A DNA stretch of 62,484 nucleotides from a virus. Position 1 is the stretch's first letter. The number at the start of each line of letters is the position of its first letter. Positions 1 through 62,484 of the stretch are shown piece after piece. The translations under genes and the position numbers were made by a program. Where the stretch lies: positions 1 through 62,484 of the IMG/VR virus record IMGVR_UViG_3300021963_000131; one strand, written 5' to 3'. The notes below the pieces were generated by a model. That model saw only the letters and a program-made list of their open reading frames with translations. It was not told the DNA's origin and searched no databases.

Positions 1-80
1 GTTGCTCCAGCAAACACCTGACCACCGATCAAATTGACCGGCTTTAGACCATAGGGTCTGTCGATAGTCGGGTAAGCCAT
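1..80 (-). CDS. 5' end of a virion-region protein (truncated by window edge)
   Basis: The ATG at 80-78 opens a frame of 26 codons (MAYPTIDRPYGLKPVNLIGG...) that runs off the window. It lies directly downstream of the scaffold and conserved virion genes on the late strand, where capsid-region genes are expected. From memory, proteins with this N-terminus are short head-region proteins next to the capsid gene in aquatic phages; that is recall, not a search. Joining position 1 to 62484 would keep the frame, but gives only about 124 residues, too short for a capsid protein, so I treat the two ends as separate truncated genes. Confidence 0.7.
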   Translation of the reverse strand, partial: MAYPTIDRPYGLKPVNLIGGQVFAGA

Positions 81-93
81 TTTGGATTAACTC

Positions 94-570
94 CTACGAT
101 TGTTGATTACCACGCCCAAATGAAACCGTGGTTTTGCGCTCTGAAAACAGAGGCATCCTTGGATCATTTTCGCGCATGAAGTGATTGTCAACAGATCTGA
201 TTTGCGCTTCAGCCTGCTTTTGATAGAAGTCGTTGCGCTGATCAACCATTTCTGTTGGCGTTTTGCACAGCAACAATCCGCCCACTACGACGTTGTCTTT
301 GAAACGAGCATTGTCGTTATCAAGATACATCGAGATTTCGGGATGGTCTACTGCGCGAACAGGCTCCCAACCTTCGCGGATTTTGGATGACACATTGCGT
401 GGGTCAGCTTGACCCAGCGTACTGACACGAATCCAACGATAAGTATATCCGGGCTCAGGTGCAGGGTCAGGCAGCAGCGTGGGCGGTGCCCAGCTACGAG
501 GACGTTCATCGTTGGCGCGAGTTTGTAGATCGCGGCCTGTGCGAGTTTCAGCTAATTTATTCTCAGCCAT
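94..570 (-). CDS. conserved virion-region protein, function unknown
   Basis: A 158-residue soluble protein with no signal peptide or membrane segment. Its start overlaps the end of the scaffold-like gene by 8 bases, so the two are probably translationally coupled. The pattern WIRVS..GQADPRN...REGWEPV...HPE and the late GGLLLCKTPTE look like those of conserved proteins between scaffold and capsid genes in podoviruses. A role in head assembly is inferred from position only. Confidence 0.75.
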   Translation of the reverse strand: MAENKLAETRTGRDLQTRANDERPRSWAPPTLLPDPAPEPGYTYRWIRVSTLGQADPRNVSSKIREGWEPVRAVDHPEISMYLDNDNARFKDNVVVGGLLLCKTPTEMVDQRNDFYQKQAEAQIRSVDNHFMRENDPRMPLFSERKTTVSFGRGNQQS

Positions 571-1507
571 TTTGTGTCATACCTTCCGCCACTTTCCGGG
601 CATAAAGTTCCAAAGGAATCCTAAACTTCTTAGCAAGTGCCACTTGAGTCTGTGTCAGCGTGATTTTCTTTGGCGCAACGCTGCGACTTGCCGGGGCTAC
701 AACATTACTGCTCGTCCGTTTCTGTTTTTCCTCTGATCTTCCGCGCTCATCAGGAAAATGTTCAGGGAACTTACTACGTAGTGTCGTATTGATCACCTCG
801 TAATACTGATCCGAGGTAGGATCAACGCCTTCTTCGACTAGTTGCTCGTGCAGCCCCAGAGTGAAGGCAGTCATGGGTCGGTTAGGTCCAAACCACTGAT
901 TTTGCTTTCGCCACGCAAGTGCTTTGGAATCCAACTCATTATCTGAAGCGGATTGTGGTTGCATGTTTACAGGAATTTCTCGTTCCTGTAAAGGGGGTGC
1001 CTTAAAGTTTTCAACTTTATCAAGCCGTAATTTAGCTTGAGTTAATTCTTCTTGCGCTGCAACAATCTGATCGGGATCGAACGACTCGTAAGCTTCTTTA
1101 TATTTCTTACGTGCTTGATCCAACGCCATTTCAGCATTGTGTTTGGCCGTACCTACAAGAAGTGTGGTGTGATCGCCCAGATTTTTCTTGAGATGTTTAT
1201 TCTCTTCAATAATCTGTTGGGCAAACTTCAACGCCTCTTCACGTTCACGCAAAGCTGCTTCTTTAGCCCGACGTTCATCGTGGTAACCATGTGACAGTTT
1301 CTTAATACGTTTCTGTACACCCTCGTCATATTTAGAAAGCTCGTCATCGGTTACTTCATTGACAGGCTCATCAAGCGGTTTACGCCCTTTATCCTGTTCC
1401 GGCGTGTCATCAACGACTTCAATTTCAATTTCAAAATCGTCTTTAGCCTTCTTTTCAGGCTCACGTTCGTCTGGGAATTTATATTCCACTTTTTCAAAAT
1501 CTGCCAT
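563..1507 (-). CDS. putative head scaffolding protein
   Basis: This 314-residue protein is very acidic at its N-terminus (EIEIEVVDDTPEQDKG) and has a long charged helical/coiled-coil centre (about residues 65-180, rich in E, K, A). Its C-terminus is basic (KKITLTQTQVALAKKF). Composition, length and position between portal and capsid match scaffolding proteins, which shape the procapsid and then leave. No sequence motif proves this. The C-terminal basic helix would be the part expected to touch the capsid protein. Confidence 0.7.
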   Translation of the reverse strand: MADFEKVEYKFPDEREPEKKAKDDFEIEIEVVDDTPEQDKGRKPLDEPVNEVTDDELSKYDEGVQKRIKKLSHGYHDERRAKEAALREREEALKFAQQIIEENKHLKKNLGDHTTLLVGTAKHNAEMALDQARKKYKEAYESFDPDQIVAAQEELTQAKLRLDKVENFKAPPLQEREIPVNMQPQSASDNELDSKALAWRKQNQWFGPNRPMTAFTLGLHEQLVEEGVDPTSDQYYEVINTTLRSKFPEHFPDERGRSEEKQKRTSSNVVAPASRSVAPKKITLTQTQVALAKKFRIPLELYARKVAEGMTQNG

Positions 1508-1515
1508 ATCTCACC

Positions 1516-1893
1516 TCACGCACGTTGAATGCCACGGGGATCTTCCACCACAGCTTCGACAGAATCATCGTTAATAATCCGAAACTCGCGGTCGTGAATC
1601 TTGATACGAGTGCCGGTGTTAGCGCGAGTAATAATAAAATCACCTGCTTTACACCACGGTCCTGTTGGGAACCTGCTTTGATCCGCATACGCCATATCAC
1701 CAAGTGCTACAACAAAGAGCACGTTACTTAACAGCTCTTCATACTTAACGGTAGCGTCTGCTTTAATAATCCCGCTATCAAACTTATTCTCGATGTTAGG
1801 TAAGGTGCAAAGAATCTTGTAACCCTTAACAATCGGCAGTTGTTTAGCTTTTAGCTGAATATCTTCAATCACAGCTTGGGCTGTATCAGTCAT
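1516..1893 (-). CDS. GroES-like co-chaperonin
   Basis: 125 residues from the ATG at 1893, which has a GAGGAA ribosome site 7 bases upstream. The central pattern GYKILCTLPN...SGIIKAD, then VVALGDMAY, PWCKAGDFIITRANTG and a final FRIINDDSVEAVVEDP resembles the GroES beta-barrel with a mobile-loop-like segment (about residues 35-55). Phage GroES proteins such as T4 gp31 replace host GroES so that GroEL can fold the capsid protein. Its place between portal and scaffold fits capsid folding. The assignment rests on pattern recognition. Confidence 0.6.
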   Translation of the reverse strand: MTDTAQAVIEDIQLKAKQLPIVKGYKILCTLPNIENKFDSGIIKADATVKYEELLSNVLFVVALGDMAYADQSRFPTGPWCKAGDFIITRANTGTRIKIHDREFRIINDDSVEAVVEDPRGIQRA

Positions 1894-2089
1894 TTTCAAA
1901 TTCCTCATAACGTTGCACAAGGTCTTGTACTTCCATCCTTGCACGGCGCAGACCTTGGATTACGCCACACAAATTCTTATATTCAGCAAAGTCTTTACAG
2001 TTTCCTTCAGCCATTGCATCACTTACTTCCCGCTCTCGTTCTCTGAGTTTATTAAATAAGTGATCTAGCATCTGCCGCTCATGCGCCAT
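1886..2089 (-). CDS. small coiled-coil protein after the portal gene
   Basis: 67 residues, almost wholly helical and highly charged (LREREREVSDAMAEG near the N-terminus). Its ATG overlaps the portal stop codon (TAATG), and its own end overlaps the GroES-like start by 8 bases, so it is tightly coupled in the packaging operon. Small helical proteins at this position are common in podovirus head operons. Function unknown. Confidence 0.7.
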   Translation of the reverse strand: MAHERQMLDHLFNKLREREREVSDAMAEGNCKDFAEYKNLCGVIQGLRRARMEVQDLVQRYEEFEND

Positions 2090-4470
2090 TAACTACCGCC
2101 TTTCATACGTGATTTAATAAGATCAAGCTGTAGCTTGCGTTCGTTTTGCTGGTTCTGGTTCTGAAGCCGTATGCCTTCTTTCTGTGCTTCTACAGCGATC
2201 CGCTGCTGCTCAACGTTCAACCGCTTTTCAGCAATCTGTGCATCAATAGAGTCTTTCTGCGCTTTGCGCTGCTGCTCCATACCCTTGATCTGCAACTCCT
2301 GCTGCTGCATCTGAACCAGCGGATCTGCTGACATCTGTTGTGCTTGCTGTTGCGCAGCCTCAGCTTGATGAATCTGCAAGACCTGCTGTGCAGCCTCGGC
2401 AACATATTTAGCCATTGCCAACTCTTCAGCTTCAGAGACCTCCTGCTCAGGTCCGGGCAGCGGCGCACCCACACGCTGCTCAATCTCTTGACGGTATCTA
2501 AACCCTAAGTGCTCGGCAACGTGAGCCATCATCGCGGCCTGCATGGTTTGTGCCATTGGATTCTGACCTATGGTCTGCATAATGCTTGGGTCTTGCAAGA
2601 AGGTCATATGTGCTGTGATGTGCGCCTGATGATCCTGATAAATGAACGCTTTTAGCGGTACACCTTTGAGCACATTCATGTTCTCGGTTATAGGATCTTT
2701 GGGTTTCTGATCATCCGGCAGGGGTACTAGTTTGTCGGCGTTAGGAATACCCAACACATCCAACATCTGCCTATGAAGGCGAGGCATGTCATATAACTGA
2801 GGGGCACCTTGGGCTAGTTGTAAAGCGGCTTGATACTGCACAACCCGCTGAGCCATCGTCGAGGCGTTAGGATCAGACACGGGAATAACTTCGACAATGT
2901 CGTAGTCCTCAGCCTTAACCTGTGGGGTTCCATCCTGCGGCACGTAGCTGTAATCAGGTGAGGTGTACTCCCTGATAATTTCTTTGAGCAGCTTGAACTC
3001 TTCTTTCATCGCCGCATGGATGCGAGCCTGCACTGCACCCATCGTCTTTAACTGCCGCTCCAAGAGAGCTAGCGTCGTACCCACCGGAGCCTGACTCGAC
3101 ATATCGCTGATCTTCATATCAGCCATACCACTGAGCCGTCGTGCTTCTTCGGTAATCTGATTGAGTAGTGCTAGCAGCGTAGCACTGGGTTCTTTATAGG
3201 GCAGCGGCAGGATGTTGTCCCTGATCGCACCTCCCGGCACATCTACATCTCGCCATTCACCCGGAGCAATCGGCGTGTCATCACCTTTGATCCGCAGACC
3301 ACGAGCCTTTAACCCACCGGGGAGATTAGATAGCGACCCTGCATCCACCAACTGACGGATCAGCATGGTGCCTGCCGTGGCGTAGCCACCGATAATGTGA
3401 ATTAACCCAAAGCCATAAGCACCAAACCCAGGGATATACATATAGTGCACAAAGTGCTGACGCGCACGTTTCTGGGGGTCGTCTTCTCTGTAATTACGCC
3501 GTATGGCTAAAACTTTACTGGTGCCTTTATCAATCGTAATGACATAGGGCAGTGGCAGTTCTTCCTCATACCCCGGCAAGTCATACTCGATATGCACTTC
3601 GCATATCTGATACCGCTCGTCTTTAGTTTGCTCAACGCCTTCTTTTTGCGCTTTAGCTTTTTCAATATCCGTTTGATTTGCAAACGGGTCACCAAGATCA
3701 ATATCTCGATAAAATCTGCTGTACTGTAATCGTTTAATATCATTTTTAGTTTTACGCATCATGTGCGTAAGACGATCTGTACGGCGGATATTAGTTACGC
3801 CATATGGAAGAATGACATCTTCCGCAGGAATATAAAATGAAACCTGTCGTTCTAACGACGGATCATAATAAACCTTTTTAAATGACGAGCCTGCTAATGC
3901 AACGCCCCATAATGCGCGTTCATGCTCTGATCGATATTCAGGCATTTTGTCAGTTAGCTGATAATTCATATCAGCTTTTACGCGTTTACCCGCTTCTTCA
4001 ATATCAGGGGTAAACTGCCCAATAATTTGCGTCTTTACAGGCCCACCTGCCGGAAATGTTTCCATAATAGATTCGCTTTGAAAACGAATCGCTGCTTCAG
4101 TCAGCAACGTAGAGAACACACCGCAGGCACCATCCCAAGGCTCAGTGACTTCGTCATAACGTAGCCCAAGAACATCCAATCCTTTTACATAGGTATCAAC
4201 CCAATCTTTGCGGGAGTTAATATCTGCTTCAACCAACTCCATCACATCACTAGCGACTCTTTGCAAATCATTTTCTTGCATGAACTCGGCTAGATTAGAG
4301 TCAAACGCTTCTTCCCCATCCTCACCCCCCGGCTCGATCTCAATCTCCACCCCACCCATACCAATCGTTACGGATTCAGGATCTTCGATCTCAATCTCAA
4401 TAGGTGCTTCTTCAAGTGCCAAGGCTTCAAGTCCTTCGGGCATCTCGTACAGTGCTTTATCAATAGCCAT
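2089..4470 (-). CDS. portal protein (head-to-tail connector)
   Basis: 793 residues, within the usual size of P22-type portal proteins (700-800). The gene follows the large terminase with a 9-base gap, and an AGGACA site precedes the ATG at 4470. The first 50 residues are strongly acidic. The body carries WDGACGVFSTLLTEAAIRFQ, typical of the portal wing, and the C-terminal third is Gln/Ala-rich coiled coil (about 650-790), as in the P22 portal barrel. It would form the dodecameric ring through which DNA is packaged and ejected. Confidence 0.9.
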   Translation of the reverse strand: MAIDKALYEMPEGLEALALEEAPIEIEIEDPESVTIGMGGVEIEIEPGGEDGEEAFDSNLAEFMQENDLQRVASDVMELVEADINSRKDWVDTYVKGLDVLGLRYDEVTEPWDGACGVFSTLLTEAAIRFQSESIMETFPAGGPVKTQIIGQFTPDIEEAGKRVKADMNYQLTDKMPEYRSEHERALWGVALAGSSFKKVYYDPSLERQVSFYIPAEDVILPYGVTNIRRTDRLTHMMRKTKNDIKRLQYSRFYRDIDLGDPFANQTDIEKAKAQKEGVEQTKDERYQICEVHIEYDLPGYEEELPLPYVITIDKGTSKVLAIRRNYREDDPQKRARQHFVHYMYIPGFGAYGFGLIHIIGGYATAGTMLIRQLVDAGSLSNLPGGLKARGLRIKGDDTPIAPGEWRDVDVPGGAIRDNILPLPYKEPSATLLALLNQITEEARRLSGMADMKISDMSSQAPVGTTLALLERQLKTMGAVQARIHAAMKEEFKLLKEIIREYTSPDYSYVPQDGTPQVKAEDYDIVEVIPVSDPNASTMAQRVVQYQAALQLAQGAPQLYDMPRLHRQMLDVLGIPNADKLVPLPDDQKPKDPITENMNVLKGVPLKAFIYQDHQAHITAHMTFLQDPSIMQTIGQNPMAQTMQAAMMAHVAEHLGFRYRQEIEQRVGAPLPGPEQEVSEAEELAMAKYVAEAAQQVLQIHQAEAAQQQAQQMSADPLVQMQQQELQIKGMEQQRKAQKDSIDAQIAEKRLNVEQQRIAVEAQKEGIRLQNQNQQNERKLQLDLIKSRMKGGS

Positions 4471-4478
4471 GATCTGTC

Positions 4479-6017
4479 CTAACCTAAGTAATAGCCGCGT
4501 TTCTGTCCACGGAAGCCACGGAAATAACGAATGTCGTCAGGCTCATCGTTTGGCAATGAGATGAACCCACCTTGTCTGAAGCGCAGCAGCGCCTGTGTCA
4601 TCGTATCCACGTAATCATCATGCTCTCCAACCGGGAAAGCTGCAACTTCTTCAATGACTTCTCTGGCCCATCGCGTATCAGGAGCCCAGACTTTACCACT
4701 GGCAAACATATCTGCGACAGCATTAACACGCACGTGTTTATCGTTGCCCCGTGATGGGCTGAACTCCTGTATCGGCACCCGCGTACGAGACAATTCCTGA
4801 AGGAGGGGAGCCCCTGCTGCTTTCTTTTCAATCAGCACAATGTCGGGCTCATACTCGTGGTACATCTCCAGCGCTCGTTCTTTGAGCTGCGGGAAATTCA
4901 TCCGCGCTTTAAACGCATCAATCAATATAAGGTTAGGCGCACCGCCGTCCTCATCGTTGTACCAGATACCCCACGTCGTACAGGCTGTGTAGTCCGAAGA
5001 GTTTTTAGTTTCATGCGCCGTATCCCACGACTGAATAATATATTCACACTTTGGCGGGCTTTCATGCTCCCACACTTTCCACATATTGCGCTGAATAACA
5101 GCCGCCGCATCGCTTGTGGGCTGCTGCATATACTGCGCCTGCCAGTAGCGCGGGTCCATGCCCGCTCTTTTAGCCTTTAACTGATCTAACGGCCACTGTT
5201 CAGGCCACAGACTCTTCTCGTTTTCTTCACCCTCATGCAAGATCGCAGGAAGCTCGACGATCTCCCACGGATCTGACTCAGGATTTTTCGCTTGATAATC
5301 AATCAGCTTACCCGTCAGGTCAATCAAGCTCCATCGCGTCATAATGACGATGATGGCACCCCCCGGCATCAGACGCTGCAACGGTCCTGTTTGAAACCAC
5401 GACCATGCCTGATCAAATGTCAGCCGTGAATTAGCCTTTATGTCCTGTTCAGAATGAGGATCGTCAATAACAAACAAATCAGCACCACGCCCAGCCAGAG
5501 CGCCGCCAACGCCAACAGCATAATATTGACCTCCAGCTCCGGTAGACCATTTTCCGGCAGCTTTTTGGTCTTCTGCGAGGGCTGTTTTTGGAAAAATCTC
5601 CTGATATTCATCAGAATCCACCAGATTTTTAACACGCCTACCGAAATCTTCTGACAAAGACGCGGTGTGCGTCCCCATAATAATCTTTTTATCGGGAAAC
5701 TGACCTAAAAACCAAGCAGGAAATAGATAAGAACTGAATTCTGACTTACCCATACGTGGTGCTATGTTAATAATGACGCGTTTTTTACGTCCTGCCACCA
5801 CATCTTCAAAGATTTTTGCCAGTTTTCTATGGTGTGCGCCTTCTTTGAAGTTGGGATACACGTGATGTGCAAACGCAAGCACCGACGACTTAGATTTTTT
5901 GAGTGATTTACGCCTATCAAACTCATCAAGAAGCGTTAGCACCTCCATCTTTTCTTCAGATGGCATCAACGGCAGCACTTTACGCAGTGCTTCTGCTTCG
6001 TGATCACTCAGATTCAC
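4479..6017 (-). CDS. terL: terminase large subunit (packaging ATPase-nuclease)
   Basis: 512 residues with both terminase domains. The ATPase shows a Walker A variant APRMGKSE (residues 86-93), Walker B LFVIDDPHS (D185, D186) and a motif III-like VIMTRWS (224-230). The RNase H-like nuclease half has the first acidic residue in SWDTAHE (D332), IEKKAAG as the second block and a late HDDYVD block. It pumps DNA into the head through the portal and cuts the concatemer. It overlaps the small-terminase candidate by 14 bases and leads into the portal gene. Confidence 0.95.
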   Translation of the reverse strand: MNLSDHEAEALRKVLPLMPSEEKMEVLTLLDEFDRRKSLKKSKSSVLAFAHHVYPNFKEGAHHRKLAKIFEDVVAGRKKRVIINIAPRMGKSEFSSYLFPAWFLGQFPDKKIIMGTHTASLSEDFGRRVKNLVDSDEYQEIFPKTALAEDQKAAGKWSTGAGGQYYAVGVGGALAGRGADLFVIDDPHSEQDIKANSRLTFDQAWSWFQTGPLQRLMPGGAIIVIMTRWSLIDLTGKLIDYQAKNPESDPWEIVELPAILHEGEENEKSLWPEQWPLDQLKAKRAGMDPRYWQAQYMQQPTSDAAAVIQRNMWKVWEHESPPKCEYIIQSWDTAHETKNSSDYTACTTWGIWYNDEDGGAPNLILIDAFKARMNFPQLKERALEMYHEYEPDIVLIEKKAAGAPLLQELSRTRVPIQEFSPSRGNDKHVRVNAVADMFASGKVWAPDTRWAREVIEEVAAFPVGEHDDYVDTMTQALLRFRQGGFISLPNDEPDDIRYFRGFRGQKRGYYLG

Positions 6018-6561
6018 TAGGCTTCTCCGTCGCAGTTACCTCAATAGCGCCCATATATTTACCAAGCTTAGCTTTAATCTTGGCTTCGATCTCTTCATCC
6101 GTCAGTTCAGCCTTCTTAACCTCCACGCGTTCCGTAAATAGCGCCACTTCTGTAACGCGCCCCAGCATCTCTAAAGCTTTTAATCGATAGCGTGGGTCTG
6201 GGTGCTCTGTATCTTCCAGTATTTTTGCAACCGCGTACCCTCTCATCTGCCGCGCCTGTTCAACAAACGCCCAGTCGTACGCTGTCAGCATCCCTACAAG
6301 CCGTCGCACAGCAACTGGCGTTGTGTTGGCTAGTAGTTGTTCTTTAACTTTTTCAGTGGGAGCCCCCGCAGCCATAGCAGTAAACGCAAGCTGTGCGTTT
6401 TTCTTGCTTGCCTTGTCTTCAACCTCCTCATCAGACGCTGCGCCAATCGACTCTAAAAAATCAGCCGTATTAATCTGCGCATTTAATAACTGTTGAGGCG
6501 TTGCTTTATCCACCGAAACAAACGGTGGGGGGTCATCGTAAATGATTAAATGTTCAAACAT
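6004..6561 (-). CDS. probable terminase small subunit
   Basis: First gene of the leftward late operon, overlapping the large terminase gene. From the ATG at 6561 it has 185 residues; a GTG at 6579 would add six, and neither start has a strong ribosome site. The C-terminal part (HPDPRYRLKALEMLGRV..., then a helical ELTDEEIEAKIKAKLGKY) resembles DNA-packaging proteins that sit before TerL in aquatic podoviruses. It would recognise phage DNA and load TerL. Based on position and weak pattern. Confidence 0.65.
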   Translation of the reverse strand: MFEHLIIYDDPPPFVSVDKATPQQLLNAQINTADFLESIGAASDEEVEDKASKKNAQLAFTAMAAGAPTEKVKEQLLANTTPVAVRRLVGMLTAYDWAFVEQARQMRGYAVAKILEDTEHPDPRYRLKALEMLGRVTEVALFTERVEVKKAELTDEEIEAKIKAKLGKYMGAIEVTATEKPSESE

Positions 6562-6611
6562 ACTGAGGGAAAGGGGCACCTCGGTTTAAGTTAGCGTAGG
6601 GTAATGTTTTA

Positions 6612-6640
6612 TTGACGTTTGTGCAATGGGTGCGTATATT
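6612..6640 (+). promoter_or_regulatory. sigma70-like promoter, rightward
   Basis: TTGACG (6612-6617), a 17-base spacer, then TATATT (6635-6640): ten of twelve consensus bases at ideal spacing. It fires rightward, away from the late genes. The only element immediately downstream is a terminator at 6701-6727, so the expected product is a short RNA. Confidence 0.5.
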
Positions 6641-6659
6641 AATGGTGTAGCTTGTCCAT
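6639..6659 (-). other. possible six-codon leader ORF of the late operon
   Basis: On the minus strand an AAGGAG (complement of 6667-6672) stands 7 bases before an ATG at 6659 that opens MDKLHH-stop. This is an ideal translation start about 80 bases upstream of the small-terminase gene. It may be a leader peptide. It may also be chance, because the same bases can be read as the 5' hairpin and CTCTCCTTGTT segment of a plus-strand RNA. Confidence 0.3.
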
Positions 6660-6727
6660 AGCTACTCTCCTTGTTGTTTGGGTTATGACGACCTTCCCTT
6701 ATCCCGGCGCGATGCCGGGATTTTTTT
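6647..6727 (+). ncRNA. candidate ~80-nt small RNA between promoter and terminator
   Basis: A good promoter (-10 at 6635-6640) and a strong intrinsic terminator (6701-6727) bracket about 80 bases without a plausible ORF. The 5' end folds into GTAGCT-7nt-AGCTAC (6647-6665). Next comes an unpaired CTCTCCTTGTT (6665-6675), complementary to the ACAAGGAGAG Shine-Dalgarno region of the early VWA gene at 13964. Pairing with early ribosome sites is inferred; the alternative is that this is only the complement of a late-leader ribosome site. Confidence 0.4.
6701..6727 (+). terminator. rho-independent terminator, rightward
   Basis: Perfect 8-bp stem ATCCCGGC / GCCGGGAT (6701-6708 and 6714-6721) with a 5-base loop, followed by a run of T through 6727. 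The T tract lies on the plus-strand side only, so it stops rightward transcripts. Confidence 0.75.
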
Positions 6728-6736
6728 ATGTACGTA

Positions 6737-6752
6737 TGTCAAGTATTTGACA
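6737..6752. promoter_or_regulatory. dyad TGTCAA-GTAT-TTGACA
   Basis: A perfect inverted repeat (6-bp arms, 4-base spacer) in which each arm reads as a consensus -35 box in opposite directions. A closely related arrangement, TGTCTAATACTTGACA, precedes the promoter at 11830. No convincing -10 box is at standard spacing on either side here, so a protein-binding site is as likely as a pair of divergent promoters. Confidence 0.4.
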
Positions 6753-6948
6753 TTATGTGGGGGATTTTTTGTAGGTAGTTATAAAAAAATTTGTGGTGTT
6801 GGAGACAAATAGTGTCACACGTAGCCCCCCTACCTAGCCACCACACTGGGGGGATACGGGTACAGTGGGGTCGCAAGTGGGACAGTTTGAATGCCCATTT
6901 GCCGGACTGTCGAGGAACTCCAAAAGTCGTCACCGTATACTTAAAGTG

Positions 6949-7001
6949 TCGAGATTGCTCTATATCTCGATAGGCGAGCCAGTCATTCGACTGGCTTTTT
7001 T
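6949..7001 (+). terminator. hairpin plus rho-independent terminator, rightward
   Basis: Two consecutive hairpins: TCGAGAT / ATCTCGA (6949-6970, 8-base loop), and AGCCAGTC-ATTC-GACTGGCT (6977-6996) followed by T through 7001. The second is a standard terminator 90 bases before the first early gene. It would cap leaky transcription or act as an attenuator. A further 7-bp hairpin (TGCGAGA / TCTCGCA, 7015-7038) follows. I see no gene in 6580-7091. Confidence 0.6.
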
Positions 7002-7062
7002 GTTTGTGTGGCTTTGCGAGACAGCGAGGCTTCTCGCAGGTTTCACACTGTGTCAATAATCG

Positions 7063-7078
7063 GGACAGAAATCTGTCC
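7063..7078. promoter_or_regulatory. early-region palindrome, copy 1
   Basis: Core GGACAGA-AA-TCTGTCC, ending 13 bases before the first early start codon (7092). A weak -10-like AATAAT (7055-7060) would place the transcription start inside the palindrome, a usual operator position. As RNA it could instead form a 7-bp hairpin with an AAAU loop. Confidence 0.6.
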
Positions 7079-7091
7079 GAAAGGTATTGTT

Positions 7092-7526
7092 ATGAGTAAC
7101 GCACCATTCGCAAGCGCATCCGCCGCAGGTCTCGAAATTGGGAAGGCCGACAGGCTAACCAAGGAGAGAACTGCCAAACTGGCATTAGCCTACAAAAAAG
7201 CTAACGCTGAGAAGCGTGAGCTGATGAGAAGCGAGTTCATGCTCGCCTACATCATGGGCAAGCTGAATGTGGATCAAGCCACAGCGGAAACTGTGCTTAA
7301 GACGTCCAAACTGAAGCGTGAAGCTGATGAGCAGAAAGCATACGCTTGCGGCTCAAATCAGTTTCTAAACCACATCATCCGTGACACGCTCACGGAAGAA
7401 AAAGGCGAAAGCGACAGTGGCAGCAGTAACAGCACCGATGCAGTGCAAGCCTGCATCAACTACATAAACAAACAAAAACTAACCAAGCGTCAGATGAGCA
7501 AGCTCATCGCCGCACTCACGGCCTAA
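7092..7526 (+). CDS. first early protein, unknown function
   Basis: 144 residues from the ATG at 7092; the frame is open upstream but crosses the terminator, and this ATG has a GAAAGG site. The protein is soluble and helical, with a Lys-rich N-terminal half (residues 18-75), a Gly/Ser-rich linker (SDSGSSNSTD) and a C-terminal helix pair (INKQKLTKRQMSKLIAAL). I do not recognise the family. As the first gene behind the divergent region it is probably made immediately after infection. Confidence 0.7.
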   Translation: MSNAPFASASAAGLEIGKADRLTKERTAKLALAYKKANAEKRELMRSEFMLAYIMGKLNVDQATAETVLKTSKLKREADEQKAYACGSNQFLNHIIRDTLTEEKGESDSGSSNSTDAVQACINYINKQKLTKRQMSKLIAALTA

Positions 7527-7540
7527 TCAACCCAACCAAC

Positions 7541-7562
7541 GTGGGACAGAAATCTGTCCCAC
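7541..7562. promoter_or_regulatory. early-region palindrome, copy 2 (longest arms)
   Basis: GTGGGACAGA / TCTGTCCCAC around a central AA: perfect 10-bp arms. It sits in the gap between the first two early genes, 18 bases before the ATG at 7581 and just upstream of its AAGGAG. Confidence 0.65.
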
Positions 7563-7580
7563 AACTTAAGGAGAAACATC

Positions 7581-7787
7581 ATGCCTACAATCAAACCATC
7601 GTGGTTCGCTACGTTTGAACGCCAACAACTAAACCGCGCTCAGATGGAGCGCCAGAAGTTCGAGGAGGAACTCGCGTCCTTCAAACCCAAAGACCAGTTG
7701 GAGCGTGGCACACGCTCACCCAACAGCGACGAACTACTCAAGCTCGTCGCCCACTTCAACAAGAACAAACAACATCTTTGGCTGTAG
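7581..7787 (+). CDS. small early protein, unknown
   Basis: 68 residues with a strong AAGGAG 8 bases before the ATG. A charged helix is predicted around residues 12-40 (RQQLNRAQMERQKFEEEL). No membrane segment and no recognised family. It is the last gene before the 460-bp non-coding segment. Confidence 0.6.
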   Translation: MPTIKPSWFATFERQQLNRAQMERQKFEEELASFKPKDQLERGTRSPNSDELLKLVAHFNKNKQHLWL

Positions 7788-15584: not shown

Positions 15585-16583
15585 ATGGCATATACAGCAA
15601 ACCTATACGGCCTACCAATCATCACATCGTACGAACAAGCTAAGAGGTGGTTCGACAAAACACCCAAGCCTCCACGTTCAAAGAAGTGGAATGATCACGA
15701 GCGTCCACTCAAGAACTCAACAGCATGGCACTACAGACTTGAGCGCGGGGCGAATGATGCCTACTTCGACGTGTGCCTGTATCACACCAAGATGATCCGC
15801 TATATCAAGCCCGATCAGTTCGGCTATCGCCTTGTGTATATACGTGGCTATGACTCGCGGACATCACGTAAGTTTCTTGCACGTAACATATCGGGCAGCT
15901 ACGGTGGAGAGGTAGCGAGTTATGTGGGCGAGGACAATGGTGTGATTAGGGAGTGTGTTGTGCCATTCAGCCACATCGTGCACTTCCACTACAAGCGTGA
16001 GCATCCAGAGATTAATCACAATGGTATGTTGTTCTCAGCCATGCTCAAGTTCAACCCTGCGGGGCAGCTTGTTGTTAGTGAGTCTGATCACATCCCTGTG
16101 TACAAGCGTGTTGTGTCTAAAGCACGCAAGCAGGAGCGTGCTGAGTTTCGCAAGCAGATTGAGACCATCAAGCTGTTGGCACTGTATCGCTTGGACACGT
16201 ACCGCGCTAACGCGCAGTGGGAGTACCGTAGCCCGTTCAGACCATCGATAGCAACGAAAGACATAAACAACTTACAACGCACCCTTCGCGTGAGTGAACT
16301 GGACGAGGAGCTTGAGTTCATCCTCACTGATGTTGAGCAGTCTGTTTTCGATAACGTGTACTCGGTGTATCTCAACACTAATGACCTGATAGAAGGCACA
16401 CGCTGGTCGATGCGCGGTCAGTCACTTCGTGACTCTCCAGAGGCACTTGCATCTAATATTACGGATAAGCAGTTCCTCGCTGCGTTTGAACGGGCGCTAT
16501 TAAAAGCAGTACGTCTTGATACGCCTGACTCACTTGAGCCACTGCCTAAATTTGCTGCACTCCCACGTAAATTCTTTTGGTAA
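15585..16583 (+). CDS. 332-residue early protein, unknown
   Basis: Two bases after the preceding stop. The N-terminal half is beta-rich with many aromatic residues (LYHTKMIRYIKPDQFGYRLVYIRGY), the C-terminal half helical and basic. No nucleotide-binding, nuclease or membrane signature that I can see. It may bind DNA given about 50 Lys/Arg, but this is only composition. Confidence 0.65.
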   Translation: MAYTANLYGLPIITSYEQAKRWFDKTPKPPRSKKWNDHERPLKNSTAWHYRLERGANDAYFDVCLYHTKMIRYIKPDQFGYRLVYIRGYDSRTSRKFLARNISGSYGGEVASYVGEDNGVIRECVVPFSHIVHFHYKREHPEINHNGMLFSAMLKFNPAGQLVVSESDHIPVYKRVVSKARKQERAEFRKQIETIKLLALYRLDTYRANAQWEYRSPFRPSIATKDINNLQRTLRVSELDEELEFILTDVEQSVFDNVYSVYLNTNDLIEGTRWSMRGQSLRDSPEALASNITDKQFLAAFERALLKAVRLDTPDSLEPLPKFAALPRKFFW

Positions 16584-16591
16584 GGAAAGAT

Positions 16592-16774
16592 ATGAAAGAT
16601 ATAAGTGAACATCTTATGCAAGCACACAAAGAGTTAAAGCTCGTGTACGAACACGTTAACGAGCGACAGTATGAGCAAGCATCACATCATGCAGAGGAAG
16701 CCTTGTTTCATTCACGCTGCGCGATGTTATGGTTAAAGGAGCGGACTGATGACCCCACAGCCCCTGACCGCTAA
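16592..16774 (+). CDS. small helical protein
   Basis: 60 residues from the ATG at 16592 (TAAGGAAAG upstream). Helical with repeated His and Glu (HLMQAHKELKLVYEHVNERQYEQA). Overlaps the next gene by 26 bases. Function unknown. Confidence 0.5.
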   Translation: MKDISEHLMQAHKELKLVYEHVNERQYEQASHHAEEALFHSRCAMLWLKERTDDPTAPDR

Positions 16775-17150
16775 ACAACTCAGGGTACTCAAGTACGTTA
16801 AGAAACGGACAACACCACCCACTGTCAGGGACATAGCCTTGCAGACGAAGCTCGATAAGAGCACTGTTTATGCGGTGATGACCAGACTTGTGCGGTGGGG
16901 TTGTGTTGAGAGTTTTTTAAAGAAAGATCCCAACAGGCCGTACATCACGGCAGAGCGGCACTACAGATTTATAACGATGGAACCCACAAAACAGGAGAAG
17001 CTATTCCAGAAACAAGAAGATCGTTTGTATTCCAAGAAGTTTGCCAAGGCTAGGGTGACGCTACCCGAGCCTTTTTTCAGTGATCCATTCAACATGACAG
17101 GAGCAAGAGATGCACATCAAGACAACATCAGAAAGCACCAACGTCCTTGA
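16749..17150 (+). CDS. winged helix-turn-helix DNA-binding protein
   Basis: 133 residues. Residues 5-55 (PLTAKQLRVLKYVKKR..., VRDIALQTKLDKSTVYAVM, RLVRWGCVE) form a clear winged HTH: two helices, recognition helix with STVYAVM, then the wing. The C-terminal part is basic and unstructured. Likely a transcription regulator, possibly the factor reading the repeated palindromes or dyads of the early region; that link is untested. Confidence 0.7.
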   Translation: MTPQPLTAKQLRVLKYVKKRTTPPTVRDIALQTKLDKSTVYAVMTRLVRWGCVESFLKKDPNRPYITAERHYRFITMEPTKQEKLFQKQEDRLYSKKFAKARVTLPEPFFSDPFNMTGARDAHQDNIRKHQRP

Positions 17151-17286
17151 AACATTCAAGCGTCACTGGAGACTGCTCAAGCAGCCGTACCCGTGGAAAG
17201 ATCCCAAAGTTATTGCAGAGCGCAAGCGTATTGCAGAACTTGATAAAGCGCGTATCGCGTTCAGACTAAGTGGAGGTGTGGAATGA
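17110..17286 (+). CDS. small basic protein (58 aa)
   Basis: ATG at 17110 preceded by CAGGAG, overlapping the wHTH gene by 41 bases and stopping at 17284-17286. 58 residues with 14 Lys/Arg and a predicted C-terminal helix (KVIAERKRIAELDKARIAF). Good ribosome site and tight spacing support it; family not recognised. The 59 bases that follow are AT-rich leader of the next gene. Confidence 0.55.
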   Translation: MHIKTTSESTNVLETFKRHWRLLKQPYPWKDPKVIAERKRIAELDKARIAFRLSGGVE

Positions 17287-17345
17287 CTTAATAAAAATTG
17301 TTGCTTAACTTACGTTGATAAAAACTAATTTAGTACGAGGACAAA

Positions 17346-18110
17346 ATGGCTACAAAGAAAGTTACGGAAAATACCATTCAGATTGTTGAGATGGAAACTC
17401 AGACGGTTACGTTTCACGTGATCGGCACTACACCTAAGATCTGCAACCGTATGCCTGAGAAGGCATGGCAGCAGTTGTTGCTTCCCTCTGGTCGCAAGAC
17501 TGCCGCTGAGAAAGCAGGATCAATGAAGCACGATCCGTTGGTTGAGTATCGCTCGTCTCCATACCGCATGCCATCAGGTGCTGCAACGGAACTAGCTGTT
17601 CTTGCTACGCAGTTTAAGGGTGCGTTGCGTAATGCTGCGTTGGATATGCCAGGAGCTAAGAAGTCTCAGATTGGACGCTTGGCATACGTGGAGGGGGAGC
17701 GCATTGAGATGTACGGTGTTCCTAAGATCTTCTCAAGTATCACTCGCTCAGCAGACATCAATAAAACCCCTGACGTTCGTACTCGTGCGATTCTTCCCAA
17801 GTGGGCATGCAAGGTTGATATTACTTATGTGCGTCCCGTGTTGAACCATACCGTCATCTCTAACCTCTTCGCTACAGCAGGTATTACGATGGGCGTGGGT
17901 GATTGGAGACCTGAGAAGGGTTCAGGTAACTACGGTCGCTACAAGATTGTGGATGCTGATGATCCTGAGTTCTTAGAGATTATTAAGAACGGTGGGCGTG
18001 ATGCACAGCTTGAGGCACTTGAGAATCCTGAAGCATACGACGATGAGACCGAGGAGCTGTTGTCTTGGTTTAATGCCGAGACCAAGCGCCGTGGTTTGAA
18101 AGTAGCTTAA
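17346..18110 (+). CDS. RAMP (Cas7)-like protein
   Basis: 254 residues. An N-terminal strand TVTFHVIGTTPKICNRM (20-36) is followed by FKGALRNA (90-97), matching the LKGxxR signature of RAMP-fold Cas7/Csm3-type proteins. A glycine-rich stretch at 183-201 ends in GSGNYGRYKI, like the GxGxxGRxxI loop of RAMPs. RAMPs are RRM-fold proteins that polymerise along RNA. I recall similar proteins as conserved hypotheticals in many phages. No cas1, cas2 or CRISPR repeats are nearby. Ten bases before its partner gene and directly upstream of the 5-nt-periodic array. The RAMP call is from motifs only. Confidence 0.55.
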   Translation: MATKKVTENTIQIVEMETQTVTFHVIGTTPKICNRMPEKAWQQLLLPSGRKTAAEKAGSMKHDPLVEYRSSPYRMPSGAATELAVLATQFKGALRNAALDMPGAKKSQIGRLAYVEGERIEMYGVPKIFSSITRSADINKTPDVRTRAILPKWACKVDITYVRPVLNHTVISNLFATAGITMGVGDWRPEKGSGNYGRYKIVDADDPEFLEIIKNGGRDAQLEALENPEAYDDETEELLSWFNAETKRRGLKVA

Positions 18111-18119
18111 GGAGTAAAC

Positions 18120-18584
18120 ATGGACAGAGCCGCAATAGCCAAGAGGTTAGAGGAAATTGCGGCCCTCCACGGAGGGCTGCTTACACCAGACATCGTAGTG
18201 GCAGATGCTAAAGACCCATCGAGTCCTTTGCATACTTACTTTGATTGGAACCTTAGCAGTGCAGCACATAAGCACTGGATTGATACCGCACGTAATTTAA
18301 TTGCTTCTGTGCGTGTGGTTGTAACCACAGAGAAAGTTGTTATCAAAGCACCTTTCTATCTGCGCGACCCAAGCAAGAAAGGTAATGAGCAAGGCTACAC
18401 CACACTCACCAAGGTACGTAGCGATAAAGATCTGTCGAGAGAAGTTATCAATAATGAAGTTGCACTCATTGTTGGTGCGTTACGAAGAGCAAAGAACGTA
18501 GCGCAGGCACTCGATATGGTGGATGAGATGGAAGAACTTCTTGAACAAGTCTTAGTCCTACGCAACAAGCTGGAAAAGGTTTAG
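18120..18584 (+). CDS. partner protein of the RAMP-like gene, unknown
   Basis: 154 residues, TAAGGAG before the ATG. Helical N-terminus (AAIAKRLEEIAALHGG), the phrase DPSSPLHTYFDWN, a short beta-rich centre (RVVVTTEKVVIKAPFYLRD) and a long C-terminal helical region (residues 100-154) ending in a coiled coil. Its stop codon TAG is immediately followed by the first GGCA-type word of the array (TAGGCAGG). Function unknown; it may be a second subunit of the same particle. Confidence 0.65.
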   Translation: MDRAAIAKRLEEIAALHGGLLTPDIVVADAKDPSSPLHTYFDWNLSSAAHKHWIDTARNLIASVRVVVTTEKVVIKAPFYLRDPSKKGNEQGYTTLTKVRSDKDLSREVINNEVALIVGALRRAKNVAQALDMVDEMEELLEQVLVLRNKLEKV

Positions 18585-19188
18585 GCAGGCATGGGTAGGT
18601 TCGGTCTGGTTTGACAAGGTGCGGTCTGGTAGGGCAGGTCGGGTCGGGATAGGTGCGGTGCGGTTCGGCACGGAGAGGCTTGGCAGGTAGGGTTCGGTTC
18701 GGCAGAGTGAGATCCGGTCTGGTATGGCAGGGCAGGTATTGCAAGGTGTGATGGGGTCTGGTGCGATCAGGCGCGGATAGGTTGGGCAGGTGAGGTGGGG
18801 TGTGTTGCAATCAGGTTGGGTTATTTTGGTGAGGCAGGTCAGGCGTGGTGTGGTGGATGAGGTATGGAGGGATGCGTTTAGGCAGGTTTCGTATGGAACG
18901 GATGGGTATTACATGGTTCGGTTCGGCAGGTCTGGTCTTGTGCGACTAGGTTGGGAGCGGTGTTTGAGGTGTGGTCGGGCATGGTACGGCAGGTCTGGTG
19001 AGGTTAGGAGCGATAAGGTCAGGTGAGGATTGGTGGGGCAGGTTAGGTGACGTACGGTTGTATTGGTGTGGTGAGTTTCTTATGGCAGGTTAGGTGAGGT
19101 CGGGATAGGTGTCTTATGACAATTCTGGCAGGTGAGGTGAGGTCGGGTGCGAACCGGCAAGGTGGGGTGAGGTTTGTTATGGCAGGTA
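18584..19188 (+). repeat. pentamer-phased (GGTNN)n / GGCA array, non-coding
   Basis: About 600 bases in which GG recurs every 5 bases, with the phase moving back one base at the word GGCAGG. Blocks between GGCA words start at 18588, 18637, 18686, 18735, 18789, 18837, 18885, 18929, 18992, 19041, 19088 and 19131. Four are exactly 49 bases (nine pentamers plus GGCA); the others are 43-63. In my hand parse 84 of 111 units begin with GG and the third base is usually T. The plus strand is very poor in C. No ORF with a ribosome site spans it. It lies inside the rightward operon, so it should be transcribed. Confidence 0.85.
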
Positions 19189-19205
19189 ATTTACAGGAGA
19201 TTTAC

Positions 19206-19373
19206 ATGGAAGATTTTGAAGTAGCACTTAGAGATCAGTTCGCTATGGCTGCTATCACGGGCATCCTTGCGGGTAAGTGGGGACAGATGCCTCAGTACAA
19301 ACCGGAAGAAGCTTTCGCTGACTTTGCGTACAAGATGGCAGACGCCATGATGAAACGGAGAGAAAAAGAATGA
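19206..19373 (+). CDS. small protein after the array
   Basis: 55 residues from the ATG at 19206, which has ACAGGAG upstream; the frame is open further 5' but only through the array. Helical (FEVALRDQFAMAAITGILAG, then AFADFAYKMADAMMKRREKE). Small proteins with a YxxADAMMxxRE ending are frequent in phage replication regions. Function unknown. Ends in an ATGA overlap. Confidence 0.65.
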   Translation: MEDFEVALRDQFAMAAITGILAGKWGQMPQYKPEEAFADFAYKMADAMMKRREKE

Positions 19374-19609
19374 GCATAATGAATCAAAACAAATTAGCAG
19401 AAACAATAACGCAACCCGTGTTTGTTCTGTACGGCATACCGTACTTGCCTAGCTACGTGGACAAGCATCGGTGGGTTGGCCCCGGTCGTCCCAGAGATCG
19501 CACTGAGTTCACAACTACACAACTTATAGCGAGTGGGGCACGACTCACTACAGCTAACTTGTGGGAAAGATCTTGGACAAAGGAGGTCAAGGGATGGAGA
19601 ATTTTATAG
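19370..19609 (+). CDS. small protein, unknown
   Basis: 79 residues starting in an ATGA overlap. Contains YGIPYLPSYVDKHRWVGPGRP near its centre. Overlaps the following membrane protein by 16 bases. Family not recognised. Confidence 0.5.
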   Translation: MSIMNQNKLAETITQPVFVLYGIPYLPSYVDKHRWVGPGRPRDRTEFTTTQLIASGARLTTANLWERSWTKEVKGWRIL

Positions 19610-19734
19610 TTTTTATTATTGGGGTTTTGTTTGGGTTTATGTTCGGTGTGCTGTCTGGTAGACGAAGCATCGTGAAAGAAGCCCAAGCACTTGTAGCGCA
19701 AGCAATTATGGAGGTAAGGAAACATGCACGATAG
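19594..19734 (+). CDS. 46-residue single-pass membrane protein
   Basis: ATG at 19594 with a perfect AGGAGG 9 bases upstream. Residues 4-21 (FIVFIIGVLFGFMFGVLS) form one transmembrane helix, followed by a basic Arg-Arg and a cytoplasmic helix (VKEAQALVAQAIMEVRKHAR). Overlaps both neighbours. Function unknown. Confidence 0.6.
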   Translation: MENFIVFIIGVLFGFMFGVLSGRRSIVKEAQALVAQAIMEVRKHAR

Positions 19735-19966
19735 TGTTAACCATCCAAAACATTACACCTCACACCCTAGCGGCGTGGAGTGTATTGAAGTCACAGAACA
19801 TTTTAACTTTTGTATCGGCAATGCCATTAAATATCTTTGGCGAGCAGGGCTCAAAGGCGAGCAGGTTGAAGATCTGAGAAAGGCACGTTGGTATATCGAC
19901 CGTGAGATTGCACGGATACTGAACAACGCAGACGAACCTCCCTTCATGAAGAGGAGTGAGGAATGA
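19724..19966 (+). CDS. DUF3310 protein
   Basis: 80 residues with the full family signature: NHPKHYTSHPSGVECIEVTE, then FNFCIGNAIKYLWRAGLKG and DLRKARWYIDREI. DUF3310 is a small phage family, sometimes annotated as a nucleotide kinase-like protein without good proof. Likely cytoplasmic, in nucleotide or DNA metabolism. Confidence 0.85.
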   Translation: MHDSVNHPKHYTSHPSGVECIEVTEHFNFCIGNAIKYLWRAGLKGEQVEDLRKARWYIDREIARILNNADEPPFMKRSEE

Positions 19967-20148
19967 GCCCTGACTATAAGTTCGCCCTGCTTGCCGCATG
20001 GCTTGAGGGTTACGCCGAGGGCTTGCCTGATTACTGCACGACAGAGAAATTTAAAATAAAAGAAGCTGCTGAGTTATTAATGGAAGTGTACGAGCAGCGC
20101 ATGAAGGGGAAGGAAGAATGGAAACAACATGCGGGGGATAGAGCATGA
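19963..20148 (+). CDS. small protein, unknown
   Basis: 61 residues in a chain of ATGA overlaps. Helical and charged (KIKEAAELLMEVYEQRMKGK). Not recognised. Confidence 0.5.
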   Translation: MSPDYKFALLAAWLEGYAEGLPDYCTTEKFKIKEAAELLMEVYEQRMKGKEEWKQHAGDRA

Positions 20149-20357
20149 GCAAGATTATTAAGTTCACAGGTATAACAAAATTAGATTTACCAGTAGACAG
20201 GGTACTTGATGCGGCAAAAGAAACTCTTGATGGCGTAGTCATCATGGGTTACACGACAGACGGGGAAGAATATTTTGCGTCAACCTACGCCGATGGCGGC
20301 ACGGTGCTGTGGCTAACGGAACGCATGAAGAAGATGTTATTAGAGGTGGAAGCATGA
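20145..20357 (+). CDS. small alpha/beta protein, unknown
   Basis: 70 residues; the pattern LDLPVDRVLDAAKETLDGVVIMGYTTDGEEYFASTY recalls a phage family with a conserved DGVVIxGYxxDGxxYFASS core, seen widely but without known function. Start and stop both overlap the neighbours. Confidence 0.65.
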   Translation: MSKIIKFTGITKLDLPVDRVLDAAKETLDGVVIMGYTTDGEEYFASTYADGGTVLWLTERMKKMLLEVEA

Positions 20358-20623
20358 GCAGAGAAGCTATAAAACAACCCGAAGCCTTGCAGATGGCTGA
20401 TGATTTGGATCACGAGTTCACGCAAGGCAGAATCAGTAATTACAACGGGCGCAAAGCCGCCGCCGAACTGCGCCGATTGCATGAGGTGAATCAGGATCTA
20501 CTGAAGGCACTCAACACAATCCTCAACATATGCTTGCTAGATAACGGGCACTGGGCCAAGACGATAGAACGCGAGGCTCATGAAGCCATCGCTAAAGCAA
20601 CAGGAGAGAAGAATCATGGATAG
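20354..20623 (+). CDS. small helical protein, unknown
   Basis: 89 residues from the ATGA overlap at 20354. Pattern ALQMADDLDHEF..., then NGRKAAAELRRLHEVNQDLLKALN is shared by many small phage helical proteins. Possible coiled coil. Function unknown. Confidence 0.6.
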   Translation: MSREAIKQPEALQMADDLDHEFTQGRISNYNGRKAAAELRRLHEVNQDLLKALNTILNICLLDNGHWAKTIEREAHEAIAKATGEKNHG

Positions 20624-20840
20624 AGAAGACATCATCCGCATGGCGCGGGAGGCTGGGTTTGAAGTTTACGGAACCGACGTATGGATAACCGATGGCTGGT
20701 GGCTAGAGGAACTTGAACGCTTCGCTGCCCTTGTCGCTGCTGCTGAGCGTGAGGCGTGTGCTTCCATTTGTTTTCAAGAGGGACCGTCAATAGACGGGGA
20801 GCTGATCGCCGCCGCAATCCGAGCAAGGGGAAACAAATGA
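20616..20840 (+). CDS. small protein with EREACA...AAIRARG motif, copy 1
   Basis: 74 residues from the ATG at 20616. Begins DREDIIRMAREAG and ends AAEREACASICFQEG...AAAIRARG, a pattern common in phage replication regions. The following gene has the same layout, so the two are tandem paralogues. Function unknown. Confidence 0.6.
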   Translation: MDREDIIRMAREAGFEVYGTDVWITDGWWLEELERFAALVAAAEREACASICFQEGPSIDGELIAAAIRARGNK

Positions 20841-21097
20841 ACCGCGAGGACATCATGACCCTGGTTGAACGTTACGCACTGGCAATGAGATTGGTAGATC
20901 GCCACGGAAATCAATATGGCGACCGCGACTTGTTGACGCTAACACATCAACAAATCCGAGAGGGTCTTAAGGCACTTGTTGTTTCTGAACGTGAAGAGTG
21001 TGCGAAGGTATGTGATGTGCTTGCTGTACATCCTGAATATGCGTCAGACATTACAAAGGTGGCCGCGCAAGCAATCCGAGCAAGGGGAGAGAAATGA
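20837..21097 (+). CDS. small protein with ERE(E/A)CA...AIRARG motif, copy 2
   Basis: 86 residues from the ATGA overlap at 20837. Begins NREDIMTLVERYA and ends SEREECAKVCDVL...AAQAIRARGEK; homologous ends to the preceding gene but a different middle. Function unknown. Confidence 0.6.
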   Translation: MNREDIMTLVERYALAMRLVDRHGNQYGDRDLLTLTHQQIREGLKALVVSEREECAKVCDVLAVHPEYASDITKVAAQAIRARGEK

Positions 21098-21363
21098 GTG
21101 GCGATCACAACATGCACCAGAAAAGTAAAGGCAGTAAGAAAGGACTGTTCGATGACGTACCCCTTGTTAACCCTGACAGAGACAAAGCTTGGGAAGCATT
21201 CATCAAACGCAAAGATGTTAAAGCGATGATGAAACACAAAGAAGATTTTAAGTTCCCAGTTGATGGGTCATATGACCTGTGGTGTATCGTTTGGGAGAAG
21301 GCTTGGCATGAAGGTTTTGTTGAAGGTTGGAAAGCAGCAGGAGGAAAAACCCGTGAACCCTGA
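21094..21363 (+). CDS. small protein, unknown
   Basis: 89 residues, ATGA overlap start. Lys-rich first 20 residues, then a domain with many Trp residues (LWCIVWEKAWHEGFVEGWKAA). Not recognised. Confidence 0.55.
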   Translation: MSGDHNMHQKSKGSKKGLFDDVPLVNPDRDKAWEAFIKRKDVKAMMKHKEDFKFPVDGSYDLWCIVWEKAWHEGFVEGWKAAGGKTREP

Positions 21364-21562
21364 TACAAAAGTAAAGATCAAATCAACAGGCGAGATTGGC
21401 TACGTTGTTAAGGTAGATGAGGATGGGTTCGTGTGCTTGCGCATCCCCTCTACCAACGGCTGGCCTTTCCCGCACTATGCGTTTCTGCCCCGCGCTCAGC
21501 TACAAGTTGTTAAGCGTGACAAGCATGAAGACTTACAAGATATTGAGGAGGCTCCGTTTTGA
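21353..21562 (+). CDS. KOW/SH3-like small protein
   Basis: 69 residues from a GTG at 21353, chosen because a perfect AGGAGG lies 8 bases upstream (an ATG at 21308 in frame has none). Pattern DTKVKIKSTGEIGYVVKVDEDGFVCLRI fits a KOW-like beta barrel, a fold often binding RNA or protein. Overlaps the previous gene by 11 bases and the next by 4. Confidence 0.55.
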   Translation: MNPDTKVKIKSTGEIGYVVKVDEDGFVCLRIPSTNGWPFPHYAFLPRAQLQVVKRDKHEDLQDIEEAPF

Positions 21563-21846
21563 GAACACCAGAGGGTAAGGTCAAAGACAAAGTCGTCAAG
21601 ATCCTTAAACAGTACGGGGTGTACTACTTCTTCCCTGTTACAGGTGGTTTCGGTATGTCAGGCATACCAGACATCATCTGCTGTCACAATGGACGGTTTA
21701 TTGCCATTGAGTGCAAAGCAGGGAAGAATAAGACCACAGCTCTACAAGACGCGCACCTTGCGCGTATTAGGGCAGCGGGTGGTGTAGCAGTTGTTATTAA
21801 CGAGGAGAATGTAAATGGACTTGCTGAAACAATCGGATGCGAATGA
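21559..21846 (+). CDS. VRR-NUC family nuclease
   Basis: 95 residues from a TTG overlapping the previous TGA, with AGGAGG upstream. Contains TPEGKVKDKVVKIL, SGIPDIICCHNGRFIAIECKAGK (the D...ExK active site) and a C-terminal helix with QDAHLARIRAAGG. This is the standard VRR-NUC fold (PD-(D/E)XK nucleases, structure-specific DNA cutters). It lies just before the DNA polymerase, fitting branch processing in replication. Confidence 0.85.
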   Translation: MRTPEGKVKDKVVKILKQYGVYYFFPVTGGFGMSGIPDIICCHNGRFIAIECKAGKNKTTALQDAHLARIRAAGGVAVVINEENVNGLAETIGCE

Positions 21847-22048
21847 TATGGCGCAGGAACTCTTGGCTCGTGCAGTTAAGAGAGAACTTGTTGGCATCAT
21901 GATCATGGTTGACCCTGAGTCTGGGAAGTTGCAGTTGATGGGGCTCAACGCTGACATGGAGGACATGGTCAGCCTGATCTTAGAGGCACTGGACAGGGTT
22001 AAAACAATGTATAAAGAAAACATGCGTCCTGACAGGACGTTGCAATGA
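21815..22048 (+). CDS. small protein before DNA polymerase, unknown
   Basis: 77 residues, GAGGAG before the ATG, overlapping the nuclease gene by 32 bases and the polymerase start by 4. Alpha/beta pattern (REL VGIMIMVDPESGKLQLMG, then a helix). Its last codons carry the inverted repeat at 22025-22039. Confidence 0.6.
   Translation: MDLLKQSDANDMAQELLARAVKRELVGIMIMVDPESGKLQLMGLNADMEDMVSLILEALDRVKTMYKENMRPDRTLQ
22025..22039. promoter_or_regulatory. inverted repeat CGTCCTG-A-CAGGACG before the polymerase
   Basis: Perfect 7-bp arms around one base, ending 5 bases before the polymerase ATG (22045) and covering where its ribosome site should be. It could be an operator or, more likely given its place, a translational control element. 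Found by eye. Confidence 0.45.
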
Positions 22049-23982
22049 GAACACTTGTCGTTGATTTTGAAACACGTTGGGATAAAAAAGACTACACGCT
22101 CAGCAAGCTGACCACCGAGCAGTACATCAGGGACGAGCGGTTCAAAGCATTTGGGTTGTGCGTTAAAGAACTGGGTTCAGACGAAGATCCAGTATGGATT
22201 TCTCACAAAGATATTCCTGAGTTCGTAGCATCCGTCGATTGGGCGAGCACAGCAGTGCTGGCGCACAACGCGCAGTTTGATGTGGCGATCCTGTCATGGC
22301 GGTATGGCGCACAACCGGCACTAATCTTTGACTCGCTGTCTATGGCACGGGCGCTGCGCGGTGTGGAGGTGGGCAACAGTCTGGCTAAGCTGGCGCAGGA
22401 GTTTGGTCTGCCGCCTAAAGGTCAGGCAGTACACAGCACAGACGGGTTGGAGGAGTTGACCCCTGAGATTGAGAAAGAACTTGCTGAGTATTGTGCACAC
22501 GACACGTTCCTGTGTGAGCAGGTGTTTAACCGTCTGGTCGAGGGCTACCCTGCCAAGGAACTCAAGCTGATCGACATGACGTTGAAGATGTTCACGCAGC
22601 CTCGGCTGATGTTGGACGTGGCGTTGTTGAAAGAAGCAATAATTGATGAGGAGCGCAGACGTGGAGAATTACTGGGACGACTCGGAGTTGATGACAGCGC
22701 ACTGGCGAGTAGTGATCGATTTGCAGCTCTTCTACGTGGACTGGGAGTGGAGCCACCAACGAAGATCAGTAAGACCACAGGCAGACCAGCTTATGCGTTT
22801 GCTAAAAACGACGCGCTGTTTCAATCTCTGCTCAACGGTGATAATGAAGAAATTGCCCTGCTGTGCGAAGCAAGGCTCAGAGTTAAATCAACGCTCGAAA
22901 GAACCCGTGCTCAACGGTTCGTCGATATTGCATCGAGAGGCACACTGCCCGTTCCCCTTAACTACTACGGGGCTCATACGGGGAGATGGTCAGCCAGTAG
23001 AGGTTCAGGGCTCAATCTCCAAAATCTCAAACGTGGGTCTTTCCTACGTCGTTCCATTCTGGCTCCCGAAGGCCACAGCTTCGTCGTCTGCGACCTCTCA
23101 CAAATCGAACCACGAGTCCTCGCATGGGTTGCCGGATACGAAGAACTCTTAAACATCTTTAGGAGTGGGCAGGACGCATACGCTGCGTTTGGTGCACAGA
23201 TGTTTGGTATCCCCAACCTGTCCAAGGAGAGTCATCCTGAGCTAAGGCAGTCTGCCAAGTCAGCACTACTGGGCGCAGGGTACGGCATGGGGTGGTCGTC
23301 GTTTGCTGCGCAGTTATTAACAGGATTCCTTGGCGCACCTCCCATGCGGTACGACAAAGCTTTTGCTAAACAAGTTGGTGTAACAGCAGTCACTGCGCAC
23401 GACTTCCTGAAAGACAAGGAAGCGATGGCGCGGCTGGAGAAGATACCACGCACCTGTACCGATGAAGAGCTGTTCATCCATGCACTAGCTGCCAAGGCGA
23501 TCATCGACAAGTACCGACGTGCAGCGCACTTGGTGACAGACTTCTGGGCAATGTGTCAGTCAGCGATAGATCACTGTCTGCTCAAAGGTGAGGAGTACAC
23601 ATACAAAGGACTGCACTTCAGCAAGGGACAAATTCTCTTGCCAAACGGTATGAAGCTGCGTTATCCTGACATCAAATTCTCGAAAGAGAAGGGGGTGGTG
23701 TATGGCCCCGACGAGACTAAGCTGTACGGTGGGAAGCTGACCGAAAACATCGTTCAGGCGCTAGCTCGTATTGTGATGACTGATGGAATGCTGAGAACTC
23801 AAAAGAGGTACTCAGTGTGTTTAACCGTGCACGATGAAGAAGTAGTCATCGTGCCGGATGCCTATGTTCAAGAGGCAGAGCAGTGGGTCTTGGAGCAGAT
23901 GACAGTCGTACCGAAGTACATGCCGGGGATACCTCTGGCAGCGGAAGTTAGTTCAGCAAAACGATACGGAGAGGCAAAATGA
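22045..23982 (+). CDS. DNA polymerase, family A, with 3'-5' exonuclease
   Basis: 645 residues. Exonuclease: VVDFET (D7, E9), AHNAQFD (D79), YCAHD (Y149, D153). Polymerase: TGRW (312-315), motif A CDLSQIEPR (D350), motif B RQSAKSALLGAGYG (R401, K405, Y413), motif C VHDE (H596, D597, E598). Everything needed for proofreading synthesis is present; no 5' nuclease domain. It is the replicative polymerase of the phage. Coupled by 4-base overlap to the genes on both sides. Confidence 0.95.
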   Translation: MRTLVVDFETRWDKKDYTLSKLTTEQYIRDERFKAFGLCVKELGSDEDPVWISHKDIPEFVASVDWASTAVLAHNAQFDVAILSWRYGAQPALIFDSLSMARALRGVEVGNSLAKLAQEFGLPPKGQAVHSTDGLEELTPEIEKELAEYCAHDTFLCEQVFNRLVEGYPAKELKLIDMTLKMFTQPRLMLDVALLKEAIIDEERRRGELLGRLGVDDSALASSDRFAALLRGLGVEPPTKISKTTGRPAYAFAKNDALFQSLLNGDNEEIALLCEARLRVKSTLERTRAQRFVDIASRGTLPVPLNYYGAHTGRWSASRGSGLNLQNLKRGSFLRRSILAPEGHSFVVCDLSQIEPRVLAWVAGYEELLNIFRSGQDAYAAFGAQMFGIPNLSKESHPELRQSAKSALLGAGYGMGWSSFAAQLLTGFLGAPPMRYDKAFAKQVGVTAVTAHDFLKDKEAMARLEKIPRTCTDEELFIHALAAKAIIDKYRRAAHLVTDFWAMCQSAIDHCLLKGEEYTYKGLHFSKGQILLPNGMKLRYPDIKFSKEKGVVYGPDETKLYGGKLTENIVQALARIVMTDGMLRTQKRYSVCLTVHDEEVVIVPDAYVQEAEQWVLEQMTVVPKYMPGIPLAAEVSSAKRYGEAK

Positions 23983-24269
23983 AGCTACCCAAAACAATAG
24001 CTGTTGGCGATAAGAAGTACACGGTTATCAACACCACAACAAAAGAACCGTATGTACTAGGTTCTATTTCTTACACAAACTGCACCATCACAGTCAGTAC
24101 AAAAACACCACAACGTGTTGTACCAAAAGCCGAGCAAGCAGTTGTGTTCTGGCATGAGGTTGTCCATGCAATCCTGCACGACATCAAACCCAAACTCAAT
24201 AAAGACGAGAGGTTTGTAGAAGAGTTTGCCGAGAAGCTACATCAAGTAACCACATCCGCGAGGTTCTAA
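23979..24269 (+). CDS. small HExxH metallopeptidase-like protein
   Basis: 96 residues. FWHEVVHAILHD gives HExxH (H59, E60, H63), and glutamates about 20 residues later (FVEEFAEKLH) could supply the third ligand of a gluzincin. It resembles small phage SprT/ImmA-like zincins; substrate unknown. Sits between the polymerase and the RecB-like nuclease, overlapping both. Confidence 0.7.
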   Translation: MKLPKTIAVGDKKYTVINTTTKEPYVLGSISYTNCTITVSTKTPQRVVPKAEQAVVFWHEVVHAILHDIKPKLNKDERFVEEFAEKLHQVTTSARF

Positions 24270-24928
24270 TGAAAGCATGGTCTCACTCAGCACTCAAAGA
24301 CTTTGAAGGGTGTGCAAGACGTTATCACGAAGTACGTGTGTTAAAGAATTACGAACAGAAACCCACGGAACAGATCCGCTACGGTAAGGAGTTACACAAA
24401 GCCGCAGAAGATTACGTAAAAGATAACACCCCCATACCTCCACAGTTCTTATATGTGCAGCCCACGATTGATGCGCTGCTCGCTAAGCCGGGGACTAAGT
24501 ACGCTGAGCATGAGATGGGGCTGACCGTAGACCTGCGCCCATGTGGTTTCAAAGATGAGAACTGTTGGGTGCGTGGTATTGCTGATCTGTTGATCGTTGA
24601 TGAAGAAAGTTTAACTGCATGGGTGGTGGACTACAAGACGGGTAAGGACAAGTACCCTGACAAGGAACAGCTCACCCTGATGTCCCTCATGGTATTCGCG
24701 CACTTCCCAATCATACGCATGGTGAAGTCTGCTCTGTTATTTGTAGTGAAAGACACAATGGTCAAGCACAAGGTCATGCTTGAAGAAGCAACGACTTATT
24801 GGCAGGACTATCGTGAACGGGTAGCGCGTCTTGAAGCAGCGTTTGCTAACAACGTGTGGAACCCAACCGCAACACCACTCTGTCCGTGGTGTCCCGTAAA
24901 GACTTGCGAATTTAATAAGAGGCATTGA
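24269..24928 (+). CDS. PD-(D/E)XK exonuclease of the RecB/Cas4 type
   Basis: 219 residues. Starts with WSHSALKDFEGCARRYH (C15), has ELHKAAEDYV (H43), GIADLLIVD (D106) and VVDYKTGK (D121, K123), then a C-terminal CPWCPVKTC (C205, C208, C213). The nuclease residues plus four cysteines match RecB/Cas4-like nucleases carrying an iron-sulfur cluster. Likely a recombination or DNA end-processing exonuclease. The start overlaps the previous stop by one base. Confidence 0.85.
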   Translation: MKAWSHSALKDFEGCARRYHEVRVLKNYEQKPTEQIRYGKELHKAAEDYVKDNTPIPPQFLYVQPTIDALLAKPGTKYAEHEMGLTVDLRPCGFKDENCWVRGIADLLIVDEESLTAWVVDYKTGKDKYPDKEQLTLMSLMVFAHFPIIRMVKSALLFVVKDTMVKHKVMLEEATTYWQDYRERVARLEAAFANNVWNPTATPLCPWCPVKTCEFNKRH

Positions 24929-24929
24929 T

Positions 24930-25169
24930 ATGACACAAGTTAACGGCAAACGTGATTACAAACACGCTTATAAATTACAGAAGAAATCAGGGGAAACCAA
25001 AGATCAAATTGAGCGCCAACGCGCAAGGAGAATGTATGACAAAGAAGGTATCGACCGAAACGGAAAACATATCGATCACAACGTGCCGATCCGAAACGGA
25101 GGAACTTCTAGCAAAAGCAACACGCGACTTAGATCCCCAAGTAAAAACATGGCTGACAACGGCAAGTGA
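24930..25169 (+). CDS. small HNH endonuclease-like protein
   Basis: 79 residues. HIDHNVPIRNGG followed by SNTRLRSPSKNMADN gives the D-H...G-G...N...N frame of HNH nucleases, without the zinc-binding cysteine pairs of larger members. The N-terminus is Lys/Arg-rich. It may cut DNA or be a homing remnant; the next ORF overlaps its last 134 bases. Confidence 0.7.
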   Translation: MTQVNGKRDYKHAYKLQKKSGETKDQIERQRARRMYDKEGIDRNGKHIDHNVPIRNGGTSSKSNTRLRSPSKNMADNGK

Positions 25170-25365
25170 TGATGAGTTGATTGCTTTGTGGAGCGCACGT
25201 TATGGTGAAGGTTGGCGTGTCTCAAATTTAGAATATATAAAGCTTAAGTGGGAAGACAACTTTGATGCTTCGTTTGCCAGAGAAATGTCGCGCAGAGGAT
25301 TGATTGAAAGACACCACCACATGGCTGAGCAAGTAACCCTATACAAACTAAAATGCAAATCATAG
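25036..25365 (+). CDS. unknown protein, start uncertain
   Basis: 109 residues from an ATG at 25036 with AAGGAG 6 bases upstream. The first 45 residues overlap the HNH gene in another frame and look non-protein-like; the part from KTWLTTASDDELIALWSARYG on looks genuine. The start may therefore be internal. Overlaps the helicase by 13 bases. Confidence 0.5.
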   Translation: MTKKVSTETENISITTCRSETEELLAKATRDLDPQVKTWLTTASDDELIALWSARYGEGWRVSNLEYIKLKWEDNFDASFAREMSRRGLIERHHHMAEQVTLYKLKCKS

Positions 25366-26930
25366 AAAATAAAGCAGTGCTGCTCAGGACACGCAAGCCT
25401 GACAAATACACTGTCATACCAAGGAGTAAACATCTCGGAGAGGTAGCGCCCGGACTACATGAAGTGCTTGTGTTCTGGGGTTTGGACGAGATGCGTGTCT
25501 TGCGCAATCTGGGTGTTAAAGCTGTGCCGTCACCCATCAAGGCTAAATACAACTGGCCGGGAAAGCACAGACCGTTTGCACATCAGATTGAAACAGCATC
25601 GTTCTTAACACTGCATCGTCGTGCGTTTGTATTCAACGATCCCGGTACAGGCAAGACGCTGTCTGCGCTGTGGGCTGCTGACTACCTGATGAAGAAGGGT
25701 TACGTAAGACGTTGTCTTATTTTGTGCCCCCTGTCCATCATGCACGATGCGTGGATGAACGGTATAGCTAAGAGCGTGATACACCGCAGTGCTATCGTGG
25801 CACATCATCAACAGGCAGTGCGGCGTATTGAGATGGTGCAGGGTGACTATGAGTTTGTCGTCATTAACTATGACGGTCTGAACTTAATAGCAAACGAAGT
25901 TGTAGCAGACGGACGCTTTGATCTCATCATCGTTGATGAAGCCAACGCTTATAAGAACGTCAGCACACGTCGGTGGAAAGCACTCAACAAGTTGATAAAG
26001 CCTACTACGTATTTATGGATGATGACAGGCACACCCGCTGCGCAGTCACCTGCCGATGCCTATGGGCTAGCTAAACTTGTTAACCCAATGGGTGTGCCAC
26101 AGTTTCAAACGGCGTGGCGTGATAAGACAATGCTGAAGGTTACACAATTTAAGTGGGTTCCAAAGAAAGATGCTCACATGGTTGTGTTTGATGCGTTACA
26201 ACCAGCAATACGTTACACAAAAGAAGAATGCACAGACCTACCCCCTGTGCTTGTTGAGACACGTGATATACCACTAACTGCTCAACAAAAAAAGTATTAC
26301 ATGCTGCTGAAGGAACTCATGGTGGTGCAAGCGGCAAACACTACCATCTCAGCAGTCAACGCTGCGGCAGGTGTCAGTAAGCTGTTGCAGATTAGCGCGG
26401 GAGCAGCGTACACAGATGACAAGGAGGTAGTTGAGTTTGACTGCGCTCCTCGTCTATCGGTGTTGATGGAAGTGCTTGAAGAAACAAAACGCAAGGTGTT
26501 GGTGTTTGCTCCTTTCAGGCACAGCATTGACACAATCCATAACTATCTTAACAAGCATGGCGTTGCTAATGAGTTGATACACGGCGACATATCTGTAAGA
26601 AAAAGAACAGATATATTCAAACGCTTTCAGACGGAAGAGAATCCAAGACTGCTTGTCATACAGCCACAAGCTGCTGCGCACGGTGTGACGTTGACTGCTG
26701 CGGACACTGTTATCTTCTGGGGGCCAGTGATGTCTGTTGAGACTTATAAACAATGTATCGCTCGTTCAGATCGTATTGGGCAGGACTCGACCAAGGTGAC
26801 AGTCATCCACCTACAGGGTAGTGACATCGAGAGAAAAATGTTCCAGATGTTAGAAGAACGTGTTGACGATCATGCGCTGCTCATAAAACTTTACGAATCA
26901 TGCTTGCGCGATGACAGAATAAATGTATAA
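25353..26930 (+). CDS. SNF2-type DNA helicase/translocase
   Basis: 525 residues with both RecA-like domains: motif I DPGTGKT (96-102), motif II IVDEAN (194-198, DEAN in place of DEAH), motif III MMTGTP, and in domain 2 VLVFAPF, VIQPQAAAHGVTLTAAD and motif VI QCIARSDRIGQ with the arginine finger. SNF2-family helicases are common in phage replication modules and act on branched or stalled DNA. Next to RecB/Cas4 and HNH nucleases it may form a recombination set. Confidence 0.9.
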   Translation: MQIIENKAVLLRTRKPDKYTVIPRSKHLGEVAPGLHEVLVFWGLDEMRVLRNLGVKAVPSPIKAKYNWPGKHRPFAHQIETASFLTLHRRAFVFNDPGTGKTLSALWAADYLMKKGYVRRCLILCPLSIMHDAWMNGIAKSVIHRSAIVAHHQQAVRRIEMVQGDYEFVVINYDGLNLIANEVVADGRFDLIIVDEANAYKNVSTRRWKALNKLIKPTTYLWMMTGTPAAQSPADAYGLAKLVNPMGVPQFQTAWRDKTMLKVTQFKWVPKKDAHMVVFDALQPAIRYTKEECTDLPPVLVETRDIPLTAQQKKYYMLLKELMVVQAANTTISAVNAAAGVSKLLQISAGAAYTDDKEVVEFDCAPRLSVLMEVLEETKRKVLVFAPFRHSIDTIHNYLNKHGVANELIHGDISVRKRTDIFKRFQTEENPRLLVIQPQAAAHGVTLTAADTVIFWGPVMSVETYKQCIARSDRIGQDSTKVTVIHLQGSDIERKMFQMLEERVDDHALLIKLYESCLRDDRINV

Positions 26931-26931
26931 T
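26904..26931 (+). promoter_or_regulatory. possible promoter before the SSB region
   Basis: TTGCGC (26904-26909), 16 bases, TATAAT (26926-26931), at the end of the helicase gene. The -10 is perfect, the -35 only fair. Immediately after comes TTCTTGACAT, the same word that precedes the promoter at 11830 and lies in the 6737 dyad. Confidence 0.4.
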
Positions 26932-26959
26932 TCTTGACATAACAAAAGGAGAGTAAAAC

Positions 26960-27358
26960 ATGGATGCCATTCCATTGGACAAATTGACGAGGGTGTACAT
27001 CAAGATGCGCACCCGAATCCAAGAGCTAACCAAAGAATACGAGTCGCAGATTGAGGAACTGAAGTTGCAGCAGGATGATGTTAAAGCTGCAATCAAGGAC
27101 CAATTGAAAGCGCTCGGTAGTAAGTCGGTACGCACCGACTACGGTACTGTTACTTTAACTATAAAGAAACGGTACTCAACCCAAGACTGGGACGCCTTTA
27201 AGCACTTTGTCGTGGAGCACGATGCGCTTGATCTTTTTGAGAAGCGTATTGCTCAATCCAACATGAACAAATTTCTTGAAGAAAATCCCACGCTTGTTCC
27301 CCCCGGTCTGCAAGCAGATACGGAATACGATGTCTCTGTAAGGAAACCAACCAAATGA
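26960..27358 (+). CDS. Gp157-like coiled-coil protein
   Basis: 132 residues, AAAGGAGA upstream. N-terminal coiled coil (TRIQELTKEYESQIEELKLQQ), then a beta pair YGTVTLTIKKRYSTQDWDAFKHFV and a C-terminal VPPGLQADTEYDVSVRKP. This layout is common for phage proteins just before the ssDNA-binding protein, similar in shape to siphovirus Gp157. Probably a replication accessory; overlaps the next gene by 4 bases. Confidence 0.65.
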   Translation: MDAIPLDKLTRVYIKMRTRIQELTKEYESQIEELKLQQDDVKAAIKDQLKALGSKSVRTDYGTVTLTIKKRYSTQDWDAFKHFVVEHDALDLFEKRIAQSNMNKFLEENPTLVPPGLQADTEYDVSVRKPTK

Positions 27359-28269
27359 GTAACGTAGCTGTTTTTAATCCATCTAAAGTCCCCACGTTTG
27401 CCAAAGGCAGAACCTCCGCACTTTCACAAGCACTCGGTGGTAACGCTGGTGGTGGGCGTAAGGGCAAGAGCATCTCCATCCGTGGTGGTGTGTTTCGTTT
27501 AATCAGTGACGGTAAAGAAGTTGCCGCTATTGATGATCGTCATCTTGACGTTGTGATCGTTGCCGCTGCCCCCAAGATTGGGCGCACTTTCTTTGCTGAG
27601 AAGTACGAGGAAGGCAAGAACGTAGGCCCAACTTGTTGGTCAGCAGACGGTGATAAGCCTGACGCTAAAGCTGCTAACCCGCAACACAGCAACTGCGCTG
27701 ACTGCCCCCAGAACATTCAGGGTAGCGGTGAGGGTACAAGTCGCGCCTGTGGTTTCAAGCAACCGATTGCTGTGGTACTAGCAAACGATATTGGTGGTGA
27801 CGCACTTGCACTTACCCTTCCTGCCACTAGCATCTTTGGTAAAGAAGTTAATGGCGATATGCCTTTGAAGGCATATGCTGCGTGGCTTGCTGCACAGGGC
27901 ATCAACCCTGAAGAAGTTGTCACTCGTATGCGGTTCGATACGAAAGCTGCTGTACCCAAGCTGTATTTCAAAACCATGCGCTGGCTGTCAGACGACGAGT
28001 TTGCAAACGTTGAGCCAAAGCTTGATTCTGAAGAAGTTCAGAAGATGGCAACGCTTTCGTTCACACCGTCTGCTCCTCAAGTTGCAGCCCCTGCACCTAT
28101 GCTTGAAGGTACACGCCCTAAAGCTGCGGCAAGCAGAAAGAAAGCTGTTGAAGTTGATGACGCTGGCGACGAAGAACCCGCAGTGCGTAAAGAAGCTGCC
28201 CCTACTAACGCGGTGCCCAAGAAGTCTGGGATTGCTGCTACTGTAGATGCTTGGGATACCGACGACTAA
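27355..28269 (+). CDS. single-stranded DNA-binding-like protein
   Basis: 304 residues. The N-terminal 200 residues look like an OB-type core with Cys residues (CWSADG, HSNCADCPQN, SRACGF) that may bind zinc. Residues 225-290 are a low-complexity Ala/Lys/Glu linker, and the end is the acidic tip DAWDTDD. OB core, linker and acidic tip are the hallmark of phage SSBs (T4 gp32, T7 gp2.5), which recruit polymerase and helicase through the tip. Position beside polymerase and primase supports it; the sequence match is approximate. Confidence 0.65.
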   Translation: MSNVAVFNPSKVPTFAKGRTSALSQALGGNAGGGRKGKSISIRGGVFRLISDGKEVAAIDDRHLDVVIVAAAPKIGRTFFAEKYEEGKNVGPTCWSADGDKPDAKAANPQHSNCADCPQNIQGSGEGTSRACGFKQPIAVVLANDIGGDALALTLPATSIFGKEVNGDMPLKAYAAWLAAQGINPEEVVTRMRFDTKAAVPKLYFKTMRWLSDDEFANVEPKLDSEEVQKMATLSFTPSAPQVAAPAPMLEGTRPKAAASRKKAVEVDDAGDEEPAVRKEAAPTNAVPKKSGIAATVDAWDTDD

Positions 28270-28274
28270 TTAAC

Positions 28275-28292
28275 AGGGGGCGCAAGCCCCCT
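28275..28292 (+). other. GC-rich hairpin with GCAA tetraloop
   Basis: AGGGGGC-GCAA-GCCCCCT directly after the SSB-like gene. A 7-bp GC stem closed by a GNRA loop is very stable, but no T run follows, so it is better read as an mRNA-stabilising 3' hairpin than a terminator. Confidence 0.6.
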
Positions 28293-28300
28293 TACACACT

Positions 28301-28579
28301 ATGCCCTACTCTGAACGAACCAAAAACTCAGTTAAACACGCCCCACGTACGCTAGGCTCGCGCCTTGGACGATGGGCCATACACCGAGACTTCTCTGTAC
28401 TACGTATTTCAAAATTTACTGGAGCGACAAGGCAGACGGTTTACAACTGGATGTCAGGCGTGGAGGTCACCCCTGCCTACCGCTCACGTGTACAGGAACT
28501 CATCAATATTCTTGAAAGGCAACCAACAGCCGATCACGCATGGAGACAGATATGCGAGGACTACAACCTACAAGCATGA
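28301..28579 (+). CDS. helix-turn-helix protein
   Basis: 92 residues, basic. RISKFTGATRQTVYNWMSGVEVTP is a clear HTH (turn at TGATRQ, recognition helix QTVYNWM). Such proteins lie between SSB and primase genes in several phages. It may control early gene shut-off or help the primase; no weak/strong ribosome site distinguishes the start. Confidence 0.65.
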   Translation: MPYSERTKNSVKHAPRTLGSRLGRWAIHRDFSVLRISKFTGATRQTVYNWMSGVEVTPAYRSRVQELINILERQPTADHAWRQICEDYNLQA

Positions 28580-28734
28580 CAGACTCAGAGCTGTTGAATT
28601 ATTGTGAAATTAATTGGGAGGAAGTTGAACCTGCGTACTTGAAAGAGTTAATACAACGTATGGCGCGTTACATAGAAACGCACGTACCTGACATCGCTGA
28701 GCCAAAAGACGGACGCCAGTTACCCCTGTTCTGA
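28576..28734 (+). CDS. small protein, unknown
   Basis: 52 residues from the ATGA overlap at 28576. Acidic helical protein with the ending DGRQLPLF, a pattern seen in clamp-binding peptides (QLxLF), so it might contact the host sliding clamp; this is a guess from seven residues. Confidence 0.5.
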   Translation: MTDSELLNYCEINWEEVEPAYLKELIQRMARYIETHVPDIAEPKDGRQLPLF

Positions 28735-28748
28735 CCTGTGGAGTTTTC

Positions 28749-31619
28749 ATGCAACCGCAAGAGTTTCTGGCGGCAGTCCTCCCATCGACGGGCGTGTACT
28801 GTATAGCCGAGCTAACAAGTAAAAAGAAAGAGCATGTTTTTGCAACAAACTTAGGAGAGTTTCAGCATGTCGTAGATACGTGGGTTAAGAACAGGCAGGA
28901 CGTTTACTTCGCACTTGCTACCTTCAAACAAGAAGGAAGTCGTACCGCTAAAAATGCAGAGTTCATACGCGCTGCATTTCTAGATATGGACGGGTACGAA
29001 ACCAAGCGTGATGCTGCCGAGGCGTTGGATGTGTTCCTTGAAAAGACCGACCTTGCGCAGTTAGGCCAGCCACTTGTCGTTGATTCAGGTGGTGGGCTTC
29101 ATGTGTATTGGCCGTTCACTGAAGACATACCGATTGATGTTTGGAAACCTGTTGCAGAGAACTTAAAGCGTTTGTGTGCACAGGAGAACATGCGCATCGA
29201 CAACAGCGTGACGGCTGATGCAGCGCGTGTGCTGCGCATACCGGGTACTGTTAACTTCAAACCAAAGTACCCCAAACCTCGTGCTGTGCGTATCATGGTG
29301 GAGGCGAAGCCCAGAGCATTTGACTTTGGTACGTTCTCTGGACAACTCATTAAGAAGCTAAACGGACATGCCTATAGCCCCTTACTGGCACAGAAGATTG
29401 AGATCGAAGGCGAACGACCTAAAGGCGCACGGTCAGAGTCAGCGATCAAGATGTTTGACAATCTGCAAAGCGAGTTTAAGCTTTTGTGGATTAAGACGAT
29501 TGAAGGCACAGGTTGTAAACAGCTTCAGTACTACAAGGACCACGCCAGTGAAGACGGCATGGAACCGCTATGGCGAGGCCTACTATCTTGGACAACGCGT
29601 TGTACAGATGGAGGTGACTATGCGAGCCGCATTTCGGAGATGCACCCGTATGACGAAGATCGTATGCGGCAGAAGCTGCGTGAGATTAAAGGCCCGTATC
29701 CGTGCGTCAAGATGGATAGCGAGAATCCGGGCGTTTGTACAAAGTGCCCGCACTGGGGAAAGATAACTAATCCACTCATCCTGTGCCGCACGGTGGCAAC
29801 GGATAACACTGAGAAACATATTGAGATACATAACGAGGAAGAAGAACTTCCCGTACAGATTGTTCGCCCTGCACCCCCACGGGGTTACAGCTACGGTGCA
29901 AAGGGTGGCGTGTTTGCCGACAAGACGCTTGAGGACGACGAAGGAAAGAAGACTAAAAAATCCGTCATGATCCTGCCGTACACATTGTTTGCGGTGGACA
30001 TTCTCAAACAGCCAACGGGTGAGCATGTTGTCCACATGATTGCCGAACGCGACGACGAGTACCACGACATACTGCTCAATCAAAAGTCAGTCGTCAGTAA
30101 AGACGAAACCGTTAAGACTCTCGCAGCACAAAACATCATTGCCTCAACAGGCTCAGGCAACGACAAGAACTTGTTTGAGTACGTGCGCGGGTGTGTGGAA
30201 AAGGCTAGCGTATCTCAGCAACCGCTTGTCATACCGTCAAACTACGGATGGCAGAATCACGACCGTCTGCTGACAGGGCACAACGCGCCCTTTGTGCATG
30301 GTGGCATGGTGTACCAGAACGGTGTGGCGCGTAAGGTTCCCATGCCTGACCTCCAGAACATCACAGCTAGTATGCGCTCGATGGGCACTCTGGACGGATG
30401 GAAGAACATCATACAAGTGCTGATTGATAAAGGACTCGACGACATACTGGCTATGCTCTGCGTGGGGTTGGGCTCGCCGTTCATGGCGTTCAGTAAGCTG
30501 GCGGGGATGACATTTCACTTGGGGTCTACGGAGTCCGGCACGGGTAAATCGTTAGCGTTACGTTTGGCAGCTAGCGTGTGGGGGCATCCTGATCACTTCC
30601 GTGTCAGCCGCTCTACGTCTGACGTAGCCATGATTCACCATGCAGGGATGCTTGGTTCAGTACCGCTGATCTCTGACGAGATTACGGTTAAGAACCGGCG
30701 TGATTTTGAATGGTTCCCTGCCATGTTGTTTGACTTCAGTGAGGGTAAGGGCAAGGAGCGCATGGAGTCAGGTGCGAACAAAGAGAGGATCAACACTACA
30801 GCATGGTCACTGCTTGCACTGATGGCATCGAACACGCACGTGGTGGACTACATGACGGGTAACCGCAAGCACTCATCTGAAGGTGAGCTGCGCCGTGTAC
30901 TTGAGCTGACACTCACGAACACGTTAACGTGGGACGATCATGAGCGTGATGCCATCGTGTCGCTGTCACAGAACTACGGGGTAGTCGGTCCCCACTATGC
31001 GAAATGGTTGTCTCAGAATGCGATGGAAGCACAGAAGCTGTACAAGAAGATTGAGAAACACATTCGCATGGACTTCCGCTCACCCGATGATGAACGCTTC
31101 TGGACAGCAGGCTGCACATCTTGTATCGCTGGGGCTGTTGCTATGGGCAGTAAACACATGGGGCTGATTGATCTGCCTGTTGAGCGCATCATGCGTGTGT
31201 TCCGTAACCTAGTGTTTAAGAGCAGGGACACTGTGCAGAGCAGCAAGCGCACAGTCGAGGATGTACTCAACAGCTATACACGCGAGTTCTACGGTAAGTT
31301 TGTTGTCATCAAGGCTGTGGACGGTACGCTCGCTGCAACGCTCGGTGACGGTGGTGTGATCGATGAAACCATATCTCGGTCTGAGATTGCAGGGCGTGTT
31401 GAACACGGGCTGACGCCGGGGTACATCGACTACGTGATTGAAGAAAACTTACTGAAGTCTTACTGCGCATCCATGAGTTTTGGATACGCAGACTTTAAGA
31501 AGCAGATCGAGAGGCTGTACCGTGTGACATACGGTAAGACAGACTTGATGAAGAAAACCCGTGGGCCACAGATGCGCGTCAATGCAATCCGAATCTCAAT
31601 GCCAGAAATCGAAGACTGA
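28749..31619 (+). CDS. primase-helicase (PrimPol-type primase plus DUF927-like ATPase)
   Basis: 956 residues. N-terminal primase half: FLDMDG (D79, D81), DSGGGLHVYWPF (112-123), ARVLRIPGTVNFK, the residues of RepB/AEP-type primases. A cysteine set (CVKMDS...CTKCPHWG) lies near residues 318-340. The C-terminal half is a DUF927-like helicase with Walker A STESGTGKS (about 592-600) and ISDEITV as Walker B, followed by GANKERINTTAW. The single protein would prime and unwind at the fork. No DnaB- or T7-type helicase is elsewhere, so it is the likely replicative helicase. Confidence 0.85.
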   Translation: MQPQEFLAAVLPSTGVYCIAELTSKKKEHVFATNLGEFQHVVDTWVKNRQDVYFALATFKQEGSRTAKNAEFIRAAFLDMDGYETKRDAAEALDVFLEKTDLAQLGQPLVVDSGGGLHVYWPFTEDIPIDVWKPVAENLKRLCAQENMRIDNSVTADAARVLRIPGTVNFKPKYPKPRAVRIMVEAKPRAFDFGTFSGQLIKKLNGHAYSPLLAQKIEIEGERPKGARSESAIKMFDNLQSEFKLLWIKTIEGTGCKQLQYYKDHASEDGMEPLWRGLLSWTTRCTDGGDYASRISEMHPYDEDRMRQKLREIKGPYPCVKMDSENPGVCTKCPHWGKITNPLILCRTVATDNTEKHIEIHNEEEELPVQIVRPAPPRGYSYGAKGGVFADKTLEDDEGKKTKKSVMILPYTLFAVDILKQPTGEHVVHMIAERDDEYHDILLNQKSVVSKDETVKTLAAQNIIASTGSGNDKNLFEYVRGCVEKASVSQQPLVIPSNYGWQNHDRLLTGHNAPFVHGGMVYQNGVARKVPMPDLQNITASMRSMGTLDGWKNIIQVLIDKGLDDILAMLCVGLGSPFMAFSKLAGMTFHLGSTESGTGKSLALRLAASVWGHPDHFRVSRSTSDVAMIHHAGMLGSVPLISDEITVKNRRDFEWFPAMLFDFSEGKGKERMESGANKERINTTAWSLLALMASNTHVVDYMTGNRKHSSEGELRRVLELTLTNTLTWDDHERDAIVSLSQNYGVVGPHYAKWLSQNAMEAQKLYKKIEKHIRMDFRSPDDERFWTAGCTSCIAGAVAMGSKHMGLIDLPVERIMRVFRNLVFKSRDTVQSSKRTVEDVLNSYTREFYGKFVVIKAVDGTLAATLGDGGVIDETISRSEIAGRVEHGLTPGYIDYVIEENLLKSYCASMSFGYADFKKQIERLYRVTYGKTDLMKKTRGPQMRVNAIRISMPEIED

Positions 31620-31803
31620 GTTTCCCTTCCCGTGGGAGCACGTTCCACCGGGAGGGGGTTTCTTCGTCCCTACACTCAATCCACAACGTACTATAGAGAA
31701 AGCACACAGGGCGGCAATCGACGCCCGTGTGTTTCGATTTACTACTACCGTTTGTATTATCCAGCAGAAGCTTGGCGTCTATTTTCAGCGGTGGCGCGTA
31801 TAA
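31582..31803 (+). CDS. last early gene: small GGGFFVPTL-motif protein
   Basis: 73 residues from the ATG at 31582, inside the end of the primase gene, running 47 bases into the 3' end of the convergent giant gene. FPWEHVPPGGGFFVPTLNPQRTIEKAHRAAID and the final KLGVYFQRWRV match a short phage family with a VPxGxxFFVPTL core. No clear ribosome site. If real, the early and late transcripts overlap tail to tail. Confidence 0.55.
   Translation: MQSESQCQKSKTEFPFPWEHVPPGGGFFVPTLNPQRTIEKAHRAAIDARVFRFTTTVCIIQQKLGVYFQRWRV
31703..31731. terminator. bidirectional hairpin at the convergence of early and late genes
   Basis: CACACAGGGCG (31703-31713), 8-base loop, CGCCCGTGTG (31722-31731), one bulged base. 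On the plus strand it is followed by TTTCGATTT, on the minus strand by CTTTCTC. It sits within the small last early ORF and just past the giant gene stop. Weak T tracts make it a possible rather than certain terminator. Confidence 0.4.
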
Positions 31804-34800
31804 AGTTCTGCGCGTAGTTGATTCTTATCTGACGGATGCGCTCAAGCTCTGCTCGCTTCTGTTGAGGTGTCATGTCCTTGCGCTCGCGCACCTGTCGTTC
31901 GTAGGTAGCGTACTCGCCCATCTGTTGACGGAAAGATCCAGCCGAGGAAGCCAGTGAGATCAGCCCACGATTCTCTTGCAAGAACTCTTTGGCTGTTTCG
32001 TCATCACCCTTACGCATCAGCTCTTTGTACGTCTGCTGGCGTTGTTGAATGTTGCTGACAATCTCATATGCGTAGTTGATGAGCCCTTGAGCATCACGAG
32101 GCTGGAACAAACCACCAACAACTGGCATATCGCTAGGACGCATTTCAGCCGGAACTTTTCCGGGCTTCTCCAACACGGTGTTAGCCATGCTGGTCAACGC
32201 AAGTCCCAGCCCACCAAAGTATCCGCGAATGAGATAGTCAATCTGTATGGGCGATACACCGTATTCTTTACCTCCCACCGTAAAGCTGGCAAGACCGCTT
32301 AACGTTTTGGCAATCTCAGTGGTGTTTGACCTCATGCGTTGCGAAGGCGTAAACGCTTGTTCACGCTCGCTTTCAATACCGCGCCATGAGAAGAAGGAGT
32401 AGTTGGTCGCTACTTCAAGTGCTGGCTTAATAGCTTGCGGTATGAAACCGGGGATGCTGTTGAACAGAATGCTGCGTATGGCAGGGAACACTTGTCCAGC
32501 TTCTGCTTTACCAGACGACATGTTAACAATCATCTCAGGCAGTGCTTTAAACAGGTAGCCAACTTCAAACGGAATAGGTATGCGTACAGGTTCATCAAAC
32601 CCCGGCACGTACACAAAGAAGTTGTTGTACTTCTCATCAGGGTTAGCGTTCTTGTACGCTTCGTCGTCTTCCATCATGGCTGCATACGCTAGCGTCAATC
32701 CTGCAAGCAACATACCTCGCTGCCAGAATTTCTTGCGCACCTGCAAACGATCATTGAAAGGCATTCCCTTTGAGAAGCCCGAACGGTACAGCACGTCAAG
32801 ACCTTGGATCTGCGCATTCATGAACGGAACCATCATGGACATCAGGAACACGGAGGGGGACAACCCACGACGGTTAAAGTTCATCGACTCCAGCGTAGCG
32901 AGTGTGGCTTCCATATCGGACAGCCCCTGCTTGCGGAAATCGTTGTACAACACCACACGGGTAGAGGCGTCACCTTGAATAGCCAGCGCATCGAGCTTAG
33001 CCAGCTTAGTTGCCCACCCTTCTTTACCGCTTGCAATGTCTCGCAGGATGATACTCAAGTCTTCCGACGTACCAGTAAACACCTGCCCACCAAGCACACC
33101 ACGTTCACGTAACGCAGTCTCGCCTTCACTCTTGCCCTGACGCATTTTGCCCAGTTCTTTAAGCGAAGAGATTACAGGGATAAGGTTGCCGCCTGTCGTG
33201 AGCGCAGCCGATGTAGAGTCACGGAACAACTGCCTGAACGCATACAGCGGGTTACGTGTAACAAACAGTCGCAACGCACGGGCAGGAATGTTAAACATCT
33301 GTACAAGCTGTGGCACAGTGACTGCCACGCCCTCAAGACCTTTAACCAATAGCTCTGCGGGCACACCAAACGCTTCTGTGTCAATCACAGCGTGCATGTC
33401 TTCGCCACGTTCTTTGAAGCGTATGACGTTTGTACCTGCCGGTCCGTCACCCTTACCAATTTTGGCTACTGGAGAAAGGGTCGTGCCAAGGTCACGCAAC
33501 GTGTAAGCAACATTCTTGGTTGCAATATTGCGCAACGCAAGATCAACAAACATGTTGGTGTTTTGGACTGAGCTTGTAAAGAAGTCCAGAATCTTTGTGT
33601 TACCACCAACAAGTTGGTCTAAGTACGGTTGGTCTTTTAAGTTGCCTATTTTGATAGGACTAATTTCCCCACCAAGCATTAACTGAACAACGCCATTCTG
33701 CACACGGTAGTACGGTATGTAGTCGTTGGTGCTGAGCAGTTTGTTTTCTTGCTCTTTACTCAACGCCCCTGTCTGCACAGCAAAGTTAACAAGCCCTTTG
33801 TTGTACTCGTTATAAAGCTTACGTGCTTGTTCAAAGGGCGCTTTAATCTCAGGATGGGCGTCGATGTACTTCTTAAACCCAATCAAGTCACTCATCTTGA
33901 TCGACGGGTCAAAGTTCAGTGTCTCTAGCCCCACACGCTCAGCACGAATTGCAGCCATCCATGTGGTAAACATCTTATTGGCTGCATCCACATTCATATT
34001 TGGGATGCCCTTCAATGCAGCGGCAACATCTTTAAGAGAAGTTGTACCCCCGCTGCGCACCAAAAACTCTTCACTTCCATCAGCGCGTTTTTTCTTATCC
34101 AGAATCAGCGCACCGTTATTAACTGCTTCAGCCGTAAAGTTGTTGCGTTGATCGTGCATCCGCAAGAAGTATTGCATTTGCGTTGCAGCAAGCGAGTCTT
34201 TCATCTGCGAAGCTATGCGCATCACAGGTTCAAAACGATCAATATACTTGGTACGGAACACCATGCCGGTGTTACCACCAAAGATCTTGTCAGTTACGCT
34301 TGCAGGAGCGCCAACGAGTTTGTTAGTAATGTCTACAAAGTTTGTGGGCATGTCGGCAGGGAAAGCACCCTCACCTCTCCTAAACACAACATTACCATCA
34401 GCCGAACGGTATGCGCCTGTAGCACCTGACTTCATCACTTTGCGGGACTGTCTTAACAGATAGTAAACATCTGAGGCACTCAACGCGCCGTATCTGTTCA
34501 GCCCAAGCACTTCACGGAATACTTTACGCAGTGCGCCAATCATCTCCTGCACAAACCGTTTGATAGCACCAACGTTAGATTCAGTAACCCGTGCCTCTTC
34601 AACGTGTGCAATCAGCTCTCTTACAGCAGCGCGTTGCTGACCAATAACAGAAGCGCCAACACTTTGCAGGTTGATGATAGTGCCAGCCACTTCATCGTGC
34701 ACACCCATCTCTTTAGCTAGCCCAAGTATGCCCCCCGGCTGTGAATCAACACGGAAGACAAGATCATCAAGCCCACGCTCACCAAGCACCGTGTCAACGC

Positions 34801-37800
34801 CGTAGTGTCCAACTAACTCGTGTGCAATCGTGGTTTCAAGGTCAAGCATGTTGCCGTGGTTAGATCCAATGATGACAACCGTGCCATCCGGCATAACACC
34901 CCCACGCACTTTGGCAGTGTCTTGATCCATGCCTTGTTGCATGAGTGCGCGAATAAAACTCTTAGGCGCATCAAACAGTGTTTCAGCGTAAACAAGCTTG
35001 ACGCCTTTTGGCAAGCTAGCTTTAACTTGTTCAATTTTTTGACGTGCTTCTTTAAGGTCAACCATTGACCCTGCTTCATCATCAACACGGAAACTTGTTT
35101 CTCCCGCTGGGCCTGTTGATACAAGAAGCGTAGCGTCGTTTGTAAACTCAGTAACTTTTTCAGCAGTTGTGTCAAGACCAAACCGAGCGTTACGTGCGGC
35201 TGCTGTTTTTGCTCCTTGTAGAGCAAGACGTTCACGACGCTTCTCAGCAAGGGCAATATCAATGTCTGGCGTTTTACCCATTGCCAAACGTTGATCTGCT
35301 CCACCTCCTCTGAGTGGTTTAAGGCGTTGCTGCTTTGTTGCTACTTTTTCACCAGCAATAATTTCTTTGCCTGTATCGGTTAGGCGTGTTTGTTGCTCAG
35401 CTCGTGCTGCCGCATACATCTCAGCAGTTGTAAGGAGTACAGTATCTCCCTGCAACGCTGCAAGATCCGTACGAAGTTCTTTAATTTTGCCTTGAAGCTT
35501 TGACCGTTTTTGTGTGTCTGCATCAGGCGCGTCACGAAGTTCCTTGTTGGTTTTATCAATTAAAGACTGTATTTTTTCTTCAACGCTTTCGTCCGGCGCT
35601 TTGTATTTTTTAGCAAGCCGTTCAACCGCTGCTTGATAATTCTTCTCAATGTTGCGCTGCTCTTTTAACCAAACAGGCGTTTCGTTGAGCAACAATTTGC
35701 GCTCGTTTGAAAAGTCTTCCAAATAAACTGTACCGCCTCTGATCTCGTTCAAGCTTTCGCTCGACATATCGTTGGCATTTTTCTTATCGATTGCTTCTTC
35801 GATTTTTGTTTCTAGCGCACTAATTTTTTCCGTGAGCTTTTCAATCTGCTTGGGTTTTGTTGCTTGTTTAAGTTGTTTGTTAAGCGCGGCAACCTGAGCC
35901 CTAGATTCTTTGATGACTTTTAAGTTTGCTTTTACAAAATTGTTGTGCGCATTAATGTCGTTGATTTGCTGCTGAAGCGAAGCAACCTGCTGATCAATAA
36001 CAGTAGTTCTGTCTACGGTTTGTTTTTTACCATCAACAAAAAGCGTAACAACATCTTTCTGCTTTTGCGCAATTTTGCGAGCTTTCTTTAGTGCGTTGAT
36101 ACGCGTTTTTAACTCGGCAATAGTAGATGTAACAGGCAGTAAAACTTTGATTTGTTCTTTAGGCGTCGTAACGCGACGTGTAGCAGGAACAACTTTGTAT
36201 CTGTTAGTGATACCAAAAAACGCTTCGTTAATCGAGACAATGCCGTCCATCGCAGCAAGCTCTGCCTCTCTAATGCGTTTGTTCCTATCGTTAGCGTCCG
36301 CCATTTCTTTACGTACGCTTTCAAGCTGTGCAACAAGCGCACGTTGTTTATCCTGCTCAGTTTTTTGAGCACGTTCTTCGCCAATGTTTCTTTCGGCTCC
36401 GGGAAGTTGTTTAATTCTTTCAAGCCGCGCTTTCAAGCGATCAAGCTTTTCACGCTCTTGCTGTACACGAGAATCAAGCGCAGCTTGTAAACTAAGCTCT
36501 TGTTCAGTCAGTGCAGTTGGGCCTTGTTCAACAAGCTCATTGTATGCAATTTGCGTTTGATATAACGCAGACAGCGCATCGCTGTGATCTGCTTCAAGTT
36601 TTTTGAGCCGCGTATTTAAATCAACAACATCTTGATAAAAAGAATCCCCTTCTGTGCCTTGCAAAGAATTTTGCATTGCTTCAAGCCATGTTTTTATTTT
36701 GCTAATTTCATTTTCAAGTTTTTTAACGCGATCAACCAAAGGAGGGATGTCAGCCTCTAGCGTCTTTATATCTTCAATAAATTTTACAATTCCATTTGCT
36801 ACATCGTTAACCCCTGAAATCACTTTTCGTACTTCACCAAGCGTTTTTAGCGTTATGACTTCTTGATTGCGTACATCTTCAACAGCTTGGCTTATACGCT
36901 GTCGCAGCTCAATAACTTGCTTTCCGCGAATAATCTGTTGCGTTTCAGCAGCTTGCTTGTTAAGAAGTTGCTTAATGCCATTAATAACTTTAATGGAAGC
37001 TGCAAAAATTTCAGGTGTGCTACGTATAAATACCCTAGCGTCTTCACTATCGCTAAACAACTCAAGCTGCTGTTCCAACGTGGTTACTTCAGACTCACGT
37101 CTTAGCAATTCCTGAATCTTAGGCAGCAGTTCTGCTTGCCCTAAGTTATAGCGCATGGTTGGCACATCAGGCGCTTTTGCATTTATTAAGTCGTTTAGTT
37201 CGTCCCGCAACTTATCAATAGCCGCTTCACGTTCTTTTATCTGCTCCACTGTTATAAGGGCAGCGCGTTGTTCTGGCTTTAACGGTTTTTGTAATGCTTT
37301 TTGTGCATCTGCAATATCGCGGTCGAGTGCTGCACGAGCTTCAAGAATTTCTTGTTGCTTTGCTTCTTGCTGTTTAAGATTTTCTTTTTTCCAAGCACGT
37401 TCGTTTTTATTTACTTGTGCTTCTGTGCTAATTGGAAGTTCAGCAGTGCCTGCACGAGAAGCTAATACTTTTCCTTCTGTGCGTTTTGACCCAAGTACCA
37501 ACTGCAACATACGTGGTGCTTGCCCACGCAGATTAGGATCATTGGTGTTAAACGGCATATCAATACCGTTGATGATGCGGTCGGTTTGTTCCAACACAGC
37601 ATCAACTAACTCTTCAGACGGTTTTGAAATTGTTTCAAATTCTGCAAACGCTTGTGCAAGCTTGGGATCAAACCCTAAGTTTGTAACTGCTACACGATTG
37701 CGAATACGCTCAATTTGATCAAGGGCTGTTCTAAGTTTTGCCTCTGGTGTGCCACGAGCTTTTTCTGCACGAAGCTCAAAAAGTTTCTGAGACTCACCAC

Positions 37801-40800
37801 GTAACTCAAACTCCCCTTCTTTTGAAGTGCGTTTTGCTTGGGGGTTACTGTAGGTCGTAACAATATCTTCAAGCTGTTCTTCAATAAGGCTAGCCGCTTT
37901 ACGTGGGTCAGCAAAAGGACGCTCTTCAGTTTTACGCGTATCGCTTGCCCTTGTTGGCGTAACCAACACTTCTACAATCTGAGTCCGCGCAGGCGCATCA
38001 ATTTCTTTCAAAAACGCATTGATACTTTTTTGAATTCCAAGCCTTTCTAAATTTGCACTTTGTCTGTCAAGTGGTTCTTTTTTAGCCTCAAGCTCTTCAA
38101 TCTTTTTTAACTTTGCCGGATCTGGGATTGCAGATGGGTCTGCGTATTTAGCATCGCTTAACTCTTTACGTAAAGCTTTAATCTCATCGGCAATAGTTCT
38201 AATTTGCGCAATAAGTTTGTTTTGCAGCCCAACAGCGTTTTGAATGCGGTTTACTAGCTGTTTTAAATTGGTAAGATCTTTAGGCGTAGTAAGGATTCGT
38301 TTTTCAAGAACTTGCGTAAGTCTGTCCAGCAGTTCTTCAGAACTACGTGCTTGCAAACGGTCTGATAGTTCTGTCAGCAGTGCCTCAGCTTCTTTACGAA
38401 CCGTATCCGCTTCTTCTTTGTTTAACGCACGGAAACCTTTTTCAGCTCTTTGCTCATTGATTTGCTGCACCAGTGCATCAAGGTAACGCGTTTTAATTTG
38501 CTCTGTTTTTGTTTTGCGATCTTTGGTTAACGGTAAGATGGACTGCGACTCTTGCAGACGTGCAAGCTCAAGGTCAGCTTGCCGAACACGCTTCTCATCC
38601 CCAGCTCTTTTTGCCGCAGCTTTAAATTTTTCAAGCCTGTTAACGCGGCGTTCAAACTGAACAGGGTCCGTGGGTTTCTTTAACAACGCAACTGCATCAA
38701 ACGCATAGTCAACAAAGTCTTGGAACGCTGTATCTTTTGCAGACGCTGCATCCGGGGCAACAGCAAAACGCTCCTCACGTAGCTGCTCAAGCTGTTTGTT
38801 TAAGTTTCCAAGACGTTCTTCATCACGCGTTTCACGCGCAATCTGCCTTTGTTTATCAAGCGCTTCAATCTGTTTGTCAATATCGCTACGGGTTCTTACA
38901 GGCTTGGTTGGCGCTGTCGTTGTCTTTTTAGTTTCAATAGCAGAAACAGCTAACGAACCTGCAATGCCTTCACCTTTTTCAGGTGTTACTTCGGGCTTCT
39001 CAAGATACTGACGCAGAACTTGAAGCTGAGCTTCTTTTCGTAATGCAAGCAAACCTTTTTCGTTAAGCTGGCTTGACCCGTCAGGTTTAAGTAAAGATTC
39101 ATCGCTTGAAAGTAAAGCTTTTTGTTCTGCTTCAAGCTTGGTAATACGTTCCTGAATAAGACCACGGATGGACAGTTCTCCAACTGTCGCGTCGATATTG
39201 CGCCCTCCAACTACCTTTCGGAAAGGGGTAGTTGGCAAGCCAAGAGCTTTTGCAATAGGTTGCGTAATACGCCCACGGTCAAGGTTAAATGCTAAGTTTG
39301 AATTAAGGGCTTCATCACTTTGTTGTTCAAACTCTGTGTTCGCTTGTTCTGCGGCTTCTCTGGCATCCATACCAGAAGCTCTAAGTTCTGCTGCGCGAGT
39401 TTTAATAAAGTCTTGTTCAGAAAGCTGCGTAACAGGTAAATCCAGCGCAGCCGCAACCATGCGCGGGTTCTCAAGCCTACGCTCAACAGCCGTTATGCCA
39501 GACTCAAACCCTGCAAGCTCAAATTGCTCCTGACGTTGCTGCCCCGCAGCAGCACCACGTGTTTCAATATCTTTAACAAAGTCTGCATCTGCGGCTTCAA
39601 GGGCTTCAACATAAGATGCCGGAAACCCTAACAAAGTTTCGTCTTGTTTCTTATCAAGCGCGTACTCTTCAGCCGATCCGTATATTGTTTTGAGTTGCGG
39701 GTTTTTCTTAAACTCTTTCTCAGCTTGTTTTATTTCATCATCAGTCAGCGCCTGCCGTGCCTGCAAACGGCGTGACTCTTGCATAGAAGCAAGTTCAGCC
39801 TTTTCCTGCCGTGCTGTTTCGTCTGCTCTAAGCTTAGCAAGTAACTCTTGCTGTTCTTTATCTTTAGCTTCTTGTTGCAGTTGTGCCTGTTTCTCACGCT
39901 CAATACGCTGAGCATCCATTGCTTGTGCGTAGGTGTTAAACGACGGGTATTGCTTTTTAAGCTCTGTACCTGTGACTGGATCGTTCCAATCTTGAAATGC
40001 TTTAATAAGTACAGCCTGTGGCATACGCGCCATGCGGTTGTAGCCTTCAGCCTGCGTTGCTTCAATGTCAACATCTGACCGTGGGGCGCGTAAAACTCCA
40101 AGCCCTTTTGACTCAGGCGCATCAAAAGCAAAACCAGACGGCGAAACAACATTACCAAACTCATCAACAACAGGACGACCTTTAGCAGCCTCCTGCTCCT
40201 CACGCTCACGCATGATGTCAGCAAAGGTACGCTGCGCTTCAGGCACGTTCTCTTTAATCTCGCTGGCTATTTCACGTAGCCGCGATTTGATTTCTGCCTG
40301 TCGTGCTTCTGCGTCAAACGTTTGTTCTTTTGTTAACGACTTAGCTTCAATGGCTTGCTGTATACGAATGAACTCATCACGTAGCTGTACACGCTCAGCG
40401 TTTAGTTCTCGTGCATATTCAGGCGTACGTTTACGCGCCTGCTCTTGCTCCAGTGCCTGCTGACGCTGTTTAACTTTTTCTTGCTCAAGCTGATCTCTTG
40501 CCCCACTGCGTTCCTGCACACGAGCAAGTGCACCAAAGGCTGGAGCTGACAACGCAGTTTGATAAGCCGTATCGCCGTATTCTTTAAGCGCTTCATCTGA
40601 AGCTAGCGGGAGCCCAGCTTGCAAACGCTCAAGCATTGACTGCGTAACTTCGGTCGGAACTTCAACGCCTATACCACGTGCTGCACCACCAGCAAGGGTA
40701 CGCTTCAGGCTTTGCTCAACAAGTGCTTTGCCAGCTTGCGTTTCAAGCGCTTTTTCAACAGGTCTGCCGATGAGCTTACCAACAAGTTGTTTGCCCAAAA

Positions 40801-41428
40801 TAAACGAACCTGCCGCAGTCTCAATCCCTGCTTGTGCAGTTGCTGCCGCAGCCGCTGATGCGGCGTCAATCGTTTTGCCTTCGGAAGCTTGCCGTGAAAG
40901 GTTAGCCCCGAACTGCTGAAGAAAAGAAGGCGCGAAGGCACCCGCAGCCCCACCAACTGCGGCACCTACTCCTGCTCCAACGGGACCAAAGACTGCCCCC
41001 GCTGCCGCGCCCAAACGTGCGCCACCAAACGCACCACCCAGAGAAACCCCGACTTGTGGAATCTGCTCAGCAATAGCCCTCGGCGCTTGAACGCCAAGCA
41101 CTTCTTTAACTCCGCCAAACAACCCCTCTTGTTCATACCGTTTGCGTAACTGCTCAAGGCCAACTTCGTCTGCATAACGAGAAGCTATGCTACGTTCACG
41201 AAGCGCTGCATCCTTTGCAGCCTGTTCAGCATCGAACAGTCCGGCTATACCCGTGCGTAAACTTGACAGCGTTGACTCAGCGCCCCTGCCTAATGCGCCT
41301 GTGATGCCCCCACTTCTGGGGTAAAGGTCAGGGAACTTTTCACGCAGAATAGTTTCTGCTTCTTCCCGTGGCATCGAGTCAGGAAACTTTGCTTGTCTCC
41401 CGTCTGGCATGGGTAGGAAATACGCCAT
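31757..41428 (-). CDS. giant (3223-residue) internal virion/ejection polyvalent protein
   Basis: Last gene of the late operon; AAAGGA before the ATG. The N-terminus (MPDGRQAKFPDSMPREEAE) is typical of large phage internal proteins. A Gly/Ala-rich hydrophobic stretch (about 140-175) could insert in membranes. Residues about 330-2050 are mostly Glu/Lys/Gln-rich coiled coil. TIAHELVGHYG near residue 2200 resembles the metallopeptidase motif of polyvalent proteins (HExxxH spacing). The last 950 residues (NDYIPYYRVQ..., then MLLAGLTLAYAAMM) look like the LPD38-type C-terminal domain. Expected to be packed in the head or tail and injected with DNA. Confidence 0.8.
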   Translation of the reverse strand: MAYFLPMPDGRQAKFPDSMPREEAETILREKFPDLYPRSGGITGALGRGAESTLSSLRTGIAGLFDAEQAAKDAALRERSIASRYADEVGLEQLRKRYEQEGLFGGVKEVLGVQAPRAIAEQIPQVGVSLGGAFGGARLGAAAGAVFGPVGAGVGAAVGGAAGAFAPSFLQQFGANLSRQASEGKTIDAASAAAAATAQAGIETAAGSFILGKQLVGKLIGRPVEKALETQAGKALVEQSLKRTLAGGAARGIGVEVPTEVTQSMLERLQAGLPLASDEALKEYGDTAYQTALSAPAFGALARVQERSGARDQLEQEKVKQRQQALEQEQARKRTPEYARELNAERVQLRDEFIRIQQAIEAKSLTKEQTFDAEARQAEIKSRLREIASEIKENVPEAQRTFADIMREREEQEAAKGRPVVDEFGNVVSPSGFAFDAPESKGLGVLRAPRSDVDIEATQAEGYNRMARMPQAVLIKAFQDWNDPVTGTELKKQYPSFNTYAQAMDAQRIEREKQAQLQQEAKDKEQQELLAKLRADETARQEKAELASMQESRRLQARQALTDDEIKQAEKEFKKNPQLKTIYGSAEEYALDKKQDETLLGFPASYVEALEAADADFVKDIETRGAAAGQQRQEQFELAGFESGITAVERRLENPRMVAAALDLPVTQLSEQDFIKTRAAELRASGMDAREAAEQANTEFEQQSDEALNSNLAFNLDRGRITQPIAKALGLPTTPFRKVVGGRNIDATVGELSIRGLIQERITKLEAEQKALLSSDESLLKPDGSSQLNEKGLLALRKEAQLQVLRQYLEKPEVTPEKGEGIAGSLAVSAIETKKTTTAPTKPVRTRSDIDKQIEALDKQRQIARETRDEERLGNLNKQLEQLREERFAVAPDAASAKDTAFQDFVDYAFDAVALLKKPTDPVQFERRVNRLEKFKAAAKRAGDEKRVRQADLELARLQESQSILPLTKDRKTKTEQIKTRYLDALVQQINEQRAEKGFRALNKEEADTVRKEAEALLTELSDRLQARSSEELLDRLTQVLEKRILTTPKDLTNLKQLVNRIQNAVGLQNKLIAQIRTIADEIKALRKELSDAKYADPSAIPDPAKLKKIEELEAKKEPLDRQSANLERLGIQKSINAFLKEIDAPARTQIVEVLVTPTRASDTRKTEERPFADPRKAASLIEEQLEDIVTTYSNPQAKRTSKEGEFELRGESQKLFELRAEKARGTPEAKLRTALDQIERIRNRVAVTNLGFDPKLAQAFAEFETISKPSEELVDAVLEQTDRIINGIDMPFNTNDPNLRGQAPRMLQLVLGSKRTEGKVLASRAGTAELPISTEAQVNKNERAWKKENLKQQEAKQQEILEARAALDRDIADAQKALQKPLKPEQRAALITVEQIKEREAAIDKLRDELNDLINAKAPDVPTMRYNLGQAELLPKIQELLRRESEVTTLEQQLELFSDSEDARVFIRSTPEIFAASIKVINGIKQLLNKQAAETQQIIRGKQVIELRQRISQAVEDVRNQEVITLKTLGEVRKVISGVNDVANGIVKFIEDIKTLEADIPPLVDRVKKLENEISKIKTWLEAMQNSLQGTEGDSFYQDVVDLNTRLKKLEADHSDALSALYQTQIAYNELVEQGPTALTEQELSLQAALDSRVQQEREKLDRLKARLERIKQLPGAERNIGEERAQKTEQDKQRALVAQLESVRKEMADANDRNKRIREAELAAMDGIVSINEAFFGITNRYKVVPATRRVTTPKEQIKVLLPVTSTIAELKTRINALKKARKIAQKQKDVVTLFVDGKKQTVDRTTVIDQQVASLQQQINDINAHNNFVKANLKVIKESRAQVAALNKQLKQATKPKQIEKLTEKISALETKIEEAIDKKNANDMSSESLNEIRGGTVYLEDFSNERKLLLNETPVWLKEQRNIEKNYQAAVERLAKKYKAPDESVEEKIQSLIDKTNKELRDAPDADTQKRSKLQGKIKELRTDLAALQGDTVLLTTAEMYAAARAEQQTRLTDTGKEIIAGEKVATKQQRLKPLRGGGADQRLAMGKTPDIDIALAEKRRERLALQGAKTAAARNARFGLDTTAEKVTEFTNDATLLVSTGPAGETSFRVDDEAGSMVDLKEARQKIEQVKASLPKGVKLVYAETLFDAPKSFIRALMQQGMDQDTAKVRGGVMPDGTVVIIGSNHGNMLDLETTIAHELVGHYGVDTVLGERGLDDLVFRVDSQPGGILGLAKEMGVHDEVAGTIINLQSVGASVIGQQRAAVRELIAHVEEARVTESNVGAIKRFVQEMIGALRKVFREVLGLNRYGALSASDVYYLLRQSRKVMKSGATGAYRSADGNVVFRRGEGAFPADMPTNFVDITNKLVGAPASVTDKIFGGNTGMVFRTKYIDRFEPVMRIASQMKDSLAATQMQYFLRMHDQRNNFTAEAVNNGALILDKKKRADGSEEFLVRSGGTTSLKDVAAALKGIPNMNVDAANKMFTTWMAAIRAERVGLETLNFDPSIKMSDLIGFKKYIDAHPEIKAPFEQARKLYNEYNKGLVNFAVQTGALSKEQENKLLSTNDYIPYYRVQNGVVQLMLGGEISPIKIGNLKDQPYLDQLVGGNTKILDFFTSSVQNTNMFVDLALRNIATKNVAYTLRDLGTTLSPVAKIGKGDGPAGTNVIRFKERGEDMHAVIDTEAFGVPAELLVKGLEGVAVTVPQLVQMFNIPARALRLFVTRNPLYAFRQLFRDSTSAALTTGGNLIPVISSLKELGKMRQGKSEGETALRERGVLGGQVFTGTSEDLSIILRDIASGKEGWATKLAKLDALAIQGDASTRVVLYNDFRKQGLSDMEATLATLESMNFNRRGLSPSVFLMSMMVPFMNAQIQGLDVLYRSGFSKGMPFNDRLQVRKKFWQRGMLLAGLTLAYAAMMEDDEAYKNANPDEKYNNFFVYVPGFDEPVRIPIPFEVGYLFKALPEMIVNMSSGKAEAGQVFPAIRSILFNSIPGFIPQAIKPALEVATNYSFFSWRGIESEREQAFTPSQRMRSNTTEIAKTLSGLASFTVGGKEYGVSPIQIDYLIRGYFGGLGLALTSMANTVLEKPGKVPAEMRPSDMPVVGGLFQPRDAQGLINYAYEIVSNIQQRQQTYKELMRKGDDETAKEFLQENRGLISLASSAGSFRQQMGEYATYERQVRERKDMTPQQKRAELERIRQIRINYAQNFIRATAENRRQASAG

Positions 41429-41433
41429 TCGCT

Positions 41434-43287
41434 TTATCCTTTACCACCAGTGAAATCAACTACGTCTTCGCCACTTCCCTCGCTTCGCGCTTTCCACTGC
41501 TCAAAGGTAGGACGTGGGCCTTTCAAGTTTGTATCCCAAGTACGCATCTCACTATCATACGATCTGCGAAGCTGTGCTGGAGTTATCTCTCCTGTTTTTG
41601 TAGTAGGCTTACTTAAAGACATTGCAGACAGCGTATCTTTTGCAGCTTGAATACGCTTAGGATCGCCAGAGTTAAACGCAGCCAAAACTTGATTGTAGAA
41701 GCTAACTTCTCTGGGCTGCAAGCTTGCCTTAAGGCGTTCAAGCCGCTCTTTAGTCTCGTAATCAAGCTGTGCAGTAACTGCCTTCTCAGCAATAGCGCGT
41801 TCAATCGCTTGCTGTGCATCTTCTCTTTGTAGCAACGCGGCAATGCCTTCTTTCTTAACGCCCAACGCTTGCATTCTACGCGTAGCTGCTTCGTTCATAA
41901 GCCTTTGCGCTCTGTCTTCTGCCGCTTGCGCCTCTGCCCGTTGCCCACGTTTTTCAAGCATGTCGGCTTTAGCAGACTCTTCTTGGGCTCGCGCCATGTA
42001 CAGCGCAGCTTCCTTATCAGCATCTCTATACCGCCCACGCTCCGCAGTAACGCCTTTAGCAGCGCCTGCTAACACGTCAGCAAGAGATACGTTGCCAGAT
42101 GGTAGGGCTGAGGCGATACCAGCAAACATTCCGGGCTTTTTACCCCGTAAAGCGTCGGCAACAGCCTTCTGTCTTGACTCACGTCCTGTGGTGTATTCAG
42201 TGTACTCAGCCTGCATCGCATCAGTTACTTTTTTACGCGCTGCTTCTTTTTGTGCATCCGACAAGTTTGATTTATCGATGGCTTCGTATTGCTCTTCTAA
42301 ATTACGCTGTATATCACTTACAAGTCTTTTCTGTTCATCGGACTCACCACGCACAGAAGCCAAGCCCCTACGCATACGCCCCTCAATATCAAGCCCCGCT
42401 ACACCAGCACTTGGTCTGTTTGAAGAAGCGGTTTTAGCAGGGGTAGACACTGGTTGATATTCTGGTCCAGCATTACCCCCTTCTTGGGGAACGGGTTTAG
42501 CTGCCCTATCTTCTAGAAATTTTTTAAAAAAAGAAGGTGCATTATTCTGTATTTGTTTTTGTATAAATTCTGTAGTAGCCCTTTGTTCTTTAGTTAAAGG
42601 ACGCGCCCCAGTTCCTGACATACCCCCCATTTCTTCAAGTTGTTTTATTTTGTTTGTTTTAGGGTCTACTGTGTACCCTCTTTCTTGCAACTTACGACGC
42701 ACAATGTATGCGTCTGGTTTTTCACCAAACATTCCTTCGCGTAATATATTTTCACGATCTGGAAGAAGTTCAATTTGCTCTAGAAGATCATTTAAATTAG
42801 ATTCAGCACGATTACGCGCTTGTGACCCCTGCGTTCCATTTAACCGCTGCACACTTCCGCCACCACTAAACACAATACCGCCATCCATAGCGTTAAACGT
42901 ATCCAGCGGCAGCGAACCTATACCAGCAGTATCCCGTGCCTGCATGTCCTGCGCTTTTTTAGCCATGAGTGCGCCAAGCAAGCCAAGCTTTTGTTCTTGC
43001 TGCTGTATCTGCTGAGCTTTCTGTTGAAGCTCCATGTCTTTCTGTTGAAAGATGGTTGGGCTGTTTGCAGGATTGTTTTGCATAGCTTGTTGACGTTGTG
43101 CAGCTTGTCGTTGCATACCACGTGCGTTTAATTCCTGTGCTGCTTGTCCTGTTGGTCCCGGCTGCACCTGCCCTGTGGGTTGTGGAGGACGTCCTGCTGC
43201 ATACTGCTGCAACTTTGAGTCAGGGAATTTTGCAACATTTTGCAAAGCGTTAGCAACGCCGCTAGGGGAAAGAGGTGTATACGCCAT
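41434..43287 (-). CDS. putative internal virion protein (617 aa)
   Basis: Five bases upstream of the giant gene. Gln-rich coiled coil at residues 60-110, helical charged regions at 340-560, and a Gly-rich SGNVSLADVLAGAAKGV segment that could touch membranes. A conserved-looking start (SPSGVANALQNVAKFPDS) suggests it belongs with the ejection set. No enzyme motif is visible. Confidence 0.65.
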   Translation of the reverse strand: MAYTPLSPSGVANALQNVAKFPDSKLQQYAAGRPPQPTGQVQPGPTGQAAQELNARGMQRQAAQRQQAMQNNPANSPTIFQQKDMELQQKAQQIQQQEQKLGLLGALMAKKAQDMQARDTAGIGSLPLDTFNAMDGGIVFSGGGSVQRLNGTQGSQARNRAESNLNDLLEQIELLPDRENILREGMFGEKPDAYIVRRKLQERGYTVDPKTNKIKQLEEMGGMSGTGARPLTKEQRATTEFIQKQIQNNAPSFFKKFLEDRAAKPVPQEGGNAGPEYQPVSTPAKTASSNRPSAGVAGLDIEGRMRRGLASVRGESDEQKRLVSDIQRNLEEQYEAIDKSNLSDAQKEAARKKVTDAMQAEYTEYTTGRESRQKAVADALRGKKPGMFAGIASALPSGNVSLADVLAGAAKGVTAERGRYRDADKEAALYMARAQEESAKADMLEKRGQRAEAQAAEDRAQRLMNEAATRRMQALGVKKEGIAALLQREDAQQAIERAIAEKAVTAQLDYETKERLERLKASLQPREVSFYNQVLAAFNSGDPKRIQAAKDTLSAMSLSKPTTKTGEITPAQLRRSYDSEMRTWDTNLKGPRPTFEQWKARSEGSGEDVVDFTGGKG

Positions 43288-43292
43288 GACTA

Positions 43293-44948
<1,656 letters not shown>

Positions 44949-44950
44949 GA

Positions 44951-45934
44951 TTACCTCGGCATGAATTTGTCAGGGTTAATTTGTTTACCCTGTTTGGGGT
45001 TGCCCGTTCGTGCAGCGCGAATATCGTCCATCATTTTGTAAAGGCGTTTCGCACCAGCGTTAGAGTTACCATTACCGAGATGACTAACAACATCAGCAGG
45101 AATAACAAACTCGCCATCACTAAGCGCAGCAGGTCGTTTATTGTCAATATGCGCCGGGACTTTATCGGCCATTCCGTCGGAGTGTCCGTCGAGGTATCGT
45201 GGCGGTAGTGCACGTCCCCCTTGCGCCATATCCAGTGACCCAATTCCCCCACCCATCGCTTTACCAGATTTCTTGAACGATACACCACCACCGGGGCTAC
45301 GTACAGCCTGTTTGGAATACCCACCCGGAGCAGACCACCCCCGCGCTTCTTCTCTAGCTCTTTGGGCATCGTCATAAGCTAACTTTGCTATTCCGAGCAT
45401 GGCTGCATATTTGGCTGCGTCTGTAGCAGTAATATCTGTGCCTAGTATTCCTTTTTTATCAGTAGTTTTATCGGTAGTTTTATCGGTGGTTTTATCGCCG
45501 CTTATGTCCGCTAGTTTCTTAGTGCCCATCGGATCGTTTGGATCACCAACAGGTACACCTTTAGCTTTTAAACTTGGGTCTTGGGCTGGATCGGTTCCGG
45601 CTTGCCGCCCAAGCTTTTTAGTTTCAGCATCGTTGACAGAGGTATCACCTGAATCAGCGGGGTTCGGGCCAACCTCCCCAGCACTTAATAGTGCAGCATA
45701 CGCAGCAGGATCTTGCGCCTTTAGCGCATTCATTACATCAGCGTCGCCAATAATACTGGGAAGAAGCGCGTTAAGGTCTAACCCTTCAGCAAACAAGTTT
45801 GGGTCGATACCAAGAGCGTTTAAATCTAGCCCAGCAAAAAGGGGTGAAATAGAAACATCTTCATCACTCCCTAGAAAAGCCCCGGAGCCGGATGTTCCAG
45901 CAAAGTAATTTTCTTCGTCGTCTAAAATGCCCAT
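44951..45934 (-). CDS. conserved virion-associated protein (327 aa)
   Basis: Acidic N-terminal 100 residues, a repeated TTDK tetrapeptide (three and a half copies near 150-163), then a very conserved-looking C-terminus (LDGHSDGMADKVPAHID, AALSDGEFVIPADVVSHLGNG and AGAKRLYKMMDDIR). The DGEFVIPADVVSxLGNG phrase recurs across many aquatic phages near ejection proteins; its role is unknown. Overlaps neighbouring ejection genes with minimal gaps. Confidence 0.7.
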   Translation of the reverse strand: MGILDDEENYFAGTSGSGAFLGSDEDVSISPLFAGLDLNALGIDPNLFAEGLDLNALLPSIIGDADVMNALKAQDPAAYAALLSAGEVGPNPADSGDTSVNDAETKKLGRQAGTDPAQDPSLKAKGVPVGDPNDPMGTKKLADISGDKTTDKTTDKTTDKKGILGTDITATDAAKYAAMLGIAKLAYDDAQRAREEARGWSAPGGYSKQAVRSPGGGVSFKKSGKAMGGGIGSLDMAQGGRALPPRYLDGHSDGMADKVPAHIDNKRPAALSDGEFVIPADVVSHLGNGNSNAGAKRLYKMMDDIRAARTGNPKQGKQINPDKFMPR

Positions 45935-47031
45935 TATGGTCCTCCCGGCTTGCGCCGCGCCGCAATCAACGGCATTACAAAATTAAGCCCACGCATTAGT
46001 GCAGCTTGCTGTTTAGGTTCAAACCCCGCAGCTTGCCCAGCTTGGTTCAATCCATAGTTAATTGCAGCACCTTTTACTGCTTGCCCAACATCAAAAGGCC
46101 GACCCGTAGCAGCAGAAGTAAGTGCAGAAGTTGCCAACGATTTAGCAGGTGTATATAGCGAACCCAGCCCTTTATCTAACCCAGACATCGCGCCAAGTTC
46201 GCCTACCCCTGCGCCTATACCGCCAGAGATTGCGCCAGACTTAAAGCCTTTAGAGAAATCGCCGCCCGTTGCCTTTGATAAGCCGCCCTGTAAAACCCCA
46301 GACATTAGCGCATTAGCACCAATATTTGCAGCTACCTGTGGTACGCCAAGAGAAGCTAGGCCACTTGCTACTCCCCCCGCTACCCCTCCCGTGACGTTAC
46401 CTAAAAGCGCACCTGCCCCACCAAAAGGCAGTGAAGCAATTGCAGCAATTTTTAGGGCGTTAGCTACATTCTTAGCATCAGGATGCTCGCCTTTGTAATA
46501 CTTTGGATCTCCGATAGGTATAAGTTTATCGCCTTGAGGGATGTAAGCTTGCGCCATGCGCTCGCGGTCTCTACCACCTGTAGCGCCCCCCATGAACAGC
46601 ACAACATTGCCAGAGTTAATTTCTTCAGGGGTAAGAGCGTTTAGGTCAGTTTCTACAGGATTGCCTTTTTCATCTTTTTTATAGGCTTTGAGGAACACCG
46701 ACTTATGCCCTAACTGATCTTTAAACTTTTCACTAAGAATATCCCCCGCAGTCTTGTTAACTGTGTCAGTTTTTTGTTCGTACCCACCTTCTTCGCCCTG
46801 CCCTACGTATTCCAATCTAGAGCGCTCATACGTACCAAAATCCTTCAGCCCAGCAAACGGATTAGCAAGTGCTTGCCCCGCAGTCCAGCTTGTGCCACCT
46901 TTAGGCGTTGTACCGTATTGCGTGGCTCGACCTGATAAATATTTATCTAACGCTTGCTGTTGGGCAATACCCTGCGCTTTTTGCAGTGCAGCAAGCTGTT
47001 CGGGGGTCAGGGTTTTAGCGGAGGTGGTCAT
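45934..47031 (-). CDS. putative ejection/internal protein, Gly/Ala-rich (365 aa)
   Basis: ATG at 47031 chosen over a TTG at 47040 (GGGGA 9 bases upstream). Residues 195-300 are Gly/Ala-rich and hydrophobic (IAAIASLPFGGAGALLGNV, GGVAGGVASGLASLG), as in P22 gp7/gp16-type ejection proteins that insert in membranes. N-terminal 60 residues are Gln-rich and helical. No enzyme motif. Confidence 0.65.
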   Translation of the reverse strand: MTTSAKTLTPEQLAALQKAQGIAQQQALDKYLSGRATQYGTTPKGGTSWTAGQALANPFAGLKDFGTYERSRLEYVGQGEEGGYEQKTDTVNKTAGDILSEKFKDQLGHKSVFLKAYKKDEKGNPVETDLNALTPEEINSGNVVLFMGGATGGRDRERMAQAYIPQGDKLIPIGDPKYYKGEHPDAKNVANALKIAAIASLPFGGAGALLGNVTGGVAGGVASGLASLGVPQVAANIGANALMSGVLQGGLSKATGGDFSKGFKSGAISGGIGAGVGELGAMSGLDKGLGSLYTPAKSLATSALTSAATGRPFDVGQAVKGAAINYGLNQAGQAAGFEPKQQAALMRGLNFVMPLIAARRKPGGP

Positions 47032-47032
47032 G

Positions 47033-47671
47033 CTATTCAATCCCCGAAACGAGGGTAGCAGTCAGAATGACTGATGGTATCGCAGGTCGCGTCGGTGAGG
47101 AAGGGGCAGTATAGTATTCGATGTAAGTGCTGGTGTTGGAACTGCGCCAGTAAAGCTGAATATAGTCGTTAGGCGTTACATCCACAATGAAGTTTAAAGC
47201 AGCAATCACATGGTATGGATCGCCAGCAGACTTACGTGGGGCTAAACCAAACCGGCTGTTGGAGTCGGCAATATCCTGACCATTCTTACGAAACCAAATA
47301 TCTACGTCTTGAGTGGCGTTGTCGTTGTTAGAAAGCTGAATACTATATTGAATGTTGTACAGACCGGGGTAATCAAAGTGGATCTCGGAGCTATTTAGAA
47401 TTTTAACGCCGTTAGAAATGCTTGTTGTGTTGTACGTGATAGCGTAAGCCGTTGTAGTTGAAGCAGCCGTTTGATCCGTCGTATCGTAAAAAGACCCCAG
47501 CGGAAGCTGCACATACTGCCCGCCATAAGTGCCGAAAAGAGAAAGTAAGTTGTTATTGAGCCTGTTGAAGTACAGACGCAAGACGTTATTAAATTGCTCC
47601 TGATAACGCGAGTCGTACTGCGGTGGAGCTAATGGTAGATTAGGCGCAGCGGGGTGTTGGATAAAGCTCAT
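47033..47671 (-). CDS. virion protein, jelly-roll-like (212 aa)
   Basis: Residues 10-45 are helical (YDSRYQEQFNNVLRLYFNRLNNNLL), then a beta-rich domain with GLYNIQYSIQLSNN, VDIWFRKNGQDIADSNS and NDYIQLYWRSSNTS. This pattern resembles C1q/TNF-like jelly-roll domains of phage tail or fibre proteins. Overlaps the tail-hub gene by 4 bases. Confidence 0.6.
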   Translation of the reverse strand: MSFIQHPAAPNLPLAPPQYDSRYQEQFNNVLRLYFNRLNNNLLSLFGTYGGQYVQLPLGSFYDTTDQTAASTTTAYAITYNTTSISNGVKILNSSEIHFDYPGLYNIQYSIQLSNNDNATQDVDIWFRKNGQDIADSNSRFGLAPRKSAGDPYHVIAALNFIVDVTPNDYIQLYWRSSNTSTYIEYYTAPSSPTRPAIPSVILTATLVSGIE

Positions 47672-49728
47672 CGTCTACCATCCGGCCTAATATCGATACG
47701 GGGTGCTCCTAATTGCCAAGTTGTACCTAAACCGTCAGAAGATATTTCGATAATCATCTGCCGCCCACGGATGCGGGTGTAAATAATATTGGTGAACTGC
47801 TCAATCGTAACGGTGGACGTACGGGCAACAGCTTTAGCAGCCTCAGTGTTAAACCCAGACCCTGAACCGTTCATGCCGTACATGGTCATAGTAACTTGCG
47901 GTGTATCCGCAGTTGACCCTTGGAATGTTAGATCCGGCACCATGCGCCAGATAAACCCAAACTTCTCACCATCGTCGATGTCAAATTCAGCAGACTCAAT
48001 ATACGCAACAATCGGCAAAGTTGTAGCCGTTTCGTTATCGTCGATACCATATTCATGGTTAACAAGGTTGTAGTTATAAGTAGCCGCTTGTGGGTAAGCA
48101 CGTAAACCAGAATCAATCCAAGCTGTACGTGCCATCGTACCGTAATACCAAACATCTTCTACGTAGTTGTACACCACATAAGCATCGACCGCAGTGACGT
48201 TAGCGGTACAGTAAAACCACCATACTTCATTAAAGCCTTCGTTAGTACCAGCAAATACTTGCTGGTATTGGTTTTGGTTTAAGTTTCCAAAAACATGCCG
48301 ACGAAGATCGCAACGAAGGGTTTGTACGCGACCGTCATACACATAAAACTTATCAACGCCCATCCAAAATACACGCCCCGAAGCAACTGCTGCGGCGTTC
48401 TGGCTAACAATTGAAACATTATCACCAAGCAATTGCGAAGACCAAACAACAGGCGCACCAACATATTGAAGCGAGTAAAGCGAAGAATCGGTCCACACTA
48501 CAATTTCTTGACGTGTTTGAGCCGCAGTAATAATCTGCGAGCCGTGTGATAAGCGTAGAGACCTTGCTTGGTTGAGCGTTGAAGGCACCCAATCAACCAC
48601 CGACTCTTGATTGCTCCAGCGAATAAGCATGGGGTCAAGCACTGCACTGTCGTAATCTGTCGTACCAAACAGCAACACAAACCGAGAAGTGTCAGATACA
48701 AGGATGTAATTCTGTAAAGTGGGTACGTCAACTAAAAGGCTTACGCTGTGAGTGCCAGATTGAGAACCTGATGTATCAATAATTGCGCCTGTGGGGGTAG
48801 CTGAAAGGTTTGCCGTTGCCCCATCAACGTTACGTAAATAATAGGTTGTAGCTGTGGACAAGCCTGTCGGTAACGCACCTGTCGTGGAAAACTGCACGGC
48901 TGTGCCTTCAGCAAGTAACACAGAAAACGTAGCTACACAGGGTGTAGCAATTGTGAAAGTTACAGTACCCCCCAGCGTATTGACGTTTACACCTCTAGTG
49001 GTAACACCGTTTGTGGCATCCCAGTAATACAACCCACCACCGCGAGGGCCAAAAATAAGATCTTCCCCCCAATTATTAGCTGACCAAATACGAATAGAGA
49101 TTGAGGAAGTAAGCCCGTTACCCCAAGATCCAAGTCCCCACCAACTAGCACCCCAACCAGAAAGCGGTTCTTGAATAGCTGGGCCTACAGTTAATTGAAA
49201 CGCAGCAGATACACTAGCACCACCATAAGATCCGGCGCTGATAGCACTACCTGTAGTTATTGTAAAAGTTGTCGTTGTAGGGACAGTAACGATTTGAAAC
49301 TCAGCGTTAAACGTTGTGTCGTACGTACCTGTAGCCCCAGAGAAAGTTACAAAATCCCCAATCCCTGCACCATGCGCTGAAGTGGTTGTAACGGTAACAG
49401 TGGTTGTACCATTACCTGTAAAAGGATTATTAGGCAGTGTCACAGTTGAGCGAATAGGTGTGATGTCGTTATAAGACCCATCACGCTCGATGTAATACTT
49501 TAGGTTTGTACCAACACCCATGAGGTTTTGAAATGTCAGCGTAACCCAATTCCACAAAGAACGACAAATACCTTGAAATGTGTTTGCGGAAATGCGCTGC
49601 CAACCACCAATTTTTTCAGGGGTGCCCTGACGAAACCGTACTTTGTCACTAACGTACCAGCCGTTTTCGTTGGTGTACCGAGTGTTTTCTTTGTTAACCC
49701 CCGGCTTAAACAGGATCTTCTTGAGCAT
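47668..49728 (-). CDS. P22 gp10-like tail hub / DNA stabilisation protein
   Basis: 686 residues, GAGGTGAG before the ATG. The N-terminus (FKPGVNKENTRYTNENGWYVSDKVRFRQGTPEKIGGW) is the hallmark of gp10-like tail proteins, and the rest is beta-rich. An Ig-like or Thr-rich insert occupies about 95-175 and 250-330. It would close the portal ring and form the tail nozzle. Located between lysis and ejection genes. Confidence 0.75.
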   Translation of the reverse strand: MLKKILFKPGVNKENTRYTNENGWYVSDKVRFRQGTPEKIGGWQRISANTFQGICRSLWNWVTLTFQNLMGVGTNLKYYIERDGSYNDITPIRSTVTLPNNPFTGNGTTTVTVTTTSAHGAGIGDFVTFSGATGTYDTTFNAEFQIVTVPTTTTFTITTGSAISAGSYGGASVSAAFQLTVGPAIQEPLSGWGASWWGLGSWGNGLTSSISIRIWSANNWGEDLIFGPRGGGLYYWDATNGVTTRGVNVNTLGGTVTFTIATPCVATFSVLLAEGTAVQFSTTGALPTGLSTATTYYLRNVDGATANLSATPTGAIIDTSGSQSGTHSVSLLVDVPTLQNYILVSDTSRFVLLFGTTDYDSAVLDPMLIRWSNQESVVDWVPSTLNQARSLRLSHGSQIITAAQTRQEIVVWTDSSLYSLQYVGAPVVWSSQLLGDNVSIVSQNAAAVASGRVFWMGVDKFYVYDGRVQTLRCDLRRHVFGNLNQNQYQQVFAGTNEGFNEVWWFYCTANVTAVDAYVVYNYVEDVWYYGTMARTAWIDSGLRAYPQAATYNYNLVNHEYGIDDNETATTLPIVAYIESAEFDIDDGEKFGFIWRMVPDLTFQGSTADTPQVTMTMYGMNGSGSGFNTEAAKAVARTSTVTIEQFTNIIYTRIRGRQMIIEISSDGLGTTWQLGAPRIDIRPDGRR

Positions 49729-49731
49729 AGC

Positions 49732-50199
49732 TCACCTCATCAAGGCAGCTTCGGCGGCACGGCGACGAGTAAGACCGGGGAGGACTCGACCCGCAGCTTT
49801 ATTCCAGAGAAGGCACTGATCTGCTGCACCATCCCAATCTCCCGCATCAACCCGCTTTTTGAACGTGGAAACTCGATAATTCCCTAAGCCGCAATTGTAT
49901 GCCCAGCTTGTCACGGCGGCAATCCGTCGAGGCAAAGCGGTTGCTAACTTAGGCGAAAACTTTAAAAGCCCACGCACAAAATACTCAACATGATGGTCAA
50001 GCGCATCTTCACACTGCTCAATCGTCCAAATCGTTCCCGGCTGAATCTCTGGCCCAGTTGCCCCCCAACCAATTGTCCAAGGATGCCCACGGGTTCCGGG
50101 ATCTGGGTAGGCTGTTACTCGTCCGTCAGGCAAACGCTTTGCCAACCCTTCAAAGGGTTTGATGAGAACATCTTTGCAAAGCTTTTTGGCTTCATTCAC
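49732..50199 (-). CDS. endolysin, GH24 lysozyme (T4 type)
   Basis: 155 residues. KPFEG gives catalytic E17, YPDPG gives D33, and the TIGWG stretch gives T42: the E-D-T triad of T4-like muramidases that cut the peptidoglycan glycan backbone. The conserved WAYNCGLGNY region is also present (about 99-108). No signal peptide or SAR anchor, so it needs a holin. It overlaps the spanin-like gene by 8 bases. Confidence 0.9.
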   Translation of the reverse strand: MNEAKKLCKDVLIKPFEGLAKRLPDGRVTAYPDPGTRGHPWTIGWGATGPEIQPGTIWTIEQCEDALDHHVEYFVRGLLKFSPKLATALPRRIAAVTSWAYNCGLGNYRVSTFKKRVDAGDWDGAADQCLLWNKAAGRVLPGLTRRRAAEAALMR

Positions 50200-50377
50200 C
50201 GCCGGACCTTTCCTTCACCAACTTGTTAATCTGCTCCCATAAAGCAGTGATCTGTTTGTCGTAGTTCTTTTCTAAGTAATCAACCCGCACTTTAAGTGTG
50301 ACCGCATAAGCCGCGATACCTACTACCGCAACCCCCAGAAACCAGACTTTGGCGAGGGATTCGGCAATCGTTTCCAT
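50192..50377 (-). CDS. small membrane-anchored coiled-coil protein (spanin-like)
   Basis: 61 residues: N-terminal transmembrane helix (VWFLGVAVVGIAAYAVTL, about 11-28) and a charged coiled coil after it (VDYLEKNYDKQITALWEQINKL). This is the layout of an inner-membrane spanin, and it lies inside the lysis cassette, but no partner lipoprotein is visible. Overlaps the upstream gene by one base. Confidence 0.5.
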   Translation of the reverse strand: METIAESLAKVWFLGVAVVGIAAYAVTLKVRVDYLEKNYDKQITALWEQINKLVKERSGGE

Positions 50378-50862
50378 TACGACTTCTGATACTTCTCAAT
50401 AGACCGTCCTACAAACCAGAACGTAAGCATCATGTTCAGCATGGCGAAGTCATCCTCGTCGTAGCTTTTGGTTAACACTTCAGCCCAGTTAGCGTTGGTC
50501 TGGAAGGCAATCGTCAACCCAGCAGCTTTGACGGCCACATAAACACCAAAAGCAATCCAAGTAAGACCGGGGCGGGTAATAGCAGTGATAAAAGAAGCGA
50601 GCCAACCAGCCTCTTTTGCGGTAGCGGCCTGTTCCTTAAATGCCTCCTTAATCGTATCCATTTGCTGTATCGAGTAGTCAACATACTTCTCCTCCATCTT
50701 GAACTCACCCCGCATCTTCTCCAAATCGGTCTGGAGTTGGAACATGCTGAGTTCGTGCTGGCGCTCATTCTTTTTGTCCATGAACTTGAGGATTTCAGGC
50801 GCAAGCCGAAAGATGCCACCGAAGATGGAGCCAAGCAAACCACCACCGAGTAGTTCAAACAT
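50377..50862 (-). CDS. holin-like membrane protein (GTA-holin-like)
   Basis: 161 residues. A Gly/Leu-rich hydrophobic start (FELLGGGLLGSIFGGIFRLAP), a charged coiled coil (30-75), then two transmembrane-like segments (PGLTWIAFGVYVAVKAAGLTI and MLNMMLTFWFVGRS). Shape and place suggest a 3-TM holin. A short homologous remnant lies at 51590. Confidence 0.6.
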   Translation of the reverse strand: MFELLGGGLLGSIFGGIFRLAPEILKFMDKKNERQHELSMFQLQTDLEKMRGEFKMEEKYVDYSIQQMDTIKEAFKEQAATAKEAGWLASFITAITRPGLTWIAFGVYVAVKAAGLTIAFQTNANWAEVLTKSYDEDDFAMLNMMLTFWFVGRSIEKYQKS

Positions 50863-50864
50863 GG

Positions 50865-51284
50865 TTACCCCCTAGCCGTTACGATGTCGGCACCTTTCTT
50901 AACCGTCACCTTGCTGCCTTCAACATCCACTTGCATGGGTGGCTCGGCGCGGTCCAGCTTGTCAAGACGGTGGATAAGATCCTTGATGACTTCAAACTCG
51001 GGCTTTTCTTGCTTCGCAGCAGTACCGGCGATACCGTTGAGCATTTGGATAAGTGCAGTAAGTGAAGCGCCAAGCAGACCCATCACAGCAGCAATTTTCT
51101 CGCCTTCTAAAAAAAGGGACGCACCCACGCCTACCAACACGATCATGAAGATGTAAAGCAGACCATCTTCACCAATAGCTTTACCAGCAACTTCCTTAGC
51201 AGAATCTTGAGCCTTGAGTTCCTCTAGCTTGATCTTAGCTTGCGCTTTGAGAACCGCTAATTCGTGGGTTTTATCGTCCATCAT
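50865..51284 (-). CDS. two-helix membrane protein in lysis cassette
   Basis: 139 residues. A helical charged start, transmembrane segment LLYIFMIVLVGVGASLFL (about 42-59), a second (VMGLLGASLTALIQMLNGIAG) and a charged cytoplasmic tail. Holin or antiholin are both possible; two such proteins beside the lysozyme suggest a holin/antiholin pair. Confidence 0.55.
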   Translation of the reverse strand: MMDDKTHELAVLKAQAKIKLEELKAQDSAKEVAGKAIGEDGLLYIFMIVLVGVGASLFLEGEKIAAVMGLLGASLTALIQMLNGIAGTAAKQEKPEFEVIKDLIHRLDKLDRAEPPMQVDVEGSKVTVKKGADIVTARG

Positions 51285-51490
51285 GTCCCCAGAGCATTCA
51301 AAAAGATCAGTTGTGTTAACCGACTATTGGTCACGTCGGTCCCAAAATGTTCACCCATTGAATGCCACATCCACGGGCGAAACAAGACAAGACGATTGGT
51401 GCGAATCGGCGCATCAAACACCGGTTCCCACTGATTTTTTTGCTTTCCCTCCGTCTCAAAAAACTTGAGCATGTCATCGTGCGTTGTCAC
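51281..51490 (-). pseudogene. C-terminal remnant of a DUF6445-like protein
   Basis: 69 residues starting only at a GTG. The phrase IRTNRLVLFRPWMWHSMGEHFG and the terminal SRLTQLIFL match the C-terminus of larger DUF6445/2OG-oxygenase-like proteins, which have about 200 residues. The upstream frame is closed by stops, so the N-terminal half is missing. Either a fragment or a short new protein. Confidence 0.45.
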
Positions 51491-51524
51491 ACCAATGGCT
51501 TCGCTTCTAGGTGGTCCTTGGGTG

Positions 51525-51575
51525 CTACTTCCATGCCTGACTTGCGGTTACAGACCAAGTGATTGTTGCAGGCAT
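51525..51575 (-). pseudogene. N-terminal remnant (MPATITW...)
   Basis: Sixteen codons (MPATITWSVTASQAWK) then a stop. The opening resembles the first residues of a short phage protein family beginning MPxITW, which normally continues for about 100 residues. GAAAGGA precedes it. Together with neighbours this suggests a decayed region of 200 bases. Confidence 0.3.
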
Positions 51576-51589
51576 GATATTTCCTTTCA

Positions 51590-51691
51590 TTAAACGGGGC
51601 CAGAAGATGCGTTATCAATAAAAAGTTTAAGCATTTCCGGCGCTAACCGGAAGAGGCCACCAAGCAAACCACCGAATAGAGATTCAAGCAT
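51590..51691 (-). pseudogene. truncated duplicate of the holin-like gene
   Basis: 33 residues (MLESLFGGLLGGLFRLAPEM...) closely matching the first 30 residues of the holin-like gene at 50862 and then ending in a stop. Looks like a duplication remnant, or a small holin-regulating peptide sharing the membrane part. Confidence 0.4.
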
Positions 51692-51694
51692 CAA

Positions 51695-51997
51695 CTACTC
51701 CGTTCCGCTGTCGTTAACTTGACCACCAAACTTTTTAACAATATTAAATATTCTTGTATTATCTTCTAGTGCTATAAACTCATGAAATTCATTTGGCTTA
51801 AAATCAATAAGCTGCCCGGCAACAACTTCAATATCCCAATTTTCAGAAAAAACTTTTAACTTACCTCTAGCAACAATCGTAATGTGTACATCGTTTTCTG
51901 TGTGATTGTGCTTTGGCAAAATATCTCCGGCCTTTTCAAAGGTGTACATCATTCCTTGCAAGTCCCCAAGACCTTTGAGGATTTCAGCCAATAACAT
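51695..51997 (-). CDS. cupin-fold protein
   Basis: 100 residues from the ATG at 51997 (a TTG at 52012 is possible). GDILPKHNHTENDVHI gives the metal ligands H30, H32, E34 (or H38), then GxLKVF and FKPNEFHEF (H72): the two cupin motifs. Cupins bind metals and act in many ways; here it may modify host surface sugars or be a fibre part. A 6-bp hairpin TTGGGG-TAA-CCCCAA (51998-52012) stands right before the start. Confidence 0.7.
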   Translation of the reverse strand: MLLAEILKGLGDLQGMMYTFEKAGDILPKHNHTENDVHITIVARGKLKVFSENWDIEVVAGQLIDFKPNEFHEFIALEDNTRIFNIVKKFGGQVNDSGTE

Positions 51998-52307
51998 TTG
52001 GGGTAACCCCAAGCTCTTTAGTATTAAAAATTGAAGCTGTAAGAGCTTCTAGCCTATCTATTTCTTTTTTGTCTTCTTCTGATGCTTCGTTGTACTCCCA
52101 TACATCAGAAACCACACCGTTTATCCAATCATATCTTGATGATTTTACTGTTTGGTATTTATTAGGTGACGGCAAAATACGACAAAACTCTGCCCAATCA
52201 GGGCTTAAGTTGTTTAAATCTTTATCTGGGAAAGCTAGTTTAAAATTTTCAATTGCAATTGGATGCCCAACTGGCTGACCATTTTGAATTTGTATAACGT
52301 ATTTCAT
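51984..52307 (-). CDS. putative tail-fibre assembly chaperone
   Basis: 107 residues. IQNGQPVGHPIAIENFKLAFPD, then a run ending in WINGVVSDVWEYNEASEED, matches the fibre-assembly chaperone type that follows fibre genes in many phages. Start overlaps the Gly-rich adhesin stop by one base. The C-terminal 40 residues are helical, as expected for the part that clamps the fibre. Confidence 0.6.
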   Translation of the reverse strand: MKYVIQIQNGQPVGHPIAIENFKLAFPDKDLNNLSPDWAEFCRILPSPNKYQTVKSSRYDWINGVVSDVWEYNEASEEDKKEIDRLEALTASIFNTKELGVTPNVIG

Positions 52308-53272
52308 TACAGGTCTCCAGTATTGGTTGATGGAAATGATCTAGTATTGCCCGGCCATAAAATACGAACAGCCCCACCAGCACCAGTACCCCCTTGTGAC
52401 CCACTATAAATAACTCGTGAATCGTAGTAGCCGCCTCCAGCTGAACCTCCCCCACCGTAATTTCCTCCGGGTTCGTACCCGCCACTTGCTGGGCTTTGAG
52501 GTGGTGAGGCACCTCCGCTTCCGCCTCCACCTCCCGGGCCTCCAACATAGCTAGGGCCGGCATACCCACCGCCAGATCCGTTAGATCCAGAACCTAAAAT
52601 GCCAACACCACCGCCGGAACCTCCAGCAGCTCCTTGTTGATATGTAAAAGGTGGGCAGCCGAAAACTCCCGCAGAGTATCCACCTACCCCGCCGCCTCCT
52701 GCACCCCCTCCAGCACCGCTTGATCCGGCTGTGCCACTAGTTGAGCTAGTTATGTCGCCACCTTGGCCACCATTTCCAGAATAACCTCCGGCGCCGCCAC
52801 CTCCTGGCCCTGCTGACTCTTTAGTAGCTCCAGACCCAGAAGAGCCACCATTTCCACCTGAACCAACCAAAACAACGCCGCCGTTTGCTGAACTGCTTGC
52901 TTGACCGCCACCGCCTGCAGAAACTAAATCCGTCCCGCTCCTAGAAAATTTGCTGTCACCTCCGCTAGTGGAGTTGCCGTACATTGACCCTCCAGATCCT
53001 GCAGCGCCAACTGTAACCGTAAGACTTTCACCCGGAGTAACAGAGATATTGTTTACATATGCCAGCGCCCCGCCACCACCCCCGCAATAACTGAAATTTC
53101 TTTTATTATAAGGCTCTCCGCCGCCTCCGCCGCCCACACAAACTACAGAAACAGAAGTCACTCCTGATGGAACAACCCACGTATAAGTGCCAGCGGTTGT
53201 ATATGCTTGTTGTCCTGGGGGCGCTCCAAACGATCTCTGATTCATAAAAACAGCTTGCGTTACTCCTGTCAT
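52307..53272 (-). CDS. glycine-rich receptor-binding adhesin
   Basis: 321 residues from the ATG at 53272 (ATGA overlap with the fibre gene). Starts with a WVVPSGVTSVSVVCVGGGGGG phrase, continues as poly-glycine blocks separated by short loops (about 55-285) and ends in GGAVRILWPG...FPSTNTGDL. This is the layout of poly-Gly II sandwich adhesins such as T4-type gp38, whose loops contact the host receptor. A likely host-range determinant. Confidence 0.7.
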   Translation of the reverse strand: MTGVTQAVFMNQRSFGAPPGQQAYTTAGTYTWVVPSGVTSVSVVCVGGGGGGEPYNKRNFSYCGGGGGALAYVNNISVTPGESLTVTVGAAGSGGSMYGNSTSGGDSKFSRSGTDLVSAGGGGQASSSANGGVVLVGSGGNGGSSGSGATKESAGPGGGGAGGYSGNGGQGGDITSSTSGTAGSSGAGGGAGGGGVGGYSAGVFGCPPFTYQQGAAGGSGGGVGILGSGSNGSGGGYAGPSYVGGPGGGGGSGGASPPQSPASGGYEPGGNYGGGGSAGGGYYDSRVIYSGSQGGTGAGGAVRILWPGNTRSFPSTNTGDL

Positions 53273-54501
53273 GTCAGACCGCTCCCTGAGATAATCCAAG
53301 TTGTTGATGCAATTTTTACCGCTGTAGCAGAGCCATACTGAGCTAAAGTTCTGGTTCCTGTTGTACCAGCAGATGACAAGTACATGGTGTCAGATGTAAT
53401 TGCGATGCTTACGCTAGTAGCGGACAAATTAATAAAAGTCAACGCCGTACCAATTGCATAAGATACACTGGAGTTTGCAGGGATTGTCCAAGTTGCAGCA
53501 GAACCAGAACCTCGATAAATGTGTTTGCCTGAATCAGCAGCTACAAGCGTATAGCTGCCTGTTTGAACATTTTGCGGGATGTTTCTGAATCCGACTGCAT
53601 CCGTGCCATCAACAGTGCAGTTTGAAAGCGTACCTGAAGTCGGCGTACCAAGAACGGGGGTAGTCAACGAAGGAGATGTAGCAAAAACAAGCGATCCTGA
53701 ACCTGTTTCGTCCGTTACAGCCGCTGCAAGGTTGGCCGATGATGGCGTACCCAAGAAAGTCAGAATACCTGTCCCGGTAGTTGTGGACGTAATCGCTGTG
53801 CCGGAACCGCCACCGATCAGCAACGCACTTGCTGTCAACGTACCTGACTGAGTAACCAACCCACCTGTCGTATTAACTGCATTACCAACGGCTGTGACAA
53901 CACCCGTGCCTGTAGTCGTCGTTGTCGGAGCAGCACCAGCACCGCCACCTAAAACAAGTGAACTTGCAGCAAGCGCACCAGAAGAAGCGAGTGTACCTGT
54001 GGCTGAATAATATAAAACACCACCCGAAGTGCCCGACGTTAGTCCCGTACCCCCATTAGCAACGGGGACCGTTGGACCAATCGTGCCAACTAAAACATAA
54101 TCTGCTGCAACAGTATTGTAAGCAACCGTAGCGGATTGATTAACTCCAAGCGTTACACCGCTATTCGCACCTGCCCTAATTTGTACTGTATACGTGGCAT
54201 TACGATTAATTACGTGATAAGTACGATTTGAAGAGGGGGCCGTAATAACTACGTTGGCAGATACCCCCGCAGCAGGAACAACAAGCGTTCGGTATTGCGC
54301 TGTGGTTGTCGTAATGCCTGTAGCGGAATTTGTGCCTGTAGTATTGGCTAAAGTTATAGACGCCGTAATACTTAAAGCACCAGCTACAGCAGTATCAACA
54401 TACTCAGTAAACCCGTTATTGGTGTAATCCCCCCATAAACCGGATTCAGTGCCTGTGACCGGAAGGGGAAGGTTTAACAACGTAGTACGATTAACAGTCA
54501 T
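53269..54501 (-). CDS. tail fibre protein
   Basis: 410 residues, Thr/Ser/Gly-rich and beta-repetitive. PVANGGTGLTSGTSGG (near residues 152-167) is the common fibre repeat word, and GGGSGTAITSTTTGTG-like units recur. The N-terminus (MTVNRTTLLNLPLPVTGTESGLWGDY) is the usual tail-attachment start of such fibres. The adhesin gene follows immediately, so the two probably form one fibre. Confidence 0.75.
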   Translation of the reverse strand: MTVNRTTLLNLPLPVTGTESGLWGDYTNNGFTEYVDTAVAGALSITASITLANTTGTNSATGITTTTAQYRTLVVPAAGVSANVVITAPSSNRTYHVINRNATYTVQIRAGANSGVTLGVNQSATVAYNTVAADYVLVGTIGPTVPVANGGTGLTSGTSGGVLYYSATGTLASSGALAASSLVLGGGAGAAPTTTTTGTGVVTAVGNAVNTTGGLVTQSGTLTASALLIGGGSGTAITSTTTGTGILTFLGTPSSANLAAAVTDETGSGSLVFATSPSLTTPVLGTPTSGTLSNCTVDGTDAVGFRNIPQNVQTGSYTLVAADSGKHIYRGSGSAATWTIPANSSVSYAIGTALTFINLSATSVSIAITSDTMYLSSAGTTGTRTLAQYGSATAVKIASTTWIISGSGLT

Positions 54502-54504
54502 AAT

Positions 54505-55668
54505 TTACTCCGTTTCAACCAATTCCCATTCAGCGTTCTGATAGTTACCTACATCATTCCATTGAGCATCTTCATAGGTGTCAATTAAACCCCAGTACAA
54601 TACACCAACAGACCCTACATTACCAGAGGCAGCGACCCCGCTGAACGGTATAACATTAGGGAATGGTTGAACTGCACCACTCGACCCAACGCCACTTATA
54701 TCACGTTCACGAGTAACTCCTGCTGTGCCAACAGTCCCAGAAGCTGCTACGCCAGATAGAGCCTGACTAAACCCAAACCCTACCGAACCGACATCCCCGC
54801 TAGCTACAACACCCGACAAACTAATAGTAATTGTCTTACCAACAGACCCTACTTGTCCAGTAGCCTCTACCCCTGTTAAAGAAGCTACCTTAGTAAATTC
54901 AACGTTACCAACAGCCCCAGAAGCAGCAACGCCAGAGATAGCAACAGATCGGGAAGTAGTGACAGATCCAACTTCGCCTGTGGCAACCACGCCATCTTCG
55001 GCTGGATTATTTTGCTCTGTTACATCACCAACTGCGCCAGAAGCAGCAACACCAGACAGGGCGAGTGTCAAGGAAGGAGTAATAGTTCCAACATCGCCAG
55101 CCGCAGCAACGCCTGTTAAATCTTGAGGGAAAGCAAAGACAACATCGCCAACTGTGCCCGTAGCCCCAACACCCGTCAAAGCAATTTGACGTTCAGCAAC
55201 TGTGACAGTACCTACCGCCCCGGAAGCAGCAACTCCAGCTAACTGATAATTAAAGACAACATCACCAACCGCGCCTGATGCACTGACACCGGAGAGAGCA
55301 ACAGAAGGAGAAGCAGTAACAGAACCAACAGCGCCGGATGCAGCAACACCGGATAGGGTGACAGAGATATTAGAAGTAACAGACCCAACGTTACCTGTAG
55401 CTACAACACCATCTTCAGTCGGATTAATTGTTTCAGTTACGCTTCCTACCGCGCCAGACGCGCTGACTCCCGTCAGGGCTACCGTACGTGAGGTAGTGAC
55501 AGACCCAACGGAACCTGTAGCTACATTTCCGTTCTCAGTGGGGTTATTAGTTTCTGTGACTGACCCAACTGCACCAGACGCAGCAACGCCTGTTAGCGCA
55601 ACGTCAACACCAACGCCACCCCAACCGTCGTAACCCCACGGATTATCACCCCAGCCAAAGTTAGCCAC
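54505..55668 (-). CDS. repeat-rich virion protein (SGVAASGAVGSV repeats)
   Basis: 387 residues built of about 17 repeats of roughly 20 residues around L(S/T)GVAASGAVG(S/D)V. The start (WGDNPWGYDGWGG) and end (TYEDAQWNDVGNYQNAEWELVE) are non-repeated. Similar repeat proteins coat tails or fibres in aquatic phages. Copy number may vary by recombination between repeats; the DNA repeats are not identical. Confidence 0.65.
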   Translation of the reverse strand: MANFGWGDNPWGYDGWGGVGVDVALTGVAASGAVGSVTETNNPTENGNVATGSVGSVTTSRTVALTGVSASGAVGSVTETINPTEDGVVATGNVGSVTSNISVTLSGVAASGAVGSVTASPSVALSGVSASGAVGDVVFNYQLAGVAASGAVGTVTVAERQIALTGVGATGTVGDVVFAFPQDLTGVAAAGDVGTITPSLTLALSGVAASGAVGDVTEQNNPAEDGVVATGEVGSVTTSRSVAISGVAASGAVGNVEFTKVASLTGVEATGQVGSVGKTITISLSGVVASGDVGSVGFGFSQALSGVAASGTVGTAGVTRERDISGVGSSGAVQPFPNVIPFSGVAASGNVGSVGVLYWGLIDTYEDAQWNDVGNYQNAEWELVETE

Positions 55669-55688
55669 GGGGTTCCCCTAAAAAGAAA

Positions 55689-56165
55689 TTAGGTCGTGGA
55701 CAAACGCAACAACGCAGTGCTAGTCGTGTTGGAAGGCATTGTCAGCGTAAACGTACCAGCCGTAATTGTCTGCGAACCAAACGTATGAACACTGACTGCT
55801 TTATTTGACTGCGAGCTATTATAAATAAGCACCGCATCAAAAGCTGTAGAAAGTGTTACGTTAGAATACGTAAGCGAAGCACTTGGAGTCCAGTACGCTA
55901 CTCCTGCCGTAGCAGAAGAATTAGTTGCAGTTGGTGCTGTAGCGTTGGTTACCGTAACTCCACCAGCCGTGTAGTTTGTTCCAGAAACTTCACCCGTAGC
56001 ACTATACGCAGTGGTCGATGCGTTATAAGTTGCCGAAGCAAGATATAGAGCACCCTTAAACGTATCTGCTGCGGATGTCCCGCGTGTTGGTGCAGTACCG
56101 AAGTTATGGGTTGCTGTCATTAGTTCGCCCATAAACGAAGTGCACATAGATTGCGTATTTGCCAT
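55689..56165 (-). CDS. virion protein, paralogue A
   Basis: 158 residues. Starts MCTSFMGELMTATHNF and carries GTNYTAGGVTVTNA and TLSTAFDAVLIYNSS..KAVSVHTFG. Same layout as the protein at 56803, so the two are tandem paralogues. Beta-rich, with Thr-rich loops. Position among adaptors and fibres suggests a tail or decoration protein; function unknown. Confidence 0.6.
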   Translation of the reverse strand: MANTQSMCTSFMGELMTATHNFGTAPTRGTSAADTFKGALYLASATYNASTTAYSATGEVSGTNYTAGGVTVTNATAPTATNSSATAGVAYWTPSASLTYSNVTLSTAFDAVLIYNSSQSNKAVSVHTFGSQTITAGTFTLTMPSNTTSTALLRLSTT

Positions 56166-56174
56166 GTCAGGCTC

Positions 56175-56369
56175 CTAAAAAGATGCGGCTTCACCGCCAA
56201 TAAAACTCGGCATTTGCTTTAAAGTAACATGAGCAGAACGATGAACTAATTCTCCTTCATGCCAATACTCAACCCATGTTGTGTACTCATTGTCGTTGTC
56301 AATGTTTCCCTCACGTTTTTCGAGTAGGGATTCATCCATATCGCCTTTAGTTGTAAACACAGTTGCCAT
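56175..56369 (-). CDS. small virion-region protein
   Basis: 64 residues, start overlapping the previous stop (TAATG). Acidic N-terminus and a central WVEYWHEGELVHRSAHVTL. Unknown. Lies between the two paralogues. Confidence 0.55.
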   Translation of the reverse strand: MATVFTTKGDMDESLLEKREGNIDNDNEYTTWVEYWHEGELVHRSAHVTLKQMPSFIGGEAASF

Positions 56370-56803
56370 TAAGTTATCCTCAAAACAGCATCCGTAGCCC
56401 CCGGAGCAGGGAAAGTGATTATCAGATCAGACGCTGACTTCACAATAGTGTTACCAAAACTCAAAACACAAACAGCTCGGTTTTGATTGGTGAAATTATA
56501 GATCAGCGCACCCGCACAGGAAAGCGTTACATTAGTAAACGTAGCGTTTTCAAATGACCAATAGCCTGTCGTTCCTGACGTTGTTGGTGTAATGTTCGTG
56601 AGCGCAATACCTCCAGCGGTGTAATTGGTTCCACTCGACGATACTTCCCCAGAGGATGTGTAAATGGTTGTATCCGCTCCGAGGGTGGCAGTTGAGACAT
56701 ACAAGGCAATCTTGAATACATTACCCGTATTTGCTGTGAAATCGTGCAAAGCTCTGGCAACTTCAGCCTTAAAACTTGTGCACATCGTCTGGTAGATTGC
56801 CAT
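56369..56803 (-). CDS. virion protein, paralogue B
   Basis: 144 residues. MCTSFKAEVARALHDF, GTNYTAGGIALTNI, TNVTLSCAGALIYN and AVCVLSFG repeat the pattern of the gene at 56165. Possibly both build the same structure with different surface loops. Function unknown. Confidence 0.6.
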   Translation of the reverse strand: MAIYQTMCTSFKAEVARALHDFTANTGNVFKIALYVSTATLGADTTIYTSSGEVSSSGTNYTAGGIALTNITPTTSGTTGYWSFENATFTNVTLSCAGALIYNFTNQNRAVCVLSFGNTIVKSASDLIITFPAPGATDAVLRIT

Positions 56804-56804
56804 A

Positions 56805-57506
56805 CTACCTCACAGGGTAACGTACTTGTACGTCACGATAAGTATCACGGCGATCTTTGCCATCACCAAGTTGTTTGAACAGTGCAAGGGCTTCTTTATA
56901 CTGCGAATCTATCCTAGCCAACATATCTTGCTCGGCCTTGATAAACGTATACGCCTCTTGGAGTGCGCCATAAAGCAGCACCGTATCAAAATTCTCACCA
57001 AGCCAAGAAGTACCCGCAGTGACGATAGACTCTGGGTAGTAAAAATAATGTAACTCAGCTTGATAGTTTAAATCTGGAGTCGGCCCAACAATAATTGATA
57101 TATCGGTAGTAATAATTCCACCATTTACCATCGGACCAAATAATGCGTAGTGACGAGGGCGACCTGTTGACGTGGGGATGGGGTATGCCTCACGAATAAA
57201 TTCAACATCTTTATTCAACAGAAAATCACGCCGCCCTGTCGTCAAATTAATTACAGCAAGACTGAAGGGAGAAAGAAAGTCAGAAGGACAAGTGAGGTAA
57301 GGATTATCCGCATCAAAAACGCCAATGACACTTTTGCGGAAAATTGGTGGCTGAACAGAGTTAAAGATGCGCTGTTCGGCTTGTTTAACAAATACGGCAA
57401 GCTGCTCGTCCGACGTAAACGTCGTAACCGAATCAGTAAAAGTAATCGTCGGGAAGTCGTTCTCGACATACCCTCGGATCGCCTTTTTTAATTCCGTATA
57501 GTTCAC
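56805..57506 (-). CDS. head-tail adaptor / tail-tube-like protein
   Basis: 233 residues from a GTG at 57506 overlapping the previous TGA. Helical start (YTELKKAIRGYVENDFPTI), LTCPSDFLSPFSLAV and FDTVLLYGALQEAYTFIKAEQDMLARIDSQYKEAL resemble gp4/TTPA-like adaptors that join the portal to the tail. Place in the operon fits. The match is by pattern. Confidence 0.6.
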   Translation of the reverse strand: MNYTELKKAIRGYVENDFPTITFTDSVTTFTSDEQLAVFVKQAEQRIFNSVQPPIFRKSVIGVFDADNPYLTCPSDFLSPFSLAVINLTTGRRDFLLNKDVEFIREAYPIPTSTGRPRHYALFGPMVNGGIITTDISIIVGPTPDLNYQAELHYFYYPESIVTAGTSWLGENFDTVLLYGALQEAYTFIKAEQDMLARIDSQYKEALALFKQLGDGKDRRDTYRDVQVRYPVR

Positions 57507-57646
57507 GCCATCGGACCTCTAGCCATTACACCCTTAGTTGCCGCCCCAGTACCGCGAATCTTAATACCAGAAGTCTTGGGTTTTGCATCCGTGGACTTTG
57601 GAGTCGGCGCGGGTTTAGGTTGGTTGAAGGGTTTAACTTGTTTCAT
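57503..57646 (-). CDS. 47-residue basic protein
   Basis: ATG at 57646 overlapping the previous stop (TAATG) and stop at 57503-57505. Pro/Lys-rich, ending in IRGTGAATKGVMARGP. The GAATKG word resembles motifs in two other small proteins of this cluster. Unknown; may bind DNA. Confidence 0.5.
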   Translation of the reverse strand: MKQVKPFNQPKPAPTPKSTDAKPKTSGIKIRGTGAATKGVMARGPMA

Positions 57647-57837
57647 TATCGCCCCCGTACAGCGTTCTTTTGGTTAGCAATCTTGGCGAGGTTGCGCCCC
57701 ATCTTCAGCATGTTTGCGTTGGTCTTGCCACCCTTGGCAAGTTTGGTCAGAGGCTGACCTTTGTGCTTGGCTTTCTCATGCTTATGCACTGCACCAGCAA
57801 TCATCTTTTTGTCCTGCGCTAAGTCTTTCTTATCCAT
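57646..57837 (-). CDS. small basic protein
   Basis: 63 residues, strongly basic (18 Lys/Arg). LTKLAKGGKTNANMLKMGRNLAKIANQK is a pattern frequent in small phage proteins near adaptor genes. Unknown. Confidence 0.6.
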   Translation of the reverse strand: MDKKDLAQDKKMIAGAVHKHEKAKHKGQPLTKLAKGGKTNANMLKMGRNLAKIANQKNAVRGR

Positions 57838-57846
57838 CGTTTGCTC

Positions 57847-58275
57847 CTACGATACGGTGACAGAATTAACCAAACCCTGCGCTACTAAATCGTTTGGGGT
57901 AAGCGCAGCATCAAAAGATCTTGAACCACCCACAGGGTTAAAACCCCACTGAATAATCCGACTACCCATTGTAATCGTACCTAGCTCATCAATGCTAGAG
58001 TCATCATTCACAGGTTCAACTCGCAAACCATTAAATCCAGCTTGTCTATAAGAATTAGAATCTACTCTTGGGTTGCGTATGGCTTGCGGGTCATACACAG
58101 GGTACATACCAAGCTGTAGCTGCGGTTGATCTGGTTCCCAGCACTCAGGGCAGACTAATATGTTTACATTTTTAGTCTTAATCACCAACGACTTTAACTG
58201 CTTCAGCTTAAATCTAAAGTTACACCTATCGCACTGCGCGATGGCATATTTACCCGCTGCAAACTGATTGGGCAT
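57847..58275 (-). CDS. zinc-ribbon virion-region protein
   Basis: 142 residues. CDRCNFRF and CPECWEPD (about residues 15-18 and 42-45) make a CxxC...CxxC zinc ribbon; the rest (YDPQAIRNPRVDSNS, ITMGSRIIQWGFNPVGG) is a conserved-looking beta region. Unknown function, recurring between adaptor genes in aquatic phages. Confidence 0.6.
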   Translation of the reverse strand: MPNQFAAGKYAIAQCDRCNFRFKLKQLKSLVIKTKNVNILVCPECWEPDQPQLQLGMYPVYDPQAIRNPRVDSNSYRQAGFNGLRVEPVNDDSSIDELGTITMGSRIIQWGFNPVGGSRSFDAALTPNDLVAQGLVNSVTVS

Positions 58276-59039
58276 TAGAAGCTCCCGGTGTTACCCAGAT
58301 ACATCCGACGTGGCACAAAACGAACCGCAGCTTTCTCACGGTCTTCGCCAGCGGCAAAGTTCCACTGCTCTTCATAAGAAGCTTTAAGCACTTGAAGGCG
58401 ATCCTGCCCTTCAGGAATCTTTTGAGCGATGTAATACGCTAACCCTGCTGTAATACAGGGAAGAAACCTAAACGGCATATCAGGAGTCTGCAACCCATCC
58501 CCCGCATCCTGTACTCGGCGCATACGCCAATAGACTACTTGATAGTACGGCGAGGCTTCAGTGCCTTGGTCAGGGACAGGCCAAACTGTGAATTGTGGGT
58601 GGGCGTTTGCACCTGGAGAATAGCTGCTGGTTGCGGGGTACGTGGCTCCAGAGTTCCTGCTGATGTAAATCTGTATCGGTCTTGCTTGAGAAAGTTTGTT
58701 TGGGATTGTGGCGTAGGTGGAGACACTAATCCGGGTAAGTGTGAGGTCAGCTTGCGTTGAAACATTACCAGCCCCCGTTCTTATAACGTGCTCAAGCAAG
58801 TCAATGGTGTCGTCCGGTAAATCGTACGTCGCAGTGCCCTGTACCAAATTCTTCGTGCCCTGCTCAATCGTCCACATATTGATGCCACGATTTGCCCACT
58901 CAATGGTTAGTAGGTTCATCGAACGACGTGCGGTACGCAGGTCGTAACCAGAGCGCATCTCCCGACCAGCCCTCTCAAAGGCTTCCTCGGCTATGTCTAC
59001 AAACTCAAGATTAAAGTCGGTTGAGCCGCTCGTGGTCAT
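58275..59039 (-). CDS. P22 gp4-like adaptor / head completion protein
   Basis: 254 residues. IAEEAFERAGREMRSGYDLRTARRSMNLLTIEWANRGINMWTI at the start and PFRFLPCITAGLAYYIAQKIP near the end form the pattern of podovirus adaptors following the portal. The ring would lie under the portal. Identification by pattern and place. Confidence 0.65.
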   Translation of the reverse strand: MTTSGSTDFNLEFVDIAEEAFERAGREMRSGYDLRTARRSMNLLTIEWANRGINMWTIEQGTKNLVQGTATYDLPDDTIDLLEHVIRTGAGNVSTQADLTLTRISVSTYATIPNKLSQARPIQIYISRNSGATYPATSSYSPGANAHPQFTVWPVPDQGTEASPYYQVVYWRMRRVQDAGDGLQTPDMPFRFLPCITAGLAYYIAQKIPEGQDRLQVLKASYEEQWNFAAGEDREKAAVRFVPRRMYLGNTGSF

Positions 59040-59169
59040 GTCTTGCTTCCAATTCTCTTAGGTCCATCGCTACGTCAGCTACACCGTGCCAATCTTCAAG
59101 AGCCACCATGACTTGCAGGTACTCCTTCAGTATTTCTTTCTGCACCTGCCAATCTTTATAATCTTTCAT
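59011..59169 (-). CDS. 52-residue EDWHGVADVAMDLRELEA protein
   Basis: ATG at 59169 overlapping the previous stop (ATGA), ends 29 bases inside the adaptor gene. EYLQVMVALEDWHGVADVAMDLRE is a conserved-looking phage phrase. Fully helical and acidic. Function unknown. Confidence 0.6.
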   Translation of the reverse strand: MKDYKDWQVQKEILKEYLQVMVALEDWHGVADVAMDLRELEARHDHERLNRL

Positions 59170-59411
59170 CTAAATCTTGCGGTCTTTGCGGCAATTTTTG
59201 CCGGTTGCTTAACAAACTGTTTTCCTGCGCTCTTTCCAGCTCGTTTAGCTCTTGTAGTCGCAGCGTATTCAGCAGGTGTAAGAGATTTAATTGCCGCCTC
59301 CGGGAGGTATCGTTCGCCAGTTGCTTTTGAACCCTGTGTGCTAGGTTTGCCACTGCGTGTCCTCCACTTCTGGTCAGTCCAATTTTTTAGACTTTGCTGC
59401 GGGGCTTTCAC
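59166..59411 (-). CDS. small basic protein (ATGERYLPEAAIKSLTPAEYAAT)
   Basis: 81 residues. WRTRSGKPSTQGSKATGERYL and KQFVKQPAKIAAKTARFR match a phage family I know by pattern only. Strongly basic (20 Lys/Arg), so DNA binding or packing inside the head is plausible. Confidence 0.65.
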   Translation of the reverse strand: MKAPQQSLKNWTDQKWRTRSGKPSTQGSKATGERYLPEAAIKSLTPAEYAATTRAKRAGKSAGKQFVKQPAKIAAKTARFR

Positions 59412-59677
59412 TTCATCTTCTTCAACGTCTGCGCCAACCTTGCTCGCTGCCCTAATTTACCGGGAGCTTTTGCAGCTTTAGCCAGCTTACCTGCGGGAAT
59501 GGGTTTGTCGCCTTTAACACCAAGCTGTGCACGTAAAGCTCCGGGCTTTTTGATGGCTGACTGAATCCACTTACCACCTTTAGCCATACCACCTTTTTTG
59601 TATACCCCACGACCTTTAAGAATGTCAGCTTGGGTTACTTCGCCATCTTTATTTAGATCTGGAAACTTGCTAGTCAC
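59408..59677 (-). CDS. basic protein with EF-hand/dockerin-like loop
   Basis: 89 residues from a GTG at 59677 with GGAGG 5 bases upstream. Near the start DLNKDGEVTQADIL reads as a canonical calcium loop (D-x-N-x-D-G-x-V-T-x-x-D). The rest (KWIQSAIKKPGALRAQLGVKGDKPI) is a conserved phage pattern. Unknown; the calcium loop suggests assembly by metal binding. Confidence 0.6.
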   Translation of the reverse strand: MTSKFPDLNKDGEVTQADILKGRGVYKKGGMAKGGKWIQSAIKKPGALRAQLGVKGDKPIPAGKLAKAAKAPGKLGQRARLAQTLKKMK

Positions 59678-59951
59678 GGTAACCTCCACCACGCTGCTTG
59701 TATTTCATGGCAAGCATCTGAGCCTTGCGAGCTGACCACTGCCCCGGTGCACCACCTTTACCACCAGCTTTGATGCTGTTAAACAATGCTTTACGCATAC
59801 TTGGTTTGGTGTAATTGCCAGCTTCGTTCACGCGAGACACCTTGCCGCCTTCAGCGTACTGATCAAAATCAGTGTTATCCCGCCTAGCTTTACGCTTGGC
59901 AGTCGGCATTTTTGAGGGCGAAATCGCCCCCATCCCGCGAGAGGGCATCAT
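59670..59951 (-). CDS. DUF5872-like small basic protein
   Basis: 93 residues. AGNYTKPSMRKALFNSIKAG and GAPGQWSARKAQMLAMKYK form a signature I associate with DUF5872. Basic and Gly-rich. Unknown function, common next to capsid genes. Confidence 0.6.
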   Translation of the reverse strand: MMPSRGMGAISPSKMPTAKRKARRDNTDFDQYAEGGKVSRVNEAGNYTKPSMRKALFNSIKAGGKGGAPGQWSARKAQMLAMKYKQRGGGYRD

Positions 59952-59952
59952 G

Positions 59953-60141
59953 TCAGCAAGCCTTACCGCCGTAGTTCATTTTCTTTACTTTACCGCCGTG
60001 CATCATGCCGCCTTTAGCCATCTTGATCTGCGTACCTTTGGTTTTACCCTTGGTAGCAACACCATCACGGCTAGGAGCAGCAGTTTTAACAGCGCCCATT
60101 TTTGATGGGGCTACGCCACCACCCATGCTCATCTTTTTCAT
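59953..60141 (-). CDS. small Met/Lys/Gly-rich protein
   Basis: 62 residues, very basic, with SRDGVATKGKTKGTQIKMAKGG. The DGxAxxGKTxG word is shared with the next protein upstream (RADGIAQRGKTRG). Function unknown. Confidence 0.55.
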   Translation of the reverse strand: MKKMSMGGGVAPSKMGAVKTAAPSRDGVATKGKTKGTQIKMAKGGMMHGGKVKKMNYGGKAC

Positions 60142-60161
60142 ACCAATACCCCTTTTTAAAA

Positions 60162-60467
60162 TTAACGCATCATCCCACGAGTTTTACCACGCTGTGCGAT
60201 ACCATCAGCACGTTTGGAAGCTGAGCCTACTTTGCCACCCTTTTTTAAAAACTGCCCTTTATCAGTTTCAGCTTCGTCTGAAGCATAACGGCCTTTTTCA
60301 GAGTCAGATTTCAAACGTTTTCGCGCTGCTTCCATACCTTCTTTTTTTCGGTCAGAACGGCTATACATTTGATCAGGATTTGTTTTTGTGGCACCAAATC
60401 GCCCAGACGCAATTTCTTCATCGTCCATTACTGCGGCGTATACATCCTTAATCTCTTTATTCGGCAT
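60162..60467 (-). CDS. small basic protein (RADGIAQRGKTRG)
   Basis: 101 residues from the ATG at 60467. Charged helical centre (DRKKEGMEAARKRLKSDSEKGRYAS), ending in SASKRADGIAQRGKTRGMM. Overlaps the membrane protein by 11 bases. The C-terminal word is widespread in short phage proteins. Function unknown. Confidence 0.6.
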   Translation of the reverse strand: MPNKEIKDVYAAVMDDEEIASGRFGATKTNPDQMYSRSDRKKEGMEAARKRLKSDSEKGRYASDEAETDKGQFLKKGGKVGSASKRADGIAQRGKTRGMMR

Positions 60468-60663
60468 TTTCGTCACCCTTTTTACGACGAATAATTTCAT
60501 TAAACGGCTTGCCCGTAACCATCTCAGCAATACGCATAAGCGTCCAAATAGCACCAATCAAACCAAACAAGGGCGTAATCACTTGGAGAAACGATCCGAT
60601 TGTGGCAACCACAGACACTATATCTGCGGCGTTTTTTACCATCTCGTGTTTATCTTGAGTCAT
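60457..60663 (-). CDS. small membrane protein in head region
   Basis: 68 residues with one long or two short hydrophobic segments (IVSVVATIGSFLQVITPLFGLIGAIWTLM, residues 15-43) and a basic tail (IIRRKKGD). Could be a holin or a virion membrane part; it is far from the lysis cassette. Confidence 0.55.
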   Translation of the reverse strand: MTQDKHEMVKNAADIVSVVATIGSFLQVITPLFGLIGAIWTLMRIAEMVTGKPFNEIIRRKKGDENAE

Positions 60664-60664
60664 A

Positions 60665-60919
60665 TCAGCACTTCCACGCTCTTAAGGATTTGTTGATACG
60701 GCTGTTTGGGTCGTTGGCCGTTTTAGAACTCGTAAGCTTCTTTTTCATGCCTTCCATTCTGGCACAGAACGATTTTTTACGAGGGCCACCTTCTGGCTGC
60801 GGGGCTTTGAGTCCGGGCTTCCCCGGATTGGCAGCGTTGTACGATGCTCGACCCTTAGCGTTCAAACCGCCTTTTGGGTTTTTGCCTTCTTTGCGCTGCC
60901 AAGCTGGGGTTTTTGCCAT
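60665..60919 (-). CDS. DUF6321-like small protein
   Basis: 84 residues. TPAWQRKEGKNPKGGLNAKGR, then KKSFCARMEGMKKKLTSSKT and NDPNSRINKSLRAWKC match a recurrent phage protein. Basic, with two Cys. Function unknown; packing in the head is plausible. Confidence 0.65.
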   Translation of the reverse strand: MAKTPAWQRKEGKNPKGGLNAKGRASYNAANPGKPGLKAPQPEGGPRKKSFCARMEGMKKKLTSSKTANDPNSRINKSLRAWKC

Positions 60920-60923
60920 GACA

Positions 60924-61499
60924 TCACCCGCAAATTAATGTAACCGCAGTGACATTTGTAACTGCCACGGTTGCAAGATCATTCGTTTTGTACGTTGTAC
61001 GGATACCTTCTGCTGCCATATACAAGCTGTTAACCTGCGTAGCAGCGGCGGGGGTATCAATCTCAAGCAACAACGTCGAATCACTTGCACGAGTGACAAC
61101 AATCGTACCCGCAGAAGCACTTGCCAAGTAATACAAACCTTTGATCCGGGTCATGGGTAACGCCAAACTGCCGCCATACCCAACCGTGATTGCCGCTGCG
61201 GTTGCTGCGCTTACTGTGATACTTGAAACGGAAGCAAAGTAGTTAGTGCTATAGACCGTCGTATTGTTTGGCCCAGCAACCACTTCAGTAACCACAACCC
61301 CACCTACCGTTGTACCTGTAATGGTGAAGTTTTTAGCCGTTTCATTGCCCGTGCCGGTGATGGATACTTTATAGCCGTACCCATTGATCCCCGGCGTTGT
61401 AGCAGCAAGCGTAAGTGCACCAGCACCACTCGGTGTAACCGAAGTCACATAAAAGTTGGCACTCGACTTTATCTTGACCGACCATACATCATATTGCAT
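60924..61499 (-). CDS. head decoration-type protein
   Basis: 191 residues, beta-rich, Thr/Val/Ala-rich (FTITGTTVGGVVVTEVV, TVSAATAAAITVGYGG), no charged helices. Such proteins next to the capsid gene stabilise the shell from outside. Assigned by composition and place. Confidence 0.55.
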   Translation of the reverse strand: MQYDVWSVKIKSSANFYVTSVTPSGAGALTLAATTPGINGYGYKVSITGTGNETAKNFTITGTTVGGVVVTEVVAGPNNTTVYSTNYFASVSSITVSAATAAAITVGYGGSLALPMTRIKGLYYLASASAGTIVVTRASDSTLLLEIDTPAAATQVNSLYMAAEGIRTTYKTNDLATVAVTNVTAVTLICG

Positions 61500-61512
61500 G
61501 GTGCACCTCTAA

Positions 61513-62052
61513 TTAGGAATCAGCAAAGGGTGTAGCAACCGTGCCAGAACCTACTGCTACGCCTGTAACCATATATTTCAGTGCTGCAATAGCGAAGATT
61601 TGAACCCATGTTCCAGCAACACCACCTGTGGTTGTGCCGTTGAAGTTGATGAAATCATTTGTTGCGCCAGCACCAAACCCACGCGTTGCGTCAGAAGTGT
61701 CGCTGTCGATTGACAGGACATAACCCACATACTTATCCGTACCGTCAGTACCAATCTTCAGCGATGACGTAGAGATGGTAGTTGGAACCCAAATGGTGTA
61801 AACCACACCTTCGTTATTAGCCGTGTTGGGGTCATTACCGGGGCCAGACGAAGAAGAATTTGCCGAAGCATTGATGGTAGGCAGCGTAAGCGTTACGTTA
61901 GCTGCTAGCGAACCACCAACAGAAATGATCCTGCCGCCGTGATCTACTGGATTCAGCGTGGTGCTAGAAGTAATTTCTACGATGGTAGATGGACCCTGCT
62001 GATAGATGCCGCCAAGAGAGCGGACCGGTCCTTGGAACGTGGTGCGAGCCAT
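61513..62052 (-). CDS. head decoration/structural protein after the capsid gene
   Basis: 179 residues with GAGGAC before the ATG. The N-terminus (RTTFQGPVRSLGGIYQQGPSTIVEI) and Thr/Gly-rich beta body look like a shell-stabilising protein. First gene behind the capsid terminator, so it has its own leader with an inverted repeat. Confidence 0.55.
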   Translation of the reverse strand: MARTTFQGPVRSLGGIYQQGPSTIVEITSSTTLNPVDHGGRIISVGGSLAANVTLTLPTINASANSSSSGPGNDPNTANNEGVVYTIWVPTTISTSSLKIGTDGTDKYVGYVLSIDSDTSDATRGFGAGATNDFINFNGTTTGGVAGTWVQIFAIAALKYMVTGVAVGSGTVATPFADS

Positions 62053-62073
62053 ATTGTCCTCACATGCGATGTC

Positions 62074-62118
62074 GGTGTATTAGTCTGCATGTTGTCAGCC
62101 GGGACTGTCTAATACACC
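62074..62118 (-). promoter_or_regulatory. long-range inverted repeat in the decoration-gene leader
   Basis: GGTGTATTAG (62074-62083) and CTAATACACC (62109-62118) are exact complements 25 bases apart, in the 5' leader of the decoration gene (ATG at 62052). A nearby GGTGTATT (on the minus strand) adds a third copy of the word. As RNA it would fold into a stem above the ribosome site. Confidence 0.45.
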
Positions 62119-62140
62119 GGGCTAACCCCGGAATACACCT

Positions 62141-62168
62141 AGTATAAATAAAAAAGGGGGTTTTGCAA
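62141..62168 (-). promoter_or_regulatory. possible promoter overlapping the capsid terminator
   Basis: Minus strand: TTGCAA (62168-62163), 16 bases, TATACT (62146-62141). It would restart transcription for the decoration gene right after termination. Moderate match. Confidence 0.35.
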
Positions 62169-62178
62169 CCCCCTTTTC
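62149..62178 (-). terminator. strong rho-independent terminator after the capsid gene
   Basis: An 11-bp stem (AAAAGGGGGTT / AACCCCCTTTT) with a 4-base loop; on the minus strand a run of six T follows. It begins 12 bases after the stop of the capsid gene. A strong terminator behind the capsid gene is common and keeps capsid mRNA abundant. Confidence 0.8.
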
Positions 62179-62189
62179 CCTGCGCCTTC

Positions 62190-62484
62190 TTAGGCTCCGG
62201 GTGAACCGAAGATACCAAGAGGATCAGACACACCAAAGCTATAACGCTCACGGGCTTTGTACCGGACGTTGCCAGTATCAAAATCGCCGTCCATGCTGTT
62301 CTGCATAGGGGTGCGAACAAAGTGCTTCAGGCCGTTAGGCACATCGGTAGTCAGGAACCATGCGTTGGTATCGGTCAAATAGTGGTTGACCGTATAGCCT
62401 TCGGGGATGGAACCCATCATCTTCAGTGCGTTAACGTCGTTGTCAGCCGTAGCCACACGAAGCTCGGTTTGCAGCAAACGAGTT
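62190..62484 (-). CDS. major capsid protein, C-terminal 97 residues (truncated by window edge)
   Basis: The frame enters from the window end without a start and stops at 62190. TDTNAWFLTTDVPNGLKHFVR, DGDFDTGNVRYKARERYSFG and SDPLGIFGSPGA are the typical end of coat proteins in this podovirus group. The rest of the gene lies outside the window. Confidence 0.75.
   Translation of the reverse strand, partial: TRLLQTELRVATADNDVNALKMMGSIPEGYTVNHYLTDTNAWFLTTDVPNGLKHFVRTPMQNSMDGDFDTGNVRYKARERYSFGVSDPLGIFGSPGA

What the first reader, a model, noticed from the sequence alone, without database searches (positions are those of the whole stretch)
17346..19188. RAMP (Cas7)-like gene, partner gene and phased array as one candidate RNA-guided or RNA-coating system
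The protein at 17346 carries KGALR (91-95) and a C-terminal GSGNYGRYKI loop, both at places expected for RAMP-fold Cas7/Csm3 proteins, which polymerise on RNA with a regular base spacing. The partner gene (18120) ends exactly where the array begins, all on one strand. Combination of a filament-forming RNA-binding fold with a base-periodic RNA locus, and without cas1/2, effector nuclease or CRISPR repeats, would be a new kind of ribonucleoprotein. Possible roles are anti-host or anti-phage silencing, a decoy, or packaging.
Basis: partly seen in the sequence, partly recalled or inferred. Interest (0 to 1): 0.95.

Follow-up and report, generated by a model that had tools for sequence, protein, structure and literature searches.

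The report
Phage VIPR locus with guide-RNA array
An uncultivated bacterial virus carries a small Cas7-like protein, a helper protein and a bank of RNA guides that most likely let it shut down genes of rival viruses; such systems were described in a 2026 preprint as VIPR, so this is a new example and not a new kind.

Summary
Window 17346-18110 encodes a RAMP (Csm3/Cas7-like) protein, 18120-18584 a partner, and 18584-19190 a non-coding array of 12 units made of GGYNN pentamers, punctuated by 13 GGCAGGY marks, all on one strand. The three travel together: loci fetched by array DNA mostly carry both genes, loci fetched by the protein mostly carry arrays, always on the same strand. A literature search found the explanation: VIPR systems (preprint PMC13142463), in which Vipr binds a vrRNA whose NN dinucleotides read DNA as NNxNNx. 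A profile of our family matches the solved SUSP1 Vipr chain (E 6e-34). I found the one-base-skip code independently in relatives: 4 of 604 decoded guides find strong targets with skip 1, none with skip 0, 2 or 3, and none of 1208 shuffled guides at skip 1. Targets are vipr genes of other phages and replication/recombination-type genes. The window's own targets are only suggestive (a UDG-DNA polymerase gene). Differences from the SUSP1 type: no 3' tail, relaxed GGY, no detectable relation of the partner to SUSP1's, and units that recur in other combinations in sibling phages, as if traded as cassettes.

The parts
17346..18110 (+). vipr: RAMP (Csm3/Cas7-like) protein, 254 aa
   Evidence: AlphaFold2 pLDDT 95.3; Foldseek best E 5.2e-6 to Csm; VIA Z 9.7 to Csm3; family profile matches PDB 36pp_D 'SUSP1 Vipr protein' E 6.4e-34
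18120..18584 (+). vap-like accessory gene, 154 aa
   Evidence: phrog_15946 E 1e-14; homologue in 84 of 130 array-bearing loci and in 73 of 80 protein-selected loci; model pLDDT 94.2
18584..19190 (+). vrRNA array: 12 units between 13 GGCAGGY marks (at 18584, 18633, 18682, 18731, 18785, 18833, 18881, 18925, 18988, 19037, 19084, 19127, 19181)
18633..18681 (+). unit 2, NN code CG CG TA GC GC TC AC GA TT; fits 17/18 in the UDG-DNA polymerase gene of a 34-kb phage contig (suggestive)
18988..19036 (+). unit 9, NN code CT GA TA GC AA CA GA TT GG; 23 eight-pair hits in viral contigs, about what chance gives
19127..19180 (+). unit 12, NN code GA GA CG GC CC AA GG GA TT AT; same NN code as the unit in L002 although GGY letters differ
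26681..26719 (-). site in the window's helicase gene (25353-26927) that fits a guide of another VIPR phage (L025) at 20/26; the sibling contig G005 fits 24/26

Best explanation
This is a VIPR locus of a tailed phage. The vipr-vap-array stretch is probably one sense transcription unit (inferred). The array RNA is turned into vrRNAs, one per GGCA-marked unit (inferred). Vipr, a Cas7-like RAMP, lines up along the vrRNA with one subunit per GGYNN (fold shown here; the oligomer is inferred from the preprint and from Csm3). GGY is held by protein and does not pair; the NN pairs read double-stranded DNA as NNxNNxNN, the skipped base usually falling on codon third positions (experiments for SUSP1 in the preprint; here only by sequence matches, and mainly in relatives). 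Binding blocks transcription of the target gene in rival phages, including their vipr genes and replication or recombination genes; vap helps, probably by touching DNA (inferred). The array is a swappable guide bank whose units recur in new combinations in sibling phages.
For: RAMP fold; profile match to SUSP1 Vipr in the PDB and to the SUSP1 gene; array, vipr and vap together and co-oriented; GGY/NN anatomy; one-base-skip targets: 4 of 604 guides at nominal E < 1e-4 with skip 1, 0 with skips 0, 2, 3, 0 of 1208 shuffled guides at skip 1; NN frequencies follow codon positions 1-2 in relatives outside the window's family (r 0.71; other frames -0.54 to 0.20); between homologous units of the window's family NN is more conserved than GGY, 13 against 44 substitutions; all 12 window units recur in siblings.
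Against: Single-sequence search with the window's Vipr does not reach SUSP1 Vipr; only the profile does. The window family's NN composition fits codon positions only weakly (r 0.32 sense, 0.47 antisense). GGY is intact in only 51-100% of slots by position. Outside the family NN is not more conserved than GGY (16 against 13). No secure target for any window guide. One shuffled guide reached 2.3e-4 in an earlier run.
Confidence: 0.9

Rival explanations
1. RNA-coating or decoy: the protein polymerises on GGUNN RNA (as TRAP binds GAGNN repeats; recalled) and the RNA sequesters a factor or is packaged; the NN letters carry no information.
For: A strict period with a constant triplet fits a repeating protein footprint; RAMP fold.
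Against: NN letters are non-random: they follow codon positions 1-2 in relatives, are more conserved than GGY between homologous family units, and match genes of other phages only with one skipped base.
Confidence: 0.04
2. DNA-level element (iterons, partition site, G-quadruplex or Rho-site tract) with no guide function.
For: G-rich on one strand and C-rich on the other; period 5 is half a helical turn (inference).
Against: Always on the same strand as the genes: 109 of 109 vipr and 84 of 84 vap, 73 of 73 array-vipr pairs in the protein-selected set, which points to RNA; code tests as above.
Confidence: 0.02
3. A VIPR array in decay: in this family the array still evolves and recombines but many units no longer work.
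For: GGY fidelity is lower than in other GGCA-type arrays; 4-nt slots shift the phase inside some units; weak codon signal; no secure targets.
Against: NN more conserved than GGY; Vipr 91-100% identical in most siblings; every window unit recurs in a sibling.
Confidence: 0.2

Closest known systems
VIPR systems (Viral Interference Programmable Repeat), preprint PMC13142463, bioRxiv 2026.04.26.720920 (main text and legends read)
   Same: RAMP-fold Vipr with sequence homology by profile, small accessory gene, GGY/NN tandem-repeat RNA region, phage-encoded, one-base-skip targets in relatives, including guides against other VIPR loci.
   Different: Compared with the SUSP1 locus: no 3' tail after each unit, GGCA marks instead, relaxed GGY, no detectable relation of the partner to the SUSP1 neighbour gene. 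Which of the seven types it is I could not tell, as the supplement was not readable.
Class 1 CRISPR-Cas Cas7/Csm3 subunits (type III-A Csm, type VII)
   Same: RAMP fold over model residues 16-205.
   Different: 9-12% identity in the top ten VIA rows; no CRISPR repeats; the gene sits in a phage operon beside GGYNN units.
phrog_4652 and phrog_15946 (PHROGs families of unknown function)
   Same: Profile matches of the two proteins, E 4.2e-12 and 1e-14.
   Different: The families carry no function in the library; this work ties them to VIPR.

Membership tests
VIPR | RAMP-fold Vipr with glycine-rich loop | tested here: met
   Model pLDDT 95.3, Csm3/Cas7 matches, invariant G183, R188, G197. The thumb was not examined separately.
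VIPR | Homology to the SUSP1 Vipr | tested here: met
   Profile E 6.4e-34 to PDB 36pp_D and 2.7e-32 to the SUSP1 gene; single-sequence search no hit.
VIPR | Minimal locus: vipr plus a vap gene, long intergenic region | tested here: met
VIPR | Guide RNAs of 9-16 tandem YNNGG repeats with conserved GGY and hypervariable NN | tested here: met
   Units with bodies of 39-59 nt, about 8-12 slots, strong period; GGY relaxed in this family.
VIPR | NN pairs address DNA with one skipped base | tested here: inconclusive
   Met for relatives; for the window's own guides only a suggestive target.
VIPR | vrRNA expressed, bound by Vipr, represses its target | not testable with these tools
   Needs experiments.
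VIPR type II (SUSP1 clade) | Invariant structured 3' tail after each repeat tract | tested here: not met
   Window units abut with only GGCA between; SUSP1 tracts carry a common tail.
VIPR type II (SUSP1 clade) | vap1 next to vipr | tested here: inconclusive
   No HMM hit to the SUSP1 neighbour gene, hhalign probability 0.1; a divergent relation is not excluded.
CRISPR-Cas class 1 | Identical direct repeats separating unique spacers | tested here: not met
   Tandem Repeats Finder reports no CRISPR-like array at 18584-19190; only a 7-base mark recurs.
CRISPR-Cas class 1 | cas1/cas2 adaptation genes | not tested
   PADLOC was run only on the two proteins, with no match.

The most novel reading that the evidence does not exclude
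The window's family shows a tail-less VIPR variant in which one long G-rich transcript, marked only by GGCA register resets, serves a whole bank of guides; the terminal pentamers act as handle, the inner NN pairs as address, GGY may drift, and phages trade units by recombination, so the array is an inherited and exchangeable memory of rivals without Cas1-like machinery.
Probability: 0.35. Interest if true: 0.8.

Novelty: new member of a known kind. Interest (0 to 1): 0.62.

Why it matters
It gives independent support, from uncultivated phages, for a very recent claim (RNA-guided DNA recognition by a gapped code). It adds things I did not see in the preprint's main text: NN conserved while GGY drifts between homologous units, mosaic recurrence of guide units in sibling phages, two phages whose guides each fit the other's vipr gene, and targets in replication and recombination-type genes. 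It gives a likely function to two PHROG families of unknown function and to hypothetical proteins of cultured Mycobacterium and Gordonia phages, where the system could be tested easily.

Tried and rejected
Ideas rejected: TRAP-like coat, ToxI-type repeat antitoxin, iterons or partition site, rut-like antisense strand, Chi-like islands, DGR-type mutagenesis. These comparisons were recalled, not looked up; they were dropped for the reasons given under the rivals once the preprint and the code tests were in hand.

Target searches for guides of the window and its siblings. A sibling guide (9 pairs, exact) had 0 matches in viral contigs and matched 0 of 25 records with up to 3 mismatches over 11 pairs. 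Unit 12 (8 pairs) hit 21 stretches; 14 of them are one protein family with the motif RAPNGEFY, nucleotidyltransferase-like by recall. By my own rough estimate chance alone gives about 20 such hits, and homologues are not independent, so I do not count this. Unit 9 (8 pairs) hit 23 stretches, best 17/18, again about chance. One contig from the unit 12 scan, G025, is also hit by unit 2 at 17/18 in the same UDG-DNA polymerase gene. Window units fit this contig better than other family units (Mann-Whitney p 0.028, the selecting unit left out); 10 control sequences gave p 0.54-0.97 and two distant relatives of the contig 0.10 and 0.90. I looked at it because of a hit, so it is suggestive only. A search for closer relatives of that gene found only itself; two distant named phages were found.

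No relative of the window's Vipr was confirmed in GTDB genomes, so the host stays unknown. The array has no DNA match among INPHARED phages. The vap model gave only weak fold matches: Foldseek best E 0.33, VIA Z 8.1 on the C-terminal hairpin alone. No sense-strand promoter-like or terminator-like site stood out around the locus, and no Rfam family matched 17000-20000. The 74-sequence alignment was too diverse for the search for related loci, so I used one protein of L028 instead. One search failed because I gave wrong coordinates; I then used the right ones with Pfam.

Full report
What is there. The window is a 62,484-base virus record of a tailed phage: terminase, portal, family A DNA polymerase, helicase, primase. 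At 17346-18110 lies a 254-aa gene, at 18120-18584 a 154-aa gene, and from 18584 a non-coding tract up to about 19190, all on the + strand. The tract is built of GGYNN pentamers. A mark, GGCAGGY, occurs 13 times and cuts it into 12 units with bodies of 39-59 nt after the GGCA. GGY is followed by GGY five bases on 46 times against a shuffle maximum of 11, and the mark is far above chance. Because GGCA is four bases long, each mark resets the phase by one.

The two genes and the array belong together. Of these, 82 hold array, protein 1 and protein 2; 26 array and protein 1; 20 array only; 2 array and protein 2; 12 protein 1 without array; 1 protein 2 alone; 75 none (most of them chance pattern hits, I think). 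Protein 1 is on the array's G-rich strand in 109 of 109 cases and protein 2 in 84 of 84. Some loci are the same contig fetched twice, so these are loci and not independent phages. The reverse test used one relative (L028) as protein query: 80 loci, 66 with a strict array near protein 1, 73 of 73 array-gene pairs on the same strand, protein 2 in 73 of 80. Most of the other 14 show shorter or laxer tracts of the same period in the printed stretches; three (L335, L346, L381) score no more than 2 there. Named phages have it too: Mycobacterium phage BobaPhett (array before the gene), Gordonia phage ODay and Cyanophage Cy-LDV1 (arrays after the gene), 3 of 3 regions read. ODay and BobaPhett are among the 35 records with a protein 1 match; Cy-LDV1 came from the protein 2 search, and that its g34 is protein 1 I infer from its place.

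Protein 1 is a RAMP. An alignment of 74 relatives gave an AlphaFold2 model with pLDDT 95.3 and pTM 0.88. Foldseek's best PDB matches are Csm/Cas7-type subunits (best E 5.2e-6). VIA-align gives Z 9.7 with 153 residues aligned at 4.1 A to a Csm subunit over model residues 16-205. Pfam RAMPs matched 1 of 74 members at E 8e-4.

The known system. A paper search for pentanucleotide repeats with RNA-guided terms returned preprint PMC13142463, which I read whole in four parts, legends included, without the supplement. It describes VIPR: a RAMP protein (Vipr), an accessory gene (vap), and vrRNAs of 9-16 YNNGG repeats whose NN pairs recognise double-stranded DNA with one skipped base, mostly at the codon wobble position. 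By its account vrRNAs co-purify with Vipr, silence a reporter and protect against lambda, and natural targets are satellites, prophages and other VIPR loci. A search for its terms found no other paper on it. The profile of our 74 proteins matches PDB chain 36pp_D, named SUSP1 Vipr protein, at E 6.4e-34, and an HMM of the family finds the gene in the SUSP1 genome at 2.7e-32. The window's locus is therefore a VIPR locus.

Independent test of the code. I decoded the units of the GGCA-type arrays held (604 guides: bodies of 40-90 nt with a whole number of pentamers; other units were left out) and searched about 3.7 Mb of phage DNA on both strands, arrays masked, with 0-3 skipped bases. At skip 1 four guides reach nominal E < 1e-4; at skips 0, 2 and 3 none; of 1208 shuffled guides at skip 1 none. 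An earlier run on fewer data showed the same order (2 guides below 1e-3 at skip 1, none at other skips) but one shuffled guide reached 2.3e-4, so the E-values are only nominal. At the laxer cut E < 0.1 the count is 21 at skip 1 against 6 and 6 in shuffles; this includes window guides whose hits lie in loci fetched with their own patterns (L262-L305), which must not be counted; none of the four strong hits is of that kind. The four targets: vipr genes of six other contigs (guide of L035: 25/26 in L347; 24/26 in L028, L050, L073, L088 and L106); an ATPase-like gene in L370 (guide of L363, 23/24); a gene with the motif ENCETSA(V/I)GRALG in L363 and L056 (guide of L386, 25/28); and a helicase gene in a sibling of the window (guide of L025, 24/26; the window's own copy fits 20/26). 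The names of the ATPase-like and annealing-type genes rest on recalled motifs. In the three non-vipr cases the pairs fall on codon positions 1-2. A further guide, from L106, fits the vipr genes of L025 and L035 at 22/26. L035 and L106 thus each carry a guide that fits the other's vipr gene. In all four strong cases a first or last pair is mismatched (read), and the NN of the first and last pentamers has a biased composition; I infer that terminal pentamers are handle and not address. In relatives outside the window's family NN frequencies follow codon positions 1-2 (r 0.71; the other five frames -0.54 to 0.20).

What is particular to the window's family. SUSP1 tracts carry a common 3' tail; here units follow each other with only GGCA between. 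GGY is intact in 51-100% of slots, by position. Yet between homologous units the substitutions fall on GGY 44 times and on NN 13 times, against a 3:2 expectation; outside the family the count is 13 to 16, which does not show this. Unit 12 of the window and its counterpart in L002 have the same NN code with changed GGY. All 12 units recur in siblings, exactly or with up to 4 substitutions, in other combinations, as if cassettes were traded. The NN composition of this family fits codon positions 1-2 only weakly (r 0.32 sense, 0.47 antisense).

Targets of the window itself remain open. The best candidate is a fused UDG-DNA polymerase gene on a 34-kb phage contig (UDG and DNA_pol_A by Pfam): unit 12 fits its inner 8 pairs, which is how the contig was found, and unit 2 fits 17/18 in the same gene. 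Other window units also rank high on this contig. This is suggestive, not proof.

The partner. AlphaFold2 gives a confident model (pLDDT 94.2): helices and short strands followed by a two-helix hairpin. It has no clear PDB match and no detectable relation to the gene next to SUSP1 Vipr. A DNA-binding helper is my inference, from what the preprint says of types II, VI and VII and from the layout.

Verdict. The value lies in the independent support of the code and in the behaviour of the array in this phage family.

Noticed in passing
L035 and L106 (IMG/VR contigs): Each carries a guide that fits the other's vipr gene (24/26 and 22/26 with one skipped base): apparent mutual VIPR-against-VIPR targeting.
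   Followed up: partly
L198 1044-1627, L116 4600-5060, L123 2217-3406, L192 3233-4394: GGYNN arrays with other separators than GGCA: a hairpin-like TTTCTCTGGCGAGAAATTTTTAT, GGTAAGGCTAATGGGT, GGAATGGTTTAATGAATTTAAT, GGCAGTT; most have a Vipr homologue nearby.
   Followed up: no
L038 2486-3857: Two Vipr homologues side by side before a 1.6-kb array in a 119-kb contig.
   Followed up: no
L379, L381, L382: Tracts near Vipr homologues that look like a related consensus (GTTA- or GTTNN-rich with GGCAGTT marks) and fail the strict GGY test.
   Followed up: no
window 11900-15145: An ATPase gene (phrog_1297) and a metallopeptidase-like/VWA gene (DUF2201; phrog_1314) lie close together upstream of the VIPR locus.
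   Followed up: no
window 31760-41428: A 3.2-kilo-residue ORF on the - strand.
   Followed up: no
Mycobacterium phage BobaPhett gp52-gp53; Gordonia phage ODay gp19: Hypothetical proteins of cultured phages that are Vipr (and, in BobaPhett, vap) homologues with GGYNN arrays beside them.
   Followed up: partly

Follow-up and report, generated by a model that had tools for sequence, protein, structure and literature searches.

The closest described counterpart of the locus reported here is VIPR, a phage-borne system presented in a 2026 preprint, in which a RAMP protein, Vipr, and an accessory gene (vap; vap1 to vap6) are combined with guide RNAs composed of GGY/NN repeats (PMC13142463). As the preprint describes it, the NN dinucleotides of the guide bind double-stranded DNA with one base skipped between them and repress genes of competing elements, and repression occurs from either strand (PMC13142463). 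The system is delimited there by a Vipr that is separate from Cas5, Cas6, and Cas7 and by guides of about 9 to 16 GGY/NN repeats; its architectures differ by type, with type II guides having a conserved structured tail, and "staggered arrays with overlapping vrRNAs" are mentioned in fig. S18 (PMC13142463).

We analyzed a stretch of viral DNA of 62,484 nucleotides (the window) and conclude with high confidence that one segment of it is a guide-RNA array belonging to a VIPR system, together with the Vipr encoded by gene 17346 and the vap represented by gene 18120 (Table 1). In positions 18584 to 19195, 69 GG-GG pairs were found at lag 5, compared with 23.8 ± 4.0 in 500 dinucleotide-preserving shuffles of the same segment (z = 11.2), and lags 10 (z = 7.8), 44 (z = 7.2), and 49 (z = 6.2) were also raised. 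Both the 5-base spacing of GG that a first-pass annotation of the sequence had noticed and the lag-49 signal that it proposed to look for are therefore present. A 200-base stretch in the array holds 29 such lag-5 pairs; elsewhere in the window the count per stretch is at most 5 on the same strand and at most 7 on the opposite strand.

Table 1. Coordinates of the VIPR locus in the window
Feature	Positions	Strand	Evidence or content
vipr homologue, RAMP/Cas7-fold, 254 aa, phrog_4652	17346-18110	+	AlphaFold2 fold, PDB matches, SUSP1 Vipr homology
vap-like accessory gene, 154 aa, phrog_15946	18120-18584	+	adjoins array in 71/101 GGCAGG-array loci
Guide array	18584-19186	+	12 cassettes of GGCA + 8-12 GGYNN units, closed by 13th GGCAGG
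Cassette 1	18584-18632	+	NN = AT TA TC CT TT AA GC CT AG; also in L018
Cassette 2	18633-18681	+	NN = CG CG TA GC GC TC AC GA TT; also in L013
Cassette 3	18682-18730	+	NN = AG TC TC AG GA CC CT AT, then doubled GGCAG; also in L011
Cassette 4	18731-18784	+	NN = AT AA GT GG CT GC CA GC TA TG; also in L009, L010, L011
Cassette 5	18785-18832	+	variant in L009
Cassette 6	18833-18880	+	also in L009; variants in L011, L013, L016, L019
Cassette 7	18881-18924	+	also in L011; variant in L009
Cassette 8	18925-18987	+	12 units; also in L010, L011
Cassette 9	18988-19036	+	variant in L009
Cassette 10	19037-19083	+	variant in L010
Cassette 11 (universal)	19084-19126	+	NN = TA GA CG TA GT AT AA CT; window + 11/11 distinct relatives; matches Sak4-like gene codons YDRYVIKL
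Cassette 12	19127-19180	+	NN = GA GA CG GC CC AA GG GA TT AT; also in L009
Terminal GGCAGG	19181-19186	+	closes array, shortly before start codon 19206

GGCA occupies the first four bases of every cassette, which places each copy exactly four bases before a block start listed in the first-pass annotation, and with the terminal copy n cassettes have n + 1 copies of GGCAGG; block length is typically four more than a multiple of five (5n + 4). The first G of the array is the G of the TAG stop codon of gene 18120, and the 13th GGCAGG lies immediately 5' of the ribosome-binding site of gene 19206. Position 3 of the unit is a pyrimidine (T or C) in most units, and the composition across 659 cassettes is G at 91%, G at 90%, and C or T at 86%, followed by near-random NN, which corresponds to the GGY/NN repeats of VIPR guides. 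The array as DNA had no match in a search of phage records. A sigma-70-type scan, which other promoter types escape, found no promoter-like sites in the array or just upstream of it, a result that fits cotranscription with the two upstream genes.

The AlphaFold2 model of the gene 17346 product (pLDDT, 94.9) was compared with the PDB by Foldseek, and its top matches were all CRISPR RAMPs (Csm3, Cas7, and gRAMP; E value of about 1e-5), at TM-scores of 0.3 to 0.45 by query length, modest values that indicate only a distant relationship. The family has a conserved core, R..W...G...G.G.WRP...G, whose G-x-G-x-WRP...G motif answers to the glycine-rich loop of the small RAMP-fold Vipr, and its profile matches the Vipr of Escherichia phage SUSP1, the preprint's model phage, at an E value of 6.7e-30; the SUSP1 gene matched (28477 to 29079) lies between the two GGTNN tracts of that genome (27872 to 27990 and 29142 to 29260). 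Gene 17346 thus encodes a homologue of SUSP1 Vipr with a CRISPR-type RAMP fold, and by this homology the locus is a VIPR system. A model of the gene 18120 product, good at the local level (92.8), had no PDB match at an E value of ≤1 in a fold search. The profile of its family, phrog_15946, did not match the accessory gene of SUSP1, which thus belongs to a different family.

With the type II VIPR system of SUSP1 the locus shares a homologous Vipr, GGY/NN guides, a 1-nt skip at the wobble position, carriage by a phage, and targets in competing mobile elements (PMC13142463). It differs in its guides, since SUSP1, as described in the preprint, has a few separate guides of ~100 nt with a structured tail, whereas the array type studied here has 8 to 20 abutting, tail-less cassettes with GGCA between them (PMC13142463). 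The matched target, a Sak4-like annealing gene, is also unlike that of SUSP1. The structured tail of type II guides was not found: cassettes abut directly, and an Rfam search of positions 17000 to 20500 returned zero matches. As VIPR architecture varies by type in the preprint, this absence counts against type II-like guides and not against VIPR (PMC13142463). The staggered arrays mentioned there possibly share the present architecture, in which GGYNN runs on continuously and the phase slips by one base from guide to guide (PMC13142463). The guides here appear to abut and not to overlap, because the target match stops at the GGCA boundaries.

The locus also resembles class 1 CRISPR-Cas systems, with their Cas7/Csm3 backbone, in its RAMP fold, periodic nonpaired positions, and n + 1 boundary elements; it is unlike them in having no CRISPR repeats, a period of 5 instead of 6 nt, and a guide that lies within the repeat. 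CRISPR-Cas was rejected as an explanation, because Tandem Repeats Finder reported nothing in the array and cas families were not found among the ten neighboring proteins scanned, which agrees with the first-pass view that the array is neither a satellite nor a CRISPR. Satellite, ribozyme, and coding explanations were likewise rejected. TRAP is an oligomer that binds RNA at 5-nt repeats, and its (G/U)AGNN targets had been offered as one model for the array, next to a protein filament, linked to gene 17346, that leaves the variable bases exposed as a guide. The TRAP model, which has in common with the array an oligomer on RNA repeats of 5 nt, was rejected: the unit here is GGY-NN and not (G/U)AG-NN, the adjoining protein is a RAMP, and the NN hold target information. 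The filament model stands, upheld by the RAMP fold, the homology to SUSP1 Vipr, and NN that match targets with a one-base skip; a putative footprint of 5 nt per protein subunit is plausible.

Array-derived DNA patterns alone were used to collect more than 200 further viral loci; by profile search, 117 of them contain a relative of gene 17346 and 86 a relative of gene 18120. A set of 101 loci, each with a cluster of four or more GGCAGG and again collected by array DNA patterns only, included 81 with Vipr and 71 with an adjacent vap, as expected of VIPR, all on the array strand and within 2 kb. This substantiates the link between the array and gene 17346 that had been suspected from the window. 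In the 71 loci with a relative of gene 18120, the gap to the array has a median of 16 nt. The complete trio of Vipr, phrog_15946 vap, and GGCA-punctuated array occurs in about 70 further phage loci. GGCA punctuation is associated with the accessory gene in loci collected without GGCAGG in the query (5/6 versus 6/27 loci; P = 0.01), an association that shared ancestry could also cause.

Both genes and GGCAGG arrays are found in mycobacteriophage Saal (gp51 and gp52) and in Gordonia phages ODay and Pipp; the arrays of these cultured phages are unannotated (L591:2074-2374, L590:3095-3311, and L592:3111-3380), and their vipr and vap homologues are annotated as hypothetical proteins. Long GGTNN arrays that adjoin a Vipr homologue and have neither GGCA punctuation nor phrog_15946 were seen in L070, L057, L046, L066, and L064 and apparently represent other VIPR types. 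A contig of 158,651 bases (L205) has 49 GGCAGG in about 1.5 kb (about 1960 to 3510, minus strand). Elsewhere in the window, three genes at 11900 to 15148 encode an AAA ATPase (phrog_1297), a DUF3150 protein, and a DUF2201 VWA-like protein, a module also present in the array-bearing L077, L181, L247, and L260; an open reading frame of 3,223 aa lies on the structural-gene strand (31757 to 41428, minus strand), and short tandem repeats occur at 44477 to 44507 (GTTGCT, 5 copies) and 45454 to 45497 (TTTTATCGGTAG, 3.7 copies).

Fourteen close relatives of gene 17346 were found among viral contigs that also span the downstream region, and comparison was made across 12 distinct phages, namely, the window and 11 relatives. 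An array of 8 to 20 cassettes is present at the equivalent position in all 12; in none of the 11 distinct relatives was it missing or random between retained flanking genes. Single cassettes recur across relatives in differing combinations with their order roughly kept and behave as units that are gained, lost, and swapped among related phages at GGCA boundaries. Unrelated cassettes agree at 61 to 75% of unit positions 1 to 3 and at 25 to 29%, about random, of positions 4 and 5. Homologous cassettes differ at 8 to 10% of sites in positions 1 to 3 (position 3 almost only by C/T) and at 3 to 4% of sites in positions 4 and 5. Within homologous cassettes NN thus appear to be conserved above GGY, a difference that is strong pairwise, has a P value of 0.047 with each cassette family counted once, and is taken as supporting evidence only. 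In the universal cassette, 8 to 10 GGY bases and no NN bases differ between clades. These data bear on the idea that the array serves as an RNA or DNA site for protein binding (a TRAP-like decoy, a centromere, or a packaging site) and that its NN are mere spacers. Such a site would explain the 5-nt phasing and the adjacent protein of an oligomer-forming type, but it would not lead one to expect NN that stay fixed between clades while GGY drifts, a trend also seen in general, or NN whose matches to real genes skip one base, at the wobble position, and are confirmed by a held-out dinucleotide (see below), and we regard it as highly improbable.

The gapped search with variable bases alone that the first-pass annotation had proposed led, for cassette 11, to a Sak4-like gene, with matches in at least 120 viral contigs and at 99 bacterial sites. 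The query consisted of the first eight NN with one skipped base between NN pairs, and the ninth NN, which is CA in the relatives and was held out of the query, was present in 117 of the 120 matches listed. Nearly all of the listed viral matches lie inside one gene (...FDSPEHEPYDRYVIKLQARAAALLQE...), where the third base of the codon is the one skipped. Among the matches listed, all nine NN agree (18/18) at skip 1 in 118 loci and at skips 0, 2, and 3 in none, where the loci had been preselected by the first eight NN and the independent parts of the result are the ninth NN and the single gene. In bacterial genomes, 98 of 99 matches fall in the Sak4-like gene, largely in Rhodobacteraceae and other Alphaproteobacteria as judged from record titles. 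The nearest relatives of the window's DNA polymerase are those of Rhizobium phages (33% identity), which is compatible with an alphaproteobacterial host for the window phage as well. The target gene belongs to Pfam family AAA_24 and to phrog_124, described in PHROGs as "Sak4-like ssDNA annealing protein." It was not found in the window record, and the other array carriers checked had none or only weak partial matches. As in VIPR, this one window cassette matches competing mobile elements, and its guide is probably used against competing viruses. The universal cassette of one relative (L014:6970) closes with AA in place of CA; among the 120 matches listed, the Sak4-like gene at L319:7209 is the sole target with AA at the ninth NN, and guide-target covariation is possible.

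Searches of large collections with four window cassettes yielded a clear target for only one of them. Cassette 4 had 15 matches across several gene families without the held-out NN and no convincing target, and a match of it in L113, with two mismatches, was put down to chance because its skip falls on the first codon position. A search with cassette 6 gave four matches, about chance level, and none of 395 genomes from the Tropicimonas family matched cassette 8 (24 bases, up to three mismatches). A relatives' cassette, TC TC AG GC TG AT TC GC, gave 82 matches over many families, with no enrichment of the held-out NN; this cassette and cassette 4 served as negative controls for the target test. 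An initial test of all cassettes against the array-bearing loci showed no skip-1 excess.

All 499 cassettes that have at least 9 units, drawn from every array locus, were also compared with the target loci and with the other collected loci. A cassette of L260 and L188, whose Vipr is 24% identical to that of the window, matches the Sak4-like gene at 18/18 positions, 93 nt downstream of the cassette 11 site and in codon phase (TVKADVGFN), and a cassette of L200 matches it at 16/18 positions, 63 nt upstream of the cassette 11 site and also in codon phase. In both matches the skipped base is the wobble position. About 0.04 perfect matches are expected by chance over the whole search, and perfect matches at skips other than 1 were absent; one window cassette and two from other lineages thus match solely at skip 1, the rule of VIPR guides. 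Three VIPR lineages therefore appear to converge on one gene. A chance agreement of the cassette with Sak4 as an abundant, conserved gene, the true targets lying elsewhere, would accord with how common this gene is in phages and with the chance-like matches of other cassettes. Against it are the ninth NN in 117 of the 120 matches listed, the restriction to essentially one gene family, the wobble phase, and the other in-frame sites matched by two more lineages, one of them perfectly, and we consider coincidence very unlikely.

All three sites in the Sak4-like gene are sense oriented relative to the gene, so that a guide, having the mRNA sequence, would base pair with the template strand of the DNA and not with the mRNA. 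This orientation speaks against guides that act on RNA, such as the Sak4 mRNA, as do the binding of double-stranded DNA and the repression from either strand described in the preprint (PMC13142463). Action on RNA would have a precedent in the type III CRISPR RAMP complexes, the closest folds, which bind RNA, and nothing specific to this array favors it; its probability is minimal.

With guides that act on DNA, the array would probably be cotranscribed with vipr and vap in one message, and cleavage of the transcript at GGCA, or close to it, would release guides of 8 to 12 GGYNN units. Vipr would coat each guide, with the GGY triplets held by protein and unread, and the NN pairs would base pair with double-stranded DNA as NN-skip-NN, so that two of five bases are informative; binding would then silence the target gene. 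The guide retained throughout the close relatives, if no other, would be directed at the Sak4-like annealing protein that other phages and prophages encode, chiefly those of alphaproteobacterial hosts. RNA production, coating by Vipr, and repression instead of cleavage are presumed here by analogy with the preprint (PMC13142463). GGCA is the probable guide boundary and processing point, because cassette inheritance and target match both end at GGCA boundaries. Tail-less GGCA-delimited guides, cassette shuffling, and Sak4 targeting are apparently not part of the main text of the preprint (PMC13142463). We tentatively suggest, as a proposal that falls somewhat short of an even chance, that the locus represents a VIPR type whose CRISPR-like array logic goes beyond the preprint, in which tail-less guides are delimited by a 4-nt GGCA "micro-repeat" (n + 1 copies) that is recognized or cut with the help of the type-specific accessory protein, cassettes are exchanged, and distant lineages converge on the Sak4-like protein of rivals.

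Our analysis supports, from environmental phages and independently of the original authors' data, the existence of a second, noncontiguous guide-RNA code in viruses. To this it adds a recombination gene of rival phages as a likely natural target, which guides of three lineages match at a different site each; GGCA as a simple candidate for the guide boundary; and evidence for the exchange of guides between phages. It also adds cultured carriers in which these proposals may be tested, mycobacteriophage Saal and its relatives and Gordonia phages ODay and Pipp.
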